Source: a virus. Taken from it: DNA of 64,000 nt. How positions within the stretch are numbered: position 1 is the stretch's first letter; the number at the start of each line of letters is the position of its first letter. The stretch is taken from IMG/VR virus record IMGVR_UViG_3300042691_027855, positions 1-64,000 of that record; one strand, given 5' to 3'. This document shows positions 1 to 64,000 of this stretch, piece by piece. A model generated the notes under the pieces. The model was not told the origin of the DNA, did not search any database, and worked only from the letters and a program-made list of their open reading frames with translations. Both the position numbers and the translations under genes were made by a program.

Positions 1-1417
1 GAGCTTCTTGCTCAGCGAGTAGGGCCTCTTTCTCAGCAGCAAGGGCTTCTTCCTGGTTTGCAGGTTCCTCTTCGAGGGGAAGAGCTTCTTCAGGCGCAGC
101 TCCACTTTCGTCCCCAAAAATTGAGCCAAACAGGTCCTGATCTTCCTCAGGGTTGTAAGTCGTTGCCGAGGAAGAGTCAGCCGGTCCACCACTCTCTTTC
201 TTATCATCTAATTCAACACGGAAGTGTCGCTCTATCCATTCTTTCTTCGGCGTGAAACCAGACTGAATAAGAAGGGAGACATCTGACATAGTCATTGTCG
301 ATTCCTCAATTCGGAACTCCCGAGTAAGAACGGGAGCAGCGACGTCAGTTCCGAAGTTCAGGTCAACGATCCATCGAATGAGTGTTTGCGTGAGATTCTG
401 CGAAATGATCTCAGAAAGTTCTGACGCCTTCACGACTCGGACAACATTCGCAACCTGGGAGGAAGCACGGGAACCAGCCTCAGCTTGCCCCGCTTCGTTC
501 TCTCCGCAAATCAACACGCTGATTTCTTTGTCGATGTAGTCAATCAGGTTCTTGAACACATCGGGACTTCCGGACGGCGTTACGAACTCTAACTCGTAAC
601 CCTCCGGGAGGATCATTGCCGTCTCCTGGCTCAAGTTGGAAAGATGGTCGTACAACGTGTCGATTTCTTTCGTACTTGCGCTCAAAGGGGCTTTCGCAAC
701 GGCTGTTGGCGTGGCGTAGCGGTCGCCGTAAAGCACGTAGGACTCAATCGCCCTGCGACGGAACTTGACGAGCGGGTACAAGATTCGGCCCAAGGATGAA
801 CCGTAAGGGTCGCCATTGTGAGAAACCCAATACCGATTGACAATGAATTTGCGCGTCGGAAGCTCAACACCTTCGAACATTCGGTTGAACGTCAGGCAGC
901 GCATTGTGAAACCCGTCTGAGCATCTTCCTTTTCTTGGAAAACGAAACGACGTTGATCACGCATCCGTACATCGAACGGAATAACGCCTCTTTTCGTTTT
1001 CTTCCACATCACTTCTCCAACGGAGAACCCTGTGATGATTGCTTCCGCAAGTCCCTTATAAATATCATCAAGAGGAATTTCTTCAAGCACTTCGCTTACG
1101 AAATCCCTTACAGCTACGTCGCCGGGTTTGTCACTATATTGCTCAACGTACCACGGACGGGAGGTAATTTCTTGAACAAGTTTGGCAAAACAGCCCTGAA
1201 CTTGCTCGTCGTAAAGAAGGCGCTGGTATACAACTAGCGCACGGTTCCCGCCTTTTTGAATGAGAAGATCATCGTTAGGCCTGACAATCGTATTACCTTG
1301 ACCAGTGAACGGGCTGCTAGACCCGAACATGTAGATCGAAGATAGATTATAGGGGTCAGAAGTGTAACGAGCTACCTCTCCCGATGGCACTGGGGCTGTC
1401 TTAAATCTCTGAGCCAT
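1..1417 (-). CDS. Phage portal protein, Mu gp29-like (DUF935), 3' end off the window
   Basis: The start ATG is at 1417 with AGAGG about 10 nt upstream; 472 codons are visible and the frame is open to the window edge, so the C-terminus is missing. Portal proteins form the dodecameric ring at the capsid vertex through which DNA is packaged. The translation carries DUF935-type stretches: MRDQRRFVFQ in the middle, then YGDRYATPTAVAK, then the Ser/Ala-rich GENEAGQAEAGSRASSQV segment. The last visible part is acidic and Glu/Ala-rich, suggesting a low-complexity tail. A GGGTAAAA motif lies about 35 nt upstream of the start. Assignment is by motif recognition only. Confidence 0.82.
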   Translation of the reverse strand, partial: MAQRFKTAPVPSGEVARYTSDPYNLSSIYMFGSSSPFTGQGNTIVRPNDDLLIQKGGNRALVVYQRLLYDEQVQGCFAKLVQEITSRPWYVEQYSDKPGDVAVRDFVSEVLEEIPLDDIYKGLAEAIITGFSVGEVMWKKTKRGVIPFDVRMRDQRRFVFQEKEDAQTGFTMRCLTFNRMFEGVELPTRKFIVNRYWVSHNGDPYGSSLGRILYPLVKFRRRAIESYVLYGDRYATPTAVAKAPLSASTKEIDTLYDHLSNLSQETAMILPEGYELEFVTPSGSPDVFKNLIDYIDKEISVLICGENEAGQAEAGSRASSQVANVVRVVKASELSEIISQNLTQTLIRWIVDLNFGTDVAAPVLTREFRIEESTMTMSDVSLLIQSGFTPKKEWIERHFRVELDDKKESGGPADSSSATTYNPEEDQDLFGSIFGDESGAAPEEALPLEEEPANQEEALAAEKEALLAEQEA

Positions 1418-1451
1418 CCAATCCTCTGGTAGTTCTAGTCCTTATGTCAAG

Positions 1452-1459
1452 TTTTACCC
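1452..1459 (-). promoter_or_regulatory. GGGTAAAA motif (candidate late promoter element)
   Basis: GGGTAAAAC lies 35 nt upstream of the portal ATG and overlaps the TAA stop of the 53-aa gene. The same 8-mer recurs upstream of other virion genes, which is the only evidence for function. Confidence 0.45.
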
Positions 1460-1615
1460 TCGAGGCAGCTCGGGGAAATTTTGCGAGATATAATTTTCAA
1501 GTTTAGCCAGGATTCTCGAGTATTCGTCGTAGATCTTCTCGCTTGATGTTTGGCTCATGTAGTGCCTACAAGCTGAGATTAGCCGGTAGATGTCTTTTTC
1601 TTGTAGAGAGTACAT
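1454..1615 (-). CDS. Small hypothetical protein (53 aa)
   Basis: A short frame starting MYSLQEKDIY and ending PELPRG. Its ATG overlaps the stop of the gp25-like gene (TGATG), a sign of translational coupling, and its stop overlaps the GGGTAAAA motif before the portal gene. Mostly helical and charged, with no recognised domain. Position suggests a minor baseplate or head-tail component, but that is inference. Confidence 0.6.
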   Translation of the reverse strand: MYSLQEKDIYRLISACRHYMSQTSSEKIYDEYSRILAKLENYISQNFPELPRG

Positions 1616-1992
1616 CAGTTTGCCAGAGTAAATTGCATCGGTGGCTGGGGAACTCCGTTTACGGCGTACTGGATGAAAACGTGGTACACCCCGTCATCGC
1701 CCTGTGATTTCCAGTCCCCTGTTACGCTCAGGTCAGATAACCCTGAAACGTTTGCAGAAATTGATGCCTGCAGTTCAGAGTTGATTTGACCCGGATCCAG
1801 GACGTTCAGAACCTGATCTGCTATCCCGTAGTTTGCTCTCATAACCCGCTCGTAGTAACGGGTTTCAACTACGCTCCGAATTTGCTGCGTTATCAAAGCG
1901 TAGTCTACACTTGTCGCTAAATTCCCGTTGACGATGGTCAAAGGGTAAGCCAATCCTCGAATACTCGCTGCTAAAGGCTCGGTTACGCTCAT
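1615..1992 (-). CDS. Baseplate wedge protein, gp25/gpW-like (125 aa)
   Basis: Length and the segment around VETRYYERVMRANYGIADQ fit the GPW/gp25 baseplate family, which joins the tail tube and sheath to the baseplate wedges. The N-terminus (LAYPLTIVNGNLATSVDY) matches the usual 'short beta region, then helical IRSVV..' layout. It overlaps the upstream RHH-like gene by 4 nt and is coupled to the 53-aa gene, so they form one operon with sheath and portal. Confidence 0.7.
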   Translation of the reverse strand: MSVTEPLAASIRGLAYPLTIVNGNLATSVDYALITQQIRSVVETRYYERVMRANYGIADQVLNVLDPGQINSELQASISANVSGLSDLSVTGDWKSQGDDGVYHVFIQYAVNGVPQPPMQFTLAN

Positions 1993-2267
1993 CGGTATCT
2001 ACGGGAAATTTCAAATTCCAGGTTGTTCAACCTTCTGCGAATTTCTTCGGATGGAAGGGAACTCTCAATGACTTTGTTCACCTCTTGCCGCATTCCGGTG
2101 TGGCTCAAGGATCGATAGTAGGAAGGATCAACCAGATCCTCTTCTTGTTTTACGCCGGAAAGAAGGGAGAGGCAAAGGGTTTCAACTGAAACCCCTTGCT
2201 CTCTGGCCCTTAGTTCAAGCTGTAGTAGAAGAGAGTCAGGAATCAGTAACGTTAATTCCTTGTTCAT
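1989..2267 (-). CDS. Ribbon-helix-helix-like small protein (92 aa)
   Basis: The N-terminus (ELTLLIPDSLLLQLELRAREQG) has the beta strand plus two helices of an RHH/Arc-type DNA-binding or antitoxin-like domain; the rest is charged and helical. I prefer the ATG at 2267, which has GAGAG upstream, over the in-frame ATG at 2279. It sits between sheath and gp25-like genes, an odd place for a regulator, so a structural or chaperone role is also possible. Confidence 0.6.
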   Translation of the reverse strand: MNKELTLLIPDSLLLQLELRAREQGVSVETLCLSLLSGVKQEEDLVDPSYYRSLSHTGMRQEVNKVIESSLPSEEIRRRLNNLEFEISRRYR

Positions 2268-2284
2268 TATGACTCTCATTTAGT

Positions 2285-5200
2285 TTAGAAACCGGTGTTG
2301 TTAGTTCCCAGTCCTTGAGCGTTCAGCTCGTTCTGCATTTGACCAACGGCAACGCGGATCAGATCGATCTGAATTCTTTCCAGAGTCGGGACAGGAGTCA
2401 CAAACACCTTGGCGTTAACGATTCCGTTCTCGAGTGAGGCAGGAGGGTTGATTCGAGCATCACAGATAACCTGGAAAGCGTCGCTTGGGCGAGCGCCGAA
2501 CAGAGCACCACGAGAGTACAGCTGGTTCAGAACGCTATTGCCAACCGAAATGATCTGGTTGAACGCCACACCGAATCCGTCGATAACGTTGAAGATCTGG
2601 CTATCGAAGGCATTTCTCAGCGAACCGTAAACAACGTTCAGAATGACGCGAGTGTTTACGAACTGGTACAGACGCTGTTGAGCGTCAGCAGTGTTAACGC
2701 GAGTTCTTCCGCCCCAGACAAACACTGCGCTGGTTGGGTAACCAGGCAGGGTACGGATTGCGTTGCAACCGTCAGGGTTGAGAAGGTTTTGCTGAGCCGA
2801 GTTGATCGGAATCTGAGCTGCCACTGCGTCGGCAAGTTGATACTTGACACCAGCAGGCGGGAACTGATATCCCTCAGCGCGGTAACGACGCAGAGCAATT
2901 CCGGTCACGTAAGGTGAAGGGGGAATCCACTGACCCGAAGCGTTCTCGATGTAAGGACCGTAGTAAGCAATGAAACCGAAAGGTTGGAAGTACCTTTGGC
3001 TATCGTTGTACAGACGGTTGACATTGTCAACGCCAGCCTCAATGAACTCAGCCTGGGGAACACCGTTGAACCCAACGCCACGGATCGCATCGCTGATGAT
3101 TTCGGTGGAGGTGATTGGGTCAAAGCGCCAGAGAGCACTCGGAGGAGTTGCCTCAGGGGTGAAGTTCAGACCAACTTGTGAGCCGTAGCAAGGTTGACCA
3201 GCAACACTCAAGTCGCCACCAGCAGGGATAACCACCCAGTCGTAAGCGGTTCCGTTGTAAGTCACGGCGATCCGATCACCAACTGCAACCTCAGTTACTC
3301 CATCAGGGCCAACGGCACCAGCAGGAGCCACAGTAACGTTGAAGTAAACCCCGACGAGTTTAGCAACAGCAGTTTGAATGTCAACCCCAGTGTCTGACAC
3401 GGCGAGGCCGGTCGAAGTAACGTAGGGAGTCGCAGTGTCCAGGACACCTAACGTGGCAGAGGTAGCGGCCTCGTAGTCACCGCCTTCAATCGGATCGATT
3501 GAAGGAACCAGGAATGCTTGTGAAGCAAAGTTCTGGTCAACGGTTGGGGTGCAGTACCAGTTCTCAAGAGTTGTGGAAGGAGAGCCGGGGGCCGAAAGAG
3601 TAAGCTCAGGCAGCCAACCTGCAGTAGAATTCTCACCGAAAGGTGAAATCAAACCAACACCAAGAGCGGTCAAGCTATTGTTGAAGAAGATCGAGACTTC
3701 AGGGTTGCTCGCGGCAGGAGTAGGAGCTGCAGTTGCAACAGCTGCTTCTGAAGCGATCAGGCCGCTATTCAGACCGTACTTCCGAGCACGAACAAACGGG
3801 ATAACCGACAGTTCAGCCAGAGTGGCCGAAGTTGCCTCACCGCCAAGAACCTTCGTGTAGAAGATTGTGGGGCTAGAGACAAGAGAGATTGTTCCGCTCG
3901 GAATCGTTACGAAAGAAGAAGCCGTATAAGCGGTCAAGCTCTCAGCCAGGCAGAAGGTGTCTGCGTCGATCACCTGGACGTAGTAAAGAGCCTCAGAAAC
4001 TTTAGTGGTTGCGCGGAAGAGGTTTACTCCGGCGTCGGTCTTCACCGGCTGAGTGAAGTACAGTTTCTGACCATTCGTCAAGCCGTGAGCGACACAAGTA
4101 ACCCGAGCCGTGCCAGTGTAAGCTCCTGTTGAACCAGCCACGGAAGCGTCGGGGTCCAGGATTGTACGGGATACGAAGTTCAGACGGTAGTTAGCGGTAG
4201 CATCCTGAAGGCTAGCAGGAAGGTGCAGTGTGTTGACATACTGAGCGGCCCCAGTAATGTTCTGCAGGAGGTTTGAAGTCTGACCGTTAATTGTCTGAGG
4301 CAGGCTGTAGAAAGGAACAACGTAAGTAAGATCAATGCTTCCTGTGGTGCTGGGGAACGCAATTGCGTTGGCCGGGTTAGTCACAAACTGGGAACCACCA
4401 CCTGCAACGACTTCACTCAGAACGGAGACGGCGTTGGGGGCATCAAGCGCAAAGAAAACGTAGTTATCCGAGTAATCACCCGACACTGCGGCGTTGTAAG
4501 GAGGTGCAACTACGAAAATTGTGCCGTCTTCCGCTAGACCTTCACCGTTAAAGGCTGTTAAGATAGCACCCGTAGCATTGCTATAGGTGACTTCTTGAAT
4601 CTGGTAGGAAACGGGCCAATAGTTAGCAGAGTCTAGCTGAAGCCGCTTTAGGTCAGTTGGTTCAATCGCGTTCGTGGAGTTGTACTTAGCCGAATCTAGC
4701 AGGCCAACTTTCTCACCAGCGGCCACAGGAGTTGCACTCCGAGACTGAGAGATAGCGGTTTCTGCCGTGGGAGAAGCAATCAGAGCTTGGTAGGTGAGCT
4801 TGTCGTAAGTGACATCGGTGCCAACCCACTCGTACATGGCATTGTCTACCAGGTACTTGTTTCCGGTTACCAGGTCAGCGGCAGGCTCGTGAGGTGTGAA
4901 TGCGCTGTACTTGTTGATGTCGGTCACAAGGAAAGGACCGGGATCGGCAAGAGCCAACCACTTGTAGTTGTTGTTGGCGCAATGATCGGCGGCAGCAGCT
5001 CCGACAGCAGAACGGCCATCAGCATCAAACTGAGCGTACGCAGTTGGAGTGATCAGGTAGCCTTGATCTTGCTGACCATCGAAAGCGGTCTCGATGCACT
5101 GAATGTAATCCTGGGGAACTCGCTCCAGGTTCTGCTGTTGGCCAACGATGTTCTGAATGTCATAAACATTCTGCATCATGACGTACTGAGCACCGACTGG

Positions 5201-5941
5201 CAGAACCAGCGGAACAACGCTCACGTTAGCGTCAAACGTAGCGGCAGCAATGCTTACGAAGGCATTCTCAGAGTTTGAGAGGGGGTCGATCGAAGTGACC
5301 AGACCGAAATCACGAACGTAGACGGAGCTACGAACACTCGGGTTGCTCTCAATCGCCTCTGCGATCGCAATTGCGATAGCCGAAGAAATTCTGCGGTTGT
5401 TAACTTCGTCGCCAGGGATGTAGTCTACGGGAATTGTAACCGGAACACCCAGCCATTCGCCATCGGCGGTGTAACCTGTGGATCCATCACCTGCTACGAG
5501 GCGGTTTCCGTTGATTACAAGTTGTGCGTAAACAACATCTCCAGCCTCGAAGTTCGAGGGAAGACCTGCGTTGCTCTGCTTGGTTCCGTTAGGAAGAATC
5601 TCAATCTCTACGATCTGATCAGGAGTGCCAACGCGAACAACGCGTAGATCACCAATCTGAGCATTCTGGAAAAACTCGTTAACGCAGTTGTAGCTCAGCA
5701 AGGGAATCCGGGCCTCAGGAACGCTTCCACCAACGAGGGCGAAATAGTCGTTCAGCGAAGTGATCGGAGTAGGTGTGTTATAAGGGAAAACTGTAACCGG
5801 CACTGTTTCTTCGGTTTCCACCAGCATGTAAACAGTGCTAAAATTAGCAACGTCAGCGTTTGCGACAACACCGGCACGCTCATTGATGTATACACCAGGA
5901 GCTCCGGGGGTTGTTCCACCGCCAAGAGAAAATGTGGCCAT
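2285..5941 (-). CDS. Tail sheath protein, unusually long (1218 aa)
   Basis: The contractile sheath surrounds the tail tube and drives DNA injection. The N-terminus (GAPGVYINERAG) has the classic sheath 'PGVYxxE' signature. The C-terminus contains the conserved sheath core (AVFVWGGRTRV; LYQFVNTRVILNVV; VTPVPTLERIQIDL) that carries the inter-subunit handshake strands. I chose the ATG at 5941 because the longer frame begins with TTG at 5986. At 1218 aa it is nearly twice T4 gp18; the extra mass lies in the Ser/Thr/Ala-rich centre and probably forms surface-exposed insertion domains. A GGGTAAAA motif is about 100 nt upstream. Confidence 0.9.
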   Translation of the reverse strand: MATFSLGGGTTPGAPGVYINERAGVVANADVANFSTVYMLVETEETVPVTVFPYNTPTPITSLNDYFALVGGSVPEARIPLLSYNCVNEFFQNAQIGDLRVVRVGTPDQIVEIEILPNGTKQSNAGLPSNFEAGDVVYAQLVINGNRLVAGDGSTGYTADGEWLGVPVTIPVDYIPGDEVNNRRISSAIAIAIAEAIESNPSVRSSVYVRDFGLVTSIDPLSNSENAFVSIAAATFDANVSVVPLVLPVGAQYVMMQNVYDIQNIVGQQQNLERVPQDYIQCIETAFDGQQDQGYLITPTAYAQFDADGRSAVGAAAADHCANNNYKWLALADPGPFLVTDINKYSAFTPHEPAADLVTGNKYLVDNAMYEWVGTDVTYDKLTYQALIASPTAETAISQSRSATPVAAGEKVGLLDSAKYNSTNAIEPTDLKRLQLDSANYWPVSYQIQEVTYSNATGAILTAFNGEGLAEDGTIFVVAPPYNAAVSGDYSDNYVFFALDAPNAVSVLSEVVAGGGSQFVTNPANAIAFPSTTGSIDLTYVVPFYSLPQTINGQTSNLLQNITGAAQYVNTLHLPASLQDATANYRLNFVSRTILDPDASVAGSTGAYTGTARVTCVAHGLTNGQKLYFTQPVKTDAGVNLFRATTKVSEALYYVQVIDADTFCLAESLTAYTASSFVTIPSGTISLVSSPTIFYTKVLGGEATSATLAELSVIPFVRARKYGLNSGLIASEAAVATAAPTPAASNPEVSIFFNNSLTALGVGLISPFGENSTAGWLPELTLSAPGSPSTTLENWYCTPTVDQNFASQAFLVPSIDPIEGGDYEAATSATLGVLDTATPYVTSTGLAVSDTGVDIQTAVAKLVGVYFNVTVAPAGAVGPDGVTEVAVGDRIAVTYNGTAYDWVVIPAGGDLSVAGQPCYGSQVGLNFTPEATPPSALWRFDPITSTEIISDAIRGVGFNGVPQAEFIEAGVDNVNRLYNDSQRYFQPFGFIAYYGPYIENASGQWIPPSPYVTGIALRRYRAEGYQFPPAGVKYQLADAVAAQIPINSAQQNLLNPDGCNAIRTLPGYPTSAVFVWGGRTRVNTADAQQRLYQFVNTRVILNVVYGSLRNAFDSQIFNVIDGFGVAFNQIISVGNSVLNQLYSRGALFGARPSDAFQVICDARINPPASLENGIVNAKVFVTPVPTLERIQIDLIRVAVGQMQNELNAQGLGTNNTGF

Positions 5942-6043
5942 GTTTTTAAGAGGGTGTTCCTTCTTTCCCTTCAGCAGTGCAGGCAAGGATGACTCCTACG
6001 TGGTCTCCGTAGAGCTGCTGTTGAGACACAAAAGTGTACTAAC

Positions 6044-6051
6044 TTTTACCC
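6044..6051 (-). promoter_or_regulatory. GGGTAAAA motif upstream of sheath
   Basis: AGGGTAAAAG about 103 nt upstream of the sheath ATG, in the gap after the LysM-like gene. Member of the recurring candidate late-promoter motif. Confidence 0.45.
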
Positions 6052-6413
6052 TATTGAATACCAGTAATCGCAGGCAAACTATCAAATGATAACCCGTTGA
6101 GAGACTCTCGCAAGACAACGCCTTGCAGAGTATATTTGTTCAACGACGAAACATACTCAGACTCTGAGTCAAACGGAAAGATCTCGTCTGCCTGTGCCCC
6201 TTCAACGGTTCCAGACACAAAAGAAGCTTGTTGCAAACTTCCGGAAGGACTCTCAGGATTGGGTAGAAGGAGTTGAGCACCAATCGGGGGAAGTTCAGTA
6301 ACGTCCCACTGAGGATTCAACTCAAGCACCGCCCGGTACTCAAGAGAATTGGTGTAGTACTGGTACCCGAGTTTCCTCCAGGTGAACTGGGGCTGGAAGG
6401 GCAGAGTAATCAT
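6051..6413 (-). CDS. LysM / tail protein X-like protein (120 aa)
   Basis: Residues about 10-50 (FTWRKLGYQYY, then VLELNPQWDVT, then PPIGAQLLLP) have the beta-alpha-alpha-beta layout of a LysM or gpX-type peptidoglycan-binding fold, common in proteins linking sheath or tube to the baseplate hub. The C-terminal half is unassigned. It lies between tail-completion and sheath genes, consistent with a tail role. Confidence 0.6.
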   Translation of the reverse strand: MITLPFQPQFTWRKLGYQYYTNSLEYRAVLELNPQWDVTELPPIGAQLLLPNPESPSGSLQQASFVSGTVEGAQADEIFPFDSESEYVSSLNKYTLQGVVLRESLNGLSFDSLPAITGIQ

Positions 6414-6415
6414 TT

Positions 6416-6790
6416 TCAGACCATCTTACGGGAACGAGCCAAAAGACGAGCGCCAATCGATGTTCCACGATTCAGTTCAAAGCCTTCTTCTTCGGCCACT
6501 TTCTTAGCAGCAGCTTCAAGAACGGCGGGGCTGGTTGGAACGAAAATATCTTCTTCTTGAGTGCGACTCTGCAGTTTCGTGCGAACGTCGGTCTCAATCT
6601 GCTCTTTTTCTACAGCAGGTGCGGCTGGAACTGGCTCTTCTGTCAGCATTTGAACTTCAATCTTCGCGGGTTCCGGTTGTGCCTCTGCTTTCACCTCTTC
6701 AGCTTGCTCGTAAGCCTCGTTGACTTGCGGAGTCGAAGGGTCGTCGGCGGTGAAAGTTCCGTCTTCGTTGTGAGCTCTTTTTCTAGCCAT
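6416..6790 (-). CDS. Glu/Ala-rich phage protein (124 aa)
   Basis: I chose the ATG at 6790 (MARKRAHNEDGTF) because it sits against the TAA of the upstream tail-completion gene; the longer frame reads back into that gene. The N-terminal ARKRAHNEDGTF..DDPSTP pattern is a common phage motif of unknown function. The middle is rich in Glu, Ala and Pro (low complexity) and the end is basic. Function unknown. Confidence 0.7.
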   Translation of the reverse strand: MARKRAHNEDGTFTADDPSTPQVNEAYEQAEEVKAEAQPEPAKIEVQMLTEEPVPAAPAVEKEQIETDVRTKLQSRTQEEDIFVPTSPAVLEAAAKKVAEEEGFELNRGTSIGARLLARSRKMV

Positions 6791-6792
6791 GA

Positions 6793-7206
6793 TTAACGTT
6801 TTTGTGTGAGAATGTTTTTCCAAGCGATCGGAACAATCTGCTTGAGAGACTTATCCGGAACACCCATCCACGGCCTCGCAGCCATCTTTGAAGTTCCGAA
6901 CTGGTGATATACGCCATACGGGGCGGCCTTCACCTCGAAGCCTTCTCCTTTCGGTAAAATCTGGGCTTCGTTTTGCATGAACCCTGTTGCCCGTAGAATC
7001 GGTTGGCCAGGGTATTTGCGAAGTTTCGCAATCGCGTATTTTGGTGTAAGGGAAGCCCAAGGTCTTCCCGTAGTGGGATCAGATTCCTGACGCCAAGGAA
7101 CGGCATGATCTTTCAAGAGAATGGGTGCCCACTCTTTCTGGGTAGGCTTCCACCAGTCTAGGTTAAACTGAAGGAAACCGCCCTTCTTAACTTGAAAACT
7201 GATCAT
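6793..7206 (-). CDS. Tail completion / virion morphogenesis protein, gpS-like (137 aa)
   Basis: The C-terminal part (YGVYHQFGTSKMAARPWMG) matches the signature of the Phage_tail_S / Mu gpG family ('HQFG..M.ARPFLG'), proteins that cap the tail and allow head-tail joining. The N-terminus (WWKPTQKEWAPILLKDH) fits the helical start of this family. It overlaps the frameshift extension of the tail chaperone by 4 nt, so the tail genes are coupled. Confidence 0.75.
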   Translation of the reverse strand: MISFQVKKGGFLQFNLDWWKPTQKEWAPILLKDHAVPWRQESDPTTGRPWASLTPKYAIAKLRKYPGQPILRATGFMQNEAQILPKGEGFEVKAAPYGVYHQFGTSKMAARPWMGVPDKSLKQIVPIAWKNILTQKR

Positions 7207-7625
7207 CTTTGCCTTGAGCTCTTTTTGATCGCTTGCTCTTGCTTTTCCGCAAAATCTTCAACAATGTTGATCATTGCAAGAATTTTGCTCATCGGTTGTT
7301 TCTCTAACCAGTCTACAGTGCTATCCCAACGTTGTTTGCACAAGTGGAAAGAAACCTCAAGCCAGTTTTCGACCGTTAAGACTTTCTCGTTGATGATCTC
7401 TTCCCCAATCCACTTGAAGACTTTTTCTGTTTGAGGAAGGGTGAAATACGCTAAGTCGTCTTGGTTCTGTATAAGCCGAGAGATCAAAGGGACCATCCCG
7501 GTTTCTTTGTTTCGAAGGAGTTGCGCAAAATAAAAGTCTTTCGGGCAAAGCTCTCGAACGTGAAGGGAAACACCCTTACCGAAACTTAGCAGATACGTGA
7601 AATCTTCAAGGTCTTCAACGATTAG
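7203..7625 (-). CDS. Tail assembly chaperone, -1 frameshift extension (140 codons)
   Basis: This open frame has no usable start codon near its beginning and is in the -1 frame relative to the upstream chaperone gene. It becomes readable exactly at the heptamer CCCAAAC (7625-7631), immediately before that gene's TAA. Reading C-CCA-AAC, then slipping -1 to CCC-AAA, continues as CTA ATC GTT (LIVEDLEDFTYLL...). The fusion would be about 249 aa. An internal ATG at 7496 could give a shorter product but lacks the conserved front part. Lambda G/GT and Mu-like phages use the same strategy. Confidence 0.7.
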   Translation of the reverse strand, partial: LIVEDLEDFTYLLSFGKGVSLHVRELCPKDFYFAQLLRNKETGMVPLISRLIQNQDDLAYFTLPQTEKVFKWIGEEIINEKVLTVENWLEVSFHLCKQRWDSTVDWLEKQPMSKILAMINIVEDFAEKQEQAIKKSSRQR

Positions 7626-7951
7626 TTTGGGTCGGCGTCTTCCTCATCGGATCCGCTTGCCTTGGCAACGAGGTCGCTGAGTTTCTTGAAGTCCCTTACG
7701 CCGAGGTCAAGAATTTCGTCGTAAGTGATCTTGTCGGAGCCTACAATCAGGCGCTCGATGATCTTCATACCTCGCTCAACATCACCGGCTTTGCCAAGTT
7801 CTTTCTCCATATACAGGAGATCGCGGCCAGTCATTTCGCGGATTTGAATATCTCGACCGTCTGAAATCTTGGTAGAGAATGTTTCGAGCTGCTTTTGTTT
7901 TTTGTCCGCTGCCGGAGTTGGTTGTCCAGCATCTGTTGAAATGGTTCGCAT
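7622..7951 (-). CDS. Tail assembly chaperone, short form (109 aa)
   Basis: Size, the alpha-helical acidic character (ISDGRDIQIREMTGRDLLYME; KITYDEILDLGVRDF) and the frameshift partner fit the phage tail assembly chaperone (E/gp41 type) that wraps the tape-measure protein. A GGGTAAAA motif is 28 nt upstream of the ATG. Ends ...DADPN at the slippery site. No tape-measure gene is in the window. Confidence 0.65.
   Translation of the reverse strand: MRTISTDAGQPTPAADKKQKQLETFSTKISDGRDIQIREMTGRDLLYMEKELGKAGDVERGMKIIERLIVGSDKITYDEILDLGVRDFKKLSDLVAKASGSDEEDADPN
7625..7631 (-). other. Programmed -1 ribosomal frameshift site CCCAAAC
   Basis: Canonical X-XXY-YYZ heptamer in the correct phase, followed directly by the zero-frame TAA. 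The -1 frame stays open for a further 140 codons. Confidence 0.65.
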
Positions 7952-7959
7952 AGTAATTG

Positions 7960-8184
7960 CTAAGTGAATCTGTCAAGTTTTACCCTCGCGTCAACAAGCT
8001 GCTTTTCAATCGACTCGGAACCCTCGCCAGGCGGCAGGGACAAGTAAATTTCCTGAGCAGTTTTCCAACTCTGTTTTGCGCCTTCAAGATCTTCCAGCTT
8101 CAGTCGATCCTCGATATCGCATATCCACATGAAGACTATCTCTTTTCGAAAGTAAGGGTCAATTGGAAGGGGTAACGGCGTCAT
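7960..8184 (-). CDS. Hypothetical protein (74 aa)
   Basis: The ATG at 8184 overlaps the stop of the 62-aa gene (ATGA), which decides this start over an upstream TTG. Sequence is helical and charged (FMWICDIEDRLKLEDLEGA). No recognised family. Its last codons contain the GGGTAAAA motif serving the tail chaperone gene. Confidence 0.6.
   Translation of the reverse strand: MTPLPLPIDPYFRKEIVFMWICDIEDRLKLEDLEGAKQSWKTAQEIYLSLPPGEGSESIEKQLVDARVKLDRFT
7979..7986 (-). promoter_or_regulatory. GGGTAAAA motif upstream of tail chaperone
   Basis: Located 28 nt before the ATG at 7951, inside the 3' end of the 74-aa gene. Confidence 0.45.
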
Positions 8185-8369
8185 AGGGCGCGAGAGATCG
8201 TGAATGCTTGTTGAGGAGAAAAGTACTCGGAGTTGTAAGCGCAATGGACCGAGGAGGGAATTTCTCGTCCCTTTTTATCATAGGGTGTGACCAGATAGTA
8301 AACTCCAGCAATACCAACCATGGTTTCCAGTGAAGCTGATGCGACACGTGACTTGCGTGACTTTTTCAT
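8181..8369 (-). CDS. Hypothetical protein (62 aa)
   Basis: Its ATG overlaps the TGA of the DNA polymerase gene (ATGA) and its own TGA overlaps the next ATG, so it belongs to a coupled chain. The centre (VGIAGVYYLVTPYD) is hydrophobic; no family recognised. Confidence 0.55.
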   Translation of the reverse strand: MKKSRKSRVASASLETMVGIAGVYYLVTPYDKKGREIPSSVHCAYNSEYFSPQQAFTISRAL

Positions 8370-11161
8370 TTGATGAGACCTTTCTTGATTGCGTTGAAAC
8401 GAGTTGTCAGTTTATCGATGGCCCCGATCTCACTCAGCTCTTTCATCGAGTACTCCAAGCCAGATGGCTCTTTGTCGCCGCCAGGGTTGGAAGGAGTGAC
8501 AGTCTTTTCCTTTGGCGACTTACGAATCCGATTGTCGATTGCAACACTGGAGAAGTAAGCTCGTGACAGCGGCAGTTCGGGGATACCAACCGCAGAATGA
8601 AACAGGGACCAAGTGTACATGTGAGCGATTTGAAACAGAACAGCAAACTGCTCTGCATAACGGTCTGGTGTCATAAACCAGATCTCGTCATGAATACTGA
8701 GGATAAACCGTGCCGGAATCTTGTATTCTTCGGTGAGCCAGTGGATGGAGGTAAGGAAGATCGACAAAATTTCCGCGCCGGAGGATTGAATTGTCCAGTT
8801 CACCCGCCCGGTTTTGAAGTCGTCGCCCACGGCAGCCGGACGCATCGCAGTCGAGATCTTGGTGCCCAGGCAAGGGAGCTGGGGCACACGAGTTCGCATT
8901 GCGATCTCTTCCATATAGTTGAAGCAACCAGAGTCGGATCCGCCTTCATAGAGCCCAGAGCGGTGTTTACCCTTCTTGCCCTCCAGAATGCGGTAGGCAA
9001 AGTTCTTCACCTCTGTAGGCGACTTTTCAGGGTACTTGCGGCGAATGTAAGTCTGCACAGCACGAACACCAGCTCCGTACAGGACAGCGAAACCGGCGAT
9101 CTTGGCTGTGTCCCGATCCACTCCCGCCAGCTTGGCGAGGGCGCTGTGGGGGTCCGTGCCTGCCTCTTTCGAGCCGCTCAGGACGTTGTAGCCAAAGGGT
9201 GAACAACCGACGTGGCCGCCTTCCCACTTGTCGCTGTAGATCGAGGCGATCTGCATTTCTTGACCGTCAAAGTCTGCACCAACAATCTTCCAACCGTCTG
9301 GAGCTTTGACTCGCGTTTTAAGTTCAGTGCCGATGCGCCAGTTTTTGGTGGAGCACATCGTAACCATCAGCGATTCCACGGTTCTGCGAGTAACTGTGCC
9401 GTGGCAAAGAATCTCCGGCAGAGTGACCAGAGAGTCCTCGCCGTAAGGATTGTTGGCACGCAGGAAGATGCGGTCCATAACACGCTTTCGCACGGAAGTC
9501 CAGTAGGACACGGAGTTGGCAATCTCGAGTGCGCGTTTCGCCTCGGGAAGATCGCTGCTGAGGCGACCAACAGCCATATCTTCGACGAAATCTTTACTCA
9601 ACACACCACCAACGTTGTCGCCATTGCCTTTCGGGTGTGGAATCTTCGTCAGATTACCGTCTTCGTCGTGGTAGCACCACCCGTCATTCTTGGTGAAGAT
9701 CATCGGGCTACCTTCGTACTTGAGCTTCAGCATCAGGTGAGCCAGGTTGGATTTCACACCGATATGCTGATTCTCGTCCTTGATGAAAGGGCGAACCCAG
9801 TTTGGGATGTGAGCATACTTGCCTTTCGCAGACTTGACCTCCCAATCGAGTTGTGAAACCCACGGATCTTTGCGCACCCACTGCTGAGCCTTGATGGGAT
9901 CGTTGAGGTAGAGAACGCGCCAGTCTTCGTAAGTTTTCCACACCAGATCCTTGCAGATCTGCGTCATTTCATCGTTGTATTCTTTGTAAACACGCTCAAC
10001 ATCCTCAATCCACTCGGACCAGTTGTCGACGAGCGGAATGATCGAACCGTTCAGATGATAGTGACCGCAGAGAGCAACCATCGAAGGAGTGCTATCCAGG
10101 TACTTTGGCCACAGCGCCTGAAAGAGTTCAGCAGTGTAGTAAGCATCCTTCAGGGCGTAATCAAGAGCTTCGGTCAGAACTTGACGAATCTGCGAGAGAT
10201 GAGTCGCATCTACGAAGATATCACGAACTTTTTTATCCACTGCCCCCAGTTCTTTTACGTCCTCACCGAAATACTTTCGGACGGCAGCAACGTGAAAGTT
10301 GTAACATTGCACAAGGCTGTTCGTAGCGCCTTTGTCAAGCCACTTCGGGGCATAACGCAGTTTGCGCTTCTCGTCAGGGGTCAGACTCTCCGGGTCTTTT
10401 CCTGCGAGAACGTACAGCCAGCGTTGACCACTGGCCAATCCTGACACACCGATGTGAGCGGATAGCGTGTCGAAGTAAAAGTTTTCGGGCGCAGTCTGAT
10501 CAAGAGTGTAACCCTCGCGAGCACGAACACGGTCGTAGCTGATGTTGTGACCAGGAATGAAGCGATTGGTTCCGATTGGAATCAGCTCATGTTGATCCCA
10601 CTGGCTTTCAGGGATGGTCGGATCAATCAGTTCAGAAGCTAGCCAAACATATGCAGCTTTCGCGCTCAGGGCGGTGCCGATGATCGGAAACGCACCGCCG
10701 TGTACGTAAGTCTCGGTATCGAACGTGAACGCTTCCTCTTCAGGGAAGTCCACCTTCTCGATGTACCAACCCCCGGCAGCAACATTCTCAACCCACTCGT
10801 ACCGAGTCCAGCCGGATTCAAACCGGAACTCTTCAGGCGGCGGCAGAGGGGGAAGTTTGCACCGAGAGAATTGATCACCGAGCTCTTTGTAGCGGCCAAC
10901 TTGGTCGCTGGCGATCTTTTCGAAATGATCGCGCAAAAAATCACCCTTCAAGTCTGGAAGCGGCAGAGGGCCATCATACAGACCTGCAGGGTGATCTACA
11001 GGAACAGAAATATCAAATTCTTTCAGCAGGTTTTCTGCTTTCTGAATGGACAGACGAGACATTTTCTGTGGCTTTTCTGTGCCAAAGATTTTGTCGTGCA
11101 GGTCGTCTGACAGAACGGGGTATCCAAGTTGTGTTTTCTTCACGGACGTTAGGTTTTTCAT
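8366..11161 (-). CDS. DNA polymerase, family A, polymerase-gamma-like (931 aa)
   Basis: Replicative polymerase with 3'-5' proofreading. Exonuclease motifs: FDTET (147-151), GHNISYD (204-210) and YALKD (335-339). Polymerase motif A is VGADFDGQE (about 627-635), motif B TAKIAGFAVLYGAG (about 685-698), motif C IHDE (823-826). Several stretches are those of mitochondrial polymerase gamma rather than Pol I or T7: GWTRYE, TDPHSALAKLAG, GGSDS...LPCLGTKIS, GRVNWTIQSSGAEIL, then the C-terminal block PLSRAYFSSVAID and TPSNPGG. All catalytic acids appear present. The -10 TATACT lies 5 nt before ATG, so the mRNA may be nearly leaderless. Family assignment is from memory of human POLG, not an alignment. 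Confidence 0.93.
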   Translation of the reverse strand: MKNLTSVKKTQLGYPVLSDDLHDKIFGTEKPQKMSRLSIQKAENLLKEFDISVPVDHPAGLYDGPLPLPDLKGDFLRDHFEKIASDQVGRYKELGDQFSRCKLPPLPPPEEFRFESGWTRYEWVENVAAGGWYIEKVDFPEEEAFTFDTETYVHGGAFPIIGTALSAKAAYVWLASELIDPTIPESQWDQHELIPIGTNRFIPGHNISYDRVRAREGYTLDQTAPENFYFDTLSAHIGVSGLASGQRWLYVLAGKDPESLTPDEKRKLRYAPKWLDKGATNSLVQCYNFHVAAVRKYFGEDVKELGAVDKKVRDIFVDATHLSQIRQVLTEALDYALKDAYYTAELFQALWPKYLDSTPSMVALCGHYHLNGSIIPLVDNWSEWIEDVERVYKEYNDEMTQICKDLVWKTYEDWRVLYLNDPIKAQQWVRKDPWVSQLDWEVKSAKGKYAHIPNWVRPFIKDENQHIGVKSNLAHLMLKLKYEGSPMIFTKNDGWCYHDEDGNLTKIPHPKGNGDNVGGVLSKDFVEDMAVGRLSSDLPEAKRALEIANSVSYWTSVRKRVMDRIFLRANNPYGEDSLVTLPEILCHGTVTRRTVESLMVTMCSTKNWRIGTELKTRVKAPDGWKIVGADFDGQEMQIASIYSDKWEGGHVGCSPFGYNVLSGSKEAGTDPHSALAKLAGVDRDTAKIAGFAVLYGAGVRAVQTYIRRKYPEKSPTEVKNFAYRILEGKKGKHRSGLYEGGSDSGCFNYMEEIAMRTRVPQLPCLGTKISTAMRPAAVGDDFKTGRVNWTIQSSGAEILSIFLTSIHWLTEEYKIPARFILSIHDEIWFMTPDRYAEQFAVLFQIAHMYTWSLFHSAVGIPELPLSRAYFSSVAIDNRIRKSPKEKTVTPSNPGGDKEPSGLEYSMKELSEIGAIDKLTTRFNAIKKGLIK

Positions 11162-11195
11162 GGTTTAGTATAGCGGAGCGCAACCGCTGTAAATC
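11162..11195 (-). promoter_or_regulatory. Promoter of the DNA polymerase gene
   Basis: TATACT at 11167-11172 ends 5 nt before ATG; a TTTACA lies 15 bp upstream, shorter than the usual 17. No GGGCGGTT half-sites, so it is a solitary promoter and not a full cassette. Confidence 0.5.
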
Positions 11196-11577
11196 AAGCG
11201 AAGACGTATAGGTCCAGGTTATCGATCGGAGCCGGCCCAAGTGTACCGGAAAAGAATCCCGGCACAATTCCACGAACTTTGGCGTAGTCGGGTTTGGCGC
11301 TCCCTACAAAACCTTGAAAGTTGGATGGCCTGATAGGGAACCACCTGTACAGGGGCGTACCATCTTCCTGGTAACCATACACGCCAGGCTGACCCATAAA
11401 AGGTGAACCGTGGACCCAAATACCTGCCGGATCTGGCGAACGTGTGTAGTAATTCGCACTGTTGTTTGTCCAACCTCTGTATTGAGGAGCCAGGATGTTA
11501 CCTAGGAGCTCGGTATCAATAGATCCGGCGTCGTACTCGGCGACGGCTTTTGCCATCTGAACAGCACGGGGATTCAT
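11194..11577 (-). CDS. Hypothetical protein (127 aa)
   Basis: Gly/Pro/Tyr-rich (QPGVYGYQEDGTPLYRWFP; GFFSGTLGPAPID), suggesting a small beta-rich globular or virion-associated protein. A GGGTAAAA motif sits 24 nt before the ATG, which groups it with the structural genes. No family recognised. Confidence 0.65.
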   Translation of the reverse strand: MNPRAVQMAKAVAEYDAGSIDTELLGNILAPQYRGWTNNSANYYTRSPDPAGIWVHGSPFMGQPGVYGYQEDGTPLYRWFPIRPSNFQGFVGSAKPDYAKVRGIVPGFFSGTLGPAPIDNLDLYVFA

Positions 11578-11600
11578 ACACTTTCATCACAATTGAACAA

Positions 11601-11608
11601 TTTTACCC
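11601..11608 (-). promoter_or_regulatory. GGGTAAAA motif
   Basis: AGGGTAAAAT 24 nt upstream of the ATG at 11577, in the short gap after the 85-aa gene. Confidence 0.45.
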
Positions 11609-11865
11609 TAGAACACACAGTCCCAGCAGAGCTTACCTGGTTCCTCGTCATAAAGCCCAAGATTTCTTGCCTCGTTGATTGAATCGAGAGTTTCCCGATC
11701 ATTCTTGAGACGGCGATGCAACCGCAAACGCCAGAGGACGTACTCCCTCGCATTGCGTTCGGAGGGATCTTCGAGGTACTTCTGATATTTCGTTTCGACC
11801 GTCTGAACGATACCGATACCAACTTTTTCAATAAGGTGGTCAACTTTCTGAAGAGCTCTTGCCAT
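11608..11865 (-). CDS. Hypothetical basic helical protein (85 aa)
   Basis: Arg/Lys-rich and helical (EYVLWRLRLHRRLKND), ending CWDCVF with two cysteines. Its ATG overlaps the stop of the 268-aa gene, so these are co-translated. Unknown function. Confidence 0.65.
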   Translation of the reverse strand: MARALQKVDHLIEKVGIGIVQTVETKYQKYLEDPSERNAREYVLWRLRLHRRLKNDRETLDSINEARNLGLYDEEPGKLCWDCVF

Positions 11866-12671
11866 TAGTTTGTCGAGTTGAAGGAGAACATTTTGAGCTC
11901 AAAGTTGCGAACACCGGAGCTTTCGTAAACGATATCTTTGTTCTTCTTGTAAATCTCGTAGGCGTCGAACACCGAAGAGAAGTGAAGCGGGCGGTCAGCG
12001 GGGCTGCTTCGCCAAAGGAGCATTTCCTGGAGGGACAGCGGAACGTCGATATCCCACTGCTCGTCTCGCGAAGAGTACAGGAGGGGGAGGGCGTCATTCC
12101 GCCACCAGTCGCAGATCTGGGGGCTGTATTCATCCCAAGCCAAAGGGTCCGTCAGGTGGGTGTCGCAAGTTTCGCGAATCCAGTTCACGTACTGGCGACC
12201 ACGCTCAACAACAAGTTTGGCACTCGCCGGAACTTCTTCGAGGAAGTAAGCTTCCTCGTCACCACGAACGACCCGCTCAATAACCGAGGGGAACAAGAAG
12301 GACTCGGAGATAAGGCGGAAGTCCTCAGCACCTTCACTAACCAAGCGCAGAACAACCTCAAGGATCGACATAGTAGTCGCAATCTGAAGCTCTTCACCCG
12401 AAGCAGCAACTTTTGGTTTCTCGTTCGACAAACCTTTTCGCAGGAGGCTCAACTCACGCTCAAGGCGACGAACCTCTCGACCCATTTCTCTCTCGAGTTT
12501 GTTCTTGTAAATCTCTGATTGTGTGATCAAGTTGTCAAACTTGGTGTCAAGTTTTTCCAACTCGGCGTCAAAGTGCTCAACGGAAACTTTCAAGTTAGAA
12601 AGCTTCTTCTTGAGGGAAGTGACTGAGGAGCGGATTGAATTGGTTGCGTAAAGTAGGTTGTCAGCAGTCAT
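11865..12671 (-). CDS. Coiled-coil protein of unknown function (268 aa)
   Basis: Residues about 10-85 form a long heptad-rich coiled coil (SLKKKLSNLKVSVEHFDAEL onward). The C-terminal half is acidic and Trp-rich (ICDWWRNDALPLLY; LSLQEMLLWRSS). Coupled at both ends to its neighbours. Gene order between topoisomerase and polymerase hints at replication or head morphogenesis, but nothing in the sequence decides. Confidence 0.7.
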   Translation of the reverse strand: MTADNLLYATNSIRSSVTSLKKKLSNLKVSVEHFDAELEKLDTKFDNLITQSEIYKNKLEREMGREVRRLERELSLLRKGLSNEKPKVAASGEELQIATTMSILEVVLRLVSEGAEDFRLISESFLFPSVIERVVRGDEEAYFLEEVPASAKLVVERGRQYVNWIRETCDTHLTDPLAWDEYSPQICDWWRNDALPLLYSSRDEQWDIDVPLSLQEMLLWRSSPADRPLHFSSVFDAYEIYKKNKDIVYESSGVRNFELKMFSFNSTN

Positions 12672-13225
12672 CAGATTGGGCGAATCGTTGCTCTTAGTTG
12701 GTCAGTGTTGACGTCGATGACCTCAACGTTAAACGAGTATAGGCTCTCAGGGTCGCTGAGTAAGTGAAAACTTCCCTCGAAGCGGTCACCATCTCGAGAA
12801 CGCAAGTAAAAGTTACCAGGCGTGGGTGGCGAGCAGAGTGCAATGTCGCCTGCGAATTCAGGGTTGGATTCTTCAATCGCCGTGACAAGCCTCTGGTAGA
12901 TTGCAGAAGCCGCTGCCATCTCACTGTCGTTTGAAAACTGCGCTCTGAGTTCGCCTTCAATCGCTTCCAGACTTGCCGCGATCCCCGTGTCAAGAACAAT
13001 CTCGAAAGTTTCGCCTTCTCCCTGAGTCAGGAAACAAACTTCCTCCGAGTCAAAGTTGCATTCCTCCGGGTTATCAAATGCTTGAAAACCATGCTCCAGA
13101 AGCTCGTAAAAGGTTTCTTTGATTGTTTCAGCGTCAGGGCCACCCAAATAGTTGGCGATGGCGTGAAAAATTCGGGGGTTGGCGAGCAAACGCGCCACCG
13201 GGTAAATCAGCTGTTGTTCGTCCAT
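12671..13225 (-). CDS. Hypothetical acidic protein (184 aa)
   Basis: Strongly acidic, with an N-terminal helical region (AIANYLGGPDAETIKETFYE) and a beta-rich end (YLRSRDGDRFEGSFHLL). No known domain. First gene after the topoisomerase gap, preceded by both a GGGTAAAA motif and a TATACT box. Confidence 0.65.
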   Translation of the reverse strand: MDEQQLIYPVARLLANPRIFHAIANYLGGPDAETIKETFYELLEHGFQAFDNPEECNFDSEEVCFLTQGEGETFEIVLDTGIAASLEAIEGELRAQFSNDSEMAAASAIYQRLVTAIEESNPEFAGDIALCSPPTPGNFYLRSRDGDRFEGSFHLLSDPESLYSFNVEVIDVNTDQLRATIRPI

Positions 13226-13291
13226 TACAGTGCTCCGCCGAAGCAGTATAGCGATCTCGTCGTTTGGTAATCGTTTAACATGGTTTTACCC
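13226..13291 (-). promoter_or_regulatory. Intergenic promoter region with TATACT and GGGTAAAA
   Basis: The gap between the topoisomerase stop and the ATG at 13225 holds GGGTAAAAC (13284-13291) and a TATACT -10-like box nearer the start. Two promoter types for one operon would allow expression at two stages. Confidence 0.45.
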
Positions 13292-13296
13292 GGCGC

Positions 13297-15291
13297 TCAC
13301 AGTTGAACTTCTTCAAGGTTGGCCACCTTGATTCCTTTCGCCCCAGGGCGACCTTGCTTCACAGTGCTGAGGCTAAGCTCCACCTTCTTCTTGCGTATCG
13401 AAACCCAAGGAACAGAGTAAGAGCCTTCACCAAGGTACACAAACTCAGCCTCGGCAGGTAGCCAGAGTTTGCCTTTGCTGGTTGCTTTGCAGAGATCTTC
13501 GCCACTCAGCACCAAAGCCTTGAGTTGACCCTCAAGTTTGAAGACACACAGGTACTTCCGCTGAGAAACTTCAGCTTCGCGTTTCGCGAGAGCCACAGGG
13601 CCATAGCCCGTGGAGATTGGACCCTTGAAAGTTGCCCCAACCTTCTTCAAGAAGCCATCCTGGGTCATTAAAACCACTTTTTCCTTCGCGTCGACGACCA
13701 TAGCACCCCTTGGCCCCTTGGCCTGTTCAACCATGCCTTTTTTCAAATCAATCTTGAGAAACCGGGGCTTGGGCGGGGCTGGGGGCCTCTTCTCCCCGGT
13801 CCTCGGGCTGACGGCCAGGCTTCCGGCCGGAGGCTCCACCAGGGCGCTCCTGCGGGCCTCTCCGTGGCGTTTGGCGAGCTCAGTGATCTGTGTGTACACC
13901 CACTTATGGCGCACCTCTTTGTTCTTTACCAGCTCGTCTAGAGTTTTCAGGCGTTCCTCAAGGGTTTCCTTCTCGGCTTCCAGTTCAGCCTGGTCAAGAC
14001 CAGTAAGTTGACGAAGGCGCATCTCAAGGATTGCTTCGGCTTGGTCTCGTGTGAACTTGAATGGGCGGTCTACAAGGGCAACGAGTGCCTCTTTCTTTGA
14101 GGCTGACTCCTTAATCTTCTTGATGATTGCGTCAATCTTGTCGATGGCCTTGATGAAGCCCATCACGATCTCAAGGCGCTGCTCGGTAAGGTCTAGCTCC
14201 TGGGAGAACTTTCGCTCCAGGCGAGCCATTCGCCACGAGAACCATTTCTGACAAATTTCAACTGGGCTGAGCTCAACGGGTCGCGTACCGTCAATAACCA
14301 GCGTTTTTGCTGAATAGCGAGTGTCGAGATCGGTGTATGCGTAGAGTTGCTCAACCAGCTGCTCAGTTCCGACATTGGGCTTCGCAACAATCGTGACACG
14401 GTCTCCGGAGAGATCAGATTCGTCGATAACTTCTGCGATTCCATCGAGTTTTCCTTTCTCTAGAGCGTCACGAACTTGTTCACCGAGTTTCTCAGGATTG
14501 ACCCCAGGCGGGAAATTCGTGAATGTAAGTGTGCCACGATCTTTTGCCTTGCCACTTCGTTTCTGTACGCCTGACTCGCACTTAGCGCGGCAGCGAATGT
14601 TGCCAGAGCCTGTTTCCTTGTACCTCTTGAGTTCTTCGTCATTGACAATGTCGCAGCCAGTTGGAAAGTCGGGAATTAGGAGTTCGCGTGCTTTCGCCTC
14701 CTTCGGGGCTTTGAACTCGCACGCAAGTTTGGTGGCCTCTACAACTGCCCGCAGAGAGTGGGGAGCCAGTTTCGTTGCGAATCCGACGGCAATACCTGTG
14801 TCGCCATTTAGCAACACCGAAGGGATCGCAGTGTTAAACCGTTCCGCCTCTTGGCGAGATCCGTCGTAGTTGGGCCTCGTTTCCCAAGTGGCTTTGTCCT
14901 GCAGAAGCAATTCAACAGCGGAGGGTCGCAGTTTGCACTCGGTGTAGCGAGCTGCAGCGGGGCCATCAACGGTGCTGCCGAAGTTACCGTGGCCGTCAAC
15001 CCAAGGGACATTGTTGTTCCAGGTTGTAGCCATATTGACCAGAGTGCCGTAGCAATCGCCGTGCGGGTGGTAGTAACCCATCGCAAGGCCAGTTACGCGG
15101 GCGCACTTCACATAACGTTTGTCGGGCATCAACCCTTCCTCAAACATCGTCTGAAGAACGCGGCGCTGAGCAGGTTTCAGTCCGTCATACATGTCTGGGA
15201 TGGCTCGCCCAAGAAGGACGGCCATCGAGTAAGCCATGTAATCCTCCTTCATCTGGGAGGTTAGGTTGGTCGTTGTAAGGTTTTCTGTCAT
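13297..15291 (-). CDS. Type IIA DNA topoisomerase subunit A (GyrA/ParC-like, 664 aa)
   Basis: DNA-cleaving subunit of a gyrase/topoisomerase IV-type enzyme. It has the winged-helix core with the QRRVL motif (AQRRVLQTMF), the PHGDCYGTLV stretch and catalytic Tyr116 in AAARYTECK. The tower and coiled-coil dimerisation region (FKFTRDQAEAILEMRLRQL) follows. The C-terminal beta-pinwheel is short, so strand wrapping as in true gyrase is doubtful. The ATG at 15291 overlaps the upstream stop (ATGA). No B subunit lies in the window; it is either elsewhere in the phage or supplied by the host. Confidence 0.92.
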   Translation of the reverse strand: MTENLTTTNLTSQMKEDYMAYSMAVLLGRAIPDMYDGLKPAQRRVLQTMFEEGLMPDKRYVKCARVTGLAMGYYHPHGDCYGTLVNMATTWNNNVPWVDGHGNFGSTVDGPAAARYTECKLRPSAVELLLQDKATWETRPNYDGSRQEAERFNTAIPSVLLNGDTGIAVGFATKLAPHSLRAVVEATKLACEFKAPKEAKARELLIPDFPTGCDIVNDEELKRYKETGSGNIRCRAKCESGVQKRSGKAKDRGTLTFTNFPPGVNPEKLGEQVRDALEKGKLDGIAEVIDESDLSGDRVTIVAKPNVGTEQLVEQLYAYTDLDTRYSAKTLVIDGTRPVELSPVEICQKWFSWRMARLERKFSQELDLTEQRLEIVMGFIKAIDKIDAIIKKIKESASKKEALVALVDRPFKFTRDQAEAILEMRLRQLTGLDQAELEAEKETLEERLKTLDELVKNKEVRHKWVYTQITELAKRHGEARRSALVEPPAGSLAVSPRTGEKRPPAPPKPRFLKIDLKKGMVEQAKGPRGAMVVDAKEKVVLMTQDGFLKKVGATFKGPISTGYGPVALAKREAEVSQRKYLCVFKLEGQLKALVLSGEDLCKATSKGKLWLPAEAEFVYLGEGSYSVPWVSIRKKKVELSLSTVKQGRPGAKGIKVANLEEVQL

Positions 15292-15557
15292 TCGGCTTTG
15301 GGCAGAGAGCGAATTCGCTCGATCAGGGTGTCTACAGCGTCCACTGTGCAAAACCGAATCACATCGTCGGTGATCTCAGTTTCGTACGTCAGGTGCGCGT
15401 GCTTGCCCTCATTATGGCTCAGGACAGCCACTTCGTAAAGCGCACCCTCACCAACTTCGTATTCAGGGATAACAGAGATTCCGTAACCGTTGTCAAACAA
15501 TTCTTTATGCTGGAACCCAAGGGGATGGGGGAAGAGTTTAAGATCATGCAATTTCAT
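15288..15557 (-). CDS. Hypothetical protein (89 aa)
   Basis: Starts MKLHDLKLFPHPLGF at 15557, overlapping the end of the preceding gene by 14 nt; the longer frame in the track region upstream reads through that gene. Beta-rich with a conserved-looking H..HLTYE. Coupled to the topoisomerase subunit by ATGA. Function unknown. Confidence 0.65.
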   Translation of the reverse strand: MKLHDLKLFPHPLGFQHKELFDNGYGISVIPEYEVGEGALYEVAVLSHNEGKHAHLTYETEITDDVIRFCTVDAVDTLIERIRSLPKAE

Positions 15558-15759
15558 TGAGAAGCTCCGTGTATTCCTCTTGAGTGGACATGTCCTCGAT
15601 CTCACCGATTAGTTCCTCGTCGGTGTAACTGCCGATGTAATCCAGTTGGATATCAACGAAGAACCGCTCAAGGTCGCGAGTGGACATTTCGTCCAGGTAG
15701 CGTTCAACAAGCCATTGCACGAGAGCGGAACGCTTTTCAGGGGTCAAACCAGTCATCAT
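15544..15759 (-). CDS. Hypothetical acidic protein (71 aa)
   Basis: Helical and Glu-rich (LTPEKRSALVQWLVERYLDE). Shares its general form with the 75-aa protein at 23410-23637 (acidic, 'L..W....'), but I see no clear homology. Part of the operon leading into the topoisomerase subunit. Confidence 0.65.
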   Translation of the reverse strand: MMTGLTPEKRSALVQWLVERYLDEMSTRDLERFFVDIQLDYIGSYTDEELIGEIEDMSTQEEYTELLNEIA

Positions 15760-15776
15760 TAGCAGTAGTAGCGGGG

Positions 15777-15968
15777 TCAGGCCAGCACGGTTTCAATCAC
15801 GTTCTCAGAGATGCCGAAGTATTCGCAGATAGCAATCTCTTTCCCCGTCTCGAAGGAGACTTCAAAGGCGATATCTCGAACCTGGTCGAGATTGGTGTAT
15901 TCTTCGCCATCCACGAGGCAGCCATTCTCGGAGAACATAAGGGCGTAGGTAAGCATAAAGTTAATCAA
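15777..15968 (-). CDS. Hypothetical small protein (63 aa)
   Basis: Contains a hydrophobic N-terminus (INFMLTYALMF) and acidic remainder. Overlaps the upstream 111-aa gene by 4 nt. No family recognised. Confidence 0.6.
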   Translation of the reverse strand: MINFMLTYALMFSENGCLVDGEEYTNLDQVRDIAFEVSFETGKEIAICEYFGISENVIETVLA

Positions 15969-16300
15969 GCGATAATGTCAAGAACAAGGCGGTCAGCCGA
16001 GGTGCCAACGCGGAAACAGCCATCCCAAAGGTAAGCACCCCAGAAGTAGGGATCCTTATCGGAAACATTCTGGAACTCGGCGGTAATCGAGCCGTACTGC
16101 TCTTGGCGATCAGCCTCAAACTCCAGGTCACGCAGGTTGCGAACGCCGAAGAACTCTTTCAGATCTTTCAGTTTGCTGAAGTACAGATCGCCGACTTTGA
16201 ACCCGACGAAACGGTTGGCATCGGTCATGTCCGCACCTTTGCGAACGTATCCGGCTTTGATGACTTGGCCAGCGACAAGGTTGGAAACGGTTTTCTTCAT
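15965..16300 (-). CDS. Hypothetical protein (111 aa)
   Basis: ATG at 16300 is fixed by the cassette promoter 6 nt upstream; longer frames run through the promoter and are not real. Sequence (FVGFKVGDLYFSKLKDLKEF; DPYFWGAYLWDGCFRVG) looks like a small alpha/beta protein. Predicted leaderless mRNA. Confidence 0.75.
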   Translation of the reverse strand: MKKTVSNLVAGQVIKAGYVRKGADMTDANRFVGFKVGDLYFSKLKDLKEFFGVRNLRDLEFEADRQEQYGSITAEFQNVSDKDPYFWGAYLWDGCFRVGTSADRLVLDIIA

Positions 16301-16373
16301 GTAATTACTATAGCGCCTTTTGCCCGTTTTCGAAAGGGGGCAAACCGCCCTATGAGGTACGGTTTCCCGTACC
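16301..16373 (-). promoter_or_regulatory. Leaderless promoter cassette 1
   Basis: -35 TTTCGA 16330-16335, 17-bp spacer, -10 TATAGT 16307-16312, 6 nt, ATG. Upstream half-site GGGCGGTTTGCCCCC is intact; the distal half is changed to a GGTACG..CGTACC inverted repeat. Confidence 0.8.
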
Positions 16374-16386
16374 TGCTTGGACTTTA

Positions 16387-16866
16387 CTACGTGAAGAGAT
16401 ATTCTTTCCACTCGGGGACAATACTGCTGTTCAACGTTAGGAGAAAACGACTGAACGGCGCGTGGGGTCTTCTGTTCAAAGGAACTCCCCACTCTTCTGG
16501 CGTTCTGTTGTCCTTTACGTTGTTGCAGGTGTAGCAGCACGCTACCATGTTTTCCCAAGTGTCTCCACCTCCTCGCGACTGCGGCAAAACGTGGTCAATC
16601 GTAAGGTCACGGTCAGAACCGCAATACTGACAAGTGAAGCTGTCACGCTTCAGAATGAGGTTACGAGAGGGTTTCTTTGCGTTGATGCGCTGAATCGGAA
16701 GCCGCACGTATGTGAGCAAACGAATGACTTGCTCGGACAGAATCTGTGCTTTTTCCTTCAGAACGAGCACAATGGCACGTCGCCAGGAGCAGACGTTGAG
16801 AGGCTCATAGCTGGCGTTAAGTACGAGAATACTTCTGTCGATGGCTAGAGTAGTAGGCGATGACAT
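16387..16866 (-). CDS. HNH endonuclease, cyanobacterial type (159 aa)
   Basis: Has the HNH zinc-finger nuclease layout: CQYCG (about 79-83), the core DHVLPQSRGG, then a second CYTCN pair followed by Asn. The N-terminus (ILVLNASYEPLNVCSWRRAI) is the one found in chromosomal HNH proteins of cyanobacteria and other bacteria. Free-standing, not inside another gene, so it need not be a homing enzyme; a role in DNA packaging or host DNA cutting is possible. Confidence 0.85.
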   Translation of the reverse strand: MSSPTTLAIDRSILVLNASYEPLNVCSWRRAIVLVLKEKAQILSEQVIRLLTYVRLPIQRINAKKPSRNLILKRDSFTCQYCGSDRDLTIDHVLPQSRGGGDTWENMVACCYTCNNVKDNRTPEEWGVPLNRRPHAPFSRFLLTLNSSIVPEWKEYLFT

Positions 16867-16869
16867 AGT

Positions 16870-17343
16870 TTAACAATCCCCGGTGTAGCAGCCGTCGTAA
16901 GGGTCGAAGCCTTGCTCAAGATCCAAGTCCCCTTCCTCCTCGTAGCTAGGATCCGTATCAATCATAACGTGACCCAGGTAAATCACTCCGTTCTCGTAGC
17001 TGCACTCGAACTCCTGAAGTTCTGCGGGGAGCCCCAGTATGTGACCCAGGCCCCTTTCCAAGACTTCAGAAAAGTCGGGGTCGCGAATGTCGTCGACGCG
17101 AATCGCACCGATGGTGCCGGAATCCACCGAGTATTCATTTCCAAACGAATCCTCGTAAACACCGTCGCCGTAGGCGGTTCCAAACATGAAGAACTTACGA
17201 CCGTCGGCCAGAATAAACTCGTGCGAGGAGTTGTCGAAAGGAACTAGGCTGCAGACTTCGTCCCATGCGTCGTGCATCACGTAGCACAGATCGCCAATAT
17301 AGTAACGGACGGGCAGAGTGTTGCTCATTTCGGTTTCGTTCAT
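16870..17343 (-). CDS. Conserved hypothetical acidic protein (157 aa)
   Basis: Start at ATG 17343 is set by the cassette promoter. Contains VRYYIGDLCYVMHDAWDEVC and FMFGTAYGDGVYEDSFGNEY, a beta-rich pattern I recall from many phage hypothetical proteins ('YIGDLCYV...GTA.GDG.Y'). C-terminus is Asp/Glu-rich and ends in cysteine. Function unknown. Confidence 0.75.
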   Translation of the reverse strand: MNETEMSNTLPVRYYIGDLCYVMHDAWDEVCSLVPFDNSSHEFILADGRKFFMFGTAYGDGVYEDSFGNEYSVDSGTIGAIRVDDIRDPDFSEVLERGLGHILGLPAELQEFECSYENGVIYLGHVMIDTDPSYEEEGDLDLEQGFDPYDGCYTGDC

Positions 17344-17417
17344 GTAAGTATTATAGGTCATTTTGCCAGTTCTGCAAAGGGGGTAAACCGCCCTGGTGTG
17401 GGCGGGTAACCGCCCTA
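17344..17417 (-). promoter_or_regulatory. Leaderless promoter cassette 2
   Basis: -35 TTTGCA 17373-17378, 17 bp, -10 TATAAT 17350-17355, 6 nt, ATG. Distal half-site varies as GGGCGGTTACCCGCCC. Confidence 0.8.
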
Positions 17418-17420
17418 CCC

Positions 17421-17645
17421 TCAGGCAATAGCCAGCTCAACCCAGTAGCAAGGAGGGTAGCCAGGATTTGTTTCTTTGTGGCTGGTGACAAGACCTTTCT
17501 TCACAAGAGACCCGAGAATACCGGCAGTTGAGCGAGTCTCATCAGCCAGCTCGTGGAGCCAACCGCAACCGGGCTCGTCCATGCCTTCCATGATCGCAGA
17601 CAGGAGAGCGTTTTCTTTAGGGGTGAGGGCGATTTCGTTTTTCAT
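17421..17645 (-). CDS. Small winged-helix-like protein (74 aa)
   Basis: LTPKENALLSAIMEGMDE followed by STAGILGSLVKKGLV resembles a MarR/winged-helix core with recognition helix and a wing (PGYPPCYWVEL). It could be a DNA-binding regulator of the phage. Start set by the upstream cassette. Confidence 0.6.
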   Translation of the reverse strand: MKNEIALTPKENALLSAIMEGMDEPGCGWLHELADETRSTAGILGSLVKKGLVTSHKETNPGYPPCYWVELAIA

Positions 17646-17718
17646 ACCTTTATTATGGCTCAAAACGCCACAGAAGTAAAGGGGGTAAACCGTCCTCCTA
17701 GGTACGGTTAACCGCCCT
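17646..17718 (-). promoter_or_regulatory. Leaderless promoter cassette 3
   Basis: -35 TTTACT 17675-17680, 17 bp, -10 CATAAT 17652-17657, 6 nt, ATG. The TAA of the upstream kinase gene lies inside its GGGCGGTTAACCG half-site. Confidence 0.8.
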
Positions 17719-18454
17719 GAGCCTCAGCGAGTAGGCGAGTCAGAAGGCGGTCTACCTCCGGCCACTGGTCGCTGGGTCGGTACTTGCGCAGGCGGACCAC
17801 GTGCGACATCTCAGCTGCCAGGGCCTGGGTCCACAAGGGTTTCCCCAGCCTTTGGCGAAGGTGGGCGCACAGAGGCGCAGGGTCGCCACCTGGGTGTGAG
17901 TTAAACAATCGGTGGTAATCGCTGTGCACAGACTGAAGCAGTTTGCCCAAGTCGAGCACGTAGGACTGGAACAAATTCTGCTTAAAGTTTGGGTCGATCA
18001 GAACGATGCCCCCGTTATTTTCTACAATGATGTTTTCAAGCGTCAGATCTCCGTGTGAGAACGAGGATGGCAGTGGCTCAATTTCGTCGAGGATTTCGAA
18101 AGTTCGACGAACTATATCACTGTCCGCCAGAGCAACGTGCTCTGAGTGAAGACGATCTTTGTAGGAAGCCCAGTCTGCATTTCGCGTTGCTGGAACCGCT
18201 GACCACAGAAGGATTTGATCTACAAGCGTGTCAATCAGGCGAGTCGATTCAATCTGCGTGCCGCAGACTCCTTCGACAAACTCAATATCGTACTCGGAAC
18301 TGGACACGCAAACGGTTTGTGGAAGCCGAATCCCTGGTGCCAAGGTGTACCGCGAGGCAATGCGAAACCAGTCGCACTGCTCAGCGGCATCCTTACACTT
18401 CTTTCGTATGAAATCCCCGGAGAAGTCCAGGGTCGCTCCACTACTTCCCTTCAC
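17708..18454 (-). CDS. Aminoglycoside phosphotransferase-like small-molecule kinase (248 aa)
   Basis: The Brenner-type catalytic loop FSHGDLTLENIIVEN (about residue 133-147) and following IDPNF (metal-binding Asp) are those of the APH/choline-kinase fold, which phosphorylates hydroxyls of small molecules with ATP. I chose GTG 18454 (GGGAG 8 nt upstream); an in-frame TTG is at 18460. Overlaps the nucleotidyltransferase gene. In the context of the next two genes it probably makes a phosphorylated precursor. It ends ...AQGG with the stop supplied by the promoter cassette. Confidence 0.75.
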   Translation of the reverse strand: MKGSSGATLDFSGDFIRKKCKDAAEQCDWFRIASRYTLAPGIRLPQTVCVSSSEYDIEFVEGVCGTQIESTRLIDTLVDQILLWSAVPATRNADWASYKDRLHSEHVALADSDIVRRTFEILDEIEPLPSSFSHGDLTLENIIVENNGGIVLIDPNFKQNLFQSYVLDLGKLLQSVHSDYHRLFNSHPGGDPAPLCAHLRQRLGKPLWTQALAAEMSHVVRLRKYRPSDQWPEVDRLLTRLLAEAQGG

Positions 18455-19154
18455 GAACAAGCTCCCGAATCCGAGCGCAATCAGCCTCGTAAGTTAGGTC
18501 GCCCCAAGTTACACCCAGGGAAGAAAGCGAGATTGCCTCCCGAGTCTTGGCCATGTTGATCATATCCGTGATTTCAACCTCGCCACGATCACTCTTACGC
18601 AGCTCACCAATCGTGTTCAAGTAACCAGCTGGAAAACGCGCGAAGCCGCAGAAGTAACGACCTTCCAGTTGGCCATGGGGTTTTTCAACCACGTAATCTT
18701 CAATCACGGTAGCCAGCTGCAGGTTTCGCGGACTCAGTGATTTGTGCAGGTAGGTGAAATAAACTGAATCGTCAAGATCTGAACTCAGCAGAGCTCGTTC
18801 TGCAATTGGCATTACCCCTTGATAGTAGTTGTCCCCAAACAATACGGTAAACGGTCCGTCAATCACACCGGCCCACGTTGTAATGGCAGCTCCAGGGCCA
18901 TACGTGTCTTCACTCTGGAAGCGCACAATCGGGTCACAAATCTTTGATACCTCTTCAAGAACAGGGTGGTAGATTCGTGCGCCATCGGTTTTCACCGCTG
19001 AACGTGAAAGCGTCAGATAGATGTTTTCTGCACCGTTTTCGAGAGCGAACTTGGCTGCCAGGTAAGGAAGTGACATCCCGTCAAACTTCTCCTCAAGTTT
19101 ATTTCGGCCGAACCTAGTGCTACGACCGGCAGCAAGAATGAGTGCGTTCTTCAT
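18441..19154 (-). CDS. Nucleotidyltransferase, sugar-phosphate type (237 aa)
   Basis: The N-terminal ALILAAGRSTRFG...K signature is that of NTP_transferase (RmlA/GlmU-like) enzymes that activate sugar or alcohol phosphates with NTP; TVLFGDNYY supplies the metal-binding Asp. A later EITDMINMA resembles the product-site region of these enzymes. Sits between a kinase and a HAD phosphatase with overlaps on both sides: a kinase-nucleotidyltransferase-phosphatase set for making an activated group. Confidence 0.82.
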   Translation of the reverse strand: MKNALILAAGRSTRFGRNKLEEKFDGMSLPYLAAKFALENGAENIYLTLSRSAVKTDGARIYHPVLEEVSKICDPIVRFQSEDTYGPGAAITTWAGVIDGPFTVLFGDNYYQGVMPIAERALLSSDLDDSVYFTYLHKSLSPRNLQLATVIEDYVVEKPHGQLEGRYFCGFARFPAGYLNTIGELRKSDRGEVEITDMINMAKTREAISLSSLGVTWGDLTYEADCARIRELVREGK

Positions 19155-19507
19155 TGTGCAAACTCTTTGTATTTTGCGGAGAACTGGGCGGGTGTCACCG
19201 CTTTGTCGTCAACGTAGTACGCCGCCCACGGTTTTCCAATCTGAATGGAATCGTAAGGCACATCGTATTTAGTGCAGAATTTTTCGATCTCCTCGATAAC
19301 TTCTTGCCTCACACTTTCGATATTTCCGTTTGAGCGCCCCATTCCACGAGCGGTATGAAGAATAATCGTCCACCCTGCCTCCTTCATTGCTCGCATACCC
19401 GTGATAACTTCCATCTTTGGGCGCGAGTTCTCGTAGTCCCTGTTTACCGTGGTGAGGATTGTATCGTCAACGTCGAAGACAATGGTTTTCTTTGGGTCGG
19501 GAATCAT
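19151..19507 (-). CDS. HAD phosphatase, capsule-biosynthesis (BcbF/EcbF) type (118 aa)
   Basis: IVFDVDDTI is HAD motif I with both catalytic Asp residues, LHTARGM gives the motif II region, IGKPW..YYVDDKAV gives motifs III and IV. This compact layout matches the TIGR01689-like family encoded in capsule loci. The mRNA has a leader of about 20 nt, and TATGTT is a weak -10. Substrate unknown. Confidence 0.78.
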   Translation of the reverse strand: MIPDPKKTIVFDVDDTILTTVNRDYENSRPKMEVITGMRAMKEAGWTIILHTARGMGRSNGNIESVRQEVIEEIEKFCTKYDVPYDSIQIGKPWAAYYVDDKAVTPAQFSAKYKEFAQ

Positions 19508-19578
19508 AGAGAGTCAGGAGCTGTTCTAAACATAGGTCGCGAGAGCTGCAAGTAAAGGGCGGAAAACCGCCCAGTTTC

Positions 19579-20403
19579 TCACACAGGAATGACTTCTGTC
19601 GTCAGAGTTTTCAGGCGAATCTCAGCGTATCGAGAAAGCCACTCGTCCTTCGTCCGTCTGGTCTTAGGTGTTGCCAGCTCAGAGAACTCAGCGCAGATTC
19701 GCTCAACCGTCTCGTTGTTGGTTTGAAGTTTCCGTTCCAGGTCTTCGCAAGTGCCACCACCACCGGTGTGTTGCTTTGCCTTGACGCAAACGTTGTCGAA
19801 CCGTAGAGTTCCCTTCCCGTGCACAGTGTGGTACAGCGACAGGAAGTAATCGTCTTTCATGCTGTACTCCGTGATTCGATCAAACGCTGGGTCGCCAGCG
19901 TAGAAACCGAAGGCGTGGCCCATAATGAACTTAAGACCCACGGTGATCTTAGGGTGAAGGAAACCCTTGTTACGCACTGCGTAGAAACCCCAAAGGCCGA
20001 CATCTCGTCGCCCGCTCATTCGGAACCCTCGTTCAATCAGCTCAGACATATTTTCCACCGAGTTTAGGCGGCTCGGGTGGTCCAGCGGCTTTTGCGTCCC
20101 CGTCAGCGGGGCAAGCAGTTCGAGTTCCTCAACGGCGCTAACATCGTCGTCAAATGAAAAAACAGCTGTTCCTTTGTCGTAATAGTTGGAAATGAAGCGA
20201 CGTTGATTCGTCAATCCTTTCTCACCAACAACAATCTCGTACTGCGGGTTTGAACTTTGATATTTTTCCAACTCCTGGTCGTTGGCCACGAACAAAGTCA
20301 CTCGGGACAGATCGACGTCGGTTTTTTCAAGATAATTCAGAGTCAGTTTCCGGACGCCGTCCGGACGCCCGTAAGTTGGTATGGCAATCTGGTAGTCAAG
20401 CAT
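19579..20403 (-). CDS. Glycosyltransferase, GT-A type, possibly TET-associated (274 aa)
   Basis: Starts MLDYQIAIPTYGRPDG at 20403, overlapping the dioxygenase stop by 8 nt. The N-terminal strand plus IPTYGRP and the FSFDDDV DxD motif (about residue 80-86) define a GT-A nucleotide-sugar-binding fold. The direct coupling to a TET/JBP-like gene suggests that it adds a sugar to the hydroxylated base, as described for phage TET-associated glycosyltransferases. That role is inferred from gene order. Acting on host surface glycans is the alternative. Confidence 0.78.
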   Translation of the reverse strand: MLDYQIAIPTYGRPDGVRKLTLNYLEKTDVDLSRVTLFVANDQELEKYQSSNPQYEIVVGEKGLTNQRRFISNYYDKGTAVFSFDDDVSAVEELELLAPLTGTQKPLDHPSRLNSVENMSELIERGFRMSGRRDVGLWGFYAVRNKGFLHPKITVGLKFIMGHAFGFYAGDPAFDRITEYSMKDDYFLSLYHTVHGKGTLRFDNVCVKAKQHTGGGGTCEDLERKLQTNNETVERICAEFSELATPKTRRTKDEWLSRYAEIRLKTLTTEVIPV

Positions 20404-21760
20404 TGGGAGTAACGTCGGGTTGTCCTTTGATGTTGGTGTTGGAGCAGCGCTCCATCTTTTGAAGCTTCTTGTACTCCTCCCACTCAGGGCTGCACCACAT
20501 TCCGAGGAAGGAACCGTTCCACTTCGGCTCACCTGTTCCTCGCTCAGGGTGGTTGGTTGTAACCCATTCCATGAAGGATCGTCGGCAAGCTTCACACTCC
20601 AGGTCATCCAGGGTGACGATTGCGTCCCGTGAGTAAAACACAAGAACAAGGTTCTCAGCATCCTCGCTCAGCGGAACGAATGGAGTTTGACCGTGAACAA
20701 AGCCCTGGTTGTCTCCAATCAGAATGTCACCGTGGCGCATGTGAAAACCAAGGCCAAGTTGAGGCATCACAAAGTCAACGCCATTGTAGGAACCCCGGTC
20801 CATACAAACGAGAGCGGCCACAGCGTCCTTTGCGTTCTGACCGTCGTAATGCCAGCAGGTGGGAAAGTTGTAGTTGCAGGTGATTGAGGAGAAGACCGTA
20901 TCAAACAAACTGTAGCGGGTATCTGCGATATCCTTGTACCTGTTTCGCAGGATTCCCCACTCCCTCGGAAAGAGGTCTTTTGTCAGAGAATCAACTTCCT
21001 TGTAGAAAGGTGCGAACGAAGCGAAGTCGTCGTACCGCTCCATCGTTGGGGAAGTTAACCGGGCAAAGGGTGTTCTCCCTGAGCGAGTGATTGTGCCTAG
21101 AACGGCTGAGAAAACTTTCTGCCCCCGAGGTTGCTTCGTTACGTAACGTGCTTTCCCTGCGATCGCAGTTGCTTTCCGGTCCTCAGAGGGAGCCCACTCT
21201 CGAACCAGCCAATTGTCGAACCACACCAGTTTGGCAGCATTTCTGTTCAAGATGGCCGCCTGTTTCAGTTCAAACGGCGTGCTCTTTTTTCGGACGAGGC
21301 TGTCCCACTTTTCAATCTCGTCGAGATCCACTAAACCGTCCGCTTCGACTTTTCCCACAAAGTAGGTTGTTCTGGAAACGCGAGTATCAGCGGCGACGAT
21401 TGCCCTGGCTTCTTCCAAGTCGGTCACAAGGCCCTTCACAGCCTTACTGAAGAACACTTTCTGACCTTCGGTTAGCCGGATTTCCACGTTCGTGGTGATT
21501 TCCGAACCAGCGGCGTTTCCGCGTTGGTCTGACAGAAGGGACTTACAGGCCCAGCGCCAGTACTCAAATTCTTTGCTGTTGGGTTGGATATTGGCTGCTG
21601 CTTTCAGACCTTTTTTGCGAAAAGCGACGGCGAGTGAACCATCGGGGCGGTACACGTTGCAATCTTCATCGATAAGTTCGAGGAAATCCGTCGATGAAGG
21701 CACACCACCAAGTCGTTTGTCGTCAAACGGAACTAGCGCGTCTAAGTAAATTTCTCTCAT
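20396..21760 (-). CDS. TET/JBP-like 2-oxoglutarate/Fe(II) dioxygenase (454 aa)
   Basis: The double-stranded beta-helix core lies at about residues 280-380: HxD iron ligands H304 and D306 (FPTCWHYDGQN), a PQLGLGFHMRHGDILIG strand pair as in JBP1/TET, and distal ligand H356 (NQGFVHGQTP). JBP/TET enzymes hydroxylate thymine or 5-methylcytosine in DNA. The N-terminal 250 residues are unassigned and the end has cysteines (LECEAC, MWCSP) that may bind zinc. Preceded by TATAAT and GGGTAAAA. Assignment rests on motif order, not on an alignment. Confidence 0.75.
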   Translation of the reverse strand: MREIYLDALVPFDDKRLGGVPSSTDFLELIDEDCNVYRPDGSLAVAFRKKGLKAAANIQPNSKEFEYWRWACKSLLSDQRGNAAGSEITTNVEIRLTEGQKVFFSKAVKGLVTDLEEARAIVAADTRVSRTTYFVGKVEADGLVDLDEIEKWDSLVRKKSTPFELKQAAILNRNAAKLVWFDNWLVREWAPSEDRKATAIAGKARYVTKQPRGQKVFSAVLGTITRSGRTPFARLTSPTMERYDDFASFAPFYKEVDSLTKDLFPREWGILRNRYKDIADTRYSLFDTVFSSITCNYNFPTCWHYDGQNAKDAVAALVCMDRGSYNGVDFVMPQLGLGFHMRHGDILIGDNQGFVHGQTPFVPLSEDAENLVLVFYSRDAIVTLDDLECEACRRSFMEWVTTNHPERGTGEPKWNGSFLGMWCSPEWEEYKKLQKMERCSNTNIKGQPDVTPNA

Positions 21761-21871
21761 GATGTTTAAGGAGTAACCTCACAGTTTTACCCGCCTCATT
21801 ATAGCGGTGCGGTTCAGCGGTAAGCAAAATAAAAGGCGGTTTCCCGCCCATCCGACCAACCAGTTAAGGTC
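21761..21871 (-). promoter_or_regulatory. Promoter region of the modification cassette
   Basis: TATAAT and, just downstream, GGCGGGTAAAACT (GGGTAAAA 21785-21792, 25 nt before ATG). An SD-like AAGGAG... is absent but ACTCCTT is complementary. GGGCGG-like remnants (GGCGGGAAACCGCC) upstream could be a diverged cassette or a small hairpin. Confidence 0.5.
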
Positions 21872-22486
21872 TTACTGCTTGTATTCGCAGAGGATTTCAG
21901 ACTCTTGGTCAAAGGCGCAGTTGAGCAATTTTCGCATTTGGCGGGCGACATCAAGGTCTTTACCGAGGTAAAGAGTCGTTTTCAGAAGGTCGCTGTACAC
22001 AACCGGTTGCTCTTTGGTGATTTCCTCGTCATAGAAGTTGACTCGGTAAGCAACGCCATTTGATTCGCAAAGTTCGTTTATTCGCTTTGCGTGCAGAATG
22101 AAATTCTCTCCGTGACCCTTGATTCCATCGTCAAGGTTCTTCATATCGAGATAAGCGTGAAGCATCTCGTGAAGCAAGGTGCTGCGAACTTGCAGGGGAT
22201 CTTTCGCAGCGAGGCGAGCGAGTTTGATTTCCCCCGTTCCTCGGTTATTTGGCTTGTAAGTCCCCCATTTAGTTCTGTAACGACCTTCCCACTTGAGACG
22301 CGGATACGAGTTCCAGGTCTCTCCGTTTTCGTCGGTGCGAGAGACAACCTTGAGAACCGGAAGTTCTCCGTTGAAATACTTCGCATTGAACTCGGCGTAC
22401 AACTCGCCAAGGTCATAAATCGCGCAAGGGTTGGGGCAGAACCGTTCAAAGAACGAATTCGAAATTGTCGTTTTGAATTCCGTCAT
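21872..22486 (-). CDS. SprT-like zinc metalloprotease (204 aa)
   Basis: The HEMLHAYLD motif (zinc-binding HExxH, about residue 105) followed by GHGENF with the third ligand histidine defines the SprT/Spartan family. The region before it (LPVLKVVSRTDENG...YPRLKW) fits the family fold. Eukaryotic relatives cleave DNA-protein crosslinks; phage role unknown. ATG 22486 overlaps the upstream stop. Confidence 0.82.
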   Translation of the reverse strand: MTEFKTTISNSFFERFCPNPCAIYDLGELYAEFNAKYFNGELPVLKVVSRTDENGETWNSYPRLKWEGRYRTKWGTYKPNNRGTGEIKLARLAAKDPLQVRSTLLHEMLHAYLDMKNLDDGIKGHGENFILHAKRINELCESNGVAYRVNFYDEEITKEQPVVYSDLLKTTLYLGKDLDVARQMRKLLNCAFDQESEILCEYKQ

Positions 22487-22728
22487 CAGTCGCGAGCGGA
22501 GTGGATGGACTCGTTGATCTTCGCGGCGTAGGCCGTAGGGGTAATGCCGGTGGCCGCCGCCCTCCACTCCAGGAAGGCCACCCCGGCCCGGTCGCAGAGG
22601 GCTTCGTACTTGGCGATGGCATGCGGTGACCAGGGGCTGGCCATGGCACCCTGCTTGTGGTAGAAGGCCAGCTTGGCCTGGGTGGCTTGATCGTAGAGGG
22701 CTTTGAGTTGGGTCTGAACGTCTTTCAT
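22486..22728 (-). CDS. Hypothetical protein (80 aa)
   Basis: Helical and Ala-rich (LKALYDQATQAKLAFYHKQG). Start set by a cassette promoter with ATG at predicted +1. Coupled to SprT. The coding sequence around 22500-22680 is unusually GC-rich compared with its neighbours. Confidence 0.7.
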   Translation of the reverse strand: MKDVQTQLKALYDQATQAKLAFYHKQGAMASPWSPHAIAKYEALCDRAGVAFLEWRAAATGITPTAYAAKINESIHSARD

Positions 22729-22800
22729 GTTTTAATTATGGCTCATTTTGTCGCGTTTGTAAAGGGGGCAAACCGCCCTCCCAGGTACGGTTAACCGCCC
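22729..22800 (-). promoter_or_regulatory. Leaderless promoter cassette 4
   Basis: -35 TTTACA 22758-22763, 17 bp, -10 CATAAT 22735-22740, 6 nt, ATG. Full GGGCGGTTAACCGTACC and GGGCGGTTTGCCCCC half-sites, starting directly after the TGA of the upstream gene. Confidence 0.85.
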
Positions 22801-23052
22801 TCACATCCACCAGCCGATCTCGCGATCGCCATTCATTTGCTCCAGCTGGTAATCGTGGAACATTTCAACCACTTCCTCAACATCAGCGTCATCTGGGAGT
22901 TCGTCACGGCAGATAACGTAGACTTCAGCGTAAAGGTCATCAAACGCAGCTTTGTCGCCATCGTAACCGGCGTAGCAACAATCGTTGAGCATCTGCTCGT
23001 GAAGCTGGAAGGAAGCGGCGAGGGCTTTCCGGGAGAGGGTGGTTTTGCTCAT
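22801..23052 (-). CDS. Hypothetical acidic protein (83 aa)
   Basis: Helical, Asp/Glu-rich after a basic N-terminus (SKTTLSRKALAASFQLHEQM); ends REIGWWM. Has its own cassette-like promoter. No family recognised. Confidence 0.65.
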   Translation of the reverse strand: MSKTTLSRKALAASFQLHEQMLNDCCYAGYDGDKAAFDDLYAEVYVICRDELPDDADVEEVVEMFHDYQLEQMNGDREIGWWM

Positions 23053-23117
23053 GAGTGTATTATAGGTCAGCTTGGGGGCCAGCGGTCAGAAAGGTAGGCG
23101 GTTTGTAAACCGGTCGG
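23053..23117 (-). promoter_or_regulatory. Degenerate promoter cassette 5
   Basis: -10 TATAAT 23059-23064 with the standard 6 nt to ATG, but the -35 position reads GACCGC and only one GGTTTACAAACC-like half-site remains. Possibly activator dependent or decayed. Confidence 0.55.
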
Positions 23118-23119
23118 GC

Positions 23120-23338
23120 TCAGCGAGCGTCGCGGTCGGCCTGGGTGCAACCACCGTTCCAGCCAGCGTCCTGGAGCTCCCAGAGAAGGTCGTAGGACTG
23201 CGGGGAGAAGTACGGGCGATCCACCAAGACGGACAAAACGGTCTCGGACAGGTCGTAGTCCCCGGACACTTGGCAGTCGGCCCACATCCCCTCCAGTTGG
23301 GAGTCGGTGAGTGGGGCGAGGAGTTCTTTCATTTCCAT
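23120..23338 (-). CDS. Hypothetical acidic protein (72 aa)
   Basis: Starts MEMKELLAPLTDSQ at 23338, the ATG placed at +1 of its cassette. Helical, with YDLLWELQDAGW. No domain recognised. Confidence 0.65.
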   Translation of the reverse strand: MEMKELLAPLTDSQLEGMWADCQVSGDYDLSETVLSVLVDRPYFSPQSYDLLWELQDAGWNGGCTQADRDAR

Positions 23339-23411
23339 GCCTTAAGCATAGCTCACTTTGCCCCGAAAGCAAAGGGGGTAAACCGCCCTCTCAGGTACGG
23401 TTAACCGCCCT
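23339..23411 (-). promoter_or_regulatory. Leaderless promoter cassette 6
   Basis: -35 TTTGCT 23368-23373, 17 bp, -10 TATGCT 23345-23350, 6 nt, ATG. Begins within the TAG of the upstream gene (TAGGGCGGTTAACC). Confidence 0.85.
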
Positions 23412-23637
23412 AGTCCAGCTTGGATTCAGGTTCGTTGAACTGGTCGAGCAATTCGGGGGCGTAATCTTCAGCCAGATCCCACAGATCCGTCCAGTCTTGC
23501 CAAACTGTTTGCTCGTAGTGCAGATCCCAAACAATCTGGCGAAGCTGCTCTAACGTTAACTGGGAGACCAATCCGTCTACGATCGCGGAAACAACCTCTT
23601 CGCGATCTTCTTCAATCCACTCAGTAGGACGATTCAT
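23410..23637 (-). CDS. Hypothetical acidic protein (75 aa)
   Basis: Very acidic with many Trp residues (WDLHYEQTVWQDWTDLWDLAE). Acidic, DNA-mimic-like composition, but no match recognised. Coupled to the Nmad1-like gene by a 4-nt overlap. Confidence 0.65.
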   Translation of the reverse strand: MNRPTEWIEEDREEVVSAIVDGLVSQLTLEQLRQIVWDLHYEQTVWQDWTDLWDLAEDYAPELLDQFNEPESKLD

Positions 23638-23921
23638 ACCACTCCGTGGTCAACACGAGATTGTTGCATCAGGGCAACTTTGTACAGAATCAGGTACCCG
23701 ATCAGGTCCGAAGTTACATCCTCGTCTTCATCCTCTTGGGCGTTTTTTAACCGGGAAAGTTTATCATCGATCCGAACTTTAATCTGCTCCAAGGTGCTTG
23801 CTTTGCTGAAGACCCGGATAGGGTTTAAAGCAGAGTCACCGTATTTTCGGTTCTTCTCGAGAAGCAGTTCACATATGGCGTCGCAAATGTGTGAGATGTC
23901 TTGTTGAGACTGAGTGATCAT
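23634..23921 (-). CDS. Nucleotide modification associated domain 1-like protein (95 aa)
   Basis: KNRKYGDSALNP...FSKASTLEQIKVRIDDKLSRL is the signature I recall for DUF1599/Nmad1, a helical family common in phages and linked by genomic context to modified nucleotides. Its presence a few genes downstream of the dioxygenase cassette is suggestive. Activity unknown. Confidence 0.65.
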   Translation of the reverse strand: MITQSQQDISHICDAICELLLEKNRKYGDSALNPIRVFSKASTLEQIKVRIDDKLSRLKNAQEDEDEDVTSDLIGYLILYKVALMQQSRVDHGVV

Positions 23922-24061
23922 GATTGGGGCAGAATTGAACGGTAGTACGCTTGGTAGCGGGCGAATCTGTGAACGGAGGGTTCAAACCCGAGCGACCAGC
24001 AACATTCACAATACGAGAGAAACTCAAACCACGGAGTTGTCGGGTCGAGGGCAGGCTTCAC
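23918..24061 (-). CDS. Small hypothetical protein (47 aa), GTG start
   Basis: Aromatic- and Cys-rich (WFEFLSYCECCWSLGFEPS). The GTG overlaps the upstream TGA (GTGA) and its own TGA overlaps the next ATG (ATGA), so both boundaries are typical coupled junctions. Too short for domain prediction. Confidence 0.55.
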   Translation of the reverse strand: MKPALDPTTPWFEFLSYCECCWSLGFEPSVHRFARYQAYYRSILPQS

Positions 24062-24270
24062 AGTTTTCCACCAACCACGCTATCATAGCTTTTGCTACTG
24101 TCTGGAAACCCGTCCTGCTCAGCTTTCAGGTACCACCGTGTTGCTTCCACACACTGATCCTCAGAGAGGGAAGTTAGGAGCTCCCTTCCGCTTTTGTGCA
24201 TGGACACGAAGGTGCCCCAGCGTTGTTTCTTGATGTAGAAACAATCGTCAATCAGTGTTTCCTCAGTCAT
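24058..24270 (-). CDS. Hypothetical protein (70 aa)
   Basis: Starts MTEETLIDDCFYIKKQ; overlaps the 3' end of the 105-aa gene by 8 nt. Contains SEDQCVEATRWYLKAEQDGF, a pattern that might form a small alpha/beta domain. Unknown. Confidence 0.65.
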   Translation of the reverse strand: MTEETLIDDCFYIKKQRWGTFVSMHKSGRELLTSLSEDQCVEATRWYLKAEQDGFPDSSKSYDSVVGGKL

Positions 24271-24580
24271 GCTGCCTCCAGTCGCTTTCTTTGTCTTGTC
24301 GAAACCATTCAGCCAAATCCACAGGGTTCTGTGGGCCAATTAGGTGATTGGCAGGGTCAGGGTCGCCCAGGTCCATTCCGTCGAGAAGTTCATCTAGTGA
24401 GCCTCTTTCGGGCTCACCGTTGATTGCCCGACGCCGTGCTCTCCTCAGAATTTCAGCAGCCGAGCGGTTCGCATTCGCCCACTTCTGGGCAAATTGCATT
24501 TCTTCGAAGGAGACGTTCAAACCGCCCGAAATTCGAGCAGCAATATCTTCAAGGCGAATCCGTGTTTGAGTTGAGAGCAT
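24263..24580 (-). CDS. Hypothetical helical protein (105 aa)
   Basis: N-terminal two thirds basic and helical (SAAEILRRARRRAI), C-terminal acidic. An AGGTAAAAT variant of the candidate late motif is about 20 nt upstream. No family recognised. Confidence 0.6.
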   Translation of the reverse strand: MLSTQTRIRLEDIAARISGGLNVSFEEMQFAQKWANANRSAAEILRRARRRAINGEPERGSLDELLDGMDLGDPDPANHLIGPQNPVDLAEWFRQDKESDWRQHD

Positions 24581-24608
24581 TTTGCTTTTCCCGTTGGATA
24601 ATTTTACC

Positions 24609-24881
24609 TCAGCTGCCGTGTTTTCTGATGGTGTCTCTCCAGAAGTCGGATGTCATGTTTTGAGATCCTGTCATTTTGGCAACGGGAACACCATCAACCA
24701 GGGCGATAAGGGTTGGAGTCGCCTTGACTTCGCACTCTTTGGCAAACTCAGTCAAAACTCCGTTTTCTTTGGCATTTGTGATTGTGACGGCATTCTCCCA
24801 ACCTTCTACCTTCTTGAGTTGAGTTTCGGCGTACATGCAGGGTCGGCACCCTTCCTGCACGAACAGGTGAATTTCAGTCAT
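24609..24881 (-). CDS. Thioredoxin/glutaredoxin-like protein (90 aa)
   Basis: FVQEGCRPCMY supplies the CxxC active site at about residues 12-15 and VKATPTLIALVDG contains the cis-proline loop. Could reduce ribonucleotide reductase or host targets. ATG 24881 overlaps the previous gene's end; upstream extension reads other coding sequence. Confidence 0.82.
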   Translation of the reverse strand: MTEIHLFVQEGCRPCMYAETQLKKVEGWENAVTITNAKENGVLTEFAKECEVKATPTLIALVDGVPVAKMTGSQNMTSDFWRDTIRKHGS

Positions 24882-25197
24882 CGGGCAGGGCCTCCAGTGC
24901 GCGGCGGATGATGTCCTTATCGTCACCAAATGCGGTAACGTAATCCAGTCGGCGCAGCGCCTGCTCCTTCAAGCTTGGTGGCTTGGGACGGCGGTAATTG
25001 TAAAACTCAGTCACGTCTTCCTCTTCCCACTGAGCACATTGCTTGAGGTAATTTCCGCAAGCCAGTAACTCCTGGTCGGCGCCCCATTGGGCGGCGCAGT
25101 GAGCCATGAAAACGTAATAGGGGGCAAACTGATGGTCTGCATCTTGGTACCACTGCTGCACCAGCTCGGGCGGCGGCGTAAGTTTGGGGTCAGTCAC
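24874..25197 (-). CDS. 'TPPPEL..QW' family protein (107 aa), GTG start
   Basis: GTG 25197 (MTDPKLTPPPELVQQW) lies just before the stop of the upstream gene. Contains AAQWGADQELLAC and RRPKPPSLKEQAL, shared with the N-terminal half of the gene at 29092-29625. I recall this family from picocyanobacteria and their phages; function unknown. Confidence 0.7.
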   Translation of the reverse strand: MTDPKLTPPPELVQQWYQDADHQFAPYYVFMAHCAAQWGADQELLACGNYLKQCAQWEEEDVTEFYNYRRPKPPSLKEQALRRLDYVTAFGDDKDIIRRALEALPDD

Positions 25198-25396
25198 TAC
25201 ATGCCTCCTCTCTAAGTTCAGTTGTAATCCAATCAATCTGAGGACCAAACTCCTCCTCCAACCATATCGCCACTTCTCGAATCGCAGCGCGTGCTTCCGG
25301 TTGGCCAGCACTCATGAAAACAGAACCGTTTGAACGTGCGTATTCAACGTAGATTGCGTGTTGAACCCGATTCACTAACGAGTCGTAGTCACTCAT
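25190..25396 (-). CDS. Small helical protein (68 aa)
   Basis: PEARAAIREVAIWLEEEFGPQ resembles the 'AAALR..' core of the neighbouring paralogous small proteins. Coupled on both sides. Unknown function. Confidence 0.6.
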   Translation of the reverse strand: MSDYDSLVNRVQHAIYVEYARSNGSVFMSAGQPEARAAIREVAIWLEEEFGPQIDWITTELREEACSD

Positions 25397-25619
25397 TGCT
25401 TTTATCCAAAATCTCCGCAATAAGCAGTAACTGAGGGGCGGGAATCATTGCCTGCCCATCTTGGCATTGGTTGATTACTTCCCGTAAAGCGGCGGCAAGC
25501 ATCTCATCCTCTGAGACTTCCCTGTCAAGAGCATCGGCCAAGGTGTAAGCTGCGGAGCTGATCGCTTCAGCTTTTTTCTTCAAGTGTGCTCGGCCCGCAC
25601 GAGTTACCCAGTCACTCAT
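25389..25619 (-). CDS. Small helical protein (76 aa)
   Basis: Starts MSDWVTRAGRAHLKKK. Contains AAALREVINQCQDGQ and QLLLIAEILD, the same arrangement as the proteins at 26363 and 26763, so likely a paralogue. Confidence 0.6.
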   Translation of the reverse strand: MSDWVTRAGRAHLKKKAEAISSAAYTLADALDREVSEDEMLAAALREVINQCQDGQAMIPAPQLLLIAEILDKSNE

Positions 25620-26214
25620 TGCCCGAACCCTTACCAATCATCCAGTTGTAGGTGTCACGAAAGACTTCCCACTTTGCATCATCGTCAGGACCAGGGATGG
25701 CACCGTATCGAGCAACGTATGCCTTCATCGCGGGCGACAACTCGTATTTCGCGCAGTAGTCGTCGTACAAGTCAAAGACTTTGTTGATAGCGGCCTTGCA
25801 AGGATCATCCAGCTCGTACTCTTCGTGTTCCTCCACGAATTCCAGCATATCGCGAAGAGCCGCAACCTCATCTTCGTTAAAACTGCAAGAAATCTCACCT
25901 TGCTCGTAACTCGGGATCAGTTCCGCCTCCAGCGCCTCGTCAGTCATGATTGGTTGCATATTTGCAAACAGGTGTTTAGCTACTTCTTTGCTTTGCTCTT
26001 TGATGTTTGCCTGGGCTCTTGCCATCGCGATTCCTTTGGCAAGGTAACCCCAGTCGCGCACTTCGGTGACAGGCTTCGTCTCACCGCAAACCTGACACTG
26101 CGCTTCCCAGCTGCTTGAGCATCCGACCGAATACTTTCCGTATTTGTCACCACAATCTCTACACACAAGGTCAGCTTGCGTTAGCCGTTCAACAAGGCTA
26201 TCACTTAGTTTCAT
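25612..26214 (-). CDS. Zinc-finger-containing hypothetical protein (200 aa)
   Basis: N-terminal CRDCG...CQVCG pairs (about residues 18-44) form a probable zinc ribbon; the rest is helical and acidic (EDEVAALRDMLEFVEEHEEY). May bind nucleic acid. Start overlaps the 51-aa gene stop (ATGA). Confidence 0.65.
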   Translation of the reverse strand: MKLSDSLVERLTQADLVCRDCGDKYGKYSVGCSSSWEAQCQVCGETKPVTEVRDWGYLAKGIAMARAQANIKEQSKEVAKHLFANMQPIMTDEALEAELIPSYEQGEISCSFNEDEVAALRDMLEFVEEHEEYELDDPCKAAINKVFDLYDDYCAKYELSPAMKAYVARYGAIPGPDDDAKWEVFRDTYNWMIGKGSGNE

Positions 26215-26366
26215 CGTTCTTGTTCAGGAGTTTGGTTATAGTAGTAAGGAAAGAGTTCTCTCAGAATTGTGTCAACAGCGTTGTAGGTTTTACCTCCAAT
26301 CTTGCAACTCTCAAGCTGGTAACGGCGAAGGAGTTGGTAAAGGGTGCGGTACTCAGAGGGTGTCAT
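26211..26366 (-). CDS. Small hypothetical protein (51 aa)
   Basis: MTPSEYRTLYQLLRRYQLES...; ATGA overlaps at both ends with its neighbours make it very likely real. Helical and Tyr-rich. Function unknown. Confidence 0.65.
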   Translation of the reverse strand: MTPSEYRTLYQLLRRYQLESCKIGGKTYNAVDTILRELFPYYYNQTPEQER

Positions 26367-26563
26367 TGTGTCTCCAGCTCCTCGGCGATCAGGCGGATCT
26401 GGGAGGAATCTACAGCGCGGACACCAAGAACGTCGTAACCAAGCTGCTCATCAAGAGCGCGCAGGGCGGCAGCAAGAGCTTTTCGGTCGGTTTCAAAGGA
26501 AGGCTCATTGTAAAGACCAATTCGATTGAAGGCAGTGTAAACTGCAAGAGCTTGAGAAGTCAT
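26363..26563 (-). CDS. Small helical protein of the AALR family (66 aa)
   Basis: ALAAALRALDEQLG and SQIRLIAEELET repeat the core of the proteins at 25389 and 26763. Probably descended from the same small domain. Confidence 0.6.
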   Translation of the reverse strand: MTSQALAVYTAFNRIGLYNEPSFETDRKALAAALRALDEQLGYDVLGVRAVDSSQIRLIAEELETQ

Positions 26564-26763
26564 TCGGGCAAAATAAAGTCAATGTCAGAGGCGATTGCGT
26601 TGAGAATCGCGGTCTCTTCCCACAGCAAGGTTCCGTAGTCGCGCGAACCTTTCTCGCAGGCGCGGTTGCACTCGTGGGTCAGATTGTGCGCCTCGTTGCG
26701 GAGAGCCTGAATCACACGCTCCCAATCGGCGCGGCAGAGGGTGAAGGTGTACAAAGGTTCCAT
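26560..26763 (-). CDS. Hypothetical protein (67 aa)
   Basis: Helical, with ECNRACEKGSRDYGTLLWEE. Overlaps neighbours by a few nt. No family recognised. Confidence 0.6.
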   Translation of the reverse strand: MEPLYTFTLCRADWERVIQALRNEAHNLTHECNRACEKGSRDYGTLLWEETAILNAIASDIDFILPE

Positions 26764-27008
26764 CAGTTAGCACCCTCCAGCTCGACGGCGATGGCAAGAA
26801 GTTCGTCGCGGATTCGCTTAGCGGCACCGCCAATAATGCAATGTTCACGACAGGGCGACCGCTGGGTCAATGGCTCCGGCACCACCTGATCAGCAGCAGC
26901 CCGCAGGGCGGCGGCCACCGATAGTCTGTTGCTGTACGGTCCCTTCATGAAGGCATCCAGCACCGCCTGCGCGGCGGGGGAGAGGGTCATAGCGGTTTCG
27001 TTTTCCAT
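26763..27008 (-). CDS. 'LSPAAQAVLDAF' family protein (81 aa)
   Basis: TLSPAAQAVLDAFMKG and RIRDELLAIAVELEG are shared with the C-terminal half of the gene at 29092. ATG sits at +1 of its cassette promoter. I recall the family from picocyanobacterial phages; function unknown. Confidence 0.72.
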   Translation of the reverse strand: MENETAMTLSPAAQAVLDAFMKGPYSNRLSVAAALRAAADQVVPEPLTQRSPCREHCIIGGAAKRIRDELLAIAVELEGAN

Positions 27009-27083
27009 GAATTAACTATAGCGCCTTTTGCCCCGAAAGCAAAGGGGGCAAACCGCCCCATCAGGTAGGGGAAACCGTCCCTC
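27009..27083 (-). promoter_or_regulatory. Leaderless promoter cassette 7
   Basis: -35 TTTGCT 27038-27043, 17 bp, -10 TATAGT 27015-27020, 6 nt, ATG. The distal half-site (GGACGGTTTCCCCTACC) is translated as the end of the upstream 54-aa protein. Confidence 0.82.
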
Positions 27084-27225
27084 GGATGGGACCGTCGCCT
27101 TTGCCTTCCAGAGACTTTACAAGTAGCTCCGTGAACTTCTCCTGAGCCTCGGAATCGTACGCCATCATATTGCCGTTCAACTCTCGAAGAAGCTCGGTCA
27201 GATCTTTCCACTCTTCTTGTTCCAC
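27061..27225 (-). CDS. Small hypothetical protein (54 aa), GTG start
   Basis: MEQEEWKDLTELLREL...GPIRGTVSPT. GTG 27225 has GAGGTG upstream. Its last six codons and TGA lie inside promoter cassette 7, an example of the cassette serving as a coding 3' end. Confidence 0.6.
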   Translation of the reverse strand: MEQEEWKDLTELLRELNGNMMAYDSEAQEKFTELLVKSLEGKGDGPIRGTVSPT

Positions 27226-27238
27226 GGTTCACCTCAAA

Positions 27239-27517
27239 TCAAAAAACATCGTTAGGTTGGAAGACAGCATTCTCTCTTTGTGCCCATTCAATCAGTCTGT
27301 CGCCCAAATCAAGAGCCATCTCAGGGGTGAGAAGAATCTCCTCGAAGTCGCCCCATTGTGAGCGCCGACCGAGCAAATAACCGACTGCGTTGCGAAGGCG
27401 ATTCCAGAGAGGTAGCGGTGAGAGGTGAATTTCAAGGAAGGCATCATTTTCATCCGCCGAAACTACGAAACTATGCTCAATGCTTCCGCAGGGGCAAATG
27501 AATAGAGTGCGCTTCAC
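27239..27517 (-). CDS. Conserved hypothetical protein (92 aa)
   Basis: FICPCGSIEHSFVVS then LPLWNRLRNAVGYLLGR: a CxC-H pattern that might bind a metal, followed by an amphipathic region. Similar small proteins are common in phages; function unknown. Overlaps the phosphatase gene by 4 nt. Confidence 0.65.
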   Translation of the reverse strand: MKRTLFICPCGSIEHSFVVSADENDAFLEIHLSPLPLWNRLRNAVGYLLGRRSQWGDFEEILLTPEMALDLGDRLIEWAQRENAVFQPNDVF

Positions 27518-27906
27518 TGTTTCACGTGAATTACGGGAACATTATTCCTCTGGAGCATTTCGATATTCCCTGCGTTATCGTCAGCCCAGACAAGCGGATC
27601 GCTGTAGAAAGAGCGAATCCTGATCAGGTGATCTTCCTTGATTACGTGATCCGGGACTCCCTCTTGGTCGTCTGGACGCATGAAGATTTGAATTGGAAGA
27701 AGTCCGTGCATCTTCAACCACTCGGTTGTTTGCGGGCGAAGGCGCTCAGGGCGAGCGGTAGAGATTAGCAGCGGACGTTCAGCCTGGAGGGCGATTGCCA
27801 CAAGAAGCATCGCGGCATTTTCTCTCAGAGTTAGGAGGTTGTTCTCATCGTAATGCTCTGAGGTAAGGGTACCATCAATGTCAAAGACAACAGGTTGTTT
27901 TCTCAT
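27514..27906 (-). CDS. HAD polynucleotide 3'-phosphatase-like (130 aa)
   Basis: VVFDIDGTL is HAD motif I; LLISTARPERLR gives motif II; FMRPDDQEGVPDHVIKEDHL and VWADDNAGN resemble the C-terminal 3'-phosphatase half of T4 polynucleotide kinase. With the separate kinase at 31397 this makes a split Pnk for RNA end healing. Another HAD substrate cannot be excluded. Confidence 0.72.
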   Translation of the reverse strand: MRKQPVVFDIDGTLTSEHYDENNLLTLRENAAMLLVAIALQAERPLLISTARPERLRPQTTEWLKMHGLLPIQIFMRPDDQEGVPDHVIKEDHLIRIRSFYSDPLVWADDNAGNIEMLQRNNVPVIHVKQ

Positions 27907-28160
27907 ACCAATTTTGCTTGCAGTTTGTCCAGGGTTTGAAGAAGGTTGTTCATTCGGTTTGCCTCTTGCTGAGCCTCGTCTAGTTGCCCCCTCGTAACGT
28001 AGGTGGCGATTGTTTGCGAGTGCTTTACGCGATAAGTTTCTGCGTAGGAGTCGGCACATAGCGCCAGAATCGCCCACTGTTCGTTGGTCAGGGTTACCGA
28101 GCGACTGATTTCGTTCTCAGGCTCCCCTGCGAAAACAACTAGCTCTGTGTCAGTCAACAT
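27903..28160 (-). CDS. Hypothetical protein (85 aa)
   Basis: Starts MLTDTELVVFAGEPENE at 28160. Helical second half (EAQQEANRMNNLLQTLDKLQ), likely a short coiled coil. Overlaps the phosphatase gene by 4 nt. Confidence 0.65.
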   Translation of the reverse strand: MLTDTELVVFAGEPENEISRSVTLTNEQWAILALCADSYAETYRVKHSQTIATYVTRGQLDEAQQEANRMNNLLQTLDKLQAKLV

Positions 28161-28389
28161 TTTTTCTCTCTTTGAAGAATTCCGCTGCGATTCTGTCCGC
28201 ATTTCGCTTTATTTCGTAGCGCACCCAGGGGCTATCTGGGTGATAGCGAACCTTGAACCAGAAACGTTGAAGCTCGATGCGGAGGAGCTTGGATTGCAAC
28301 ACTAACCAGTCATACACGTTGCTATCTTGAACAACAACGTAAACGAGGCAAGCGCCAATCGTGAACCAAGTTAGTGTGGCGACGTTCAT
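28150..28389 (-). CDS. Small membrane protein (79 aa)
   Basis: One N-terminal transmembrane helix (LTWFTIGACLVYVVVQ) followed by a basic cytoplasmic part (RYHPDSPWVRYEIKRNADR). Unknown role at the membrane. Confidence 0.65.
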   Translation of the reverse strand: MNVATLTWFTIGACLVYVVVQDSNVYDWLVLQSKLLRIELQRFWFKVRYHPDSPWVRYEIKRNADRIAAEFFKERKNVD

Positions 28390-28571
28390 GCTAAGTCTGC
28401 CGAGTCAACTACTACAAGAGTTGAATCGATAGCAACTAGCCACGTGTTCAACAGTTTTTTCAGTTTATCATTATCAACGTTCTCACCGTTGATGTTTAAG
28501 TTGAGGTCAGTGTCGTGATCGCCGTTGTAAGACCGGTAGGAAAAGTCAACGGTGTTCTTTTCAGAGCTCAT
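28386..28571 (-). CDS. Hypothetical protein (61 aa)
   Basis: MSSEKNTVDFSYRSYNGDHD...; Asn/Asp-rich beta part and a hydrophobic end (WLVAIDSTLVVVDS). No family recognised. Confidence 0.6.
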   Translation of the reverse strand: MSSEKNTVDFSYRSYNGDHDTDLNLNINGENVDNDKLKKLLNTWLVAIDSTLVVVDSADLA

Positions 28572-28833
28572 TTTGTTTCTTGATGTTGAGTAGGAGAAGG
28601 AAGCCTTCGTATTTTGAGAAGGTGGCAACAGGCTGCCAGTGGTTCAGATAAGAGGTCGAAAGATACCACTCGTCGTCTTTTTTGTAGACGCGAGCGACAG
28701 GAACACCCTCGTAACTAGCAGCGTAAATCACCTCTGCTTCTGAGGAGGAGACGATCCACAATGGTGACTGATAGTCCAAGGGTTTACCGTACTCGACGAA
28801 TGTTCTCCCAGTAAGGAGAGTCTGGACGTTCAT
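28561..28833 (-). CDS. Hypothetical protein (90 aa)
   Basis: Beta-rich (YQSPLWIVSSSEAEVIYAAS; GVPVARVYKKDDEWYLS). Overlaps the next upstream gene by 50 nt, more than usual, so the start at 28833 could be later. Confidence 0.6.
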   Translation of the reverse strand: MNVQTLLTGRTFVEYGKPLDYQSPLWIVSSSEAEVIYAASYEGVPVARVYKKDDEWYLSTSYLNHWQPVATFSKYEGFLLLLNIKKQNEL

Positions 28834-29092
28834 TGGGTTGCACCTTGATTGGAGTGAGAGTTGCTTTGCGACGCTTGAGAATTTCCCAGAGCCCTGCTTT
28901 CAATCGCGGGTCGGTAGTTGTATTATAGGCAGCCACGAGTTTCGTAAATGCCTCGTCGCGTTCGGGAATGCGAAGGTTTTCACGCGAGAGAATGTCTTTC
29001 GTGAGGTCAAGATCGCCAGGTTTGCCTTGAACTTTTGCCCTGCCGAAATTGCCGGTGTGAACGCCAGTAGTTCGTAGTCCGTGATTTACCAT
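28784..29092 (-). CDS. Hypothetical basic protein (102 aa)
   Basis: Starts MVNHGLRTTGVHTGNFGRAK, overlapping the stop of the chimeric gene (ATG in TGATGG). Basic with Gly-rich N-terminus. Unknown. Confidence 0.6.
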   Translation of the reverse strand: MVNHGLRTTGVHTGNFGRAKVQGKPGDLDLTKDILSRENLRIPERDEAFTKLVAAYNTTTDPRLKAGLWEILKRRKATLTPIKVQPNERPDSPYWENIRRVR

Positions 29093-29625
29093 CAGTTGAA
29101 ACCCTCCAGCTCGGCGGCGATGGCAAGGAGTTTGCCCCTAATCTCAAGCGCTTTCCCTAACACAGGGCTTTCATTGCGTTCGTAATACTCAAGCATTACA
29201 GCAGGTGGCACCACCTGCTCCGCAACAGCTTGCAGGGCGGCGGAAAGCATGGTGCGCTCATTGACGACCCACACGCCTTCTACATACTCACCATCACTAG
29301 CGTTTTCAAAGGCATCCAACACCGCCTGAGCGGCGGGGGAAAGCGTACCGTTCAAACCGTAAAAACCCTGCGATTTGTTACACATTGCCACCCTCCAGCT
29401 CGGCGGCTTGGGGCGGCGGGCGGCGCGGATGTAGCGAGCAAAGTTATAAGCATCCTCACCTGCGTCAATCTCAACCAGCCTTAGGCACGCCTCCAGCTCC
29501 TGGTCGGCGCCCGCTTGGAAGGCTTGAAGCAGCAGCACATCGACGTTTTCGCGCTCGTCAAACCAGTCGTCTTCCCACTGCTTGAGAAGCTCCGGAGGTG
29601 GGGTGATCGGGTAGTTTTCGTTCAT
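29092..29625 (-). CDS. Chimeric protein: TPPPEL-family front, LSPAAQAVLDAF-family back (177 aa)
   Basis: Residues 1-75 (ITPPPELLKQW; GADQELEAC; RRPKPPS) match the gene at 24874; residues 90-177 (TLSPAAQAVLDAFENA; IRGKLLAIAAELEG) match the gene at 26763. At the junction the sequence in another frame encodes the normal end of a back-type protein (QAAELEGGNV-stop), so the fusion looks like recombination at a shared GCCGCCGAGC tract. GGAGGG 7 nt before an internal ATG may also let the back half be made alone. Confidence 0.7.
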   Translation of the reverse strand: MNENYPITPPPELLKQWEDDWFDERENVDVLLLQAFQAGADQELEACLRLVEIDAGEDAYNFARYIRAARRPKPPSWRVAMCNKSQGFYGLNGTLSPAAQAVLDAFENASDGEYVEGVWVVNERTMLSAALQAVAEQVVPPAVMLEYYERNESPVLGKALEIRGKLLAIAAELEGFN

Positions 29626-29698
29626 GAATTAACTATAGCGCCTTTTGTCCGTTTTCGAAAGGGGGCAAACCGCCCTCCCAGGTACGGTTAACCGCCCT
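29626..29698 (-). promoter_or_regulatory. Leaderless promoter cassette 8
   Basis: -35 TTTCGA 29655-29660, 17 bp, -10 TATAGT 29632-29637, 6 nt, ATG. Begins inside the TAG of the 42-aa gene. Confidence 0.85.
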
Positions 29699-29825
29699 AC
29701 TCGTGATAACCGATAATTACGTATCCTTGCTTCCTCAGATCGTCTAAAGCGTGTTTTCCCCAAGGAACCCAGCGCCACTCAGTTTTCCCACCTGCTAGAA
29801 GCAAGTGAACGCACATGTACCTCAT
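29697..29825 (-). CDS. Small hypothetical protein (42 aa)
   Basis: MRYMCVHLLLAGGKTEWRWV...GYVIIGYHE. ATG lies 1 nt after the exonuclease stop. Its TAG is the first part of the cassette motif TAGGGCGGTTAACC. Confidence 0.6.
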   Translation of the reverse strand: MRYMCVHLLLAGGKTEWRWVPWGKHALDDLRKQGYVIIGYHE

Positions 29826-29826
29826 A

Positions 29827-30708
29827 TCAGCACCCAAGTGTCTGCAGGATTTTACCTTTGCGCTTCAACATCTGCTTGAACTCAAGCGCCTCAAATAGTG
29901 CCTCAACGTGAAGGGGAATGGGCGGACTCGACGCAAACCAGACCAGATCCGGAACGTCGTGCTCCAGCGTTACCAAACGCAGGTTAGCGAGGAAAGTTCC
30001 TGCATTGTCTTTCACCTTCGGGTGAAGGCAAATTCGGTCGGCACCGGTGAGTCCCGAGAAAACGTCCTCCTTGGGGCGGCTTTCCTCGATAATTTTGACG
30101 GCAGTCTTCGGACCGATCTTAGGAATCCCTGCCACGTTATCGCTGGAGTCACCGCTGAGCGCCTTGAAGTATTTGACCTCTGCCGGGAACACACCGAAGT
30201 GATTAAGCACGCCGTCAATGTCAACAAGCTCGATCTTCTTCGTCGAGCTAAACAGCAGGACCTTCACCCTGTTGCTAACTAACTGAAGCAAATCTTTGTC
30301 ACAAGTTAAGATGTGAACTTCTTCGTAAGCCGTTGAATGACGTGAAATATGCGCGATTACGTCGTCAGCCTCGTAGCCTGGTGCCTTCGCGATCGTCATG
30401 CCCAGCGTGGGCAAAACTTCCTCCAGCAGCAGGCTTTGATCGGCGTAGTGGGCAATGTCGCCACCCTCACGATTGGCCTTGTAGGCAGTTGACTCTTTCT
30501 TGCGCCAGTTGTTTCCACCTTCGGCGCAGGGGATCACGCAGCTGTACTCTTCCTTCGCCATGATGGCAAAGAGTGCGTTTAGGAACCCCATTGTCCCGGT
30601 AACGGGAATTCCAGCCGAAGTTGTGAGCTCACCGCAGGTGCGTGTGAGTGCAGATCGCGAGCGGTGGAACAGGGCGGAGCAGTCGATTAGCAGCAGGCGG
30701 TTCTTCAT
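29827..30708 (-). CDS. 5'-3' exonuclease / flap nuclease, T5 D15-like (293 aa)
   Basis: PIN-like FEN nuclease removing RNA primers and flaps. Metal ligands are seen in LLIDCSALFHRSR, GYEADDVIA, TCDKDLLQL and the helix-3-turn-helix GDSSDNVAGIPKIGPKTA. Normal length for stand-alone phage FENs. The polymerase here has no 5'-3' exonuclease domain, so this gene would complete primer removal. Coupled to the phosphatase gene. Confidence 0.9.
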   Translation of the reverse strand: MKNRLLLIDCSALFHRSRSALTRTCGELTTSAGIPVTGTMGFLNALFAIMAKEEYSCVIPCAEGGNNWRKKESTAYKANREGGDIAHYADQSLLLEEVLPTLGMTIAKAPGYEADDVIAHISRHSTAYEEVHILTCDKDLLQLVSNRVKVLLFSSTKKIELVDIDGVLNHFGVFPAEVKYFKALSGDSSDNVAGIPKIGPKTAVKIIEESRPKEDVFSGLTGADRICLHPKVKDNAGTFLANLRLVTLEHDVPDLVWFASSPPIPLHVEALFEALEFKQMLKRKGKILQTLGC

Positions 30709-31397
30709 TGAGGGTCGGTTTCGATCTGAAAGAAGGTGTCTTGGGTGGCGTTGTAAGCAGTTAGCACTCCGGTTTTGTACGCAAGAGTGTCAATGCAAAT
30801 ACCGTTCGGAATTCGGTAGGGCAATGCGCCTTTCGGAGTGTGACCGAAGACAACTTTCTTGAGGTGCGGAGTCCACTTTTCAAATTGCGGCCCATCATCC
30901 AGAAAGGGCCTCCGCATCCATAGAAATTGCTCTCGAAGGTAGTGCGTTCCCATCATCGTTTGGGGATCCTCACCAGGCGGGCAGCCTGCGTGTGTGAACA
31001 GCGTATCACCGATTACAGCGTAGTACGGCAGCTCGCGAAGCCATCCGACGTGTTTCCTTAGTTTTTCGAAATCTTCCCAGTTTCCACCATTCATAACCCA
31101 GTCTTCCCACCCGAAACCCTCGTCAGCGTTTAGAAACATCTGCTCGTGATTGCCACGAATCACGGTGAATGCCTCAAGACCGTTGCGAGTGGGATCCTCG
31201 AGAAGGCAGCGGGTGAGTTCCAGGACGACCAAGTCCTCACCGCCACGATCAACCAAGTCGCCAAGAAGAATGACATGGGCTCCGCTGTCGCGAACCCAGT
31301 CAAGAAACATTAGGTAAGGTTCTGCAGTTGCGTGAATGTCACCAACGGCGATCACGTCGCCGGGATTGATAACATCGCAGAAGTTAAAAATATCCAT
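30705..31397 (-). CDS. Serine/threonine protein phosphatase-like metallophosphoesterase (230 aa)
   Basis: GDIHA, GDLVDRG, RGNHE, then FTHAG and FGHTP are the five metallophosphoesterase motifs in the order of lambda phosphatase and PP1-type enzymes. Could dephosphorylate host proteins or nucleotides. ATG 31397 overlaps the kinase stop (ATGA). Confidence 0.88.
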   Translation of the reverse strand: MDIFNFCDVINPGDVIAVGDIHATAEPYLMFLDWVRDSGAHVILLGDLVDRGGEDLVVLELTRCLLEDPTRNGLEAFTVIRGNHEQMFLNADEGFGWEDWVMNGGNWEDFEKLRKHVGWLRELPYYAVIGDTLFTHAGCPPGEDPQTMMGTHYLREQFLWMRRPFLDDGPQFEKWTPHLKKVVFGHTPKGALPYRIPNGICIDTLAYKTGVLTAYNATQDTFFQIETDPQ

Positions 31398-31855
31398 CAA
31401 AAGATAAAGTTGATTCGATCAAAAGATTCGTTATAGATGTTCTTCAGAGAAGCGTTCAGTTTCTCGTGCATGGTGCGAATCACATGCTCGGGAACTTTGC
31501 GAGTCCGAGAAGCGTTGCGCTTCAGGCAGGTTTCAACAGTCGGGTTGACGACCACGGCTTCAATCTTGGTGTAACCGTAAGACTTCAGAAGAGCGATAGC
31601 CTCCTTCCGATAAGACGCTCGATAATGAGTACCGTCCAGAATAACAGGCATACCGCAAGCTTCAGAAACCAGCTCCTCAATTCGGTCCTGGATTTCCACC
31701 CAGTTGCCCTGGATGTCAGCGGAACCGTAGAGTTCAGCGCGAATGTCGTCACCGGAGATAACAAAAGCATTCTCAGACTCTGCCAGTTCGGAAGCAAAGG
31801 TGGATTTGCCGGAGCCGGGAGCCCCGACCATCACGTAAGCACGGAATTCGTTCAT
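31397..31855 (-). CDS. Polynucleotide 5'-kinase domain, T4 Pnk-like (152 aa)
   Basis: Walker A GAPGSGKST, then ISGDDIRAELYG and ILDGTHYRASYRK, typical of the T4 Pnk kinase half, but without the phosphatase half. The separate HAD protein at 27514 could supply that. With the RNA ligase at 45394 this gives kinase-phosphatase-ligase RNA repair. ATG is at +1 of a cassette. Confidence 0.8.
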   Translation of the reverse strand: MNEFRAYVMVGAPGSGKSTFASELAESENAFVISGDDIRAELYGSADIQGNWVEIQDRIEELVSEACGMPVILDGTHYRASYRKEAIALLKSYGYTKIEAVVVNPTVETCLKRNASRTRKVPEHVIRTMHEKLNASLKNIYNESFDRINFIF

Positions 31856-31928
31856 GATATAACTATAGCGTTTTTTGGCCGAAAGGTAAAGGGGGTAAAC
31901 CGCCCTCCGAGGTACGGTTAACCGCCCT
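31856..31928 (-). promoter_or_regulatory. Leaderless promoter cassette 9
   Basis: -35 TTTACC 31885-31890, 17 bp, -10 TATAGT 31862-31867, 6 nt, ATG. Its GGCGGTTAA supplies the last codons and stop of the 74-aa gene. Confidence 0.85.
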
Positions 31929-32142
31929 TTCGAGAAGCTTCGTAGAACCGCCAACGATCGAGCCACTCCTTCCAAGGATTGGAATCGTCGATTACTCCTT
32001 GGTCAAGGTTCACAAAGTCTTGAACGATTCGCGCAGCATCCTGAAGATCTTCGTCACTCCATGGTTCTTGCGGGAAGATGTTCTGGTTAGGAGTTGCGAG
32101 TAGGAGGTTACGCAGCTTGGACTTTAGAATTTCTGTTGTCAC
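31918..32142 (-). CDS. Hypothetical protein (74 aa)
   Basis: Acidic, Trp-rich end (NPWKEWLDRWRFYEASRKGG). The final Gly-Gly-stop is encoded by the promoter cassette. Overlaps the NMNAT-like gene by 35 nt. Confidence 0.65.
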   Translation of the reverse strand: MTTEILKSKLRNLLLATPNQNIFPQEPWSDEDLQDAARIVQDFVNLDQGVIDDSNPWKEWLDRWRFYEASRKGG

Positions 32143-32644
32143 GGTGAAGCTCCTCTTTACGAAGGATCATAGCCAAGGCAGTCGCGTATTCATCTCCACC
32201 GTACAGACCGATAAGATCCTGGAGGAATTCCTCCGCATCGATGAAGAATCGCATTTGCGTCGAAGAGTTGGTTCGGCGGTTGATGATTGTCGGACAGTCA
32301 TAGACTTCTCCGAGTTTTCTCGCCATTTCCTGCTGATCGGAACCGAGAACAATCGCGGCTTCCTTCCAGTAGGAAGATTCTACAGCTTCTGAGACTGCTT
32401 CGTACGGGCTCTTGGCTTTGTTAAAGTATACCCGATTCATGTCCAGTTTCGCTTCTCGGCACAGGTGCGTTAGAAGAAGCACACGAAGGTCCCAATCGTT
32501 GTTGTTCACTCCGTCGGACACGTAAACGTGGGCTTCATCGCCGTGCTCCAACATCATTGCGATCAGCTGAACGTGACCGTTGTGGGCGATGTTGAAACGG
32601 CCGAAGGTGACGGTGCGCTCGTAACGAATGGGCTCAGTTTTCAT
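32108..32644 (-). CDS. Cytidylyltransferase-fold protein, NMNAT-like (178 aa)
   Basis: GRFNIAHNGHVQLI is the HxGH nucleotide-binding motif of the nucleotidylyltransferase superfamily, and NSSTQMRFFI near the end resembles the ISSTxxR motif. This suggests NAD synthesis (NMN adenylyl transfer), though cytidylyl transfer is possible. Start at ATG 32644. Confidence 0.7.
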   Translation of the reverse strand: MKTEPIRYERTVTFGRFNIAHNGHVQLIAMMLEHGDEAHVYVSDGVNNNDWDLRVLLLTHLCREAKLDMNRVYFNKAKSPYEAVSEAVESSYWKEAAIVLGSDQQEMARKLGEVYDCPTIINRRTNSSTQMRFFIDAEEFLQDLIGLYGGDEYATALAMILRKEELHRDNRNSKVQAA

Positions 32645-32801
32645 TGCTGTTGTTGCAGAAGTTGACGTAAAAAACGAGCATTCCAACGAAGCCGATCAAC
32701 ATGAGGACAGTTTGACCCGTAAACAGGGCGCCCAAAAACATTCCGAAGAACATAGCGGTGAGCCGGGCACTGAGCCCACACAGGGGGAGTCTGAATTTCA
32801 T
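32634..32801 (-). CDS. Small membrane protein (55 aa)
   Basis: Two hydrophobic segments (LTAMFFGMFLGALFTG and VLMLIGFVGMLVFYV) and a short polar tail. ATG is at +1 of cassette 10; overlaps the next start by 11 nt. Possibly a holin-like or superinfection protein, but nothing specific supports either. Confidence 0.65.
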   Translation of the reverse strand: MKFRLPLCGLSARLTAMFFGMFLGALFTGQTVLMLIGFVGMLVFYVNFCNNSNEN

Positions 32802-32873
32802 ACTTTAACTATAGCGCCTTTTCGCCGCAGACGAAAGGGGGTAAACCGCCCTCTCAGGTACGGTTAACCGCCC
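32802..32873 (-). promoter_or_regulatory. Leaderless promoter cassette 10
   Basis: -35 TTTCGT 32831-32836, 17 bp, -10 TATAGT 32808-32813, 6 nt, ATG. Provides the Gly-Gly-stop of the upstream gene. Confidence 0.85.
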
Positions 32874-33046
32874 TCCTCACTATCAAACGTGAAATACTCG
32901 TAGATTTCGCTCATAACGCATTGCTCGATGTGCGCTATGATTGACCCTTCGTTCGGATTTTCAACGTGTTTGTGGGCTCGTGCGTATCCCCGTCTCACAC
33001 CCTGCTCGATTGCCATCTCCAGGATGACTCTAGTCTTCGGTTTCAT
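32864..33046 (-). CDS. Hypothetical protein (60 aa)
   Basis: MKPKTRVILEMAIEQGVRRGYARAH-type helical N-terminus; C-terminal EEGG with the stop inside the cassette. Unknown function. Confidence 0.65.
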   Translation of the reverse strand: MKPKTRVILEMAIEQGVRRGYARAHKHVENPNEGSIIAHIEQCVMSEIYEYFTFDSEEGG

Positions 33047-33209
33047 CGTCGTCTCCCCACCTTAGAACAAGGTGATCATAGGTGCCTGCGAAGTAGTGGT
33101 AAAGTTGTCGAGCAAAGATCTCGTACGGCTCGCCTTGCCCCTCGATGGCGGAAGTTACCGCCACTTGCCAGAAGATTCGAAGGTGGTCTTTTTCAGGGAG
33201 TGGTTTCAT
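33030..33209 (-). CDS. Hypothetical protein (59 aa)
   Basis: MKPLPEKDHLRIFWQVAVTSAIEG...; shares the EGQG..ARAH/ARQLYHYF helical style of its neighbour and may be a paralogue. Overlaps neighbours at both ends. Confidence 0.6.
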   Translation of the reverse strand: MKPLPEKDHLRIFWQVAVTSAIEGQGEPYEIFARQLYHYFAGTYDHLVLRWGDDDETED

Positions 33210-33439
33210 CGTACCTTACTATCAAAGATTTTCTTGAGTTCGTTATGAACTGTTCGCAGTTCATCGTACCCATTGTTAATAGTCAATAAATCTTTATTGT
33301 GCCCCAAAAGATTGAAGAGTTGTCGCAGTTGCTCTTCTGAGAGTGTGAGTTTGTAGTTCGTTTGGATTTCAATCATTTTAGTTTCTCCATAAACGGTGGG
33401 TGTTTTACCATACATTCTTTCCCAATCACCTTCATCCAT
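33206..33439 (-). CDS. Hypothetical protein (77 aa)
   Basis: Start ATG 33439 has AGGAGA 7 nt upstream, a clear ribosome-binding site, unlike the leaderless genes. LTLSEEQLRQLFNLLGHNKD is helical. MDEGDWERMYG recalls the segment MDEFYARMYGG in the gene at 35498. First gene of the AT-rich island. Confidence 0.65.
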   Translation of the reverse strand: MDEGDWERMYGKTPTVYGETKMIEIQTNYKLTLSEEQLRQLFNLLGHNKDLLTINNGYDELRTVHNELKKIFDSKVR

Positions 33440-33477
33440 TTGAGTTCTCCTTTGTTTGTCCTACTATTATAAGGCAT
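33440..33477 (-). promoter_or_regulatory. Promoter with leader (TATAAT)
   Basis: TATAAT about 20 nt upstream of the SD sequence for the ATG at 33439; no cassette half-sites, so it differs from the leaderless class. Confidence 0.5.
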
Positions 33478-33500
33478 CAAAGGGCACCTGTGAAGTGCCC
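33478..33500 (-). terminator. Hairpin terminator
   Basis: GGGCAC-TTCACAG-GTGCCC followed by TTT, between the 60-aa gene and the next promoter. Confidence 0.65.
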
Positions 33501-33513
33501 CTGTGCCAGTTCG

Positions 33514-33696
33514 TTAAGTGTCCTGATAATATATCTCCTCCTCATAACGGACATAATCACTTTGAAGATAGTTAAAGAACTCTCCGTCTTCACTTCTCAT
33601 AGTATAGCACCACTCATCAAAGATTTCTCCAATCCACCACCAACCAACTTGGAGTTTCTCAAAGAAGTTCATAGGGCGATTGTAGAGTTTAGTCAT
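33514..33696 (-). CDS. Hypothetical protein (60 aa)
   Basis: Aromatic-rich (KLQVGWWWIGEIFDEWCYTM). AT-rich codons. Last gene before the terminator. Function unknown. Confidence 0.6.
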   Translation of the reverse strand: MTKLYNRPMNFFEKLQVGWWWIGEIFDEWCYTMRSEDGEFFNYLQSDYVRYEEEIYYQDT

Positions 33697-33772
33697 CGTA
33701 TTTCAGTTTTAAAGTGAATAACATAATCAGGGATACAATACTTACTAAATGCCCAATTTGCTCTCCAGTCAT
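33689..33772 (-). CDS. Possible tiny membrane protein (27 aa)
   Basis: MTGEQIGHLVSIVSLIMLFT...: one hydrophobic helix. ATGA overlap with the upstream stop and TAA overlapping the next ATG are the only support. Confidence 0.4.
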   Translation of the reverse strand: MTGEQIGHLVSIVSLIMLFTLKLKYDD

Positions 33773-33951
33773 TCCATCCATTCCCTCAAATCAACAATCT
33801 CATACCAGTCATATCTATACTTTGATTTTGATGATATTTCCTCCCATTTTTCTTGTGCTTCCTCTTTAGTTTCATAACAAGCAATCCAATCACCAGTATA
33901 AGCAGAAGGGTAGTAATTGTCCCCAGCAATCAAAAGATAAGGTTTAGTCAT
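33769..33951 (-). CDS. Hypothetical protein (60 aa)
   Basis: MTKPYLLIAGDNYYPSAYTGD..ETKEEAQEKWEE: a beta strand plus helix pattern seen in many small phage proteins of this type. Coupled to neighbours. Confidence 0.62.
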   Translation of the reverse strand: MTKPYLLIAGDNYYPSAYTGDWIACYETKEEAQEKWEEISSKSKYRYDWYEIVDLREWME

Positions 33952-34166
33952 AATACTTTCCCAAGTTTTTCAAGTTCTTCACGTAGTAGATTTATTTCAT
34001 CAGTATGAATTTCTGTAGCATATTCAAAACCATCATCCCAACCACATTTACGGATTTCTTCGGCAAACTTCAAGAGTTCATCTTCACAAGATAACCACAT
34101 TCTACCCTCGTCAAGACCAATGAAGTCACAGGTTTTAGCAAGTTCAAGGATTTGTGCGTCAGTCAT
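33948..34166 (-). CDS. Hypothetical protein (72 aa)
   Basis: Helical and acidic (DELLKFAEEIRKCGWDDGFE; EINLLREELEKLGKVL). AT-rich island. Function unknown. Confidence 0.62.
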   Translation of the reverse strand: MTDAQILELAKTCDFIGLDEGRMWLSCEDELLKFAEEIRKCGWDDGFEYATEIHTDEINLLREELEKLGKVL

Positions 34167-34386
34167 TCTTCACTTCCTCATAAGTCGTTTCGTCTAAACG
34201 AGTTCTACCTGCCCACATTTTACCACAAGATGTACAATTTACTTTAAAAGTAGTTGTGTTAGCATCAGGATTGATATTCACTCCATTTTTATCATAGATT
34301 GGTTGAAAATACATACAAGTTCTCATTTCAAAACTTTTAGTAAATTTACAATCCTCTCTGGGGCATTCTGGATTTGGGTTTTTCAT
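34159..34386 (-). CDS. Zinc-ribbon-like protein (75 aa)
   Basis: Two Cys pairs, CPREDC and CTSCG, about 45 residues apart form a likely zinc ribbon. May bind nucleic acid. Function unknown. Confidence 0.62.
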   Translation of the reverse strand: MKNPNPECPREDCKFTKSFEMRTCMYFQPIYDKNGVNINPDANTTTFKVNCTSCGKMWAGRTRLDETTYEEVKND

Positions 34387-34955
34387 TTCTCATCCACCCA
34401 AATAAAAGAGAGACAATTTTTCATAAACCAACGAGTAATAGCATTCGGTTTAGTTGTCATATAGAACCTCACAAACCCAGTACCAAATGTATAATATCCT
34501 TCGTGGTTATTTCCTTGTTTGATTACATAGGTGTGTGAAACAAATGAAGGATTACTACCATTTGATACAAGATAAGAACCGTCTGGTGCTCCTATTACAA
34601 TTTTAGATTTGAGTGGGAAAAATCCATTCTTACGGGCATACTCAAAGTTATCAATAATTCTATTGAACTTTTGATTGTAACGATACTCTTGAGTATCTCC
34701 AAGTTGATTAAACTTCTCTTTTACTCTCTCAATTCTTTTATCAATCCTCTCATCCAGTTCTTGTTGAATTTCTTCTAATGACTTGGGTGGTTCTGGAATA
34801 ATAAGAAGATGTTTGATTTTATCAAAATGCTCATAATCTTCACTAAAACTCAGTATACCCAGAAAGTATAGTATAGTACCTACACTTTCCCCTTTGAGTT
34901 TTTCAAAATTAATTGGATAAAAGTTTGGTGTTTTTGGTTGTTCAGTCATTTTCAT
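34383..34955 (-). CDS. Hypothetical protein (190 aa)
   Basis: Largest gene of the AT-rich island. Central helix (LEEIQQELDERIDKRIERVK) probably a coiled coil; the C-terminal half is beta-rich (FVSHTYVIKQGNNHEGYYTF). MTEQ at 34949 is an alternative start. No family recognised. Confidence 0.65.
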   Translation of the reverse strand: MKMTEQPKTPNFYPINFEKLKGESVGTILYFLGILSFSEDYEHFDKIKHLLIIPEPPKSLEEIQQELDERIDKRIERVKEKFNQLGDTQEYRYNQKFNRIIDNFEYARKNGFFPLKSKIVIGAPDGSYLVSNGSNPSFVSHTYVIKQGNNHEGYYTFGTGFVRFYMTTKPNAITRWFMKNCLSFIWVDEK

Positions 34956-34965
34956 TTACAAAGGG

Positions 34966-35124
34966 TTATGAAGTTGGAGTATTTTTCTTATACCATTCCG
35001 CATCTCGTTTTTCTCTTGTGAAGTTTGTCCAAAGGAGTCTTGTTTTGTATTTTAGATTCAAATAATCTGAGATTTCTTTAATACTTTCCAATTTTGGTTC
35101 AGTCTTTCTGGAAAGGTCAGTCAT
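34966..35124 (-). CDS. Hypothetical protein (52 aa)
   Basis: Starts MTDLSRKTEPKLESIK at 35124 (ATGA overlap with the membrane protein). Basic end (REKRDAEWYKKNTPTS). Function unknown. Confidence 0.58.
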   Translation of the reverse strand: MTDLSRKTEPKLESIKEISDYLNLKYKTRLLWTNFTREKRDAEWYKKNTPTS

Positions 35125-35267
35125 TTCAATACAGCAGCAGTTCCCCAAGCAATAAGAGACAATAGAAAATAAGAAAGAGACAGAATAGCAATACTAACTG
35201 GTTTGTCTCTTAGATTTTGTGCCAGATAAACATTAGCAACAATCATAAAAACATCTGCCTTAGTCAT
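35121..35267 (-). CDS. Small membrane protein (48 aa)
   Basis: Two hydrophobic stretches (ADVFMIVANVYLA; AILSLSYFLLSLIAWG) separated by a polar turn. Coupled on both sides. Function unknown. Confidence 0.58.
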   Translation of the reverse strand: MTKADVFMIVANVYLAQNLRDKPVSIAILSLSYFLLSLIAWGTAAVLK

Positions 35268-35270
35268 TCT

Positions 35271-35501
35271 TCACTCTCCACAAAGTTTAAGTGCTGGAAC
35301 TTTTTCGTGAGTTGTATTTTCGGTCCTCCACAAACATGCCTCTTCGTGTTTTCCATAATACCAAGCATCATGGTAGTCCAGTAAGATTTCAAGTTCTTCA
35401 AAATGACTAACATCATTTACTCCAATCTCATAACCACGAACAACCACTCTCAAATCTTGTGGATACTCTTTCAGTTTTTCAATCAATTCTGCAATAGTCA
35501 T
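35271..35501 (-). CDS. Hypothetical protein (76 aa)
   Basis: MTIAELIEKLKEYPQDLRVVVRGYEIG is a widespread small phage domain ('L.KYP.D..V.v.GYE.G.ddv'). It is often seen in T4-like cyanophages; function unknown. Confidence 0.7.
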   Translation of the reverse strand: MTIAELIEKLKEYPQDLRVVVRGYEIGVNDVSHFEELEILLDYHDAWYYGKHEEACLWRTENTTHEKVPALKLCGE

Positions 35502-35737
35502 AGTGCCTCAAGTTCATTAATAAGAGTCAAAAGTTCATCCACATAAATCACACTATCTCCTCCATACATTCTAGCATAAAACTCGTCCATATTGGGGTCT
35601 GGTGGAAGAGAAGATGAGTATTGATTGATGATTTCTTTGATTGTATGAATAAGAAGTTTGGGTTGAGACAAATCTTTTTCCTTATCCATATAGGCATAAA
35701 GAACTTTTTTTGCTTGTTCGGTTTTGTAATTAGTCAT
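35498..35737 (-). CDS. Hypothetical protein (79 aa)
   Basis: Helical; contains PPDPNMDEFYARMYGG, similar to a piece of the 77-aa protein at 33206, hinting at a shared short motif. Coupled to the 76-aa gene. Confidence 0.62.
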   Translation of the reverse strand: MTNYKTEQAKKVLYAYMDKEKDLSQPKLLIHTIKEIINQYSSSLPPDPNMDEFYARMYGGDSVIYVDELLTLINELEAL

Positions 35738-35743
35738 AAGTCT

Positions 35744-35905
35744 TTAAATAGTATGATACGAACTTAGGTGTTCATTAATATAAGCAATCGATTTCTTAAT
35801 ATCTCCATTTGTTGAGTATAATGCCTTCTTGCAATCCATTATCCCGGCACCAGTTATTTCACGCAACTCTTTAATTAACTTAGGGTCTTTATGAGGTTCA
35901 GTCAT
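35744..35905 (-). CDS. Stand-alone EF-Ts UBA-domain-like protein (53 aa)
   Basis: [20 protein letters not shown] then [13 protein letters not shown] is the N-terminal UBA domain of elongation factor Ts, with the TGAGxMDCKKAL signature that contacts EF-Tu. The catalytic core domain needed for nucleotide exchange is absent and the frame ends shortly after the domain. Could bind host EF-Tu without exchanging nucleotide. ATGA overlap with the upstream stop supports translation. Confidence 0.75.
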
Positions 35906-36207
35906 TTCAAGTTATCCATAAGAAACTGTTTGTAATCACCTTGTCCGTCATAATAGTTGGAATTATACTCTTTCCAACTATCTTCATCCTCTGCAATTTT
36001 CCAGTGTTTGTCCTGCAAGTCGCCGAACCGGTTGCTGCCGGTCCGAGTAGACACCCAGAAGAAGTATTTACGGTTCTCGGATGCCAGAAACAACTCACCG
36101 CCAGTGTCCTGTTCGACAATGCACAGCGGGTTGCCATCCATTGAGTTTGCTAGGCGATTCTTCGCCTTGGCGCTGAGTGCTTCGACTCTGACTTTTCGTT
36201 CAGTCAT
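35902..36207 (-). CDS. Conserved hypothetical protein (101 aa)
   Basis: [40 protein letters not shown]; the sequence resembles small proteins I recall from marine cyanophages. The central 200 bp are GC-rich while both flanks are AT-rich, which marks a compositional boundary inside the island. Confidence 0.7.
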
Positions 36208-36371
36208 CGTTCAGCAACCACAGTAAAGTCATTCATAGAAACACTCCTCTTACTTTTAGCAAGAACTCCCTGATTTGGAAAATAAGGAACTGCTATAAGA
36301 TTATAGAATGGTCTCAACTGCTCACAAAGAGTATAAAGGTGTCCGTCTTTCTTGTATCGGTAGAGTTTCAT
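36204..36371 (-). CDS. Hypothetical protein (55 aa)
   Basis: MKLYRYKKDGHLYTLCEQL...; the ATG at 36371 is just before the end of the prim-pol-like gene region. AT-rich. Likely a small cyanophage protein; function unknown. Confidence 0.6.
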   Translation of the reverse strand: MKLYRYKKDGHLYTLCEQLRPFYNLIAVPYFPNQGVLAKSKRSVSMNDFTVVAER

Positions 36372-36375
36372 ATTC

Positions 36376-36978
36376 TTAAGCAAAAGACAAAACAGTGGGC
36401 ATCTGAGCGTTGTAAGCAAGCTCCTTAAGATTGAGACGCTTCGCGTCATGAGCGTAGTGGAAGAAACCGCTGTTGGTTCCTTGCCACATTCTGGTCGGAT
36501 TTGCAGCGTGCTTATCAGCAAGGTTGCCAGACTGAGCACGCATAGCTTTCAGGGCGCGAGCACACTCGTCGTATGACAGATTCAGGTCGGTTTCAACGCG
36601 CCACAGCAGGCGATAAGACTGGTTGCGGAAACGACCGTCGTTACTGAAAGTGAAGTAACCGAGCCAGGGCTTCATGTCGAAGTAGTCAAACCACTGAACC
36701 ATGTCGAGACCAGAAACTTCACAAACGTCAAAGTCGAGGCCGACAATGGTTTGAGTGCGCCAGCAGAGCTTTTCGAATTGAAGTTCCATCAGGTCGCGAC
36801 CGTTCAGGAGACCGCCGTAAAAAGGGCAACCTTTCTCGGTCACAAGGCGAATGAATTCGTGCTCGTGAAGCGACTCCCAGGGACGCTGAATCATACGCTC
36901 GCGAAGCTTACCGTACTCCTGCAGAGTTTCGGGCTTGGACTGACGGGGATCGCCGAGGTGGCAGAGGACTTTGTTCAT
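36376..36978 (-). CDS. Possible archaeo-eukaryotic-type primase/prim-pol protein (200 aa)
   Basis: VGLDFDVCEV could be the hhhDhD motif I of AEP primases; YRLLWRVE and NPTRMWQGTNSGFF follow in positions like the later motifs (the latter is reminiscent of 'P.R..R.PGT.N'). No histidine motif II is obvious, so this is tentative. ATG is at +1 of cassette 11. Confidence 0.45.
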   Translation of the reverse strand: MNKVLCHLGDPRQSKPETLQEYGKLRERMIQRPWESLHEHEFIRLVTEKGCPFYGGLLNGRDLMELQFEKLCWRTQTIVGLDFDVCEVSGLDMVQWFDYFDMKPWLGYFTFSNDGRFRNQSYRLLWRVETDLNLSYDECARALKAMRAQSGNLADKHAANPTRMWQGTNSGFFHYAHDAKRLNLKELAYNAQMPTVLSFA

Positions 36979-37050
36979 GATATAACTATAGCGTGGTTTG
37001 GCTGTTCTGGAAAGGGGGCAAACCGCCCTGTCAGGTACGGTTAACCGTCC
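36979..37050 (-). promoter_or_regulatory. Leaderless promoter cassette 11
   Basis: -35 TTTCCA 37008-37013, 17 bp, -10 TATAGT 36985-36990, 6 nt, ATG. The distal half-site codes for the final TVNRT of the upstream protein. Confidence 0.83.
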
Positions 37051-37219
37051 ACTCCTCCCTCCACACCTTCGTAAAATGCCCGCACATGGTGCAGTGACGT
37101 TCACTCTGAATTTCGTCGTTTAAGTCTGCGATTTCATACGTCCCCTTACCGCACCTCTCGCACACTTTACCAGCCATGTTCACACTGCTGAAAAAGCTGA
37201 GTTGATTTTCTTGGGTCAT
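37031..37219 (-). CDS. Zinc-ribbon protein (62 aa)
   Basis: CERCGKGTYE and CTMCGH form a zinc ribbon; the last residues WTVNRT and the TGA come from promoter cassette 11. ATGA overlap with the upstream stop fixes the start at 37219. Confidence 0.68.
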   Translation of the reverse strand: MTQENQLSFFSSVNMAGKVCERCGKGTYEIADLNDEIQSERHCTMCGHFTKVWREEWTVNRT

Positions 37220-37347
37220 TTCACCAGGAGAAGTTGTTTCTTCAGAGCGCGAAGCGCCTGTTTGCGGGCACGTACTTGGCCCTTGCACAGACCCTTAGTC
37301 TGCTTAGGCTTTCCTGAGTTGTGCAGCCAGTTCGGTACTCGTTTCAT
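37216..37347 (-). CDS. Small basic protein (43 aa)
   Basis: Strongly basic (KRVPNWLHNSGKPKQTKG...RARKQALRALKKQ), likely nucleic-acid binding. ATG at +1 of cassette 12. Confidence 0.62.
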   Translation of the reverse strand: MKRVPNWLHNSGKPKQTKGLCKGQVRARKQALRALKKQLLLVK

Positions 37348-37422
37348 GCTTCAAGCATAGCTCAAAAGGCGGTCCCCGTAAAGCCGGGAAACCGCCCTAA
37401 GAAGGTAGGGGAAACCCTACCC
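37348..37422 (-). promoter_or_regulatory. Leaderless promoter cassette 12
   Basis: -35 TTTACG 37377-37382, 17 bp, -10 TATGCT 37354-37359, 6 nt, ATG. Spacer and half-sites diverged (GGTAGGGTTTCCCCTACC inverted repeat). Confidence 0.78.
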
Positions 37423-37473
37423 GTCGAAAACAGCCTGCAGCGGGCCTCAACCGGTGGCTAGGCCCACCGTCCC
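37423..37473 (-). terminator. Possible terminator after the 80-aa gene
   Basis: GGTGG-GCCTAG-CCACC hairpin just downstream of the TGA, followed some 25 nt later by TTTT. Weak. Confidence 0.35.
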
Positions 37474-37716
37474 TCACACAGCGGCAGGCTCCGCAGCGGG
37501 CTCCTCTGTGGCCTCAGGGAGCGTCAGGCCGAAGGCTTCAAGGATGTCAGGGTAACCAGCTTGAACGATCGCACGGAGAAGTCCGTCGTCGTCCATTTGG
37601 CTTACAGCAGCTTGGACAGCTTCGCTGTAAACACGAATCAGCTCGCGCAGGGGAGCGTTTTCACAAACGCGGGAAACGAGAACGTTCACCACGTCGTCAC
37701 GATTTTCGATAGCCAT
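37474..37716 (-). CDS. Hypothetical acidic protein (80 aa)
   Basis: Helical (RDDVVNVLVSRVCENAPLRE) with an Ala/Glu/Pro-rich tail (EEPAAEPAAV). Follows a small tRNA cluster. Function unknown. Confidence 0.65.
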   Translation of the reverse strand: MAIENRDDVVNVLVSRVCENAPLRELIRVYSEAVQAAVSQMDDDGLLRAIVQAGYPDILEAFGLTLPEATEEPAAEPAAV

Positions 37717-37771
37717 AGTATGTTGTTACTAAGATTGTAAATTGGGCAGTTACGAGGAAGTTCGTAACTAA

Positions 37772-37857
37772 CGGAGAGAACAGGACTCGAACCTGCGAAG
37801 GGTTTTATCCCCCGACCGCTCTCGAAACGGCGTCCTCGACCGAACCGGACTCTCTCC
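37772..37857 (-). tRNA. tRNA-Ser(CGA)
   Basis: Acceptor GGAGAGA/TCTCTCC, TTC loop, long variable arm, anticodon CGA. Confidence 0.9.
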
Positions 37858-37861
37858 AAGG

Positions 37862-37943
37862 TGTCCCCTGCCGGACTTGAACCGGCACGACTACTGTCAG
37901 CGCATTTTAAGTGCGCAGCGCCTACCAATTACGCCAAGGGGAC
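37862..37943 (-). tRNA. tRNA-Leu(UAA)
   Basis: Stem GCGCA-CTTAAAA-TGCGC, anticodon TAA, variable arm present, GTTCAAG T loop. Confidence 0.9.
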
Positions 37944-37947
37944 AAGG

Positions 37948-38020
37948 TGCTCAGTGCGAGGATCGAACTCGCCTGTATCCGATTATGAGTCGGGTGCTTT
38001 CACCAGATAGCTAACTGAGC
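37948..38020 (-). tRNA. tRNA with CAU anticodon, probably Ile2
   Basis: Anticodon stem CCGACTCATAATCGG is like bacterial tRNA-Ile(CAU), whose C34 is modified to lysidine; elongator Met cannot be excluded. Confidence 0.8.
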
Positions 38021-38048
38021 AAAACCTGTGTTGCACTCCGAAAACAGT

Positions 38049-38324
38049 TTAGCTGGAACTCACGAGCCGGTAAATTGGGCCGATGCGGTTTCGGAACATG
38101 AGCTCGATCGTTGCAAGTTCTGGCGACCTTTCAGCTTTCTTGCGAGATTGGGAATCCTTCCAGAAGATTAACGTCTCGACCATCCCTCCAGGGTTGACTG
38201 AGTGGGTCTTGCGCAAGAAGCCACGTTGACGTTGAAGCCAGGAGAGCCAGACTTGATTGTCGGCGGTGATAAAATCTTCTACAAGGTGGGGTGTAACCTG
38301 GAACAGCAGACGCTCAATTTCCAC
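38049..38324 (-). CDS. TIGR03792-like cyanobacterial protein (91 aa), GTG start
   Basis: VEIERLLFQVTPHLVEDFITAD..W..QRGFLRKTHSVNP...ETLIFWKD follows the layout of the small TIGR03792/ABM-like ferredoxin-fold family found in cyanobacteria. GTG 38324 has AGGAG 9 nt upstream; the in-frame TTG at 38348 has none. Probably acquired from the host. Function unknown. Confidence 0.65.
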   Translation of the reverse strand: MEIERLLFQVTPHLVEDFITADNQVWLSWLQRQRGFLRKTHSVNPGGMVETLIFWKDSQSRKKAERSPELATIELMFRNRIGPIYRLVSSS

Positions 38325-38577
38325 GCTTCCACTCCTCCCACTTGTCAACGGGGCACCGCATATTGGCTGACGCGGTCTTCAGCGGCATGAAACAACCGCA
38401 AACCTCACAGGTTTGACTGTCGCTGCGGTAACGGTCGCAGCTTTCACAGATTGCCATCCGCTCTTTCGCCACGGCGCGAGGGGCAATCGTCGGATCCTCG
38501 AGAAGTCGTTTCGCCGTGTCTTTGATCGAGGCTGCGAAACTTCGACGACAACAATCCGGATCGTTCACATCCCCCAT
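38314..38577 (-). CDS. Cys-rich zinc-binding protein (87 aa)
   Basis: ICESCDRY..TCEVCGCFMPLKT..MRCPVDKW: the compact C-pattern of a phage zinc-ribbon family often found near packaging genes. Function unknown. Overlaps the downstream gene. Confidence 0.75.
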   Translation of the reverse strand: MGDVNDPDCCRRSFAASIKDTAKRLLEDPTIAPRAVAKERMAICESCDRYRSDSQTCEVCGCFMPLKTASANMRCPVDKWEEWKRGN

Positions 38578-38750
38578 GCTTTCCTCCGTTGAGCGTTTTT
38601 AGGGTCGCAATTTTTCGCGTATTCCATTGGAGTAACCATCAGCCATTCCCCCGAGTTTTCTCCAGAAATTAAAGGGAGAGTTTCGTCGTGGGTTAAATTC
38701 TCGTATTCGGATCCGTCTCGCATTTTGACTCGATAAAGAGGTTCACTCAC
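38565..38750 (-). CDS. Hypothetical protein (61 aa)
   Basis: Beta-rich N-terminus (LYRVKMRDGSEYENLTHDE); ends in a basic helix. Coupled to neighbours. Function unknown. Confidence 0.62.
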   Translation of the reverse strand: MSEPLYRVKMRDGSEYENLTHDETLPLISGENSGEWLMVTPMEYAKNCDPKNAQRRKAWGM

Positions 38751-38952
38751 TTTCGATCTCCCTCATTCGGTAAACGCAAGTAAACGTCTCGGCGGCTTGG
38801 TAAGCGAAGGAGGCTGCGGCGTCTAGTGCCCTTTCAATCTGCTTGGGGTCATCATGCAACAATACTGCGACCCTTTCCATTTGGAAGTCTTTCACTATAC
38901 CGGTGTAGACTTTCTTGGCGACCTCGAGGTGGGCGGCTTTGATCGGATCCAT
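38743..38952 (-). CDS. Hypothetical protein (69 aa)
   Basis: Helical (AAHLEVAKKVYTGIVKDFQ; ALDAAASFAYQAAETF). ATG overlaps the upstream stop. Confidence 0.62.
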   Translation of the reverse strand: MDPIKAAHLEVAKKVYTGIVKDFQMERVAVLLHDDPKQIERALDAAASFAYQAAETFTCVYRMREIESE

Positions 38953-39434
38953 CAGTCCCAGTACGAATGAAGTGTGCGAAGATGCGAGAGTATTATACCG
39001 TCCTCGACAGAGCGGTAAACTGAGGGCAGCTTTCCGTGTTCCTTGTAGTATGCCAGCTCAGAAACAATGGCACGAGTCACGGTGCAATCGGCAACCCACT
39101 CACGAAACCAGAAACAATCGAACTTTTCAATATACCGCCAAGTGGGATCTTCGTGGGTCCACGCTCTGCCGTAACCATCGTACTTACTAGAAAGACTCCA
39201 GCCCAGATCGTCGCAAATCCAGGCATCGTAACGCTTAGGGTCGTCGATAGTGAGGACCTGCGTATACTCTTCAGATCCGCCCTTTGCTTGACACCAGACG
39301 AAGTCTTCGCCGGGATCGTTTGAACGACTGCATTTGAAAACGCAGTTGACTATCATGTAGGGGACATTGGGCCACGGTTTAGGTGACTCCGAGGTGCGAA
39401 AGTCCACCCGAAGGTTTGTGATTTGCAAGGCCAT
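38952..39434 (-). CDS. Hypothetical protein (160 aa)
   Basis: Rich in Trp, Tyr and Cys (PYMIVNCVFKC; WRYIEKFDCFWFREWV). No domain recognised. The upstream gap carries a GGAGA ribosome-binding site. Confidence 0.65.
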   Translation of the reverse strand: MALQITNLRVDFRTSESPKPWPNVPYMIVNCVFKCSRSNDPGEDFVWCQAKGGSEEYTQVLTIDDPKRYDAWICDDLGWSLSSKYDGYGRAWTHEDPTWRYIEKFDCFWFREWVADCTVTRAIVSELAYYKEHGKLPSVYRSVEDGIILSHLRTLHSYWD

Positions 39435-39456
39435 GATTTATCTCTCAGGAGAATAA

Positions 39457-39711
39457 TCAGTCATTGACGCCTCCGAGCAGTGCTTTGAAGAAAGCTAGCC
39501 GATCGGACGTGTAAGAACCGTCCACACCGTGACGAGCGCAGAACGCCAAAATAGCCTTGGTGGTTTCGCTTGGGTAAGGACTGGCGAAAGGACCGTACTC
39601 GATGTGATCGAGGAACTCTTGGCGCATGATTTTGCGGAGAGTTGCGATGTCGTCTTGATCCACGGTGATGGATCGTTCGCGCGGAGCGTAGCCGTAAAAG
39701 GTAATTTGCAT
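39457..39711 (-). CDS. Hypothetical protein (84 aa)
   Basis: Beta strand (ITFYGYAPRERSITVD) followed by helices. No family recognised. Confidence 0.62.
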   Translation of the reverse strand: MQITFYGYAPRERSITVDQDDIATLRKIMRQEFLDHIEYGPFASPYPSETTKAILAFCARHGVDGSYTSDRLAFFKALLGGVND

Positions 39712-39742
39712 TGCGGTAGAAAGTGATGTGGACGCAGTTGGG

Positions 39743-40150
39743 TCACTTGTTCATTTGCAGAGTAGGAACAGGCATTCCACCCTCAGTGGGAACGTAGATG
39801 GTTACGTTACCTTTGTTGGAACCTTCTTCCAGTCCAGTGATGTACAGATACTGGAGGTACTCGCGATTGTCCTTCAGAGAATCGCCAATGATCTGGTTTG
39901 CCTTGGCAACACCAGAAGCACGGATGATTTCGGCATCAGCAAGTTGTTGTGCAGAATCTTTCTTTGCTTGTGCTTCCAGAACTGCTACCTGGCGAGTGTA
40001 TTCTGCCTTCTGCAGTTCTGCCTTACCGGCAAGAGATTGTTGCCACACATTGTACAGTGGACCACCAACAAAGAGGAGACCACCAACTACCACAATACCA
40101 ACAGCAACAAGAGCAATGGCGGGGTCAATAAATCCGTTTTGAGTTTTCAT
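39743..40150 (-). CDS. Membrane-anchored coiled-coil protein, prohibitin/SPFH-like tail (135 aa)
   Basis: N-terminal TM helix (PAIALVAVGIVVVGGLLFVGG) then a long coiled coil (LQKAEYTRQVAVLEAQAKK..DAEIIRASGVAKANQIIG) like the C-terminal region of prohibitin/stomatin proteins. The SPFH domain itself is missing, so this may be a truncated or minimal member acting at the host membrane. Confidence 0.62.
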   Translation of the reverse strand: MKTQNGFIDPAIALVAVGIVVVGGLLFVGGPLYNVWQQSLAGKAELQKAEYTRQVAVLEAQAKKDSAQQLADAEIIRASGVAKANQIIGDSLKDNREYLQYLYITGLEEGSNKGNVTIYVPTEGGMPVPTLQMNK

Positions 40151-40153
40151 GGT

Positions 40154-40456
40154 TTAGCGAGTAATAACGACAAGTTTTTCTTGGGGAATCAGACTCAGAA
40201 TCTCATTCATCGTGGGAGATTCTTTCTCACCCAGAAACTCTTTACAAATTCCCCCATAGTTTAGTCCAAATTCGTGAGTGAATACAGGACGACCCAGTGA
40301 CTTCTCAACTGCTTCGTGAAAGACATCGAAGGGGCAACAAAGTTCTTTTGTGAAAAGTTGAAATTCAGCAATTTCACGATAAGACTTTTCTTTCCACCAC
40401 TCAGTATCATACAATGCAATTGCCTTTTCCGCACCAATAGAATTTTTAGGAGACAT
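40154..40456 (-). CDS. Hypothetical protein (100 aa)
   Basis: MSPKNSIGAEKAIALYDTEW..; contains FQLFTKELCCPFDVFHEAVE, perhaps a small helical domain. AT-rich codons compared with neighbours. Function unknown. Confidence 0.62.
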   Translation of the reverse strand: MSPKNSIGAEKAIALYDTEWWKEKSYREIAEFQLFTKELCCPFDVFHEAVEKSLGRPVFTHEFGLNYGGICKEFLGEKESPTMNEILSLIPQEKLVVITR

Positions 40457-40460
40457 ATTT

Positions 40461-40988
40461 TCAGATTGCCTCCGTAACGATCTTGGCACCCTTGAACTTG
40501 GAGCGAGCACCTTTGTTCTTGGTGTCAACGCCTGTCACCACCGCAACTTGCGGCGTGGCGGAACCAGTGTGCAGCAGAATATCATCTTTCTTCAGAACAC
40601 CGGGAGTGCCGATGTAATGGGTTTCTTTGCCATTGATAGAGGCGCTGAAGGTGTAAGGCACAACTTCTTCCAGTTGGTCCTTGTCCAGAACGTGAATGGC
40701 ACCGGTGGTCTTTTCCTCAATCAGATACTTGTTCTGACTGTTAGTGCCAATGTGGGTGCCGTAAGCGGTCTTGCCGTCAACAGTGAAGGAGTACAGGGTT
40801 TTGGTGTCAGTCATTTCAGTTTCTTGTTCGTAGGGTTTCAGGTCGGTGCCGTAGGTGTGAAAGGCTTGGCCGGACTCAAGGTAGACGCACTTGTAGTAAC
40901 CTTGCATATTGGATTCTTGACGACAAACTACTTCTGCTGGTTTTTTGCCGTTGAGCTTGGTGACGAGGTCACCGATTTGAAATTTCAT
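40461..40988 (-). CDS. Hypothetical protein (175 aa)
   Basis: The N-terminus (FQIGDLVTKLNGKKPAEVVC..YYKCVYLESGQ) is an SH3/YodC-like small beta domain; an internal ATG (MTDTKTLYSFTVDGK) may start a second product. The second half is beta-rich. Start ATG 40988 with TATAAC 6 nt upstream. Confidence 0.65.
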   Translation of the reverse strand: MKFQIGDLVTKLNGKKPAEVVCRQESNMQGYYKCVYLESGQAFHTYGTDLKPYEQETEMTDTKTLYSFTVDGKTAYGTHIGTNSQNKYLIEEKTTGAIHVLDKDQLEEVVPYTFSASINGKETHYIGTPGVLKKDDILLHTGSATPQVAVVTGVDTKNKGARSKFKGAKIVTEAI

Positions 40989-41007
40989 CGTCTTGTTATA
41001 GAGGAAC

Positions 41008-41033
41008 AAAAAAGGGGGGAGATTTATCCCCCC
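41008..41033 (-). terminator. Strong rho-independent terminator after the DUF932 gene
   Basis: GGGGGG(A)-TAAATC-(T)CCCCCC followed by TTTTTT on the minus strand, directly after the TGA at 41041. Confidence 0.85.
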
Positions 41034-41040
41034 AGTAGGG

Positions 41041-41874
41041 TCACACAGCAGCCAGTTCGGTCAGCACTCGCATCGCACGCTGGTTGATGCGAGAACCCTG
41101 GCCAAAGTTGGCGTAGTTGAAGCGACCAGCCGAGGTCTTCCGCGAGTAGTTGGAAGCGTATTCGGTCACAGCGTTGAACGCATCGTAGAAGGTGCGACCT
41201 TCGTTACCGCGACCCGTGTAGAACAGACCGTTCAGTTGGGTCACAAAGGAGTCACGCATGGTGTCAACATCTTTCTGGTAGATCGCCTCCAGAGCGTTAC
41301 GGAACTGCGCCTGGGAGCAAGGCGTAACGGCCAGCTTATCCACGTACTCGGCGTATTTTTTCATCGCACCGTTGACGTAGTCAACCACAGCGGTGGATTC
41401 AAGCACACGCTCGTTCACACCAGCCTGGTGACGGTACTTCTCGCTCAGGTCAGAGTAGGCCATTGCGAAAGTGTTACCGCAGATGACGCGAGTGGCCGAA
41501 GGACCGATTGCAACGCTGGCGTTACCAACGTGGCCGTTCAGAAGGGTGATGTAAGCCTTGTAGTTCTCGCCGATGACTTTGAACTCTTGGTTAACTTGGG
41601 CTTGGGCGAAGACCCGAGCACCGTTGTTCAGGTAACCCATGTTCTCAACGGAGAGCAAACCTTCTTCAACCATGGGGTTGATCAGTTTCAGAAGGTCGCT
41701 GTTTTGAACCGTCTCGTAATTGGGAGACACGGAACCGAGGCACTTACCGTTGTCATCGCGGACTACGGCAACTTTCTCGTCCCACTTGATGGGTTGACCG
41801 TCGTTACCGGTGAAGAACAGGGGACGGTGAGACACGGTCCAGTCGAGGTTGTTGGTGACAGCAAAAGCAGGCAT
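41041..41874 (-). CDS. DUF932 phage/plasmid-like protein (277 aa)
   Basis: WTVSHRPLFFTGNDGQPI..; VSPNYETVQNSDLLKLINPM; VICGNTFAMAYSD are hallmarks of the DUF932/TIGR03299 family, widespread on phages and plasmids, function unresolved. Start at ATG 41874 with a 31-nt leader after TATAAT, unlike the leaderless genes, and a strong terminator, so it is a one-gene unit. Confidence 0.88.
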   Translation of the reverse strand: MPAFAVTNNLDWTVSHRPLFFTGNDGQPIKWDEKVAVVRDDNGKCLGSVSPNYETVQNSDLLKLINPMVEEGLLSVENMGYLNNGARVFAQAQVNQEFKVIGENYKAYITLLNGHVGNASVAIGPSATRVICGNTFAMAYSDLSEKYRHQAGVNERVLESTAVVDYVNGAMKKYAEYVDKLAVTPCSQAQFRNALEAIYQKDVDTMRDSFVTQLNGLFYTGRGNEGRTFYDAFNAVTEYASNYSRKTSAGRFNYANFGQGSRINQRAMRVLTELAAV

Positions 41875-41905
41875 GTTGTTTTCGGAAGTTGTTTGAACTG
41901 TAAGT

Positions 41906-41973
41906 ATTATAGCGGGTTTTGGGACGGAAGTAAAGCGGGTAAACCGCCCCGGCAAGGTACGGGAAACCGCCCT
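41906..41973 (-). promoter_or_regulatory. Promoter cassette 13 with a leader
   Basis: -35 TTTACT 41929-41934, 17 bp, -10 TATAAT 41906-41911, but 31 nt to ATG. The half-sites are GGGCGG-like at both positions. Same cassette core, but not leaderless. Confidence 0.78.
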
Positions 41974-42185
41974 CAGCGCACGCAGTAGTCGCGCGAGCGA
42001 GTCCAGCCGATGGGGCAGGTTTCTCCACCATTGTAGAAAACTTGGGTGTTACCTTCAGGAACGCAGGCACCACCGGACGCAAACGTTCGGATTGGGCAGC
42101 TGCCAAATTTCTGCACAGGAATGCTCTGTGCCAGGACAACTTGGCCGAAGATCACAGAGCCGAGGCAAAACAGAAACGGTTTCAT
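41973..42185 (-). CDS. Small secreted Cys-rich protein (70 aa)
   Basis: Signal peptide (KPFLFCLGSVIFGQVVLAQS), then SCPIRTFASGGACVP..ETCPIGWTRSRDYCV with six cysteines probably in disulfides. Likely exported to the periplasm. I recall similar 'CP.GW..S.DYCV' proteins from cyanobacteria. Confidence 0.7.
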   Translation of the reverse strand: MKPFLFCLGSVIFGQVVLAQSIPVQKFGSCPIRTFASGGACVPEGNTQVFYNGGETCPIGWTRSRDYCVR

Positions 42186-42418
42186 TCTGAGAGATTCAGG
42201 TCGTTTATGAACAGAAAAGAAAGGCCAGCGTCGCAAGCGTCCGCCATGAAAAGACCTTCGTTGCGAAGCAGTTCCGCATCAGCATGGTTTCCTTGTTTAT
42301 AGAGGAACTCAACCTGATCAGCCATGTCTTCAAGACGACTCGCAACGAGCGTCTGAAGTTCAATTCCGCGCATATTTTCGAATTCCTCGATGAAATAAGA
42401 GTGTTCGGTGTGGTTCAC
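42182..42418 (-). CDS. Hypothetical protein (78 aa), GTG start
   Basis: GTG 42418 overlaps the stop of the 46-aa gene. Acidic helical (SRLEDMADQVEFLYKQGNHA). Coupled to the secreted protein. Confidence 0.62.
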   Translation of the reverse strand: MNHTEHSYFIEEFENMRGIELQTLVASRLEDMADQVEFLYKQGNHADAELLRNEGLFMADACDAGLSFLFINDLNLSE

Positions 42419-42555
42419 AGGTACTTGAGCTCCAGGGTTTGAATGATCGGCTCAATCTCACGAGCAGTGTAAGCAGTGGCGCTGTAAACACCGTCAACGT
42501 AAATGTCGTATCGGGGACCGAGGTGGGTACGGCGAACCTTGGTGGTGATTTCCAT
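42415..42555 (-). CDS. Small hypothetical protein (46 aa)
   Basis: MEITTKVRRTHLGPRYDIYVDG...; short beta-hairpin plus helix. ATG at +1 of cassette 14. Confidence 0.62.
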   Translation of the reverse strand: MEITTKVRRTHLGPRYDIYVDGVYSATAYTAREIEPIIQTLELKYL

Positions 42556-42631
42556 GATATAACTATAGCTGGTTTTGGCACGGGAGTAAAGGGGGTAAAC
42601 CGCCCTGGCGTGGGCGGGTAACCGCCCCCTC
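42556..42631 (-). promoter_or_regulatory. Leaderless promoter cassette 14
   Basis: -35 TTTACT 42585-42590, 17 bp, -10 TATAGT 42562-42567, 6 nt, ATG. The distal half-site reads GGGCGGTTACCCGCCC. Confidence 0.85.
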
Positions 42632-42923
42632 AGGCGTCCCCGAACTCTTTCTTCAGGCGTTCGTACTCCCGGCGACGACTGTTTCGAATGAACTCTTCTC
42701 TATTGAGACGAGCGTTAAACTCCTCGTCATTTTCCTCTCTTCGCTTGGTTACCGTAAAGATTGCGGTAACGCAGTCGTAATATCCTCGCTTGGCTTCCAG
42801 CTCCACTTGCGTGAAACCTTGTTCCATCGCTTCCGTCAAATTTGCAATAGCTGTTTGAATGGAACAATAGTCGATGTCGAGTTGACGAGTCTCGGTAATT
42901 TGTTGACGTTTTTGCGCAGTCAT
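42630..42923 (-). CDS. Hypothetical basic protein (97 aa)
   Basis: Charged helix (NREEFIRNSRRREYERLKKE) near the end. The stop lies at the start of the cassette (TGAGGGGGCGG). Confidence 0.65.
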   Translation of the reverse strand: MTAQKRQQITETRQLDIDYCSIQTAIANLTEAMEQGFTQVELEAKRGYYDCVTAIFTVTKRREENDEEFNARLNREEFIRNSRRREYERLKKEFGDA

Positions 42924-42936
42924 TGTTTTGTAATTT

Positions 42937-43170
42937 TCAGGTTTTGGTAAGGGCTTGTTTTTGAGCCTCGATCCAGCGGCTTTCGAAAACTTCCCTCATA
43001 CCGTCGCGAAAAGCGAGGATGGCTGCTTGCTGAGCTTTACTGTGCAGAGAGTCTGCCAAGTAAGTCGCGTGGTGGTGAACCAAGCTCTCGAAGTCTCTCG
43101 CTCCGGCTTCGTACGCTTTTGCGTAGAACTCTTTCAGGTCGGATGTCAGTGAATCGATGGCGTCAGTCAT
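42937..43170 (-). CDS. Hypothetical protein (77 aa)
   Basis: Starts MTDAIDSLTSDLKEFY at 43170 (overlapping the next stop). Helical with ARDFESLVHHHATYLADSL. Function unknown. Confidence 0.62.
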   Translation of the reverse strand: MTDAIDSLTSDLKEFYAKAYEAGARDFESLVHHHATYLADSLHSKAQQAAILAFRDGMREVFESRWIEAQKQALTKT

Positions 43171-43381
43171 TGTTGTCCCAGTCAGCAACTGTGGTATAGG
43201 TTTCGATAAGAACAAGCAACAAGCCACGGTAATCACCCCGGACGGCTGCAATCGCTTCTTCGCGAGTCGGATAACCGTATCGGTTGAAGACGTAATCACC
43301 CCAACTGGTTATGGGGTCCGACAGATGACCTTCTCCAGAGAGAAGCTTCCAGCAGTAACTAACTTCGAGCTTTGTTTTCAT
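43163..43381 (-). CDS. Hypothetical protein (72 aa)
   Basis: MKTKLEVSYCWKLLSGEG..REEAIAAVRGDYRG: possibly a small alpha/beta domain. GGAGGTC ribosome-binding site upstream. Function unknown. Confidence 0.62.
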   Translation of the reverse strand: MKTKLEVSYCWKLLSGEGHLSDPITSWGDYVFNRYGYPTREEAIAAVRGDYRGLLLVLIETYTTVADWDNND

Positions 43382-43416
43382 TTTGTGGAGGTCATAAACA
43401 ACAAGTGGAATTGTAA

Positions 43417-44133
43417 TCAAGCTCGAATTTCAACGAGTTCCTTCCGGTGGCAGTCCCAGAGGACCAGGGCAGGCGACTCTTCGCAGAACCACGACCGCTT
43501 GACCCCACCGCAACCGGCATCGAGCACCAAAGAATTCTCGGTTGAGCAAACCACGTGGTAGTGTCCGGCGACGCGCACCCAGGGCCGCTCGCTGGCGTGC
43601 TCCCACCAGAATACACGACCTTTTCCTTCTTTACTGTTTGGTCCGTACATCATCAGGCTCTTCGCCTTCTTCGGCACGTCAAATACCATGTGAAACAGCG
43701 GGTAATCAGGCACTTCGAGCCAGGAAGGGAAGTATGCGTGTGAGCATCTGTACTCCTGGTTTGAATCATCGCGAAAACAGAAGCCGTAAGGCATCGTTTC
43801 CAGCCACTGGCCCACTTCCGACAGCGGAATCTCAGCCGCCACGAAATCCTCAATCGTGCGAGCCAACTCAGGCGAAACGTGAACGTTATTTCCGCGAATG
43901 TATCGCTCCAGCTTGTCCTGGTGGTTGGAACGCAGAACAATCGCACCCAGTTCTTTCTGAGCTTGCTTCAGCAGCTGGTACACACCAGCGGAATCGCTGA
44001 AGTCGCAGCGGGAGTCAAACACATCGCCCAGAATTACGGGAATCAGAGCGTTGTTTTGGCAATAGGCCAAAGCCTCCCACAGAGGGCGATACTGCGAGTG
44101 AATATCGCCGATCAGACAGTAGTTACGGTTCAT
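43417..44133 (-). CDS. Calcineurin-like metallophosphoesterase (238 aa)
   Basis: LIGDIHSQY, LGDVFDSR, LRSNHQ (in place of GNHE), SHAYF and AGHYHV give the metallophosphoesterase motifs with a changed third motif, so activity may differ. Second phosphoesterase of the window. Unknown substrate. Confidence 0.78.
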   Translation of the reverse strand: MNRNYCLIGDIHSQYRPLWEALAYCQNNALIPVILGDVFDSRCDFSDSAGVYQLLKQAQKELGAIVLRSNHQDKLERYIRGNNVHVSPELARTIEDFVAAEIPLSEVGQWLETMPYGFCFRDDSNQEYRCSHAYFPSWLEVPDYPLFHMVFDVPKKAKSLMMYGPNSKEGKGRVFWWEHASERPWVRVAGHYHVVCSTENSLVLDAGCGGVKRSWFCEESPALVLWDCHRKELVEIRA

Positions 44134-44136
44134 TAT

Positions 44137-44370
44137 TCAAGAACCACCGTAAACGTAATCCTTAACACCTTCTTCCTCGTCTACAACTTGGTAGACCGAG
44201 TAGGAGTTATTTTTGACGGCATCGTCGTACTCTTTCATATGCCAGCCGAACTCCTCCTCGAACAGCTCACGACAACGCTCCAGCGAGGAAGCAGCGATCA
44301 CGACCATGCCCGCCGTGTAATCGTACAGGACGTCGTGGATGATGTACAGGTTCATTTTCTTCATTTCCAT
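44137..44370 (-). CDS. Hypothetical protein (77 aa)
   Basis: Start MEMKKMNLYIIHDVLYD at 44370 is set by cassette 15. Contains LERCRELFEEEFGWH and an acidic end. Internal ATGs are less likely because the promoter places +1 at the first. Confidence 0.66.
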   Translation of the reverse strand: MEMKKMNLYIIHDVLYDYTAGMVVIAASSLERCRELFEEEFGWHMKEYDDAVKNNSYSVYQVVDEEEGVKDYVYGGS

Positions 44371-44444
44371 ACCTTTAGTATAGCTCACTTCCCCCGTTTT
44401 CGAAAGGGGGGCAAACCGCCCTCCCAGGTACGGTTAACCGCCCC
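44371..44444 (-). promoter_or_regulatory. Leaderless promoter cassette 15
   Basis: -35 TTTCGA 44400-44405, 17 bp, -10 TATACT 44377-44382, 6 nt, ATG. Confidence 0.85.
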
Positions 44445-44457
44445 CCCTCCATGGCGC

Positions 44458-44982
44458 TCAGTCGTGGTTGCCGCTGTAATCTTCAACCTGGAAACCATCC
44501 CGCGTGGCGATTACCCGGTTGTCATCACCGAACATTCCCAGCATGGGACCCTCAAAGGCGGAATTGCACAGCATCTTGGAAAGTGCCGCCATACTCCCCT
44601 TGTTGATACCTTCTGGGCGGCGGAGTAGATCAAGGTCTTCCACGTTCAAGCGGTTAGCTGCATTCTCTAGATACTTCAGGCCCCAATGCGTACACGCCCA
44701 AATGTCTTCTTTCTCACCGTCATAGTCTTCCCAGCGGATTTGATCCAGGTCTTCAGGTTCGATCGCGTTGGTGAAGACGCAGTCTTTCACTGAGAATGTG
44801 CAGGGCGCTCCATCGTTGAAATAAGGTGCGTACTGCGTCCAAACAACTGCGTTAATCCCGGGGTTCAGTTCCCAGAACTTCTCAAACATCTTGGAAATTT
44901 CTGCGCGAGCACGGGTTTGAAACTCCCGTTGAAACCCCTCAAACTGCTCAATCAGCTCATTCATCGTGTTTTCCGTTTTCAT
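44458..44982 (-). CDS. Hypothetical protein (174 aa)
   Basis: MKTENTMNELIEQFEGFQRE.. Start overlaps the DUF6915-like gene stop. Acidic; no domain recognised (GDDNRVIATRDGFQVEDY at the end). Confidence 0.64.
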   Translation of the reverse strand: MKTENTMNELIEQFEGFQREFQTRARAEISKMFEKFWELNPGINAVVWTQYAPYFNDGAPCTFSVKDCVFTNAIEPEDLDQIRWEDYDGEKEDIWACTHWGLKYLENAANRLNVEDLDLLRRPEGINKGSMAALSKMLCNSAFEGPMLGMFGDDNRVIATRDGFQVEDYSGNHD

Positions 44983-45344
44983 TAGTCGATCTTCAGTGGA
45001 ATAAAGCGGGATTGTTTGTTGCCTTTGGATGTTCCAGACATCCACGGTTGTGGAGTCATGTTCTCCAGGTATTTTTCCACCGTGGGAATAAAACCGAGGT
45101 CCTGTATGATGTGGTCCTCGGCAATGTCCCTCGGTGAGTAAGTTATTCCTGCGGAGTTGGTTCGGACTCGGCCGAACATTTGCTCTACGAGGAAGCAACC
45201 GAACGCGGAATGCAGAATCGCCCGGTGGCGAAAGTCCGGAAAGGTTGCTTTGCTGCTGTCGATAAAGTCATCGATGTCAGCGTAGTCATCGGGAAGTCCT
45301 CCGTACTTTTTAGCGTGGAGTCTCCCGTGTAGATAGGGTTTCAT
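44982..45344 (-). CDS. Conserved phage protein, DUF6915-like (120 aa)
   Basis: DDFIDSSKATFPDFRHRAILHSAFGCFLVEQMFG and SPRDIAEDHIIQDLGFIPTV are the signature of a widely shared phage family of unknown function; I am confident of the family pattern, less of its number. Confidence 0.75.
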   Translation of the reverse strand: MKPYLHGRLHAKKYGGLPDDYADIDDFIDSSKATFPDFRHRAILHSAFGCFLVEQMFGRVRTNSAGITYSPRDIAEDHIIQDLGFIPTVEKYLENMTPQPWMSGTSKGNKQSRFIPLKID

Positions 45345-45393
45345 CGTCAGGATTCAATCAGGGTTCGAGGGTCGCAGCTGGGCTGTGTTAAAG

Positions 45394-46467
45394 TCACAGG
45401 CCCAACAGGGCGTCGAGCTGCTTGGGCTTCATTTGCCCCACGAATTCCGTGAAGTTCGCGTACTTGCCGGCACGAATGCCGAACATTGCACCGGAAACAT
45501 TCGGGTGGTTTTCGAGGACAATGCCCGCAAATTCCTTCTGGGAGTAACCTTCGTACAGTCGCACGAAGCCCTCAACCATGAACCCGATATCGCCGATACG
45601 ATCGCGCAAAGCGTTGAACTCTGCGGAATAGTCGGGGAAGTGCAGCAGGAACTCGTCCAGATCGTCGTTCAGGTACAGCTCGGAGAAGTCAGGATCCCCG
45701 TTACCGCGAACGCGATGCAACTGAACGTAAACGTCGGACTTGACCTTGATTCGGTTACCGTTCGCGTCGCAAACGATGAAGCCTTCGTGGTCGGCACCGC
45801 GAGCGTTGACTGCGTCAACGATGTTGTCAGCACCGAAATTGAAGGACTCAGCCACCCAGAATACGCGGGAGAAATCACCCAGCGGCAACTCTACGAAATC
45901 GTTCGCACGATCCCGCACTGCCAGCAGCCGTAACATCGGCTCGTCGTACTTCACAACGATCCGGTTCTCGGCAGCGCACAACTCAAACACGTAGCAGTAA
46001 TTCGGGTTCAGGTCGAAAGCGTTATAGCGCATGTACCGGAAGGTATCCCAGAACAGCTCTTCAAACGACTTACCGGAATCACCAACGCTGCCAGCACCGC
46101 CGACAGAACCGGAGGTAGAAACAACCCACTGCACACCGTTCCAGAACAGTTTGATCAGCGAGCCATCATACTTCTCGTATACGTTCGCGGAGGACCAGTC
46201 AATCTCATCAGCTTCAGCTTCGCCCAGGTTGAAGAAACGGTCGAACGCGTAAGCTACCAGAGAGAAACCGTCGTCGTCTTTCTGAACTACGGCACCACGG
46301 CAAGCACGCACGATCGGGTTACCCTTGTCGGTACCAATTACTCCGTACTTCAGGTTGAACAAACCAGGGAAACGGTCGTCCGTAGAAACGCGGATGTCCA
46401 GGTCCGCCAGGCGAGCCAGCCCATAGTCATTCAGCCAGTTGATCAGGTTGTTTCGCAAGTTATCCAT
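45394..46467 (-). CDS. RNA ligase, T4 Rnl1-like (357 aa)
   Basis: VYEKYDGSLIKLFW contains the nucleotidyltransferase motif I KYDG with the lysine that forms the AMP adduct; ADHEGFIVCD is motif IV and IKVKSDVYV motif V. T4 Rnl1 seals broken tRNA. The presence of Pnk kinase, HAD phosphatase and about 32 tRNA genes makes tRNA repair a natural role. ATG at +1 of cassette 16. Confidence 0.87.
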   Translation of the reverse strand: MDNLRNNLINWLNDYGLARLADLDIRVSTDDRFPGLFNLKYGVIGTDKGNPIVRACRGAVVQKDDDGFSLVAYAFDRFFNLGEAEADEIDWSSANVYEKYDGSLIKLFWNGVQWVVSTSGSVGGAGSVGDSGKSFEELFWDTFRYMRYNAFDLNPNYCYVFELCAAENRIVVKYDEPMLRLLAVRDRANDFVELPLGDFSRVFWVAESFNFGADNIVDAVNARGADHEGFIVCDANGNRIKVKSDVYVQLHRVRGNGDPDFSELYLNDDLDEFLLHFPDYSAEFNALRDRIGDIGFMVEGFVRLYEGYSQKEFAGIVLENHPNVSGAMFGIRAGKYANFTEFVGQMKPKQLDALLGL

Positions 46468-46540
46468 GCTATAAGCATAGCTCTTTTTGGCCCAGGGGTA
46501 AAGGGGGTAAACCGCCCTCCCAGGTACGGTTAACCGTCCT
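46468..46540 (-). promoter_or_regulatory. Leaderless promoter cassette 16
   Basis: -35 TTTACC 46497-46502, 17 bp, -10 TATGCT 46474-46479, 6 nt, ATG. GGACGGTTAA supplies the last codon and stop of the upstream 56-aa gene. Confidence 0.85.
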
Positions 46541-46700
46541 TTTCGTTATCTTTGATCTCTTTTAGCATATTTTCAATCAAGATCAACCGATTTCCGATTT
46601 GCATCAACAGATCAGTCAAACCTTCGATTTCTTCGTGAATGTCCTGGTGATGAAACCGCAAGGGTTTCTGGATGATCTTACGGAGTTTTGCTTTTTTCAT
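46530..46700 (-). CDS. Hypothetical basic-acidic protein (56 aa)
   Basis: MKKAKLRKIIQKPLRFHHQD then heptad-like EEIEGLTDLLMQI. Ends KDG with the stop inside cassette 16. Directly after the tRNA-Val gene, with TATAAC very near its ATG. Confidence 0.62.
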   Translation of the reverse strand: MKKAKLRKIIQKPLRFHHQDIHEEIEGLTDLLMQIGNRLILIENMLKEIKDNEKDG

Positions 46701-46715
46701 TCTGTTATAGAGAAA

Positions 46716-46787
46716 TGCTCCCAGACGGATTTGAACCGCCGACAATCTCGGTGTAAACGAGGTGCTCTACCGCTGAGCTATAGGAGC
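46716..46787 (-). tRNA. tRNA-Val(UAC)
   Basis: Acceptor GCTCCTA/TGGGAGC, anticodon loop TTTACAC, T loop TTCAAAT; one imperfect pair in the anticodon stem. Confidence 0.85.
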
Positions 46788-46857
46788 TAACGGCCCTTTT
46801 GTTGACGGTGTGAAGCCGAACTCCGGGGTACTTGCAAGTTTGGACCTTACTTTCCCC

Positions 46858-46932
46858 GATCCGCCGTGCGGGAATCGAACCCGCTATCCAACTCCCTTGT
46901 CGGGGTGTCATTGCCATTTAGACTACCGGCGG
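46858..46932 (-). tRNA. Atypical tRNA-like gene, anticodon unclear
   Basis: CCGCCGG/CGGCGG acceptor, GCGGG-TTCGATT-CCCGC T arm and a D arm are clear. The anticodon arm (ACCCCGACAAGGGAGT) has no T33 and a 6-nt loop or mismatches. If GAC is the anticodon it would read Val. May be a pseudogene or have an unusual arm. Confidence 0.5.
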
Positions 46933-46979
46933 AAGGTGGCCCGTAACGTGGGCCAATCGTCACACTTTTCGGGTCACTG

Positions 46980-46995
46980 GAGCCCCGAAGGGCTC
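46980..46995 (-). terminator. Hairpin after the porin gene
   Basis: GAGCCC-TTCG-GGGCTC with a UUCG tetraloop, 10 nt after the porin stop; no T run. Confidence 0.5.
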
Positions 46996-47004
46996 AGCAC
47001 TAAA

Positions 47005-47877
47005 TCAGAACTTAAAGCCCGCGCCAACTACGCCTACGGGAGCGTAAGCAGTGCCGTTCACACCAGATCCCTTGGTCGGAAACTTGATGTCAGCGAACAG
47101 GACGAAGCTATCACTCACACGACCTTCGATACCAGCCACGAATACGGCCTGGCTGCTTTGACCAACGGTCGACTGGAAGTTGGAACCGGTACCATTTACC
47201 AGCGGGAACTGACCACCACCACCGAAGTAGAGGTTGGCTTTGCTCACCTTGCTACCGTCAGCTAGAGTTGCCGAGGCAATCGACTTGTCGTAGGTGGCCA
47301 GGATACCAGCGCCAGCGCCGATTTGACCGGCAGGGGAACCTGCGAAGTTGAAGTAGGGGCGAGCCGAGATTTCGCCGCCGAGGGCGTTAGCCATGGGGAA
47401 ACGACCCTGAATAGTGGCACCGCCAATCGTGCGGTTTTTGGTATAACCGTTGCCATCGACGCCTTGACGGGTCAGGGTCAAACCAGCGCCAAGATAGGAG
47501 CCAACATTCTTGGCTTTGCGCTCAGCTTTCAGTTCGATGGCGGCAACTCGGGCTTGAGTACCGTTCCACTTAGCAGCTTGCTCTTTCAGAGCAGCAGCGA
47601 GTTGAGCATCTTTGGCATCTTGGAAATCGCTAATGCGATCCACGCAAGAGTTCACCAGGGCAGCCAGTTCAGCACGAGAAGCGGGTTGACCAGCCTTGAA
47701 GGTGCCGTTAGGGTAACCGGCAACGCAACCGTAGCGAGAAACCAGATTGCTAATTGCCTGGTAGCTCCACTCAGTTGGCTGCACATCTTTCAGTTGCGAC
47801 ACGGAGGTCACTTGGGCTGAAGCGGGAACCGCAAGGGAGACGGTAGCGACGCTAGCAGCAAGGATAGTTTTAAGCAT
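47005..47877 (-). CDS. SLH-domain porin-like outer-membrane protein, cyanobacterial type (290 aa)
   Basis: Signal peptide (KTILAASVATVSLAVPASAQ), then an SLH domain (SQLKDVQPTEWSYQAISNLVSRYG..GYPNGTFKAGQPASRAELAAL) with a short coiled coil (LAAALKEQAAKWNG...VAAIELKAERK). The C-terminal half is a beta-barrel-like region ending in GVVGAGFKF, with the terminal Phe of outer-membrane proteins. Cyanobacterial SLH porins anchor to peptidoglycan; they are usually longer (about 500 aa), so this is a compact version. Probably taken from a host; it could mask receptors or change uptake. Confidence 0.85.
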   Translation of the reverse strand: MLKTILAASVATVSLAVPASAQVTSVSQLKDVQPTEWSYQAISNLVSRYGCVAGYPNGTFKAGQPASRAELAALVNSCVDRISDFQDAKDAQLAAALKEQAAKWNGTQARVAAIELKAERKAKNVGSYLGAGLTLTRQGVDGNGYTKNRTIGGATIQGRFPMANALGGEISARPYFNFAGSPAGQIGAGAGILATYDKSIASATLADGSKVSKANLYFGGGGQFPLVNGTGSNFQSTVGQSSQAVFVAGIEGRVSDSFVLFADIKFPTKGSGVNGTAYAPVGVVGAGFKF

Positions 47878-47925
47878 TCTTTATTCAGAACCTGTACAGA
47901 TTGCCCGATTAGAGTATTCGGGCGA

Positions 47926-47997
47926 AGCGAACGATCGGACTTGAACCGACGACATCTAACTTGGAAGGATAGCGTTCTACCACTGAACTACGTTCGC
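47926..47997 (-). tRNA. tRNA-Gly(UCC)
   Basis: GCGAACG/CGTTCGC acceptor; loop CTTCCAA; T loop TTCAAGT. Confidence 0.92.
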
Positions 47998-48001
47998 AAG
48001 G

Positions 48002-48074
48002 AGCCCCAAGTCAGATTCGAACTGACGACCGCTCGCTTACAAGGCGAGTGCTCTGGCCACTGAGCTACAAGGGC
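48002..48074 (-). tRNA. tRNA-Thr(UGU)
   Basis: Anticodon arm CTCGC-CTTGTAA-GCGAG, T loop TTCGAAT; acceptor stem has one mismatch. Confidence 0.9.
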
Positions 48075-48077
48075 GGA

Positions 48078-48098
48078 AGAAAAGGTGCTTTCGCACCT
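48078..48098 (-). terminator. Terminator after the RlpA-like gene
   Basis: AGGTGC-GAAA-GCACCT followed by TTTTC on the minus strand. Confidence 0.7.
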
Positions 48099-48126
48099 AG
48101 CATAGTCACAAGCGAAGTTCGTAAAC

Positions 48127-48495
48127 TTAGGCTCGCGAGTAACACACGTTAATGTGGCCACGGCCAGGATTTGCCAGCGCCTGGAAAGCAGCGTAGGAGA
48201 GATCAAGGTCTCGCCCAGCCACGAATGGGCCACGATCGTTGATTCGCACGACGACCGAACGGCCCCCGTGAGTTACTCGAAGTCGGGTTCCGAACGGAAG
48301 ATTACGGTGTGCCGCTGTCAAGGCATAGGTGTTAAACCGTTCTCCGCTCGCTGTAGTTTGACCGTGATAGCCGTCACCTACCCCGTAATAGCTGGCGCCA
48401 GAGCATGACGAAGCTAGAGAAGGCGACGGAGCCAGGAAAGTCATTCCGGCAACGGCGGCCAAACCAAACAAACCCTTCAGTTTCGAAACAAGCAT
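48127..48495 (-). CDS. RlpA-like double-psi beta-barrel protein (122 aa)
   Basis: Signal peptide ([24 protein letters not shown]) then the DPBB core: [37 protein letters not shown] and [19 protein letters not shown]. RlpA proteins are lytic transglycosylases acting on septal peptidoglycan; here it may act in the periplasm as a lysis or wall-remodelling factor. Host-derived appearance. Sits within the tRNA array with its own promoter and terminator. Confidence 0.85.
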
Positions 48496-48667
48496 TTAAT
48501 TAGATAGAAATCAACATCCACCTCGCAAAGTGTGGGTCCGTGTTTCAACGGCACTTGTGGGTGGCTCTAGGAGTTTAAGGAATGACTGCATTCCCGAGTT
48601 GCTCCCCGCAGTGTATCGTGGGGCCGACCTCATAAATCGGTGTTAAAAGCAACGCCGCTATTATAAC
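48496..48667 (-). ncRNA. Structured 5' leader of the RlpA-like gene (unassigned)
   Basis: TATAAT (48659-48664) starts a roughly 160-nt leader with hairpins, for example GGAATG-CAGT-CATTCC, CCGT-TGAAAC-ACGG and a CCCC..GGGG stem. It is long for this compact genome and could be a regulatory RNA or just structured; no known class recognised. Confidence 0.35.
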
Positions 48668-48693
48668 GGAAAAAGGGAGGCGTAAACCTCCCC
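48668..48693 (-). terminator. Strong rho-independent terminator of the main tRNA array
   Basis: GGGGAGG-TTTACG-CCTCCC then TTTTT, immediately upstream of the RlpA promoter. Confidence 0.85.
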
Positions 48694-48894
48694 GTGCGCT
48701 CAGAGTGCGTTGCTCAAACGGCAACAGCAGTCCTGCGGAATGAAACGATGTTGTTGAGATTTATTCTCACTTCACCCTGCACGGTCGATAACCAGTTTAC
48801 CCCCGTAAAATGGAGGTAAGGCGATTCGAACGCCTGTGTCGCACAGAGCGCCCCAGTTTATAGTCTTGTGAGAGGACTTTGCCCCGAAGGACAA
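48694..48894 (-). other. tRNA relic and spacer
   Basis: 48812-48837 keeps only a T arm (AGGCG-TTCGAAT-CGCCT) and a 3' acceptor half TACCTCCA with no matching 5' half, so this is a tRNA fragment. The rest of the spacer contains a UUCG hairpin (48883-48895); nothing else recognised. Confidence 0.5.
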
Positions 48895-48966
48895 TGGGCG
48901 ATACTGGACTTGAACCAGTGACTTCTTCCGTGTCAAGGAAGTACTCTACCGCTGAGTTAATCGCCC
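48895..48966 (-). tRNA. tRNA-Val(GAC)
   Basis: GGGCGAT/ATCGCCC acceptor; loop TTGACAC; T loop TTCAAGT. Confidence 0.9.
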
Positions 48967-48969
48967 TGG

Positions 48970-49058
48970 CGGAAGGGGAGGGATTTGAACCCTCGGAGCC
49001 GGTTTCCCGACTCGGCAGTTTAGCAAACTGCTGCCTTAAACCACTCGGCCACCCTTCC
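48970..49058 (-). tRNA. tRNA-Ser(GCU)
   Basis: Anticodon arm CAGTTTGCTAAACTG, long variable arm. Confidence 0.92.
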
Positions 49059-49078
49059 AAATTTGCTCTCGCGAGCAA

Positions 49079-49152
49079 CGCCTCCTGTAGGATTCGAACC
49101 CACAACCCTCTGATCCGAAGTCAGATGCTCTAGTCCGTTGAGCTAAGAAGGC
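49079..49152 (-). tRNA. tRNA-Arg(UCG)
   Basis: TCTGA-CTTCGGA-TCAGA; T loop TTCGAAT. Confidence 0.92.
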
Positions 49153-49156
49153 AAAG

Positions 49157-49228
49157 TAAGAGATGGTGGATTTGAACCACCGACAACAGGGGTATGAGTC
49201 CTGCGCTCTACCACTGAGCTAATCTCTC
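49157..49228 (-). tRNA. tRNA with CAU anticodon, probably elongator Met
   Basis: Loop CTCATAC; one poor pair in the anticodon stem; no initiator features. Could also be Ile2. Confidence 0.78.
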
Positions 49229-49246
49229 AAATTCCCTTTCGGGAAA

Positions 49247-49327
49247 TGCCCCCAGTCGGACTTGAACCGACAAACCTTTCGGCGGCTGATTTTGAATCAG
49301 CTGTGTTTACCATTTCACCACAAGGGC
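49247..49327 (-). tRNA. tRNA-Leu(CAA)
   Basis: GCTGATTCAAAATCAGC anticodon arm; variable arm present. Confidence 0.9.
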
Positions 49328-49331
49328 AAGG

Positions 49332-49403
49332 CACCCTCGGCAGGATTTGAACCTGCGGCTAACCGCTTAGAAGGCGGATGCTCTTCCACTGAGCTACGAG
49401 GGC
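49332..49403 (-). tRNA. tRNA-Arg(UCU)
   Basis: CCGC-CTTCTAA-GCGG; T arm GCAGG-TTCAAAT-CCTGC. Confidence 0.92.
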
Positions 49404-49406
49404 AAA

Positions 49407-49480
49407 CGCTCTCTGTAGGATTCGAACCTACGACCTTCTGATCCGTAGTCAGACGCTCTAATCCGCTGAGCTAAGAGAGC
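49407..49480 (-). tRNA. tRNA-Arg(ACG)
   Basis: TCTGA-CTACGGA-TCAGA; nearly same anticodon stem as tRNA-Arg(UCG), so probably related by duplication. Confidence 0.92.
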
Positions 49481-49484
49481 ATGG

Positions 49485-49555
49485 CACCGAAACAAGGGCT
49501 TGAACCTTGGATAACAGTTTTGGAGACTGTCGTGTTACCACTACACTATTTCGGC
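49485..49555 (-). tRNA. tRNA-Trp(CCA)
   Basis: ACAGTCTCCAAAACTGT anticodon arm. Confidence 0.92.
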
Positions 49556-49575
49556 AAAGTTGCCCGTCAGGGCAA

Positions 49576-49649
49576 TGTCCGTGAGAGGACTCGAACCTCC
49601 AACAACTACCACCTCAAAGTAGCGCGTCTGCCAATTGCGCCACACGGAC
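49576..49649 (-). tRNA. tRNA-Leu(GAG), short variable loop
   Basis: CTACT-TTGAGGT-GGTAG with anticodon GAG and a Leu-like D arm, but only a 5-nt variable loop instead of the usual Leu long arm. Confidence 0.8.
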
Positions 49650-49655
49650 ATTGGT

Positions 49656-49725
49656 TCTGGAGCTAGGACTCGAACCCAGGAATGGCGGGACCAAAACCCG
49701 CTGCCTTACCACTTGGCTACTCCAG
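49656..49725 (-). tRNA. tRNA-Gln(UUG)
   Basis: CGGGTTTTGGTCCCG anticodon arm; T loop TTCGAGT. Confidence 0.92.
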
Positions 49726-49745
49726 ATTACTTGGCACGAGGCCAA

Positions 49746-49817
49746 AGTTTCGGGTCGGAATCGAACCGACGCATGAAGATTTTGCAGACCTTCGCCTTAC
49801 CACTTGGCTACCGAAAC
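49746..49817 (-). tRNA. tRNA-Cys(GCA)
   Basis: GAAGGTCTGCAAAATCTTC contains the anticodon loop CTGCAAA. Confidence 0.92.
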
Positions 49818-49819
49818 GG

Positions 49820-49892
49820 GGTGGTCGATGAGATTTGAACTCACATGAACCAGATCCACAATCTGGCGCATTAACCATTATGCTACGACCAC
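49820..49892 (-). tRNA. tRNA-His(GUG)
   Basis: CCAGATTGTGGATCTGG; GTGGTCG/CGACCAC acceptor. Confidence 0.92.
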
Positions 49893-49894
49893 AG

Positions 49895-49979
49895 CGGAGA
49901 GGGTGGGATTCGAACCCACGGAGGCTTTCACCTCGCTAGTTTTCAAGACTAGAGCCATCAACCACTCGACCACCTCTCC
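49895..49979 (-). tRNA. tRNA-Ser(UGA)
   Basis: CTAGTCTTGAAAACTAG, long variable arm. Confidence 0.92.
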
Positions 49980-49983
49980 AAGG

Positions 49984-50055
49984 AGCGGATGAAGGGATTT
50001 GAACCCTCGACTTTCTCCTTGGCAAGGAGATGCTCTACCGCTGAGCTACATCCGC
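49984..50055 (-). tRNA. tRNA-Gly(GCC)
   Basis: TCTCCTTGCCAAGGAGA; GCGGATG acceptor. Confidence 0.92.
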
Positions 50056-50075
50056 GAACGTTCCCGAAGGAACGA

Positions 50076-50148
50076 TGGAGAATAGGAGACTCGAACTCCT
50101 GACATCCTGCTTGCAAAGCAGGCGCTCTACCAACTGAGCTAATTCCCC
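50076..50148 (-). tRNA. tRNA-Ala(UGC)
   Basis: CCTGCTTTGCAAGCAGG; T loop TTCGAGT. Confidence 0.92.
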
Positions 50149-50287
50149 AAGCAGGGCGAGAGTGTTCACCTACGATCACCTTAACAGTGCGTCTACGGTG
50201 TGACTTAGGGGACTCTTCATTTAATGCAACATTCCTCGTTGCACCCTCTTTGGCCTCCTTCCTGGCTATCTGCCAGACGAGTACCAA
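50149..50287 (-). other. tRNA spacer, unassigned
   Basis: 139 bp without tRNA structure. It is open on the minus strand (MALVLVWQIARKEAKEG...) but that frame runs into tRNA-Ala, so a protein is unlikely. Possible small RNA. Confidence 0.3.
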
Positions 50288-50359
50288 AGCCATCACTGAG
50301 GTTTGAACTCAGGACCTCCATCTTACCAAGATGGCGCACTACCACTGTGCTATGACGGC
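50288..50359 (-). tRNA. tRNA-Thr(GGU)
   Basis: CCATCTTGGTAAGATGG anticodon arm; GCCGTCA/TGATGGC acceptor. Confidence 0.9.
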
Positions 50360-50364
50360 GAAAG

Positions 50365-50446
50365 TGGGAAAGACTGGATTTGAACCAGTGAAGGCAGAGC
50401 CAAAGGTTTTACAGACCTCCTCCTTTAACCACTCGGACACTTTCCC
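50365..50446 (-). tRNA. tRNA-Tyr(GUA)
   Basis: AGGTCTGTAAAACCT anticodon arm, long variable arm, GGGAAAG acceptor. Confidence 0.92.
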
Positions 50447-50701
50447 AAAATCCCCTTGCGGGGGGATTTGACGGTCTCTGCAGAGTAGATTGTCAGTTCA
50501 ACACCTTCAATCACCGTCGTTTGCCCAGTTACCAGCTGGGCGGTGTAGCATTCAGTAACCCGGAAATGCCAGAGGGGACCACTCGTATCAGGTCATTAGC
50601 CTCCCTTATGCCTCAGGAGTTTGGCGCACGGCATAACTCTCCGTACCGGAGTTGCACTTTTTGGTCAAGGTAGCAAATATCTCCTTGTTGCCCGAAGGCA
50701 A
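50447..50701 (-). other. tRNA spacer, unassigned
   Basis: 255 bp with a strong hairpin (AAATCCCC-CCGCAA-GGGGATTT) next to tRNA-Tyr and a TTGCC-TTCG-GGCAA hairpin at the other end. An SD-like AAGGAGATAT precedes a 20-codon frame starting TTG (MTKKCNSGTESYAV...). Not convincing as a gene. Confidence 0.3.
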
Positions 50702-50775
<74 letters not shown>

Positions 50776-51491
50776 TGATGGCCCCATTTAACACGTGAAA
50801 CGCTTCAAGAACGCACAGAGGTGGGGGCTCGTGGCTTCCAGCAGGGCTCGCATATTGGCCGGTAAGAGTGTTTCATCCAGCAGCACCAACGGCAAGACAG
50901 CCCTCAAGAAAGCACCACACATTAACGACTGTATGAGTGGCCGTGTCGGGAACTTAACGACGTATTCCATACGACTCCGGTGTCTAGAACGGAGGGTGCT
51001 TCGTTCTCCCTAGGGCGATCAAAGAACGCGGGACGGTGATTGCAGACCGCAGCCCGATGCTATGCCCGGACATTTCCGGACCACGCAGAGCGGGAACGAG
51101 GCAGGTGTCTCTACGTTGTACGTTCCACAAGTGTCACCAACTCTGTCGTACGTTCCACAAGTGTCACCGACAGTTCAACTCCTTTTACTTTCCTTACCTC
51201 GGCAGGGTGCCGCTACCTCCCTTGTTGCGGCGTGTGTGTACGTTTCGTACATCTGGGTACGTTACTAGACCCAGGATACTGCTTACTGTACCCGCATCAA
51301 GTCGTGAGTGTCGTTAACGCTTGAGCATGGAATGGGAGTTCACCCATTCATAACCTATTTGGGAGCCTGAACTATGACTCTTACAGACCGTTTGGCATTT
51401 TTCTCGCTCCCAGACTACGCAAACTGCCAAATGGCATCCGGGCACAAGCCTACTCCCCCCTCGTCTAGTAGGCATCGCATGGACGAGGGAA
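50776..51491 (-). other. Long spacer in the tRNA array (716 bp), unassigned
   Basis: No tRNA. Contains a 60-aa minus-strand frame (50788-50970, MEYVVKFPTRPLIQSL...) with GGAG upstream, two copies of a 21-bp repeat (51118-51138 and 51148-51168, 30-bp period), and a perfect 7-bp hairpin GAATGGG-TGAACT-CCCATTC near 51330-51350. Could hold small RNAs. Confidence 0.35.
51118..51168. repeat. Direct repeat, 21 bp twice, 30-bp period
   Basis: GTACGTTCCACAAGTGTCACC occurs twice, 30 bp (ten codons) apart, in the spacer. Confidence 0.8.
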
Positions 51492-51563
51492 CTGGCCCGG
51501 CAGGGATCGAACCTGCGACAACTTGATTAACAGTCAAGCGTTCTACCGCTGAACTACAGGCCA
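51492..51563 (-). tRNA. tRNA-Asn(GUU)
   Basis: CTTGACTGTTAATCAAG; TGGCCTG/CGGGCCA acceptor. Confidence 0.92.
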
Positions 51564-51567
51564 TTGG

Positions 51568-51641
51568 TGGCGGAGGCAGGATTCGAACCTGCGACCTCCA
51601 GGTTATGAGCCTGGCGAGCTACCGGACTGCTCTACTCCACG
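51568..51641 (-). tRNA. Initiator tRNA-fMet(CAU)
   Basis: CAU anticodon (CCAGGCTCATAACCTGG), initiator-like D arm (GAGCAGTCCGGTAGCTC), unpaired C1 with C72, and the encoded ACCA end. The 1-72 mismatch is the hallmark needed for formylation and initiation. Confidence 0.88.
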
Positions 51642-51751
51642 ATGAAGCCCCTGGTAGAAGTAACCGTTGCCAGCTGGACGCACTTACTCCTGATTTTTAC
51701 AACGTTAAAGACCCCAGAGGTAGCGGCCTGCGGTTGTGCCCCGAAGGGCAA
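51642..51751 (-). other. tRNA spacer, unassigned
   Basis: 110 bp; contains a TGCCC-TTCG-GGGCA hairpin at its upstream end (51735-51748). Nothing else recognised. Confidence 0.3.
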
Positions 51752-51825
51752 TGGGAACTGACGGATTTGAACCATCGACACCACGGGCTTCAACCGTGTG
51801 CTCTACCAATCTGAGCTAAGTCCCC
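51752..51825 (-). tRNA. tRNA-Phe(GAA)
   Basis: CACGG-TTGAAGC-CCGTG; T loop TTCAAAT. Confidence 0.92.
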
Positions 51826-51829
51826 GAGG

Positions 51830-51901
51830 TGGAACCGACAAGACTTGAACTTGTGACCGCTCGGTTATCAGCCGAGTGCTCTACCACTGAGCTACGGTTC
51901 C
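51830..51901 (-). tRNA. tRNA-Ile(GAU)
   Basis: CTCGGCTGATAACCGAG; GGAACCG/CGGTTCC acceptor. Confidence 0.92.
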
Positions 51902-51932
51902 GTAGGTTAACTCCCTCCCTGGGAGTTACCAA

Positions 51933-52004
51933 CGACCCTAACGGGATTTGAACCCGTGATACCACCGTGACAAGGTAGCGTGATCACCACTTCACTATAG
52001 GGTC
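51933..52004 (-). tRNA. tRNA-Asp(GUC)
   Basis: CTACC-TTGTCAC-GGTGG; T loop TTCAAAT. Confidence 0.92.
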
Positions 52005-52026
52005 AAGACGAGGTTTGTAACCTCTA

Positions 52027-52098
52027 TGGGTCGTCTGAGATTCGAACTCAGGGCCAATCGGTTAAAAGCCGAGTGCTCTACCGCTGAGCTAACGACCC
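52027..52098 (-). tRNA. tRNA-Lys(UUU)
   Basis: CTCGGCTTTTAACCGAT; one imperfect pair at the stem end. Confidence 0.9.
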
Positions 52099-52390
52099 GT
52101 GGACTCTTGGCTGGGGCGATGCGTCCGTCATTAACCAGCTGTTCACTGATTACCAAGAGGCGGGCGTCCCTAGTCCCCGCGATTTGCCAGAACTGATGAA
52201 GTGACCGTCCGACCGAAGTCATTACCCACCTCTCATTGAGGCGGGCGTCCCTAGTCCCCGCAATTTGACAGAACTGATGAAGTGACCGTCCGACCGAAGT
52301 CATTACCCACTTCCCGTTTCGAGTGCGTTTTAGCTCTTAAACTACGCTACTGAAGTAGCGGTGGGTCTGACACCACACGTTTCACTCTAA
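52099..52390 (-). other. tRNA spacer with tandem repeat
   Basis: 292 bp without tRNA. Contains the 81-bp tandem duplication listed separately; the rest is unassigned. Confidence 0.4.
52157..52314. repeat. 81-bp tandem duplication
   Basis: Two nearly identical copies, with GAGGCGGGCG at 52157 and again at 52238. Each has a GCGGG..CCCGC and an AGTGAC..GTCATT hairpin. In one minus-strand frame the unit is 27 codons without stop (MTSVGRSLHQF.QIAGTRDARL). Confidence 0.8.
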
Positions 52391-52462
52391 TAGTCCCAAC
52401 GGGGTTCGAACCCGTGCTACAACCTTGAAAGGGTTGTGACCTAACCGCTAGTCGATAGGACC
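52391..52462 (-). tRNA. tRNA-Glu(UUC)
   Basis: CAACC-CTTTCAA-GGTTG; T arm ACGGG-TTCGAAC-CCCGT. First tRNA of the array. Confidence 0.92.
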
Positions 52463-52679
52463 ATTAAACTTGAAAGGCTGGACTAGACAACGCCGAAGCG
52501 GGGCCGCATTTAATCCCAGTCGTATGGAACCTTTCTAACTTAAAATACCTTTGGCTCAGTTCATGCCGTGCGATTTACCCTGGACCGCATATCCAGGCAC
52601 CAAAGGTTTTTTGGTAATTTCTATTGAGTTTTCAAGTTTCGTGTGACCTTGGAGAAGAACCTCTTTCAACCACCCTTTT
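52463..52679 (-). other. Leader between promoters and first tRNA
   Basis: 217 bp. Contains a closed multi-helix structure at 52547-52607 (listed separately). Nothing else recognised. Confidence 0.35.
52547..52607 (-). ncRNA. Possible small structured RNA element
   Basis: Outer helix ACCTTTGG/CCAAAGGT encloses CCTGGA-TATGCGG-TCCAGG plus about 25 nt, followed by ATTTT. A domain with an outer closing stem looks like a riboswitch or attenuator; it matches no class I can name. Confidence 0.35.
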
Positions 52680-52746
52680 ATCATAGCGCCTTTTGCGCCA
52701 GAAGTAAAGGGGTGGAAACCGCCCAGAGAGGGCGGGAAACCGTCCC
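52680..52746 (-). promoter_or_regulatory. tRNA array promoter P1
   Basis: -35 TTTACT 52703-52708, 17 bp, -10 TATGAT 52680-52685. Cassette core identical over about 60 bp to P2. Confidence 0.8.
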
Positions 52747-52843
52747 AGTGACTGAGGCGTCGGCAGCGCCGACCCGGTCACGCAAGGAGGTGGGTTTTTC
52801 ACTTTTCAAGGTTCGGGGCGAGGCTTTCCTCAACCACCCTTTA

Positions 52844-52910
52844 ACTATAGCGCCTTTTGCGCCAGAAGTAAAGGGGTGGAAACCGCCCAGAGAGGGCGGT
52901 AACCCGGTGG
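52844..52910 (-). promoter_or_regulatory. tRNA array promoter P2
   Basis: -35 TTTACT 52867-52872, 17 bp, -10 TATAGT 52844-52849. A near copy of P1, followed by the shared TTAAAGGGTGGTTG. Confidence 0.8.
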
Positions 52911-52992
52911 TTGTGTCCGGGTCCACACAAGAGAATCCCCGGACCGGTGACCCGCCAGCCGTAAAGCCGACGGAGCACCCAACCACCCTTTA

Positions 52993-53050
52993 ACTATAAC
53001 CCGTTTTGGGGCTCGAGTAAAGGGGGCAAACCGGCTTTTTCAGGCGGTTA
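52993..53050 (-). promoter_or_regulatory. tRNA array promoter P3
   Basis: -35 TTTACT 53016-53021, 17 bp, -10 TATAGT 52993-52998. Upstream half-site GGGCGGTTAACCG contains the stop of the 42-aa gene. Confidence 0.8.
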
Positions 53051-53176
53051 ACCGCCCTTTCGTCGCTCTTGCTCGTAAATATACTGCAGTCCGAGCATTG
53101 GAACAACAATTACACCAAATCCGCAGAGTCCGAGCCAAATGGGACTGTCGGCAAGTGTGCGTACGAGGTGAAGCAT
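53048..53176 (-). CDS. Small membrane protein (42 aa)
   Basis: MLHLVRTLADSPIWLGLCGFG..VVPMLGLQYIYEQERRKGG: one hydrophobic helix, basic end. Its ATG overlaps the stop of the 85-aa gene (TAATG) and GGC GGT TAA is supplied by promoter P3. Confidence 0.62.
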   Translation of the reverse strand: MLHLVRTLADSPIWLGLCGFGVIVVPMLGLQYIYEQERRKGG

Positions 53177-53433
53177 TAGGCTCCCTGAAAGTATTCAAGA
53201 GTTGGCCACTTATCCTCGATCCATGTTATGGTTTTCACGATATCTGCGCGAGCTTTCATCTTTGTGGGTGCGATTCCGTTGTGCATGTGCGTGGAGTATG
53301 GACCGGATCCATCCTCCCAGATAAGACACCAGTGCCACTCTTGTTTTCCTTCGCACCACCACACCTCTGCCGAGCAGTTTCGACTGTCAAGGCGAACGGT
53401 GGTCAAATGTCTGTTTCCAGAACCGGTAATCAC
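53176..53433 (-). CDS. Hypothetical protein (85 aa)
   Basis: Trp/Cys-rich beta region (SAEVWWCEGKQEWHWCLIWED). No family recognised. Short gap before an AbrB-like gene. Confidence 0.65.
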   Translation of the reverse strand: MITGSGNRHLTTVRLDSRNCSAEVWWCEGKQEWHWCLIWEDGSGPYSTHMHNGIAPTKMKARADIVKTITWIEDKWPTLEYFQGA

Positions 53434-53439
53434 AGATCG

Positions 53440-53655
53440 TCAATCCGATACTTCGACTGAAGTAGCAGGTCGAGCTCCGTCTTCAACCTTTCGGAAGACG
53501 ATTTGCTTGTGAACGGCATAAATTTCGAGAGTGTCTCCTTCACCCCAGCCGAGGGCATCAAGGAGCTCGTCAGGAAACGGAAAAACGAGGTTACCTTCGT
53601 CATCTTCTTCAAGGGTGATCGTGAATGAGTCGGGATCTGTGTCAAACCCAGGCAT
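53440..53655 (-). CDS. AbrB/MazE-like DNA-binding protein (71 aa)
   Basis: ITLEEDDEGNLVFPFPDELLDALGWGEGDTLEIYAV is the swapped-hairpin AbrB fold ('lpfPdelL..lGw.eGD.l'). The overlapping frame at 53430-53645 is a shadow. Could regulate phage or host promoters. Confidence 0.78.
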   Translation of the reverse strand: MPGFDTDPDSFTITLEEDDEGNLVFPFPDELLDALGWGEGDTLEIYAVHKQIVFRKVEDGARPATSVEVSD

Positions 53656-53797
53656 TGTTCTCTGAAATGATGATTGTTTTCGTAGGGTTCACAATGAGAA
53701 TGTCGTTTCGCATTGTGTGCATCCTTTCTCGATTTCTCGACGAAGTTGGAAGCTCTTGAAGTAGAAGTTTAGTTCCATCGGAATCAACCTCATACAT
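53642..53797 (-). CDS. Hypothetical protein (51 aa)
   Basis: MYEVDSDGTKLLLQELPTSS..RMHTMRNDILIVNPTKTIII. Overlaps both neighbours by a few nt. Unknown. Confidence 0.58.
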   Translation of the reverse strand: MYEVDSDGTKLLLQELPTSSRNRERMHTMRNDILIVNPTKTIIISENNAWV

Positions 53798-53993
53798 TTG
53801 CAAGATCCCTGGGGGGAACGAACGCGGCGGAATCACTTGGGACCTCGGTAATCGTTAGCCATTTGGACTCCAAATCCTCGCCGTTTTCGTGAAGGGAACG
53901 AACTGCTCGTCCGATGGTGCAGAACACTTTTCCCCTCTCCCCCCAGGCGCACCCGGTCCAGAATTTTCCGGACACGTTTTCAACCAGGAACAT
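53790..53993 (-). CDS. Hypothetical protein (67 aa)
   Basis: GKFWTGCAWGERGKVFCTIGRA; may be a small beta domain. TATACT about 20 nt upstream. Confidence 0.62.
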   Translation of the reverse strand: MFLVENVSGKFWTGCAWGERGKVFCTIGRAVRSLHENGEDLESKWLTITEVPSDSAAFVPPRDLANV

Positions 53994-54002
53994 TTCGAGT
54001 TA

Positions 54003-54045
54003 AGTCGCACTGAGCTCAGTATAGGGGCCGAGCTGGCGGGTAAAC
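54003..54045 (-). promoter_or_regulatory. Promoter with leader
   Basis: TATACT at about 54018-54023 with GTTTACC about 15 bp upstream; no half-sites. Confidence 0.45.
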
Positions 54046-54483
54046 TCAGTGACCTGCGAAAGCTTGGAGTAGATACAAATCGCTCAGAATTGATTCTGCC
54101 ATCGCCTGCATGTGACTACCGATTCCAACGAGTCGGGGGTCTTGACTGTTTTCTTCGCAGAATTTGTAAAAAATACCAACGGCGCTATTAAGAGCCATGA
54201 GGTAATCAAGATTAAGCTCCACCAGAGACTGCGCATCGAAAAACTCCATCGAGATTCCTGGACCTGTAAACAGACTGAAATCCGGATCAAACCCGCATGC
54301 GCGAAGGGTTTCAACAAGGCCGTCCATCAGTTCTCCGAGATCGTTATAGATTCTCTCGAAAAGAAGGTGGGCCTCATAGAAGTTCGGACCCCGTACATTC
54401 CAATGCGAAAGACGGGCAACGATTGTGGCGTCGTTCAGGTATTTTACCGATTTGTTGGAGTAGACCGTAAATTCTTCGTTCAT
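54046..54483 (-). CDS. Dps-like miniferritin-fold protein (145 aa)
   Basis: ARLSHWNVRGPNFYEAHLLFERIYNDLGELMDGL is the Dps helix with the HWN..GP.F..H..F ferroxidase-edge pattern; helices continue to FKFCEENSQDPRL. Dps cages bind iron and protect DNA. The usual pairing of conserved His/Asp/Glu is partly visible, so ferroxidase activity is uncertain. ATG at 54483; GGGTAAAA lies 56 nt upstream. Confidence 0.75.
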   Translation of the reverse strand: MNEEFTVYSNKSVKYLNDATIVARLSHWNVRGPNFYEAHLLFERIYNDLGELMDGLVETLRACGFDPDFSLFTGPGISMEFFDAQSLVELNLDYLMALNSAVGIFYKFCEENSQDPRLVGIGSHMQAMAESILSDLYLLQAFAGH

Positions 54484-54502
54484 GATAGGGTTCCTCACTT
54501 GT

Positions 54503-54685
54503 TTATGATCGGTGGCTATGTTCAGGGTCATGATCAGGTTTTACCCTTTTCCGACACTCTTTGACATGCTCTGCCAACTCTTTCAGGTCACAAATTAAAG
54601 AACCACTTTCTTCGTTGCATCCAATCACGAGGCCGCAAAGCGGGCAGCGAAACTTGGATTTTATGTAATTATCTTCGAGTTTCAT
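54503..54685 (-). CDS. Zinc-finger protein (60 aa)
   Basis: FRCPLCGLVIGC.. and AEHVKECRKR give CxxC...H..C, probably a zinc finger. Function unknown. Confidence 0.6.
   Translation of the reverse strand: MKLEDNYIKSKFRCPLCGLVIGCNEESGSLICDLKELAEHVKECRKRVKPDHDPEHSHRS
54539..54546 (-). promoter_or_regulatory. GGGTAAAA motif upstream of the Dps-like gene
   Basis: Lies 56 nt before the ATG at 54483, inside the end of the zinc-finger gene. Confidence 0.42.
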
Positions 54686-54686
54686 T

Positions 54687-54959
54687 TTATTTCCTGTACA
54701 CTTGTCGAGAATGGGCGTAAAGCTCCACCGAAACTGAATCCCCGTGCTGATGAACGGCCAGGTATTCTCGGTTCGGGTCATAATTTGCCAGTGTTTCCGT
54801 CAACTTCTCAGCGAATACGTCCTCGGTGTCCTTTTGAGGCAGAGAACGAAGAAACTTGAAAACTTCTTCCCAAGTCAAAAAGTTGCAGGCTTCCGAGTCA
54901 TAGAAGTGGCATCCTCTTTGACCGATATGTTTTTGAAAACTACGCGAGAGGTGATTCAT
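54687..54959 (-). CDS. Hypothetical protein (90 aa)
   Basis: MNHLSRSFQKHIGQRGCHFY..LTWEEVFKFLRSLPQ. No domain recognised. Overlaps the following gene by 20 nt. Confidence 0.62.
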   Translation of the reverse strand: MNHLSRSFQKHIGQRGCHFYDSEACNFLTWEEVFKFLRSLPQKDTEDVFAEKLTETLANYDPNREYLAVHQHGDSVSVELYAHSRQVYRK

Positions 54960-55122
54960 CTTGATACCGCATTGGAACAAGAGCACCTCTTACCCTTCTC
55001 TTCAAAACTGGCCGAGAATCGCTGATCATTTTCGCAGTGCGATACGACGCATCCTTGCCATTCAACTCCGAAGAGCCTTCACATGGGTGCGTTTCATCGT
55101 ATTTTGACGACGTATCGCTCAT
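54940..55122 (-). CDS. Hypothetical protein (60 aa)
   Basis: Polar and basic (MISDSRPVLKRRVRGALVPM). ATG just after the stop of the 202-aa gene. Low-complexity; moderate support. Confidence 0.45.
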   Translation of the reverse strand: MSDTSSKYDETHPCEGSSELNGKDASYRTAKMISDSRPVLKRRVRGALVPMRYQDESPLA

Positions 55123-55129
55123 AGGAACC

Positions 55130-55738
55130 TCAATAGGAAATCTGCCAGTTGCCGTCTTTCTTTTCGGAGATTGTGAAAGAGAACTGCTTCGCCTTCTCGC
55201 CCGGTGCGGCGTCGTAGAAGATACCGCTGAAGGATTTGCCGTCGTCCGCCATCAGATAGTTGTTGGCTTCGTTCGGGGGATTACCTTCGCTGTCGGTAAC
55301 GTCGGTTACGCCATCCAAGTACACGCTTGCGATAACTTTCTTCAAGAAAGTTTCCATCTTGGCGCTTAAATCGCCCTCAGCAAACTCAAACTCGTTGAAT
55401 TCTACGGGCTCGGGCTCAATCTGAAACTCAAGTTTGTCTGCTTGAACCTGCAGAACCGAATCCGGATCAGGCCACTGGGAAGGATCCACACTCAGCAAAG
55501 CATCAACAACCTCGCAGTATTCGTCGTAGGTTGCTTCAGGGCCAAGATCGATACGGTCGATCAACTCGAGCATCGAGATACGGCCATCTGCGAAATCGTG
55601 CCGCAGAGTCTGCAGGTAAGAACGTGGGAATTCCGAGAAGTTTCCCCCTGTTGTCTCCCACAGGAGATCAGTTACACGTTTCGCGCTTTCGGAGAACGAC
55701 TGGTCCGCCCCGAACTTCGGATTTCGATCGAACGCCAT
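55130..55738 (-). CDS. Hypothetical acidic protein (202 aa)
   Basis: Starts MAFDRNPKFGADQSFSES at ATG 55738; the TTG 12 nt upstream is unlikely. Acidic, with a middle region rich in Glu/Pro (FQIEPEPVEFNEFEFAEGD) and a beta end (KQFSFTISEKKDGNWQ). GGGTAAAA 25 nt upstream. Confidence 0.66.
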   Translation of the reverse strand: MAFDRNPKFGADQSFSESAKRVTDLLWETTGGNFSEFPRSYLQTLRHDFADGRISMLELIDRIDLGPEATYDEYCEVVDALLSVDPSQWPDPDSVLQVQADKLEFQIEPEPVEFNEFEFAEGDLSAKMETFLKKVIASVYLDGVTDVTDSEGNPPNEANNYLMADDGKSFSGIFYDAAPGEKAKQFSFTISEKKDGNWQISY

Positions 55739-55762
55739 GGGAAGAGGCAATACTTTCCCTTA

Positions 55763-55770
55763 TTTTACCC
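55763..55770 (-). promoter_or_regulatory. GGGTAAAA motif
   Basis: AGGGTAAAAT 25 nt before the ATG at 55738. Confidence 0.45.
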
Positions 55771-55788
55771 TATGCCGCCGAAAGTAAA

Positions 55789-56019
55789 CTACATTTCCGG
55801 ATCTTGCAATCGCGGGTTCCTTCTTCCGCCGCTGAAATCAATCGACTTGAGCCGGATGCCGAGATCGTAATAATGATCGAAGATATCAACCATTCGTCGA
55901 GCTTTGATCACATCGGTGACACCGTCTCTACGGACAACGATGTAACAATCGTTGGTTAGATTTTTAGGGTCGATGTCACTCAGAAGGACATCTTGTGCGA
56001 TAACTCGAATCTTTTCCAA
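55789..56019 (-). CDS. Hypothetical protein (76 aa), start uncertain
   Basis: EKIRVIAQDVLLSDIDPKNL..CYIVVRRDGVTDV. The frame follows the structural gene closely; TTG 56019 is the likeliest start, since an ATG within the frame is missing near the front. Function unknown. Confidence 0.52.
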   Translation of the reverse strand: MEKIRVIAQDVLLSDIDPKNLTNDCYIVVRRDGVTDVIKARRMVDIFDHYYDLGIRLKSIDFSGGRRNPRLQDPEM

Positions 56020-56023
56020 GGGA

Positions 56024-57721
56024 TTAACGGCTGATTTCTTCCCAGTCCATACTGGCGTAAACAAGCTGGCTGGCGTTTGCTCCGGCAACCGCAACCGATA
56101 GCGTGTACGGAGTTCCCGTCAAACCGTCGCGCTCAAGCTGGAAGGCAAACAGAGCCTCTTTCAGAATGTCGATTGAAGGTGAGCCCTGGTTTGAGGCGGA
56201 TGTGTAACCCTGGGCAAGAACTCTGCCATCCGTGATTCCCGTACCTGTTAGATTATATTCCACGGAAGAACTATCTCCGGCACTCACCCAAGTCCCGCCT
56301 GCAACTGTTCCGCTTGCAACTACGCGCCAGCTGTAAACCTCGTTATTTCCGCTCCCTAGAATCGAGATCGCAGTGAGAATTGCGATTGCGTCCAGTCGAG
56401 AAGTTTTCAGTTGAAGAGACACAACCGGGTAGAAAGTTCCTGCCACGGTTAAAGCTTTTGGCGCTGTAATCGACGTTCCGACACTCTGCTGAGATCCTCG
56501 CAGTTCGTAACCACCTTCTGAGATTACCGTCGTGCAAATTTGCTTCAGAGTGCTTGCTGACGCTGTCACCCCTAAGTTAGCAATCTCGTAACGCATCGGC
56601 AAAGAAGCCGAGGTAATATAGGTGGAAGCAATCAGGTTAGCGTGTTGGAATTGGTGGCACAGGATGAATGTTCCGTCAATCACGAAACCGAGGCGAACTG
56701 TTCCGACACCCAGCCATTCCATGTCGAGGAATAGAATCTGCGCCTTTGTTGGGTCCAGGGTCAACCCTGAAGGACCTGTTCCGTTCAACGGGTCAACGTT
56801 CCAGCCAGTGTCGCTCGGTCCGTATACACCTCCGGCTTGACTGATTTTCGTTTCGACTAAGGAACCGGTGACGGAACTTCTTTCGACGAAACAAAGGCTG
56901 TTCGTCGTACCGCCTAGCTCAAGGTAGTAACCATTGGCAGAACCGTAGTAACCAACTCGTTGGCGGAGATTGGTCTTGGGTGCGTTGAACACAAATGTGT
57001 CCATCACTAGCAGAGACTTACCGGGTTGATATGAGAAAACTTTCGTGGTTTCTCGGATCACTTCGGCACCCGCCGCCGTGGTTACGCTCATATCGACCAA
57101 ACCTTGGGCGGCGTTGAAAGATGTAGAACCGCCGGTTACAGTCGCGGTGCTCCAAAGATTGTTGTCTGCGTAACGATGGCTGGAGTCAAACAGCGTGTAT
57201 GGGGCGGAAGTGCGCAGGCGTCCGAAAGCGTCCGTCGACATGTACGGAAATGCCGTAACAGTTGAAGTCGTCGTAACGTTCCCTGAAACAACCCAAGGAG
57301 AAGTTCCTTGGTTGGCGGTAACTGTGCCGCTGATTGGCAGAGGGTTACCAGCGTCGTTTTTAACTTCGACTTCACCAGTAATGGAAACCGCGCCGTTGAT
57401 GTTCTGGGACGCAGGCCAGTTTGTGACTGCAACGTTTGATGCTGGTCCGCTACCTCCCCCGGAGTACAGATCGTACATCACAATCTGCAGCTCGTCAGCG
57501 GAATTGCAGAACGAAGTGTTTTGACGAAGAGTTAGAGTGGTGGCAACTCCATCGTCTGTCAGAATGATCGTCGCTTCGTACTCCTCAGGGTCGAAGAAAG
57601 GAATATTTCTTGTTAGGTTCGTGATGTGAGCGAATTGCTCAATTGTATAGACGCCAGGAATCTCGATGGTGCCTTCGCCTTCGTTTCCGGGAGTGAAGGT
57701 CCAACTCTGAAGAACGTACAT
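56024..57721 (-). CDS. Virion structural protein, fibre/baseplate-associated (565 aa)
   Basis: Ser/Thr/Gly-rich and beta-rich with NINGAVSITGEVEV and the tail FRYSTDAFGRLRTS-like region; sequences of this type appear in fibre modules of marine cyanophages. Contains no catalytic motif. GGGTAAAA 25 nt upstream. Role inferred from context and composition. Confidence 0.65.
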   Translation of the reverse strand: MYVLQSWTFTPGNEGEGTIEIPGVYTIEQFAHITNLTRNIPFFDPEEYEATIILTDDGVATTLTLRQNTSFCNSADELQIVMYDLYSGGGSGPASNVAVTNWPASQNINGAVSITGEVEVKNDAGNPLPISGTVTANQGTSPWVVSGNVTTTSTVTAFPYMSTDAFGRLRTSAPYTLFDSSHRYADNNLWSTATVTGGSTSFNAAQGLVDMSVTTAAGAEVIRETTKVFSYQPGKSLLVMDTFVFNAPKTNLRQRVGYYGSANGYYLELGGTTNSLCFVERSSVTGSLVETKISQAGGVYGPSDTGWNVDPLNGTGPSGLTLDPTKAQILFLDMEWLGVGTVRLGFVIDGTFILCHQFQHANLIASTYITSASLPMRYEIANLGVTASASTLKQICTTVISEGGYELRGSQQSVGTSITAPKALTVAGTFYPVVSLQLKTSRLDAIAILTAISILGSGNNEVYSWRVVASGTVAGGTWVSAGDSSSVEYNLTGTGITDGRVLAQGYTSASNQGSPSIDILKEALFAFQLERDGLTGTPYTLSVAVAGANASQLVYASMDWEEISR

Positions 57722-57745
57722 GGGGAAGGCTTCATCAATGGTTGA

Positions 57746-57753
57746 TTTTACCC
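57746..57753 (-). promoter_or_regulatory. GGGTAAAA motif
   Basis: GAGGGTAAAATC 25 nt before the ATG at 57721. Confidence 0.45.
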
Positions 57754-57766
57754 TCGAAGTGCTTCT

Positions 57767-58711
57767 TTACCACGAATAAATCAGCACTAGGCCGGGGCCA
57801 CCGTTACCGCCCCCACCGCCCCCAGTCCCGGTAGTACCACCCGCACCACCTCCGCCCCCACCGGAGCCGGGGCCACCATCTCCTCCCTTTCCGCCAGGGT
57901 TATTTCCAGTCCCCGTGCCTCCTCCGCTTCCGCCTGTCGAAAGTAAAGGTTTTTTAAGTTGAACACCGGGAGATCCTTCGCGGGGTGGGGAGACATTTCC
58001 TGCACCTCCGGAAAGGGTTTGAAAAAGGTTTAGAACACCGGATTGAGATGCTGGAGCCGCAATACTCCCCCCATTGCCAGTTCCTCCGCCGCCACCCGCA
58101 CCACCGGAAAGAAGTAGTCCGGTTAGTGGGTATGAAATGGATGCTCCTGCACCGTTATTAACTGCACCACCAGCACCGCCACCTTGTCCGGCGTAAGCAA
58201 CGAAAGTACCTAATCCGGCTAGTAGAGCACCAGCGACTGTTGCAACAGCACCTGCGTTACCAGCGTTACCAACAACCGTAGCCGAAGCCGCAGTTGTACC
58301 TGCAGCACCTGCGTTGGCAAAACAAACGGTGTAAATAGCTGCTGTGGATTGAGCAATTGAAACGTAAGAAGGTATGCCAGAAGTTCCAAGGAGACCGACA
58401 GTGGTTGAAGAAGCAGCGCCGTTACCGCCAATACCTGCTGAGACGTACAGGATGTCTGGCAATAAAGGAGCCGGGATTTCTACTGTGGTAATGCCACCGC
58501 TACCACCGCCGCCACCGCCACCGCGAGCGTTGGTAGTTGCGCTGGGAAAGCCGCTACCACCACCCGCACCACCGCCGATGCAGACGATGCGAACCATGGC
58601 AATACCTGCCGGTTTCTCCCAGGGGACCCACTGTGTGTTGGCGTTTGCAAAACCTGGGAATACGCTGACAAAACCGTTTTGCGGCTTTGGAACGTCAAAT
58701 ACGTCAAGCAT
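57767..58711 (-). CDS. Glycine-rich tail-fibre adhesin (314 aa)
   Basis: Multiple runs of glycine (GGGAGGGSG, GGGGGGGSGG, GGAGGGGGTGNGG, ending GGGGGGNGGPGLVLIYSW) as in polyglycine-II sandwich adhesins such as T4-like gp38. The N-terminus (QNGFVSVFPGFANANTQWVPW) may attach to a fibre. Likely host-binding tip protein. Confidence 0.75.
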   Translation of the reverse strand: MLDVFDVPKPQNGFVSVFPGFANANTQWVPWEKPAGIAMVRIVCIGGGAGGGSGFPSATTNARGGGGGGGSGGITTVEIPAPLLPDILYVSAGIGGNGAASSTTVGLLGTSGIPSYVSIAQSTAAIYTVCFANAGAAGTTAASATVVGNAGNAGAVATVAGALLAGLGTFVAYAGQGGGAGGAVNNGAGASISYPLTGLLLSGGAGGGGGTGNGGSIAAPASQSGVLNLFQTLSGGAGNVSPPREGSPGVQLKKPLLSTGGSGGGTGTGNNPGGKGGDGGPGSGGGGGGAGGTTGTGGGGGGNGGPGLVLIYSW

Positions 58712-59163
58712 CAGTAGTCACCTCCAATCGCCAATCCCTGCCAGTTGGAGTTGGTGTTTTGAGCAACGGATTGCGCCACGAGTAGGAACCTGTTAGCTGG
58801 AATTGCAAAGTTAAACGGAATCTCGATTTGGTAGGGCGCAGTTGTTACTGCCGAGACAGTTTGCGCTGCAGCCTGAACTATCGCAAGCAAGTCGGTGTTG
58901 GCTGTTGTTGTGGCACCAGTATTGACAGTGGATGAGTACACTTGCAGTGTAGTGGCAACAGAGCTAATAACACTTGTAGTTGAAACGAATGAAAAGCGGA
59001 ATTTTTGTATGTAAGAGCCGTTTACGCCAGATGTAAATGCTACGAAACAGTTGGTCCCTACTGTACCAGGGGCCGTGGTATTCAGGTTTACGGCTGTAGT
59101 CAAGATGTCGGCATGACTGACGTTTGGGGTTAACGTCCAGATTGGTGAAGTGTTTGCTGCCAT
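58711..59163 (-). CDS. Virion protein, fibre-associated (150 aa)
   Basis: Ser/Thr-rich beta protein (KFRFSFVSTTSVISSVATT; IPFNFAIPANRFLLVAQSV). ATGA-type overlap with the adhesin gene. Could be an adaptor or chaperone. Confidence 0.6.
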   Translation of the reverse strand: MAANTSPIWTLTPNVSHADILTTAVNLNTTAPGTVGTNCFVAFTSGVNGSYIQKFRFSFVSTTSVISSVATTLQVYSSTVNTGATTTANTDLLAIVQAAAQTVSAVTTAPYQIEIPFNFAIPANRFLLVAQSVAQNTNSNWQGLAIGGDY

Positions 59164-59184
59164 TTTAGTAAGTGTATGTGAAAA

Positions 59185-59676
59185 TTAGGGCATTGCTGCG
59201 CCATATTGAACTGCAAGCACTTGGCCGTAGTTACTCTTGAGCACAGTTTCGGGTGCGATCATTGTCGCAGTGACGGTCCCTGTGTCACCGGTTGTGACAA
59301 CGGTTCCGGTAACATTCGGGAGAGTCAGAGTTCGATCAGCGGATAGGGTTGCGGTTGTTAGCGATACATCGAAAGAACCTGTTCCTCCTGCTCTACCTTG
59401 GATAATGATCCCATCTTGCGTTGCCGCTTGACGGAAAGTTTGGCCTGTCGTGTTTGTGAAGGTGTTGGCACCGGTGAATGCGTTGTTGTTCGCTGCGACA
59501 ACGTCACCACTCCCCCCTGCTCCAACTTCAACTATACTTTGAGCCCCCGAAACGTCTTTCTTCAGAAAGAGTTTTCCGTCGTAGGTGTTAATCGCAAGCT
59601 CACCTAGGGCCAGCTGCGAAGTAGTGGGAGCTGACCCTTGAACGGCTGAGCGCCGTAATTTAATTGTCTGTGCCAT
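59185..59676 (-). CDS. Short tail fibre protein (163 aa)
   Basis: QTIKLRRSAVQGSAPTTSQL..GELAINTYDGKLFLKK is a common phage fibre N-terminal domain; the remainder (NAFTGANTFTNTTGQTF; LTLPNVTGTVVTTGD) is fibre-like. It has the same N-terminal motif type as the 922-aa fibre. TTTACT-N16-TATATA promoter just upstream. Confidence 0.72.
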   Translation of the reverse strand: MAQTIKLRRSAVQGSAPTTSQLALGELAINTYDGKLFLKKDVSGAQSIVEVGAGGSGDVVAANNNAFTGANTFTNTTGQTFRQAATQDGIIIQGRAGGTGSFDVSLTTATLSADRTLTLPNVTGTVVTTGDTGTVTATMIAPETVLKSNYGQVLAVQYGAAMP

Positions 59677-59724
59677 GTGGCTATCCCTTAATTGCTATAT
59701 AGCAGGATGGATGAAGAAGTAAAT

Positions 59725-62493
59725 TCAGTATGTGCCGCCGTCAATCGTGTTGGTCCAAGTCGGAACGTTTGAGGAGTTAACCGACAAGATTTGACCGACG
59801 CTATTGGTGGCATCCCATGAGCCAGCGGCTGTAACACCAACTGCGCTCGTACCGTTCCCGTAAACAACTCCGTTAGTCGTTAGGGTCGTTGTACCGGTGC
59901 CACCGTTTCCAACCGCAACAGTTCCACTAACGTTTGCCGCCGTTCCCGTAATGTTCGAGTCGGTGAATGCAACCGTCTTGGTTGCCGTCCCGTTATAGAA
60001 CTTGATCGCTCCGGAGTTGTTCCAGAAGTCCCCGTTCGCAGGAGCTGATGGGTCTGCAACACCAGTTCCAAGGTTAACGCTCGCGGTAGAAGCTGAAGCA
60101 TTCACCAGGGTGATCTTGCCAGTCATCGTGCCGCCACTTCTTGCCAGCGCAGCGTTGGCTAGATCGTAGGAGGTCTTGACTGAGTTCGGTGAAGCAGCAG
60201 TTGTTGTCGAAGTTGAGGCAACTGAATCGGTAATCTGCAGAATACCTGCGACCGAAGTTGTGCCACCCCGTACATCTGCCGAAACAGTTCCCGTTACGCG
60301 ACCGTAGGCATCAATCGTTTGGGACTGAACAAAGTTGATTCCAGCAGTTCCCGACGTGTTAGTTTGAGAAACTGTTGCAAGGTCAACTTGGTCCGAACCG
60401 TTGATGACAGTGCGGCCTGCGGCAACGTTGACGTCAAGGGTGTTGCCTGTTTTGGTAAGACCGTTTCCAGCTGTAATTTGACCCGCACCCGAGAACTGAG
60501 TGAACGAGATTGAGTCTCCGGTAAAGGTTGTGTAACCCGCTCCCGAAATTCCCATCCGAATCGGAGAGTTCTGAGTTTGAACGAATCCGTTTCCGCCGTT
60601 AGTTGTACCCGACGTTACAAAGATGAAGTCACCAGGCGCGATTTCCCCGGTTGGTGCGTTGTCGAAATCAGTAGCACGTGTCCAGACACCGTTTGCGCCG
60701 GTACCGATCGTAGTAATCGTGTAAACGCCGTTGTACGCAGCAGTTGTGTGATCTTTGACAAGGATTCTCAGTCCTGTTGCGGCGAATGTTCCAGAACCGT
60801 CTAGGCTGTTCGGCGTTCCAGTTAGTGTTGCCCCAACACCAGGGTTACCATTAACACCGATGCTCAGACCAGTTCCGTTAGTGAGAACGGCGTTCACACC
60901 GCCATAAGTGGCCGAAACTTTAACTTGATTACTTGCCGGAACAGCCGTGACGTAATAAGTCGTGTTGGCGGTAAGACCGGTTCCTGTTACAGTGTTACCG
61001 GTGCGAAGCTGCGAGTTAACCAGAAGACCGTGATCGGCACTGAAGGTGATTGTATCTGTGCCCGTGATCGTGGTGATTGTGAGCGCAGTACCACCCGACA
61101 CATAGGTGTAAGAAACTGCCGTGGTAGTGGCGTAATCTGCGGCAGCATGAACGTTTAGGCTTTGGGCAATGGCGTCAGCGTACTGCTTTGTGACAGCATC
61201 GTTGGCAGCAATAGGTGCGCCAACCAGGGTGATTCTGGCACCGTTGACATCAACTACACCAGTGCCGTTGGGAACAAGGTTGACGTTCGTGTTAGTTCCA
61301 CCTGCGGTGAATGTTAGAGCGCCAGTGCCGGTGATTGAACCGGTGGTTGTTCCAGTACCGCCCCGGTTGACGGCAATCGTTCCCGCGTTCCACGTACCTG
61401 AAGTAATCGTACCAACGGTAGCGAGACTGGAAAGTGCTGTTACACCCGTGTCAACCAGTGTACCGGAAGTGGGAAGCGTAACGTTGGTGTTACCTGTAAC
61501 AGTCAGTGTCGTTGTGAAAGCGCCGGAAGTTGTTAGGTTCCCGCCCAGCGTAATCGTTCTTGCGCCGTTGTTGACGCCGGTTCCGCCGTAAGTCGGGCTG
61601 ACAACTGAGCCGTTCCAGGTGCCGGAGGTAATGGTTCCAACGGTTGCCAGACTGGAAAGGGATGTAACAGCGGTGTTAACTAGCGTACCCGTGGTAGGCA
61701 GAGTTACGTTGGTCGCACCAGTTGTCGTAAGAGTTAAGGCGTTTGCGCCAGAAGTAGAGAAGTTTCCAGCGATGTCAATGTTGCCACCCAGACTTAGAGT
61801 TCTGTTGGCATTCTCGACATCAATTGTCAGAGCGCGAGCGGCGGTCAGGGCGACAGAAGAAGTTGCACCGATTGAAACGTCGAACGCGGCGCTGGTGTCG
61901 CGAAGCGCCAGAGCTCCAAGACCGGTAATAGTTTGCAAACCGGCGATCGTGGTTGCTGTGCCGCCAAGCGATACGGCTGTTGAACCCAGAGTTACTGAGC
62001 TGTTGACAAGTTTGCTGTTGGGGATTGAGTTGTTTGCGATCGACAGCGAAACAGTAACGTTGCTGCCTGAAGGTTGAGTCGCAGTGGAAGACAGAATCGT
62101 TCCGTCACCCGTGATCGAGAAAGTATTACCTGTCGCAAAAGTGAAGCTTCCTGAGTTGCCGGTGACTGTGAAGGTGGAAGCAACGGCGCTAACCGCAGTG
62201 CGCACATAAGCTGTCGAAGCAGCATTTGTGCTGTTATCCGACTGCAGTTGAGTGGGAACAGTAATTGTTGCCCCGGTGAAGTTTTTGGTGCCTGTGATTG
62301 TTGCGTTCGCACTCAGTGAAATGAAAGCACCAGCACCACCGATGGCAATGATCGAGGTCGCGTTACCCTCTGAGTTTCCTGAACCGTAGTACAGGATTGC
62401 ATCATTTTCGTTAAACGCTAATTCAGCGTTAGCGAGGGTCGAGGGGGCACCTGAAGAGCCTGCTCGCCGTTTGATTCTGATAGTGTTGGCCAT
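59725..62493 (-). CDS. Long tail fibre (922 aa)
   Basis: N-terminus IRIKRRAGSSGAPSTLANAELAFNEND is a fibre attachment domain; then many Ser/Thr/Gly repeats such as TVGTITSGTWN and TYGGTGVNN, a KQYADAIAQSLNVHAA connector, and an end VGNGGTGTTTLTTNG...GGTY. Trimeric beta-helical fibre expected. Confidence 0.8.
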   Translation of the reverse strand: MANTIRIKRRAGSSGAPSTLANAELAFNENDAILYYGSGNSEGNATSIIAIGGAGAFISLSANATITGTKNFTGATITVPTQLQSDNSTNAASTAYVRTAVSAVASTFTVTGNSGSFTFATGNTFSITGDGTILSSTATQPSGSNVTVSLSIANNSIPNSKLVNSSVTLGSTAVSLGGTATTIAGLQTITGLGALALRDTSAAFDVSIGATSSVALTAARALTIDVENANRTLSLGGNIDIAGNFSTSGANALTLTTTGATNVTLPTTGTLVNTAVTSLSSLATVGTITSGTWNGSVVSPTYGGTGVNNGARTITLGGNLTTSGAFTTTLTVTGNTNVTLPTSGTLVDTGVTALSSLATVGTITSGTWNAGTIAVNRGGTGTTTGSITGTGALTFTAGGTNTNVNLVPNGTGVVDVNGARITLVGAPIAANDAVTKQYADAIAQSLNVHAAADYATTTAVSYTYVSGGTALTITTITGTDTITFSADHGLLVNSQLRTGNTVTGTGLTANTTYYVTAVPASNQVKVSATYGGVNAVLTNGTGLSIGVNGNPGVGATLTGTPNSLDGSGTFAATGLRILVKDHTTAAYNGVYTITTIGTGANGVWTRATDFDNAPTGEIAPGDFIFVTSGTTNGGNGFVQTQNSPIRMGISGAGYTTFTGDSISFTQFSGAGQITAGNGLTKTGNTLDVNVAAGRTVINGSDQVDLATVSQTNTSGTAGINFVQSQTIDAYGRVTGTVSADVRGGTTSVAGILQITDSVASTSTTTAASPNSVKTSYDLANAALARSGGTMTGKITLVNASASTASVNLGTGVADPSAPANGDFWNNSGAIKFYNGTATKTVAFTDSNITGTAANVSGTVAVGNGGTGTTTLTTNGVVYGNGTSAVGVTAAGSWDATNSVGQILSVNSSNVPTWTNTIDGGTY

Positions 62494-63779
62494 TAATAGG
62501 TTCCCCCATTGGTTATGTCAAGAAGAGTGGTGTCGGTTTTCCAGAATGTGGTTGCAGGGTCGTACACAAGTGTACTTTGATTCGTTAAGCCGGTAGTGTC
62601 GACATCCGGTAAGTTGTTGATGGGAACGCCACCGCCACCCGCCGCGATGTAATCTTGAACCCACTGGATCGTAACAAAAGCTAACGGGTCAGCCGGAATT
62701 GCGTAACCAGCGAGGATTGGTCCTTCAAAAGTTCCACCCTGCGTTGTAACCATTTCCTGGGGGTACGGTACAACGGAAATCCACTGACCCCCGTTAACGT
62801 CAACATACCACATATTCAGGTTGCTGGTTTCGGCGTCGTACCAAAAATCCCCGGGAGAGGGGTTCGGTGGCGGCGAAGAACTGATGGTTGTTCTTGTGCA
62901 TCCGGAGGGATTTGAAGACACTTCGGTCAGCATGATCCAAGCGTCCGGGGCACCGGAATTATCTCGAAGGTACAAAACGTTTTGAATCGTGTTGTACCAA
63001 AGAGCACCGTTCACAGGATTGGCTGGTTCAGTAGCACTGATAAGAACTGGGGGAGGAGCCCTTCCCGGTTCGGGAGTAATTGCAATCCACACACCACCTT
63101 GTGGGCCTAGAGTCCAAATCTTAAGCAGGTCGCTTACGGTGTCGAACCAAAGGTAGCCAACCAAAGGATTAGCCGGTGGAGTGGCACTTACGAAAACAGG
63201 ACTTTCCTCCTCAGGGGTCCCTTGAGAAATGAGGATCCAGCTCGATGTGCCAAACGGGGCCTCTTTCCAGACTTTTAACTCGTTTGTATTATCGTTGAAC
63301 CATAGTGCACCTTGTTGCGGATCGGGCGGAGGTGAAACGCTAACCGTAACTAAGTCGCAACAAGACGTTGAAGAGGAGGCAGCATTTTCCCAGGTGTTGC
63401 CTCCGGGGGTGCTGACGCGAACCTTCAATACCCCTTCAAGGAGGTCAAACCACAGGAAACCTGGCTCCGCATTCTGAGGTGCAGAAGAACTGATCAGAAC
63501 CGGCGGCTCTGGCGTAGGGATTGATGACGTGATGTCAATCCAACGGGGTGCTATTTCCCCATTCAAAAATCCCCAAATCTTCAGAGTTTCGTCAAGTGTG
63601 TCGTACCACAATGCCCCCTGTAAAGGGTTCTTGGGTGCGGCGGCACTAAAATATACGGGTGCTGAGGAAGATGTCGGAACGTTGACAGCAAGCCACTGAG
63701 TCCCCGTCCACTTCCAGGATCTTCCGTTAAACGTATATACTTGGCCGAGAGTGGGATTTGATGGAAAATTGTATGCCAT
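62493..63779 (-). CDS. Repetitive tail-fibre protein with six ~50-aa repeats (428 aa)
   Basis: Starts MAYNFPSNPTLGQVYTFNGRSWKW, then six repeats each of the type 'P-P-V-x-x-S-x-x-x-P-x-N-P-x-x-G-x-L-W-Y-D-T-...-L-K-I-W...W'. C-terminus ends ITNGGTY, like the neighbouring long fibre (DGGTY). Likely a fibre or connector. GGGTAAAA 31 nt upstream. Confidence 0.75.
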   Translation of the reverse strand: MAYNFPSNPTLGQVYTFNGRSWKWTGTQWLAVNVPTSSSAPVYFSAAAPKNPLQGALWYDTLDETLKIWGFLNGEIAPRWIDITSSIPTPEPPVLISSSAPQNAEPGFLWFDLLEGVLKVRVSTPGGNTWENAASSSTSCCDLVTVSVSPPPDPQQGALWFNDNTNELKVWKEAPFGTSSWILISQGTPEEESPVFVSATPPANPLVGYLWFDTVSDLLKIWTLGPQGGVWIAITPEPGRAPPPVLISATEPANPVNGALWYNTIQNVLYLRDNSGAPDAWIMLTEVSSNPSGCTRTTISSSPPPNPSPGDFWYDAETSNLNMWYVDVNGGQWISVVPYPQEMVTTQGGTFEGPILAGYAIPADPLAFVTIQWVQDYIAAGGGGVPINNLPDVDTTGLTNQSTLVYDPATTFWKTDTTLLDITNGGTY

Positions 63780-63809
63780 TAACCGGTGGGCTCAGCACTC
63801 TTTTCAAGG

Positions 63810-63817
63810 TTTTACCC
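63810..63817 (-). promoter_or_regulatory. GGGTAAAA motif
   Basis: GGGGTAAAACC 31 nt before the ATG at 63779. Confidence 0.45.
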
Positions 63818-63838
63818 CACCCAAAATGTTCGCATACA

Positions 63839-63860
63839 AGAAAAGGGAGGTTTCCCTCCC
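63839..63860 (-). terminator. Rho-independent terminator
   Basis: GGGAGG-GAAA-CCTCCC followed by TTTTC on the minus strand, just after the 32-aa gene. Confidence 0.82.
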
Positions 63861-63867
63861 TAAAAGT

Positions 63868-63966
63868 TCAAACGATGCCCGAAGGTTTGTTAGAAGCGTA
63901 TTGCTTTTCAATGCGGTCTTTTGCTTTGATCTTAGCAAACAACCAAACCAAGAATGCGGGTTTCAT
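63868..63966 (-). CDS. Small hypothetical protein (32 aa)
   Basis: MKPAFLVWLFAKIKAKDRIE...; AGGAG 8 nt before ATG and a terminator right after the stop support translation. Hydrophobic N-terminal part. Function unknown. Confidence 0.5.
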   Translation of the reverse strand: MKPAFLVWLFAKIKAKDRIEKQYASNKPSGIV

Positions 63967-64000
63967 AGCTGGCACTCCTTTACTCCACGGTACTTGAGGC

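Follow-up and report, generated by a model that had tools for sequence, protein, structure and literature searches.

The window analysed here is a 64,000-nucleotide stretch of a 112-kb virus record (IMG/VR record IMGVR_UViG_3300042691_027855), of which the source virus is cyanophage-like and the first 25 kb of the window gave no match in a near-DNA search against phages. The original prediction had placed five genes of a DNA hypermodification cassette at 17708-21760, and all five open reading frames were found there on the minus strand, together with two terminator-like sites from a consensus scan:

21834-21849, minus strand: GC hairpin with a T run, terminator-like, between a SprT-like gene and the cassette
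20396-21760, minus strand: TET/JBP dioxygenase (TET), 454 aa, from the open reading frame list and PF12851
19579-20403, minus strand: TET-associated GT-A glycosyltransferase (TAGT), 274 aa, PF20691
19557-19572, minus strand: GC hairpin with a T run, terminator-like, between the glycosyltransferase and HAD genes
19151-19507, minus strand: HAD-IIIA small-molecule phosphatase (HAD), 118 aa, TIGR01689 and phrog_1238 matches
18441-19154, minus strand: RmlA/GlmU-type sugar-1-phosphate nucleotidylyltransferase (NTase), 237 aa
17708-18460, minus strand: APH/choline-kinase-fold small-molecule kinase, ~248-250 aa, PF01636

By open reading frame coordinates, the TAGT and TET genes overlap by 8 nt and the NTase and HAD genes by 4 nt. 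The kinase gene could start at TTG 18460 or GTG 18454, and comparison with the ATG start in Synechococcus phage S-CBWM1 makes GTG 18454 the more likely of the two. All five genes are under strong purifying selection (dN/dS ~0.05-0.16 where dS was computable), and since their order is also shared by S-CBWM1 and many IMG/VR contigs, the cassette is not a product of chance. The hairpin at 21834-21849 weakly suggests that the cassette begins its own transcription unit, and the one at 19557-19572 may, again weakly, split it into TET-TAGT and HAD-NTase-kinase units; terminator-like sites are no more numerous in the region than in shuffled sequences, which makes both of them weak evidence. The protein at 23634 had been called Nmad1-like, a label that was not confirmed: it has no Pfam match, a search of the record for PF07659/DUF1599 (which we take to be Nmad1) with E values allowed up to 10 came back empty, and its single good match is phrog_1485, a family of unknown function.

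The dioxygenase scores above the cut-off for PF12851 Tet_JBP (1.4e-13, 50.8 bits; cut-off 34.9), as do proteins in 27 of 29 related records. The HxD...H motif ascribed to it was located as H304-x-D306...H356, which is invariant, along with R378, in an alignment of six phage homologues; the iron-ligand motif is present in 197/198 homologues, and R378 is a candidate 2OG ligand. The neighbouring transferase, expected to be a GT-A enzyme overlapping the dioxygenase gene, is indeed above the cut-off for PF20691 (1.5e-9, 38.5 bits; cut-off 27.5), carries a DDD motif, and is weakly similar to the beta-glucosyl-HMC-alpha-glucosyltransferase family phrog_842 (2.2e-10). Phage TET/TAGT systems (PF12851 with PF20691) have reportedly been described before, by Iyer and colleagues (2013) and Burke and colleagues (2021); in these the two genes likewise adjoin, and the window exceeds both curated cut-offs, but it differs in lacking a C5 methylase and in carrying what appears to be a dedicated NDP-sugar-making trio within the cassette.

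This trio consists of the HAD, the NTase and the kinase. The HAD shows the complete set of four motifs of its family (DVDDT, T, K, DD), matches phrog_1238 (2.7e-22), and is homologous to HADs of Stenotrophomonas phage DLP_6 and RB69-like phages; its match to TIGR01689, the EcbF/BcbF capsule phosphatases, falls below the cut-off (1.3e-25, 89.8 bits; cut-off 162), and membership in that family was rejected. The NTase matches RmlA/Arch_glmU models and PF12804, has profile matches in the PDB (2ggo, 2.1e-13; 3hl3, 1e-12) and none in PHROG, and its AlphaFold model (pLDDT 82.5) matches RmlA in Foldseek at 5.6e-13. With conserved EKP and RGE-EITD motifs, it is, as judged by motifs and model, closest to sugar-1-phosphate nucleotidylyltransferases. 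The kinase is above the cut-off for PF01636 APH (8.8e-6, 26.1 bits; cut-off 23.2) and has matches to phrog_21938 (1.3e-4), to which the kinase domains of RB69-like phages and DLP_6 belong, and to phrog_4098 (0.0084), which together with phrog_21938 represents the RB69-type NTase-kinase. Since its model (pLDDT 88) has the fold of small-molecule kinases in Foldseek (FN3K, APH, maltokinase, ethanolamine kinase), a protein kinase was rejected. Together, the three families support the proposal that these genes make an NDP-activated group. The suggestion that this group may be a non-sugar is disfavoured, a sugar being more probable because the NTase is of the sugar-1-phosphate type with EKP and RGE-EITD. 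The same logic of phosphatase, kinase and nucleotidylyltransferase is seen in MupP-AmgK-MurU and GmhB-HddA-HddC, but there the likeness to the trio is at the level of fold only, and the trio sits in a DNA-modification cassette. Identity with the MurNAc-recycling set (MupP-AmgK-MurU) was rejected, as the HAD match is weak and the window NTase has no MurU match, and that set is kept as an analogy.

The same five genes in the same order are found in the complete genome of the cultured phage S-CBWM1, with 36-62% identity to the cassette proteins of the window (62% for TAGT), where gp8-gp12 are now annotated as 'SNF2 DNA repair', 'capsule phosphatase', 'thymidylyltransferase' and hypothetical. The full cassette, again in this order, occurs in 13 of the 15 other NTase-carrying IMG/VR contigs; of the remaining two, one contig is truncated at the NTase, and the other carries a homologue of T4 AGT. 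In the cyanophage contig L104, the trio directly follows a 463-aa protein that takes the place of TET and TAGT, and whose only PDB matches are to T4 DNA alpha-glucosyltransferase (3.2e-10; 25.5 bits against PF11440, cut-off 25). Downstream in L104 there is psbA-like coding sequence.

A rearranged version is present in the complete genome of DLP_6, where TAGT, HAD, an NTase-APH fusion and TET are consecutive in the gp28-gp30 region. As in the window, all five functions adjoin, but the gene order is changed, NTase and kinase are fused, the HAD is unannotated and the TET is only ~25% identical. In Table 1 of PMC8228603, DLP_6 DNA is listed as restriction-enzyme resistant, one among many such reports for Stenotrophomonas phages. 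A profile search of the DLP_6 genome for PF00145, PF00303, PF01555 and PF02086 found none of them; adenine or N4 methylases were considered as the cause of the resistance, and none was found in DLP_6.

Another related system is that of the RB69-like (Mosigvirus) phages, whose DNA has been chemically shown to contain arabinosyl-hmC (PMC6024577, PMC8056088). The RB69 set comprises the SIS isomerase ORF055c, the NTase-kinase ORF53_52c, the HAD ORF051 and the transferase ORF003c, and has been proposed to make UDP-arabinose (PMC6024577, PMC8056088). In our searches, RB69-like phages carry the SIS isomerase, the NTase-kinase fusion, the HAD and thyA; their HAD is matched by the cassette HAD profile at 2.6e-21, and the PHROG family of the window HAD, and probably that of the window kinase, is common to them. 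Between the window NTase and the RB69-like NTase domain there is little direct sequence similarity, so that this link holds at the family level only. Both systems tie one genetic unit of HAD, APH-type kinase and NTase to DNA hydroxymethylation and glycosylation. They differ in that RB69 makes hmC before replication with a thymidylate-synthase-like enzyme, whereas the TET of the window would hydroxylate in situ; that RB69 uses an AGT-like transferase and the window a TAGT; and that RB69 has a fused NTase-kinase and an SIS isomerase, while in the window NTase and kinase are separate and the isomerase is absent. The arabinose-5-phosphate isomerase (SIS, PF01380) was found in 0/12 cassette or relative records as opposed to 1/1 RB69-like, and because it is missing, arabinose as the certain sugar was rejected; a pentose has somewhat less than an even chance.

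Based on the linkages in S-CBWM1, the IMG/VR contigs, DLP_6, the RB69 family and L104, the trio probably makes an NDP-sugar for TAGT, and a donor made by the phage itself is considered likely. Two other products of these genes were weighed. One is a CDP-alcohol of the choline, ethanolamine or glycerol type, which would leave a phospho-alcohol on the DNA; ethanolamine kinase shares the kinase fold and inositol-1-phosphate cytidylyltransferase the NTase fold, but the conserved motifs place the NTase nearest the sugar-1-phosphate enzymes, no choline-phosphate cytidylyltransferase is among its sequence matches, and the cassette pairs it with a GT-A glycosyltransferase and has no LicD-kind phosphotransferase, which leaves this reading improbable. 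Even less probable, and by our estimate very unlikely, is that trio and transferase act on a surface glycan or on a virion protein, with an unrelated TET next to them. The HAD does resemble capsule phosphatases, and a scan of genome contigs, which returned one informative bacterial relative and two plain RmlA loci, found in Paenibacillus sp. A3 (L186) a HAD-kinase fusion and an NTase in an apparent surface-polysaccharide locus; this reading is opposed by the TAGT family of the transferase, by the overlap of its gene with TET and its linkage to TET in unrelated phages, and by the pairing of the trio with a T4-type DNA glucosyltransferase. Glycosylation of DNA overall is very likely, and the original hypermodification reading gains support from TET and TAGT above their cut-offs, the AGT linkage in L104, DLP_6, and the families shared with RB69.

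As to the base, a C5-cytosine DNA methylase (PF00145) was found in 0/103 TET/TAGT-bearing records, many of which are fragments, in a search whose controls were positive in 10/14 cases. It is likewise absent from the whole 112-kb record, the window included, in keeping with the earlier statement that the window has no DNA methylase. A thymidylate-synthase-type hydroxymethylase (dCMP hydroxymethylase, PF00303) is absent from the window's record, S-CBWM1 and DLP_6. A ThyX gene lies at 94.7 kb of the record, outside the window. The methylase count and the two complete genomes without the hydroxymethylase make thymine, rather than 5mC, the moderately favoured target. The cassette also hints that, where a phage lineage lacks C5 methylases, its TET-type enzymes could hydroxylate thymine. 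The methylase count and the two complete genomes count against cytosine, for which host methylases or undetected enzymes would provide 5mC, TET would convert it to 5hmC, and TAGT would glycosylate the product. This alternative has a lower but appreciable probability: the only phage TETs known to be characterised biochemically reportedly act on 5mC (Burke and colleagues, PNAS 2021), RB69 and the T4 AGT family use hmC, the trio stands next to an AGT homologue in L104, and the substrate could come from a C5 methylase of the host.

The sequences directly show the protein families and their motifs, the order and conservation of the genes, and the linkage to transferases of the DNA type; from this we infer catalysis on DNA in three steps, an explanation that as a whole is held with good confidence. 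Once the phage DNA is replicated, TET would hydroxylate one of its pyrimidines at the 5-methyl group; the base is most likely thymine, which would become 5-hydroxymethyluracil, because no source of C5-methylcytosine is encoded. HAD, kinase and NTase would convert a sugar phosphate to an NDP-sugar: the phosphate would leave the terminal carbon for the anomeric one, and activation would follow, with precedents in heptose and MurNAc activation and in the UDP-arabinose proposed for RB69-like phages. TAGT would then move the sugar onto the hydroxymethyl group. DNA decorated in this way would resist host nucleases, its most likely purpose being to withstand bacterial DNA-cutting defences.

In the base J system of kinetoplastids, JBP1/JBP2 and JGT produce glucosyl-hmU from cellular UDP-glucose. 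The cassette likewise combines a TET/JBP hydroxylase with a glycosyltransferase, a parallel that holds if thymine is the target, but its sugar appears to be phage-made, and its enzyme is placed only in the joint TET/JBP family. It is possible, at slightly under even odds, that cyanophages and DLP_6 have a phage base-J pathway, in which thymine is hydroxylated in finished DNA and receives a non-glucose, phage-activated sugar to give an undescribed 5-(glycosyloxymethyl)uracil.

The cassette, common to cyanophages and a Stenotrophomonas phage, unites two known halves of how phages modify DNA: hydroxylation in situ by TET together with TAGT, and sugar activation in the style of RB69. This reading fills the annotation gap for S-CBWM1 gp8-gp12, offers a concrete candidate cause of the restriction resistance reported for DLP_6, and directs the search for a base-J-like modification in a bacterial virus to phages already in culture; as these two laboratory-grown phages hold related cassettes, the prediction can be tested now.

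The five genes predicted at 17708-21760 were borne out there, all on the minus strand of the window, which is a segment of a 112-kb virus record. They are a predicted DNA glycosylation system, in which a TET/TAGT pair is joined with an RB69-type sugar-activation set. The original prediction of a DNA hypermodification cassette is supported by the first two genes, which pass the Pfam cut-offs for the Tet_JBP dioxygenase and the TET-associated glycosyltransferase (TAGT), and by the links of the other three to DNA glycosylation; the cassette also admits a base-J-like reading, which is testable.

17708-21760, minus strand: TET/JBP dioxygenase, TAGT, HAD, nucleotidyltransferase (NTase) and kinase
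21872-22567, minus strand: SprT-like metalloprotease, directly upstream of the cassette

The third gene encodes a complete small HAD phosphatase, near the EcbF/BcbF capsule-phosphatase model but under its cut-off. The fourth has been identified as a sugar-1-phosphate nucleotidylyltransferase by profile, motifs and model: a ten-sequence profile matches 2ggo (2.1e-13) and 3hl3 (1e-12), the EKP and RGE-EITD motifs align in the same comparison, and the AlphaFold model (pLDDT 82.5) matches RmlA structures at about 1e-12. The kinase has an APH fold (PF01636 above cut-off), and the top structural matches of its model (pLDDT 88) are fructosamine kinases, aminoglycoside kinases, maltokinase and ethanolamine kinase. 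This trio would move a phosphate to a new position and then carry out nucleotidyl transfer.

An identical five-gene order occurs in the cultured Synechococcus phage S-CBWM1 as gp8-gp12, currently annotated wrongly or as hypothetical, with pairwise identities to the window of 36, 62, 40, 50 and 47% for the five genes in order. TAGT, HAD, NTase and kinase follow one another with TET upstream in 14 of the 16 IMG/VR contigs carrying the NTase (S-CBWM1 among them, and several near-identical to the window); of the two exceptions, one starts within the NTase and the other, L104, has a different transferase. Across the five genes dN/dS lies at about 0.05-0.16 where dS was computable. The position of the SprT-like gene is also kept in S-CBWM1 (gp6) and many relatives; since DNA-protein crosslinks can be substrates of SprT proteins, a functional link to the cassette is possible. 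This virus and S-CBWM1 both have a large tRNA set, with 31 tRNA genes at 37772-52463 of the window.

Three independent facts, from L104, Stenotrophomonas phage DLP_6 and RB69-like phages, connect the trio with DNA glycosylation. L104 is a short contig in which a 463-aa protein precedes the trio and a psbA-like frame lies immediately downstream; the sole PDB matches of this protein are T4 DNA alpha-glucosyltransferase (3.2e-10), and it is barely above the PF11440 cut-off, with a shorter domain-level score below it. In DLP_6, TAGT (PF20691 9.9e-10) is followed by a HAD that lacks annotation (L006, 5895-6275), then by an NTase-APH fusion of 563 aa, then by a TET that shares only about 25% identity with that of the window; all five activities are adjacent in both, in a different order and with NTase and APH fused in DLP_6. 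Homology links the HADs of RB69-like phages, DLP_6 and the window, which share phrog_1238, and their kinases have phrog_21938 in common. In RB69-like phages NTase and kinase are fused, and the fusion and HAD adjoin a SIS isomerase and a thymidylate-synthase-like gene; the DNA carries arabinosyl-hmC, and these genes were proposed to make UDP-arabinose (PMC6024577, PMC8056088). In Shewanella phage Thanatos, a homologue of the RB69 fusion is required for normal propagation (PMC12838424).

A possibly non-sugar substituent had also been proposed, but is disfavoured because the NTase family speaks against it. As the SIS isomerase, which would supply arabinose 5-phosphate, was absent from all 12 cassette-type or related records (and found in the RB69-like control), the sugar may be drawn from a host pool (ribose 5-phosphate and the host's arabinose 5-phosphate are examples), or some other aldose may be used. 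Regarding the base, the reported lack of a DNA methylase held for the C5 type (PF00145) across all 103 TET- and/or TAGT-bearing viral records, which include complete S-CBWM1, DLP_6, Cr30, C48C1, HTVC112P and Prairie and many fragments; 10 of 14 control genomes were positive, and the analysis yielded no methylase-bearing TET phage as a positive control. No PF00303 match occurs in S-CBWM1, DLP_6 or the record that holds the window, and ThyX is present in the window's virus and S-CBWM1. Host methylation could supply 5mC; hydroxylation of thymine by TET appears the likelier reaction, since thymine is the sole 5-methylpyrimidine that the phage supplies.

DLP_6 DNA is listed as resistant to restriction enzymes in a 2021 review (PMC8228603 Table 1), 18 enzymes having been tried according to PMC5349666. 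Since a profile search of the DLP_6 genome gave no PF00145, PF00303, PF01555 or PF02086 match, the cassette is the best present candidate for the cause; the evidence is circumstantial because that table lists resistance for many other Stenotrophomonas phages as well.

Related genes occur elsewhere. In a sub-lineage made up of L094 (3896-4660) and its relatives (L095-L100, L110-L116), about 2.2 kb separates TET from TAGT; in L094 this stretch holds an R2K-clade ATP-grasp ligase (PF14243 2.5e-20) together with an Rv2179c-like exonuclease, hinting at an extra step such as amide ligation. The 277-kb contig behind L098 (G031) is one phage genome with two TET/JBP genes. In cyanophage-like C48C1 (L008:5419-8866), a TET gene with a 344-aa protein (phrog_14998) and a UDP-galactopyranose mutase (PF03275 5.6e-52) after it suggests galactofuranose on DNA. 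Caulobacter phage Cr30 (L007:7491-13964) has TET, an amino acid:DNA transferase (ADDT; PF18724 1.3e-52), a TAGT-like protein and inositol-1-phosphate synthase in a single stretch. Arthrobacter phage Prairie, whose complete genome has no C5 methylase (PF00145), consecutively encodes a divergent TET-like oxidoreductase, a TAGT-like transferase and a glucosaminyl deacetylase (L218:3063-5334). In Enterococcus phage 9183 (L225:3684-5659), HAD and an NTase-kinase fusion adjoin genes for thymidylate synthase, dTMP kinase and dUTPase; two more putative transferases are present and no TET is nearby. This is likely another DNA-sugar cassette. Pseudoalteromonas phage vB_Psh_XG4 (L226:990-2969) has an unannotated HAD and an NTase-APH fusion at the record start. 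Finally, Paenibacillus sp. A3 (L186:6439-8654) encodes a fusion of HAD and APH kinase and, after it, an NTase that is a relative of the window's. The surroundings resemble a surface-polysaccharide locus, and the trio may have had its bacterial source in genes of this kind.
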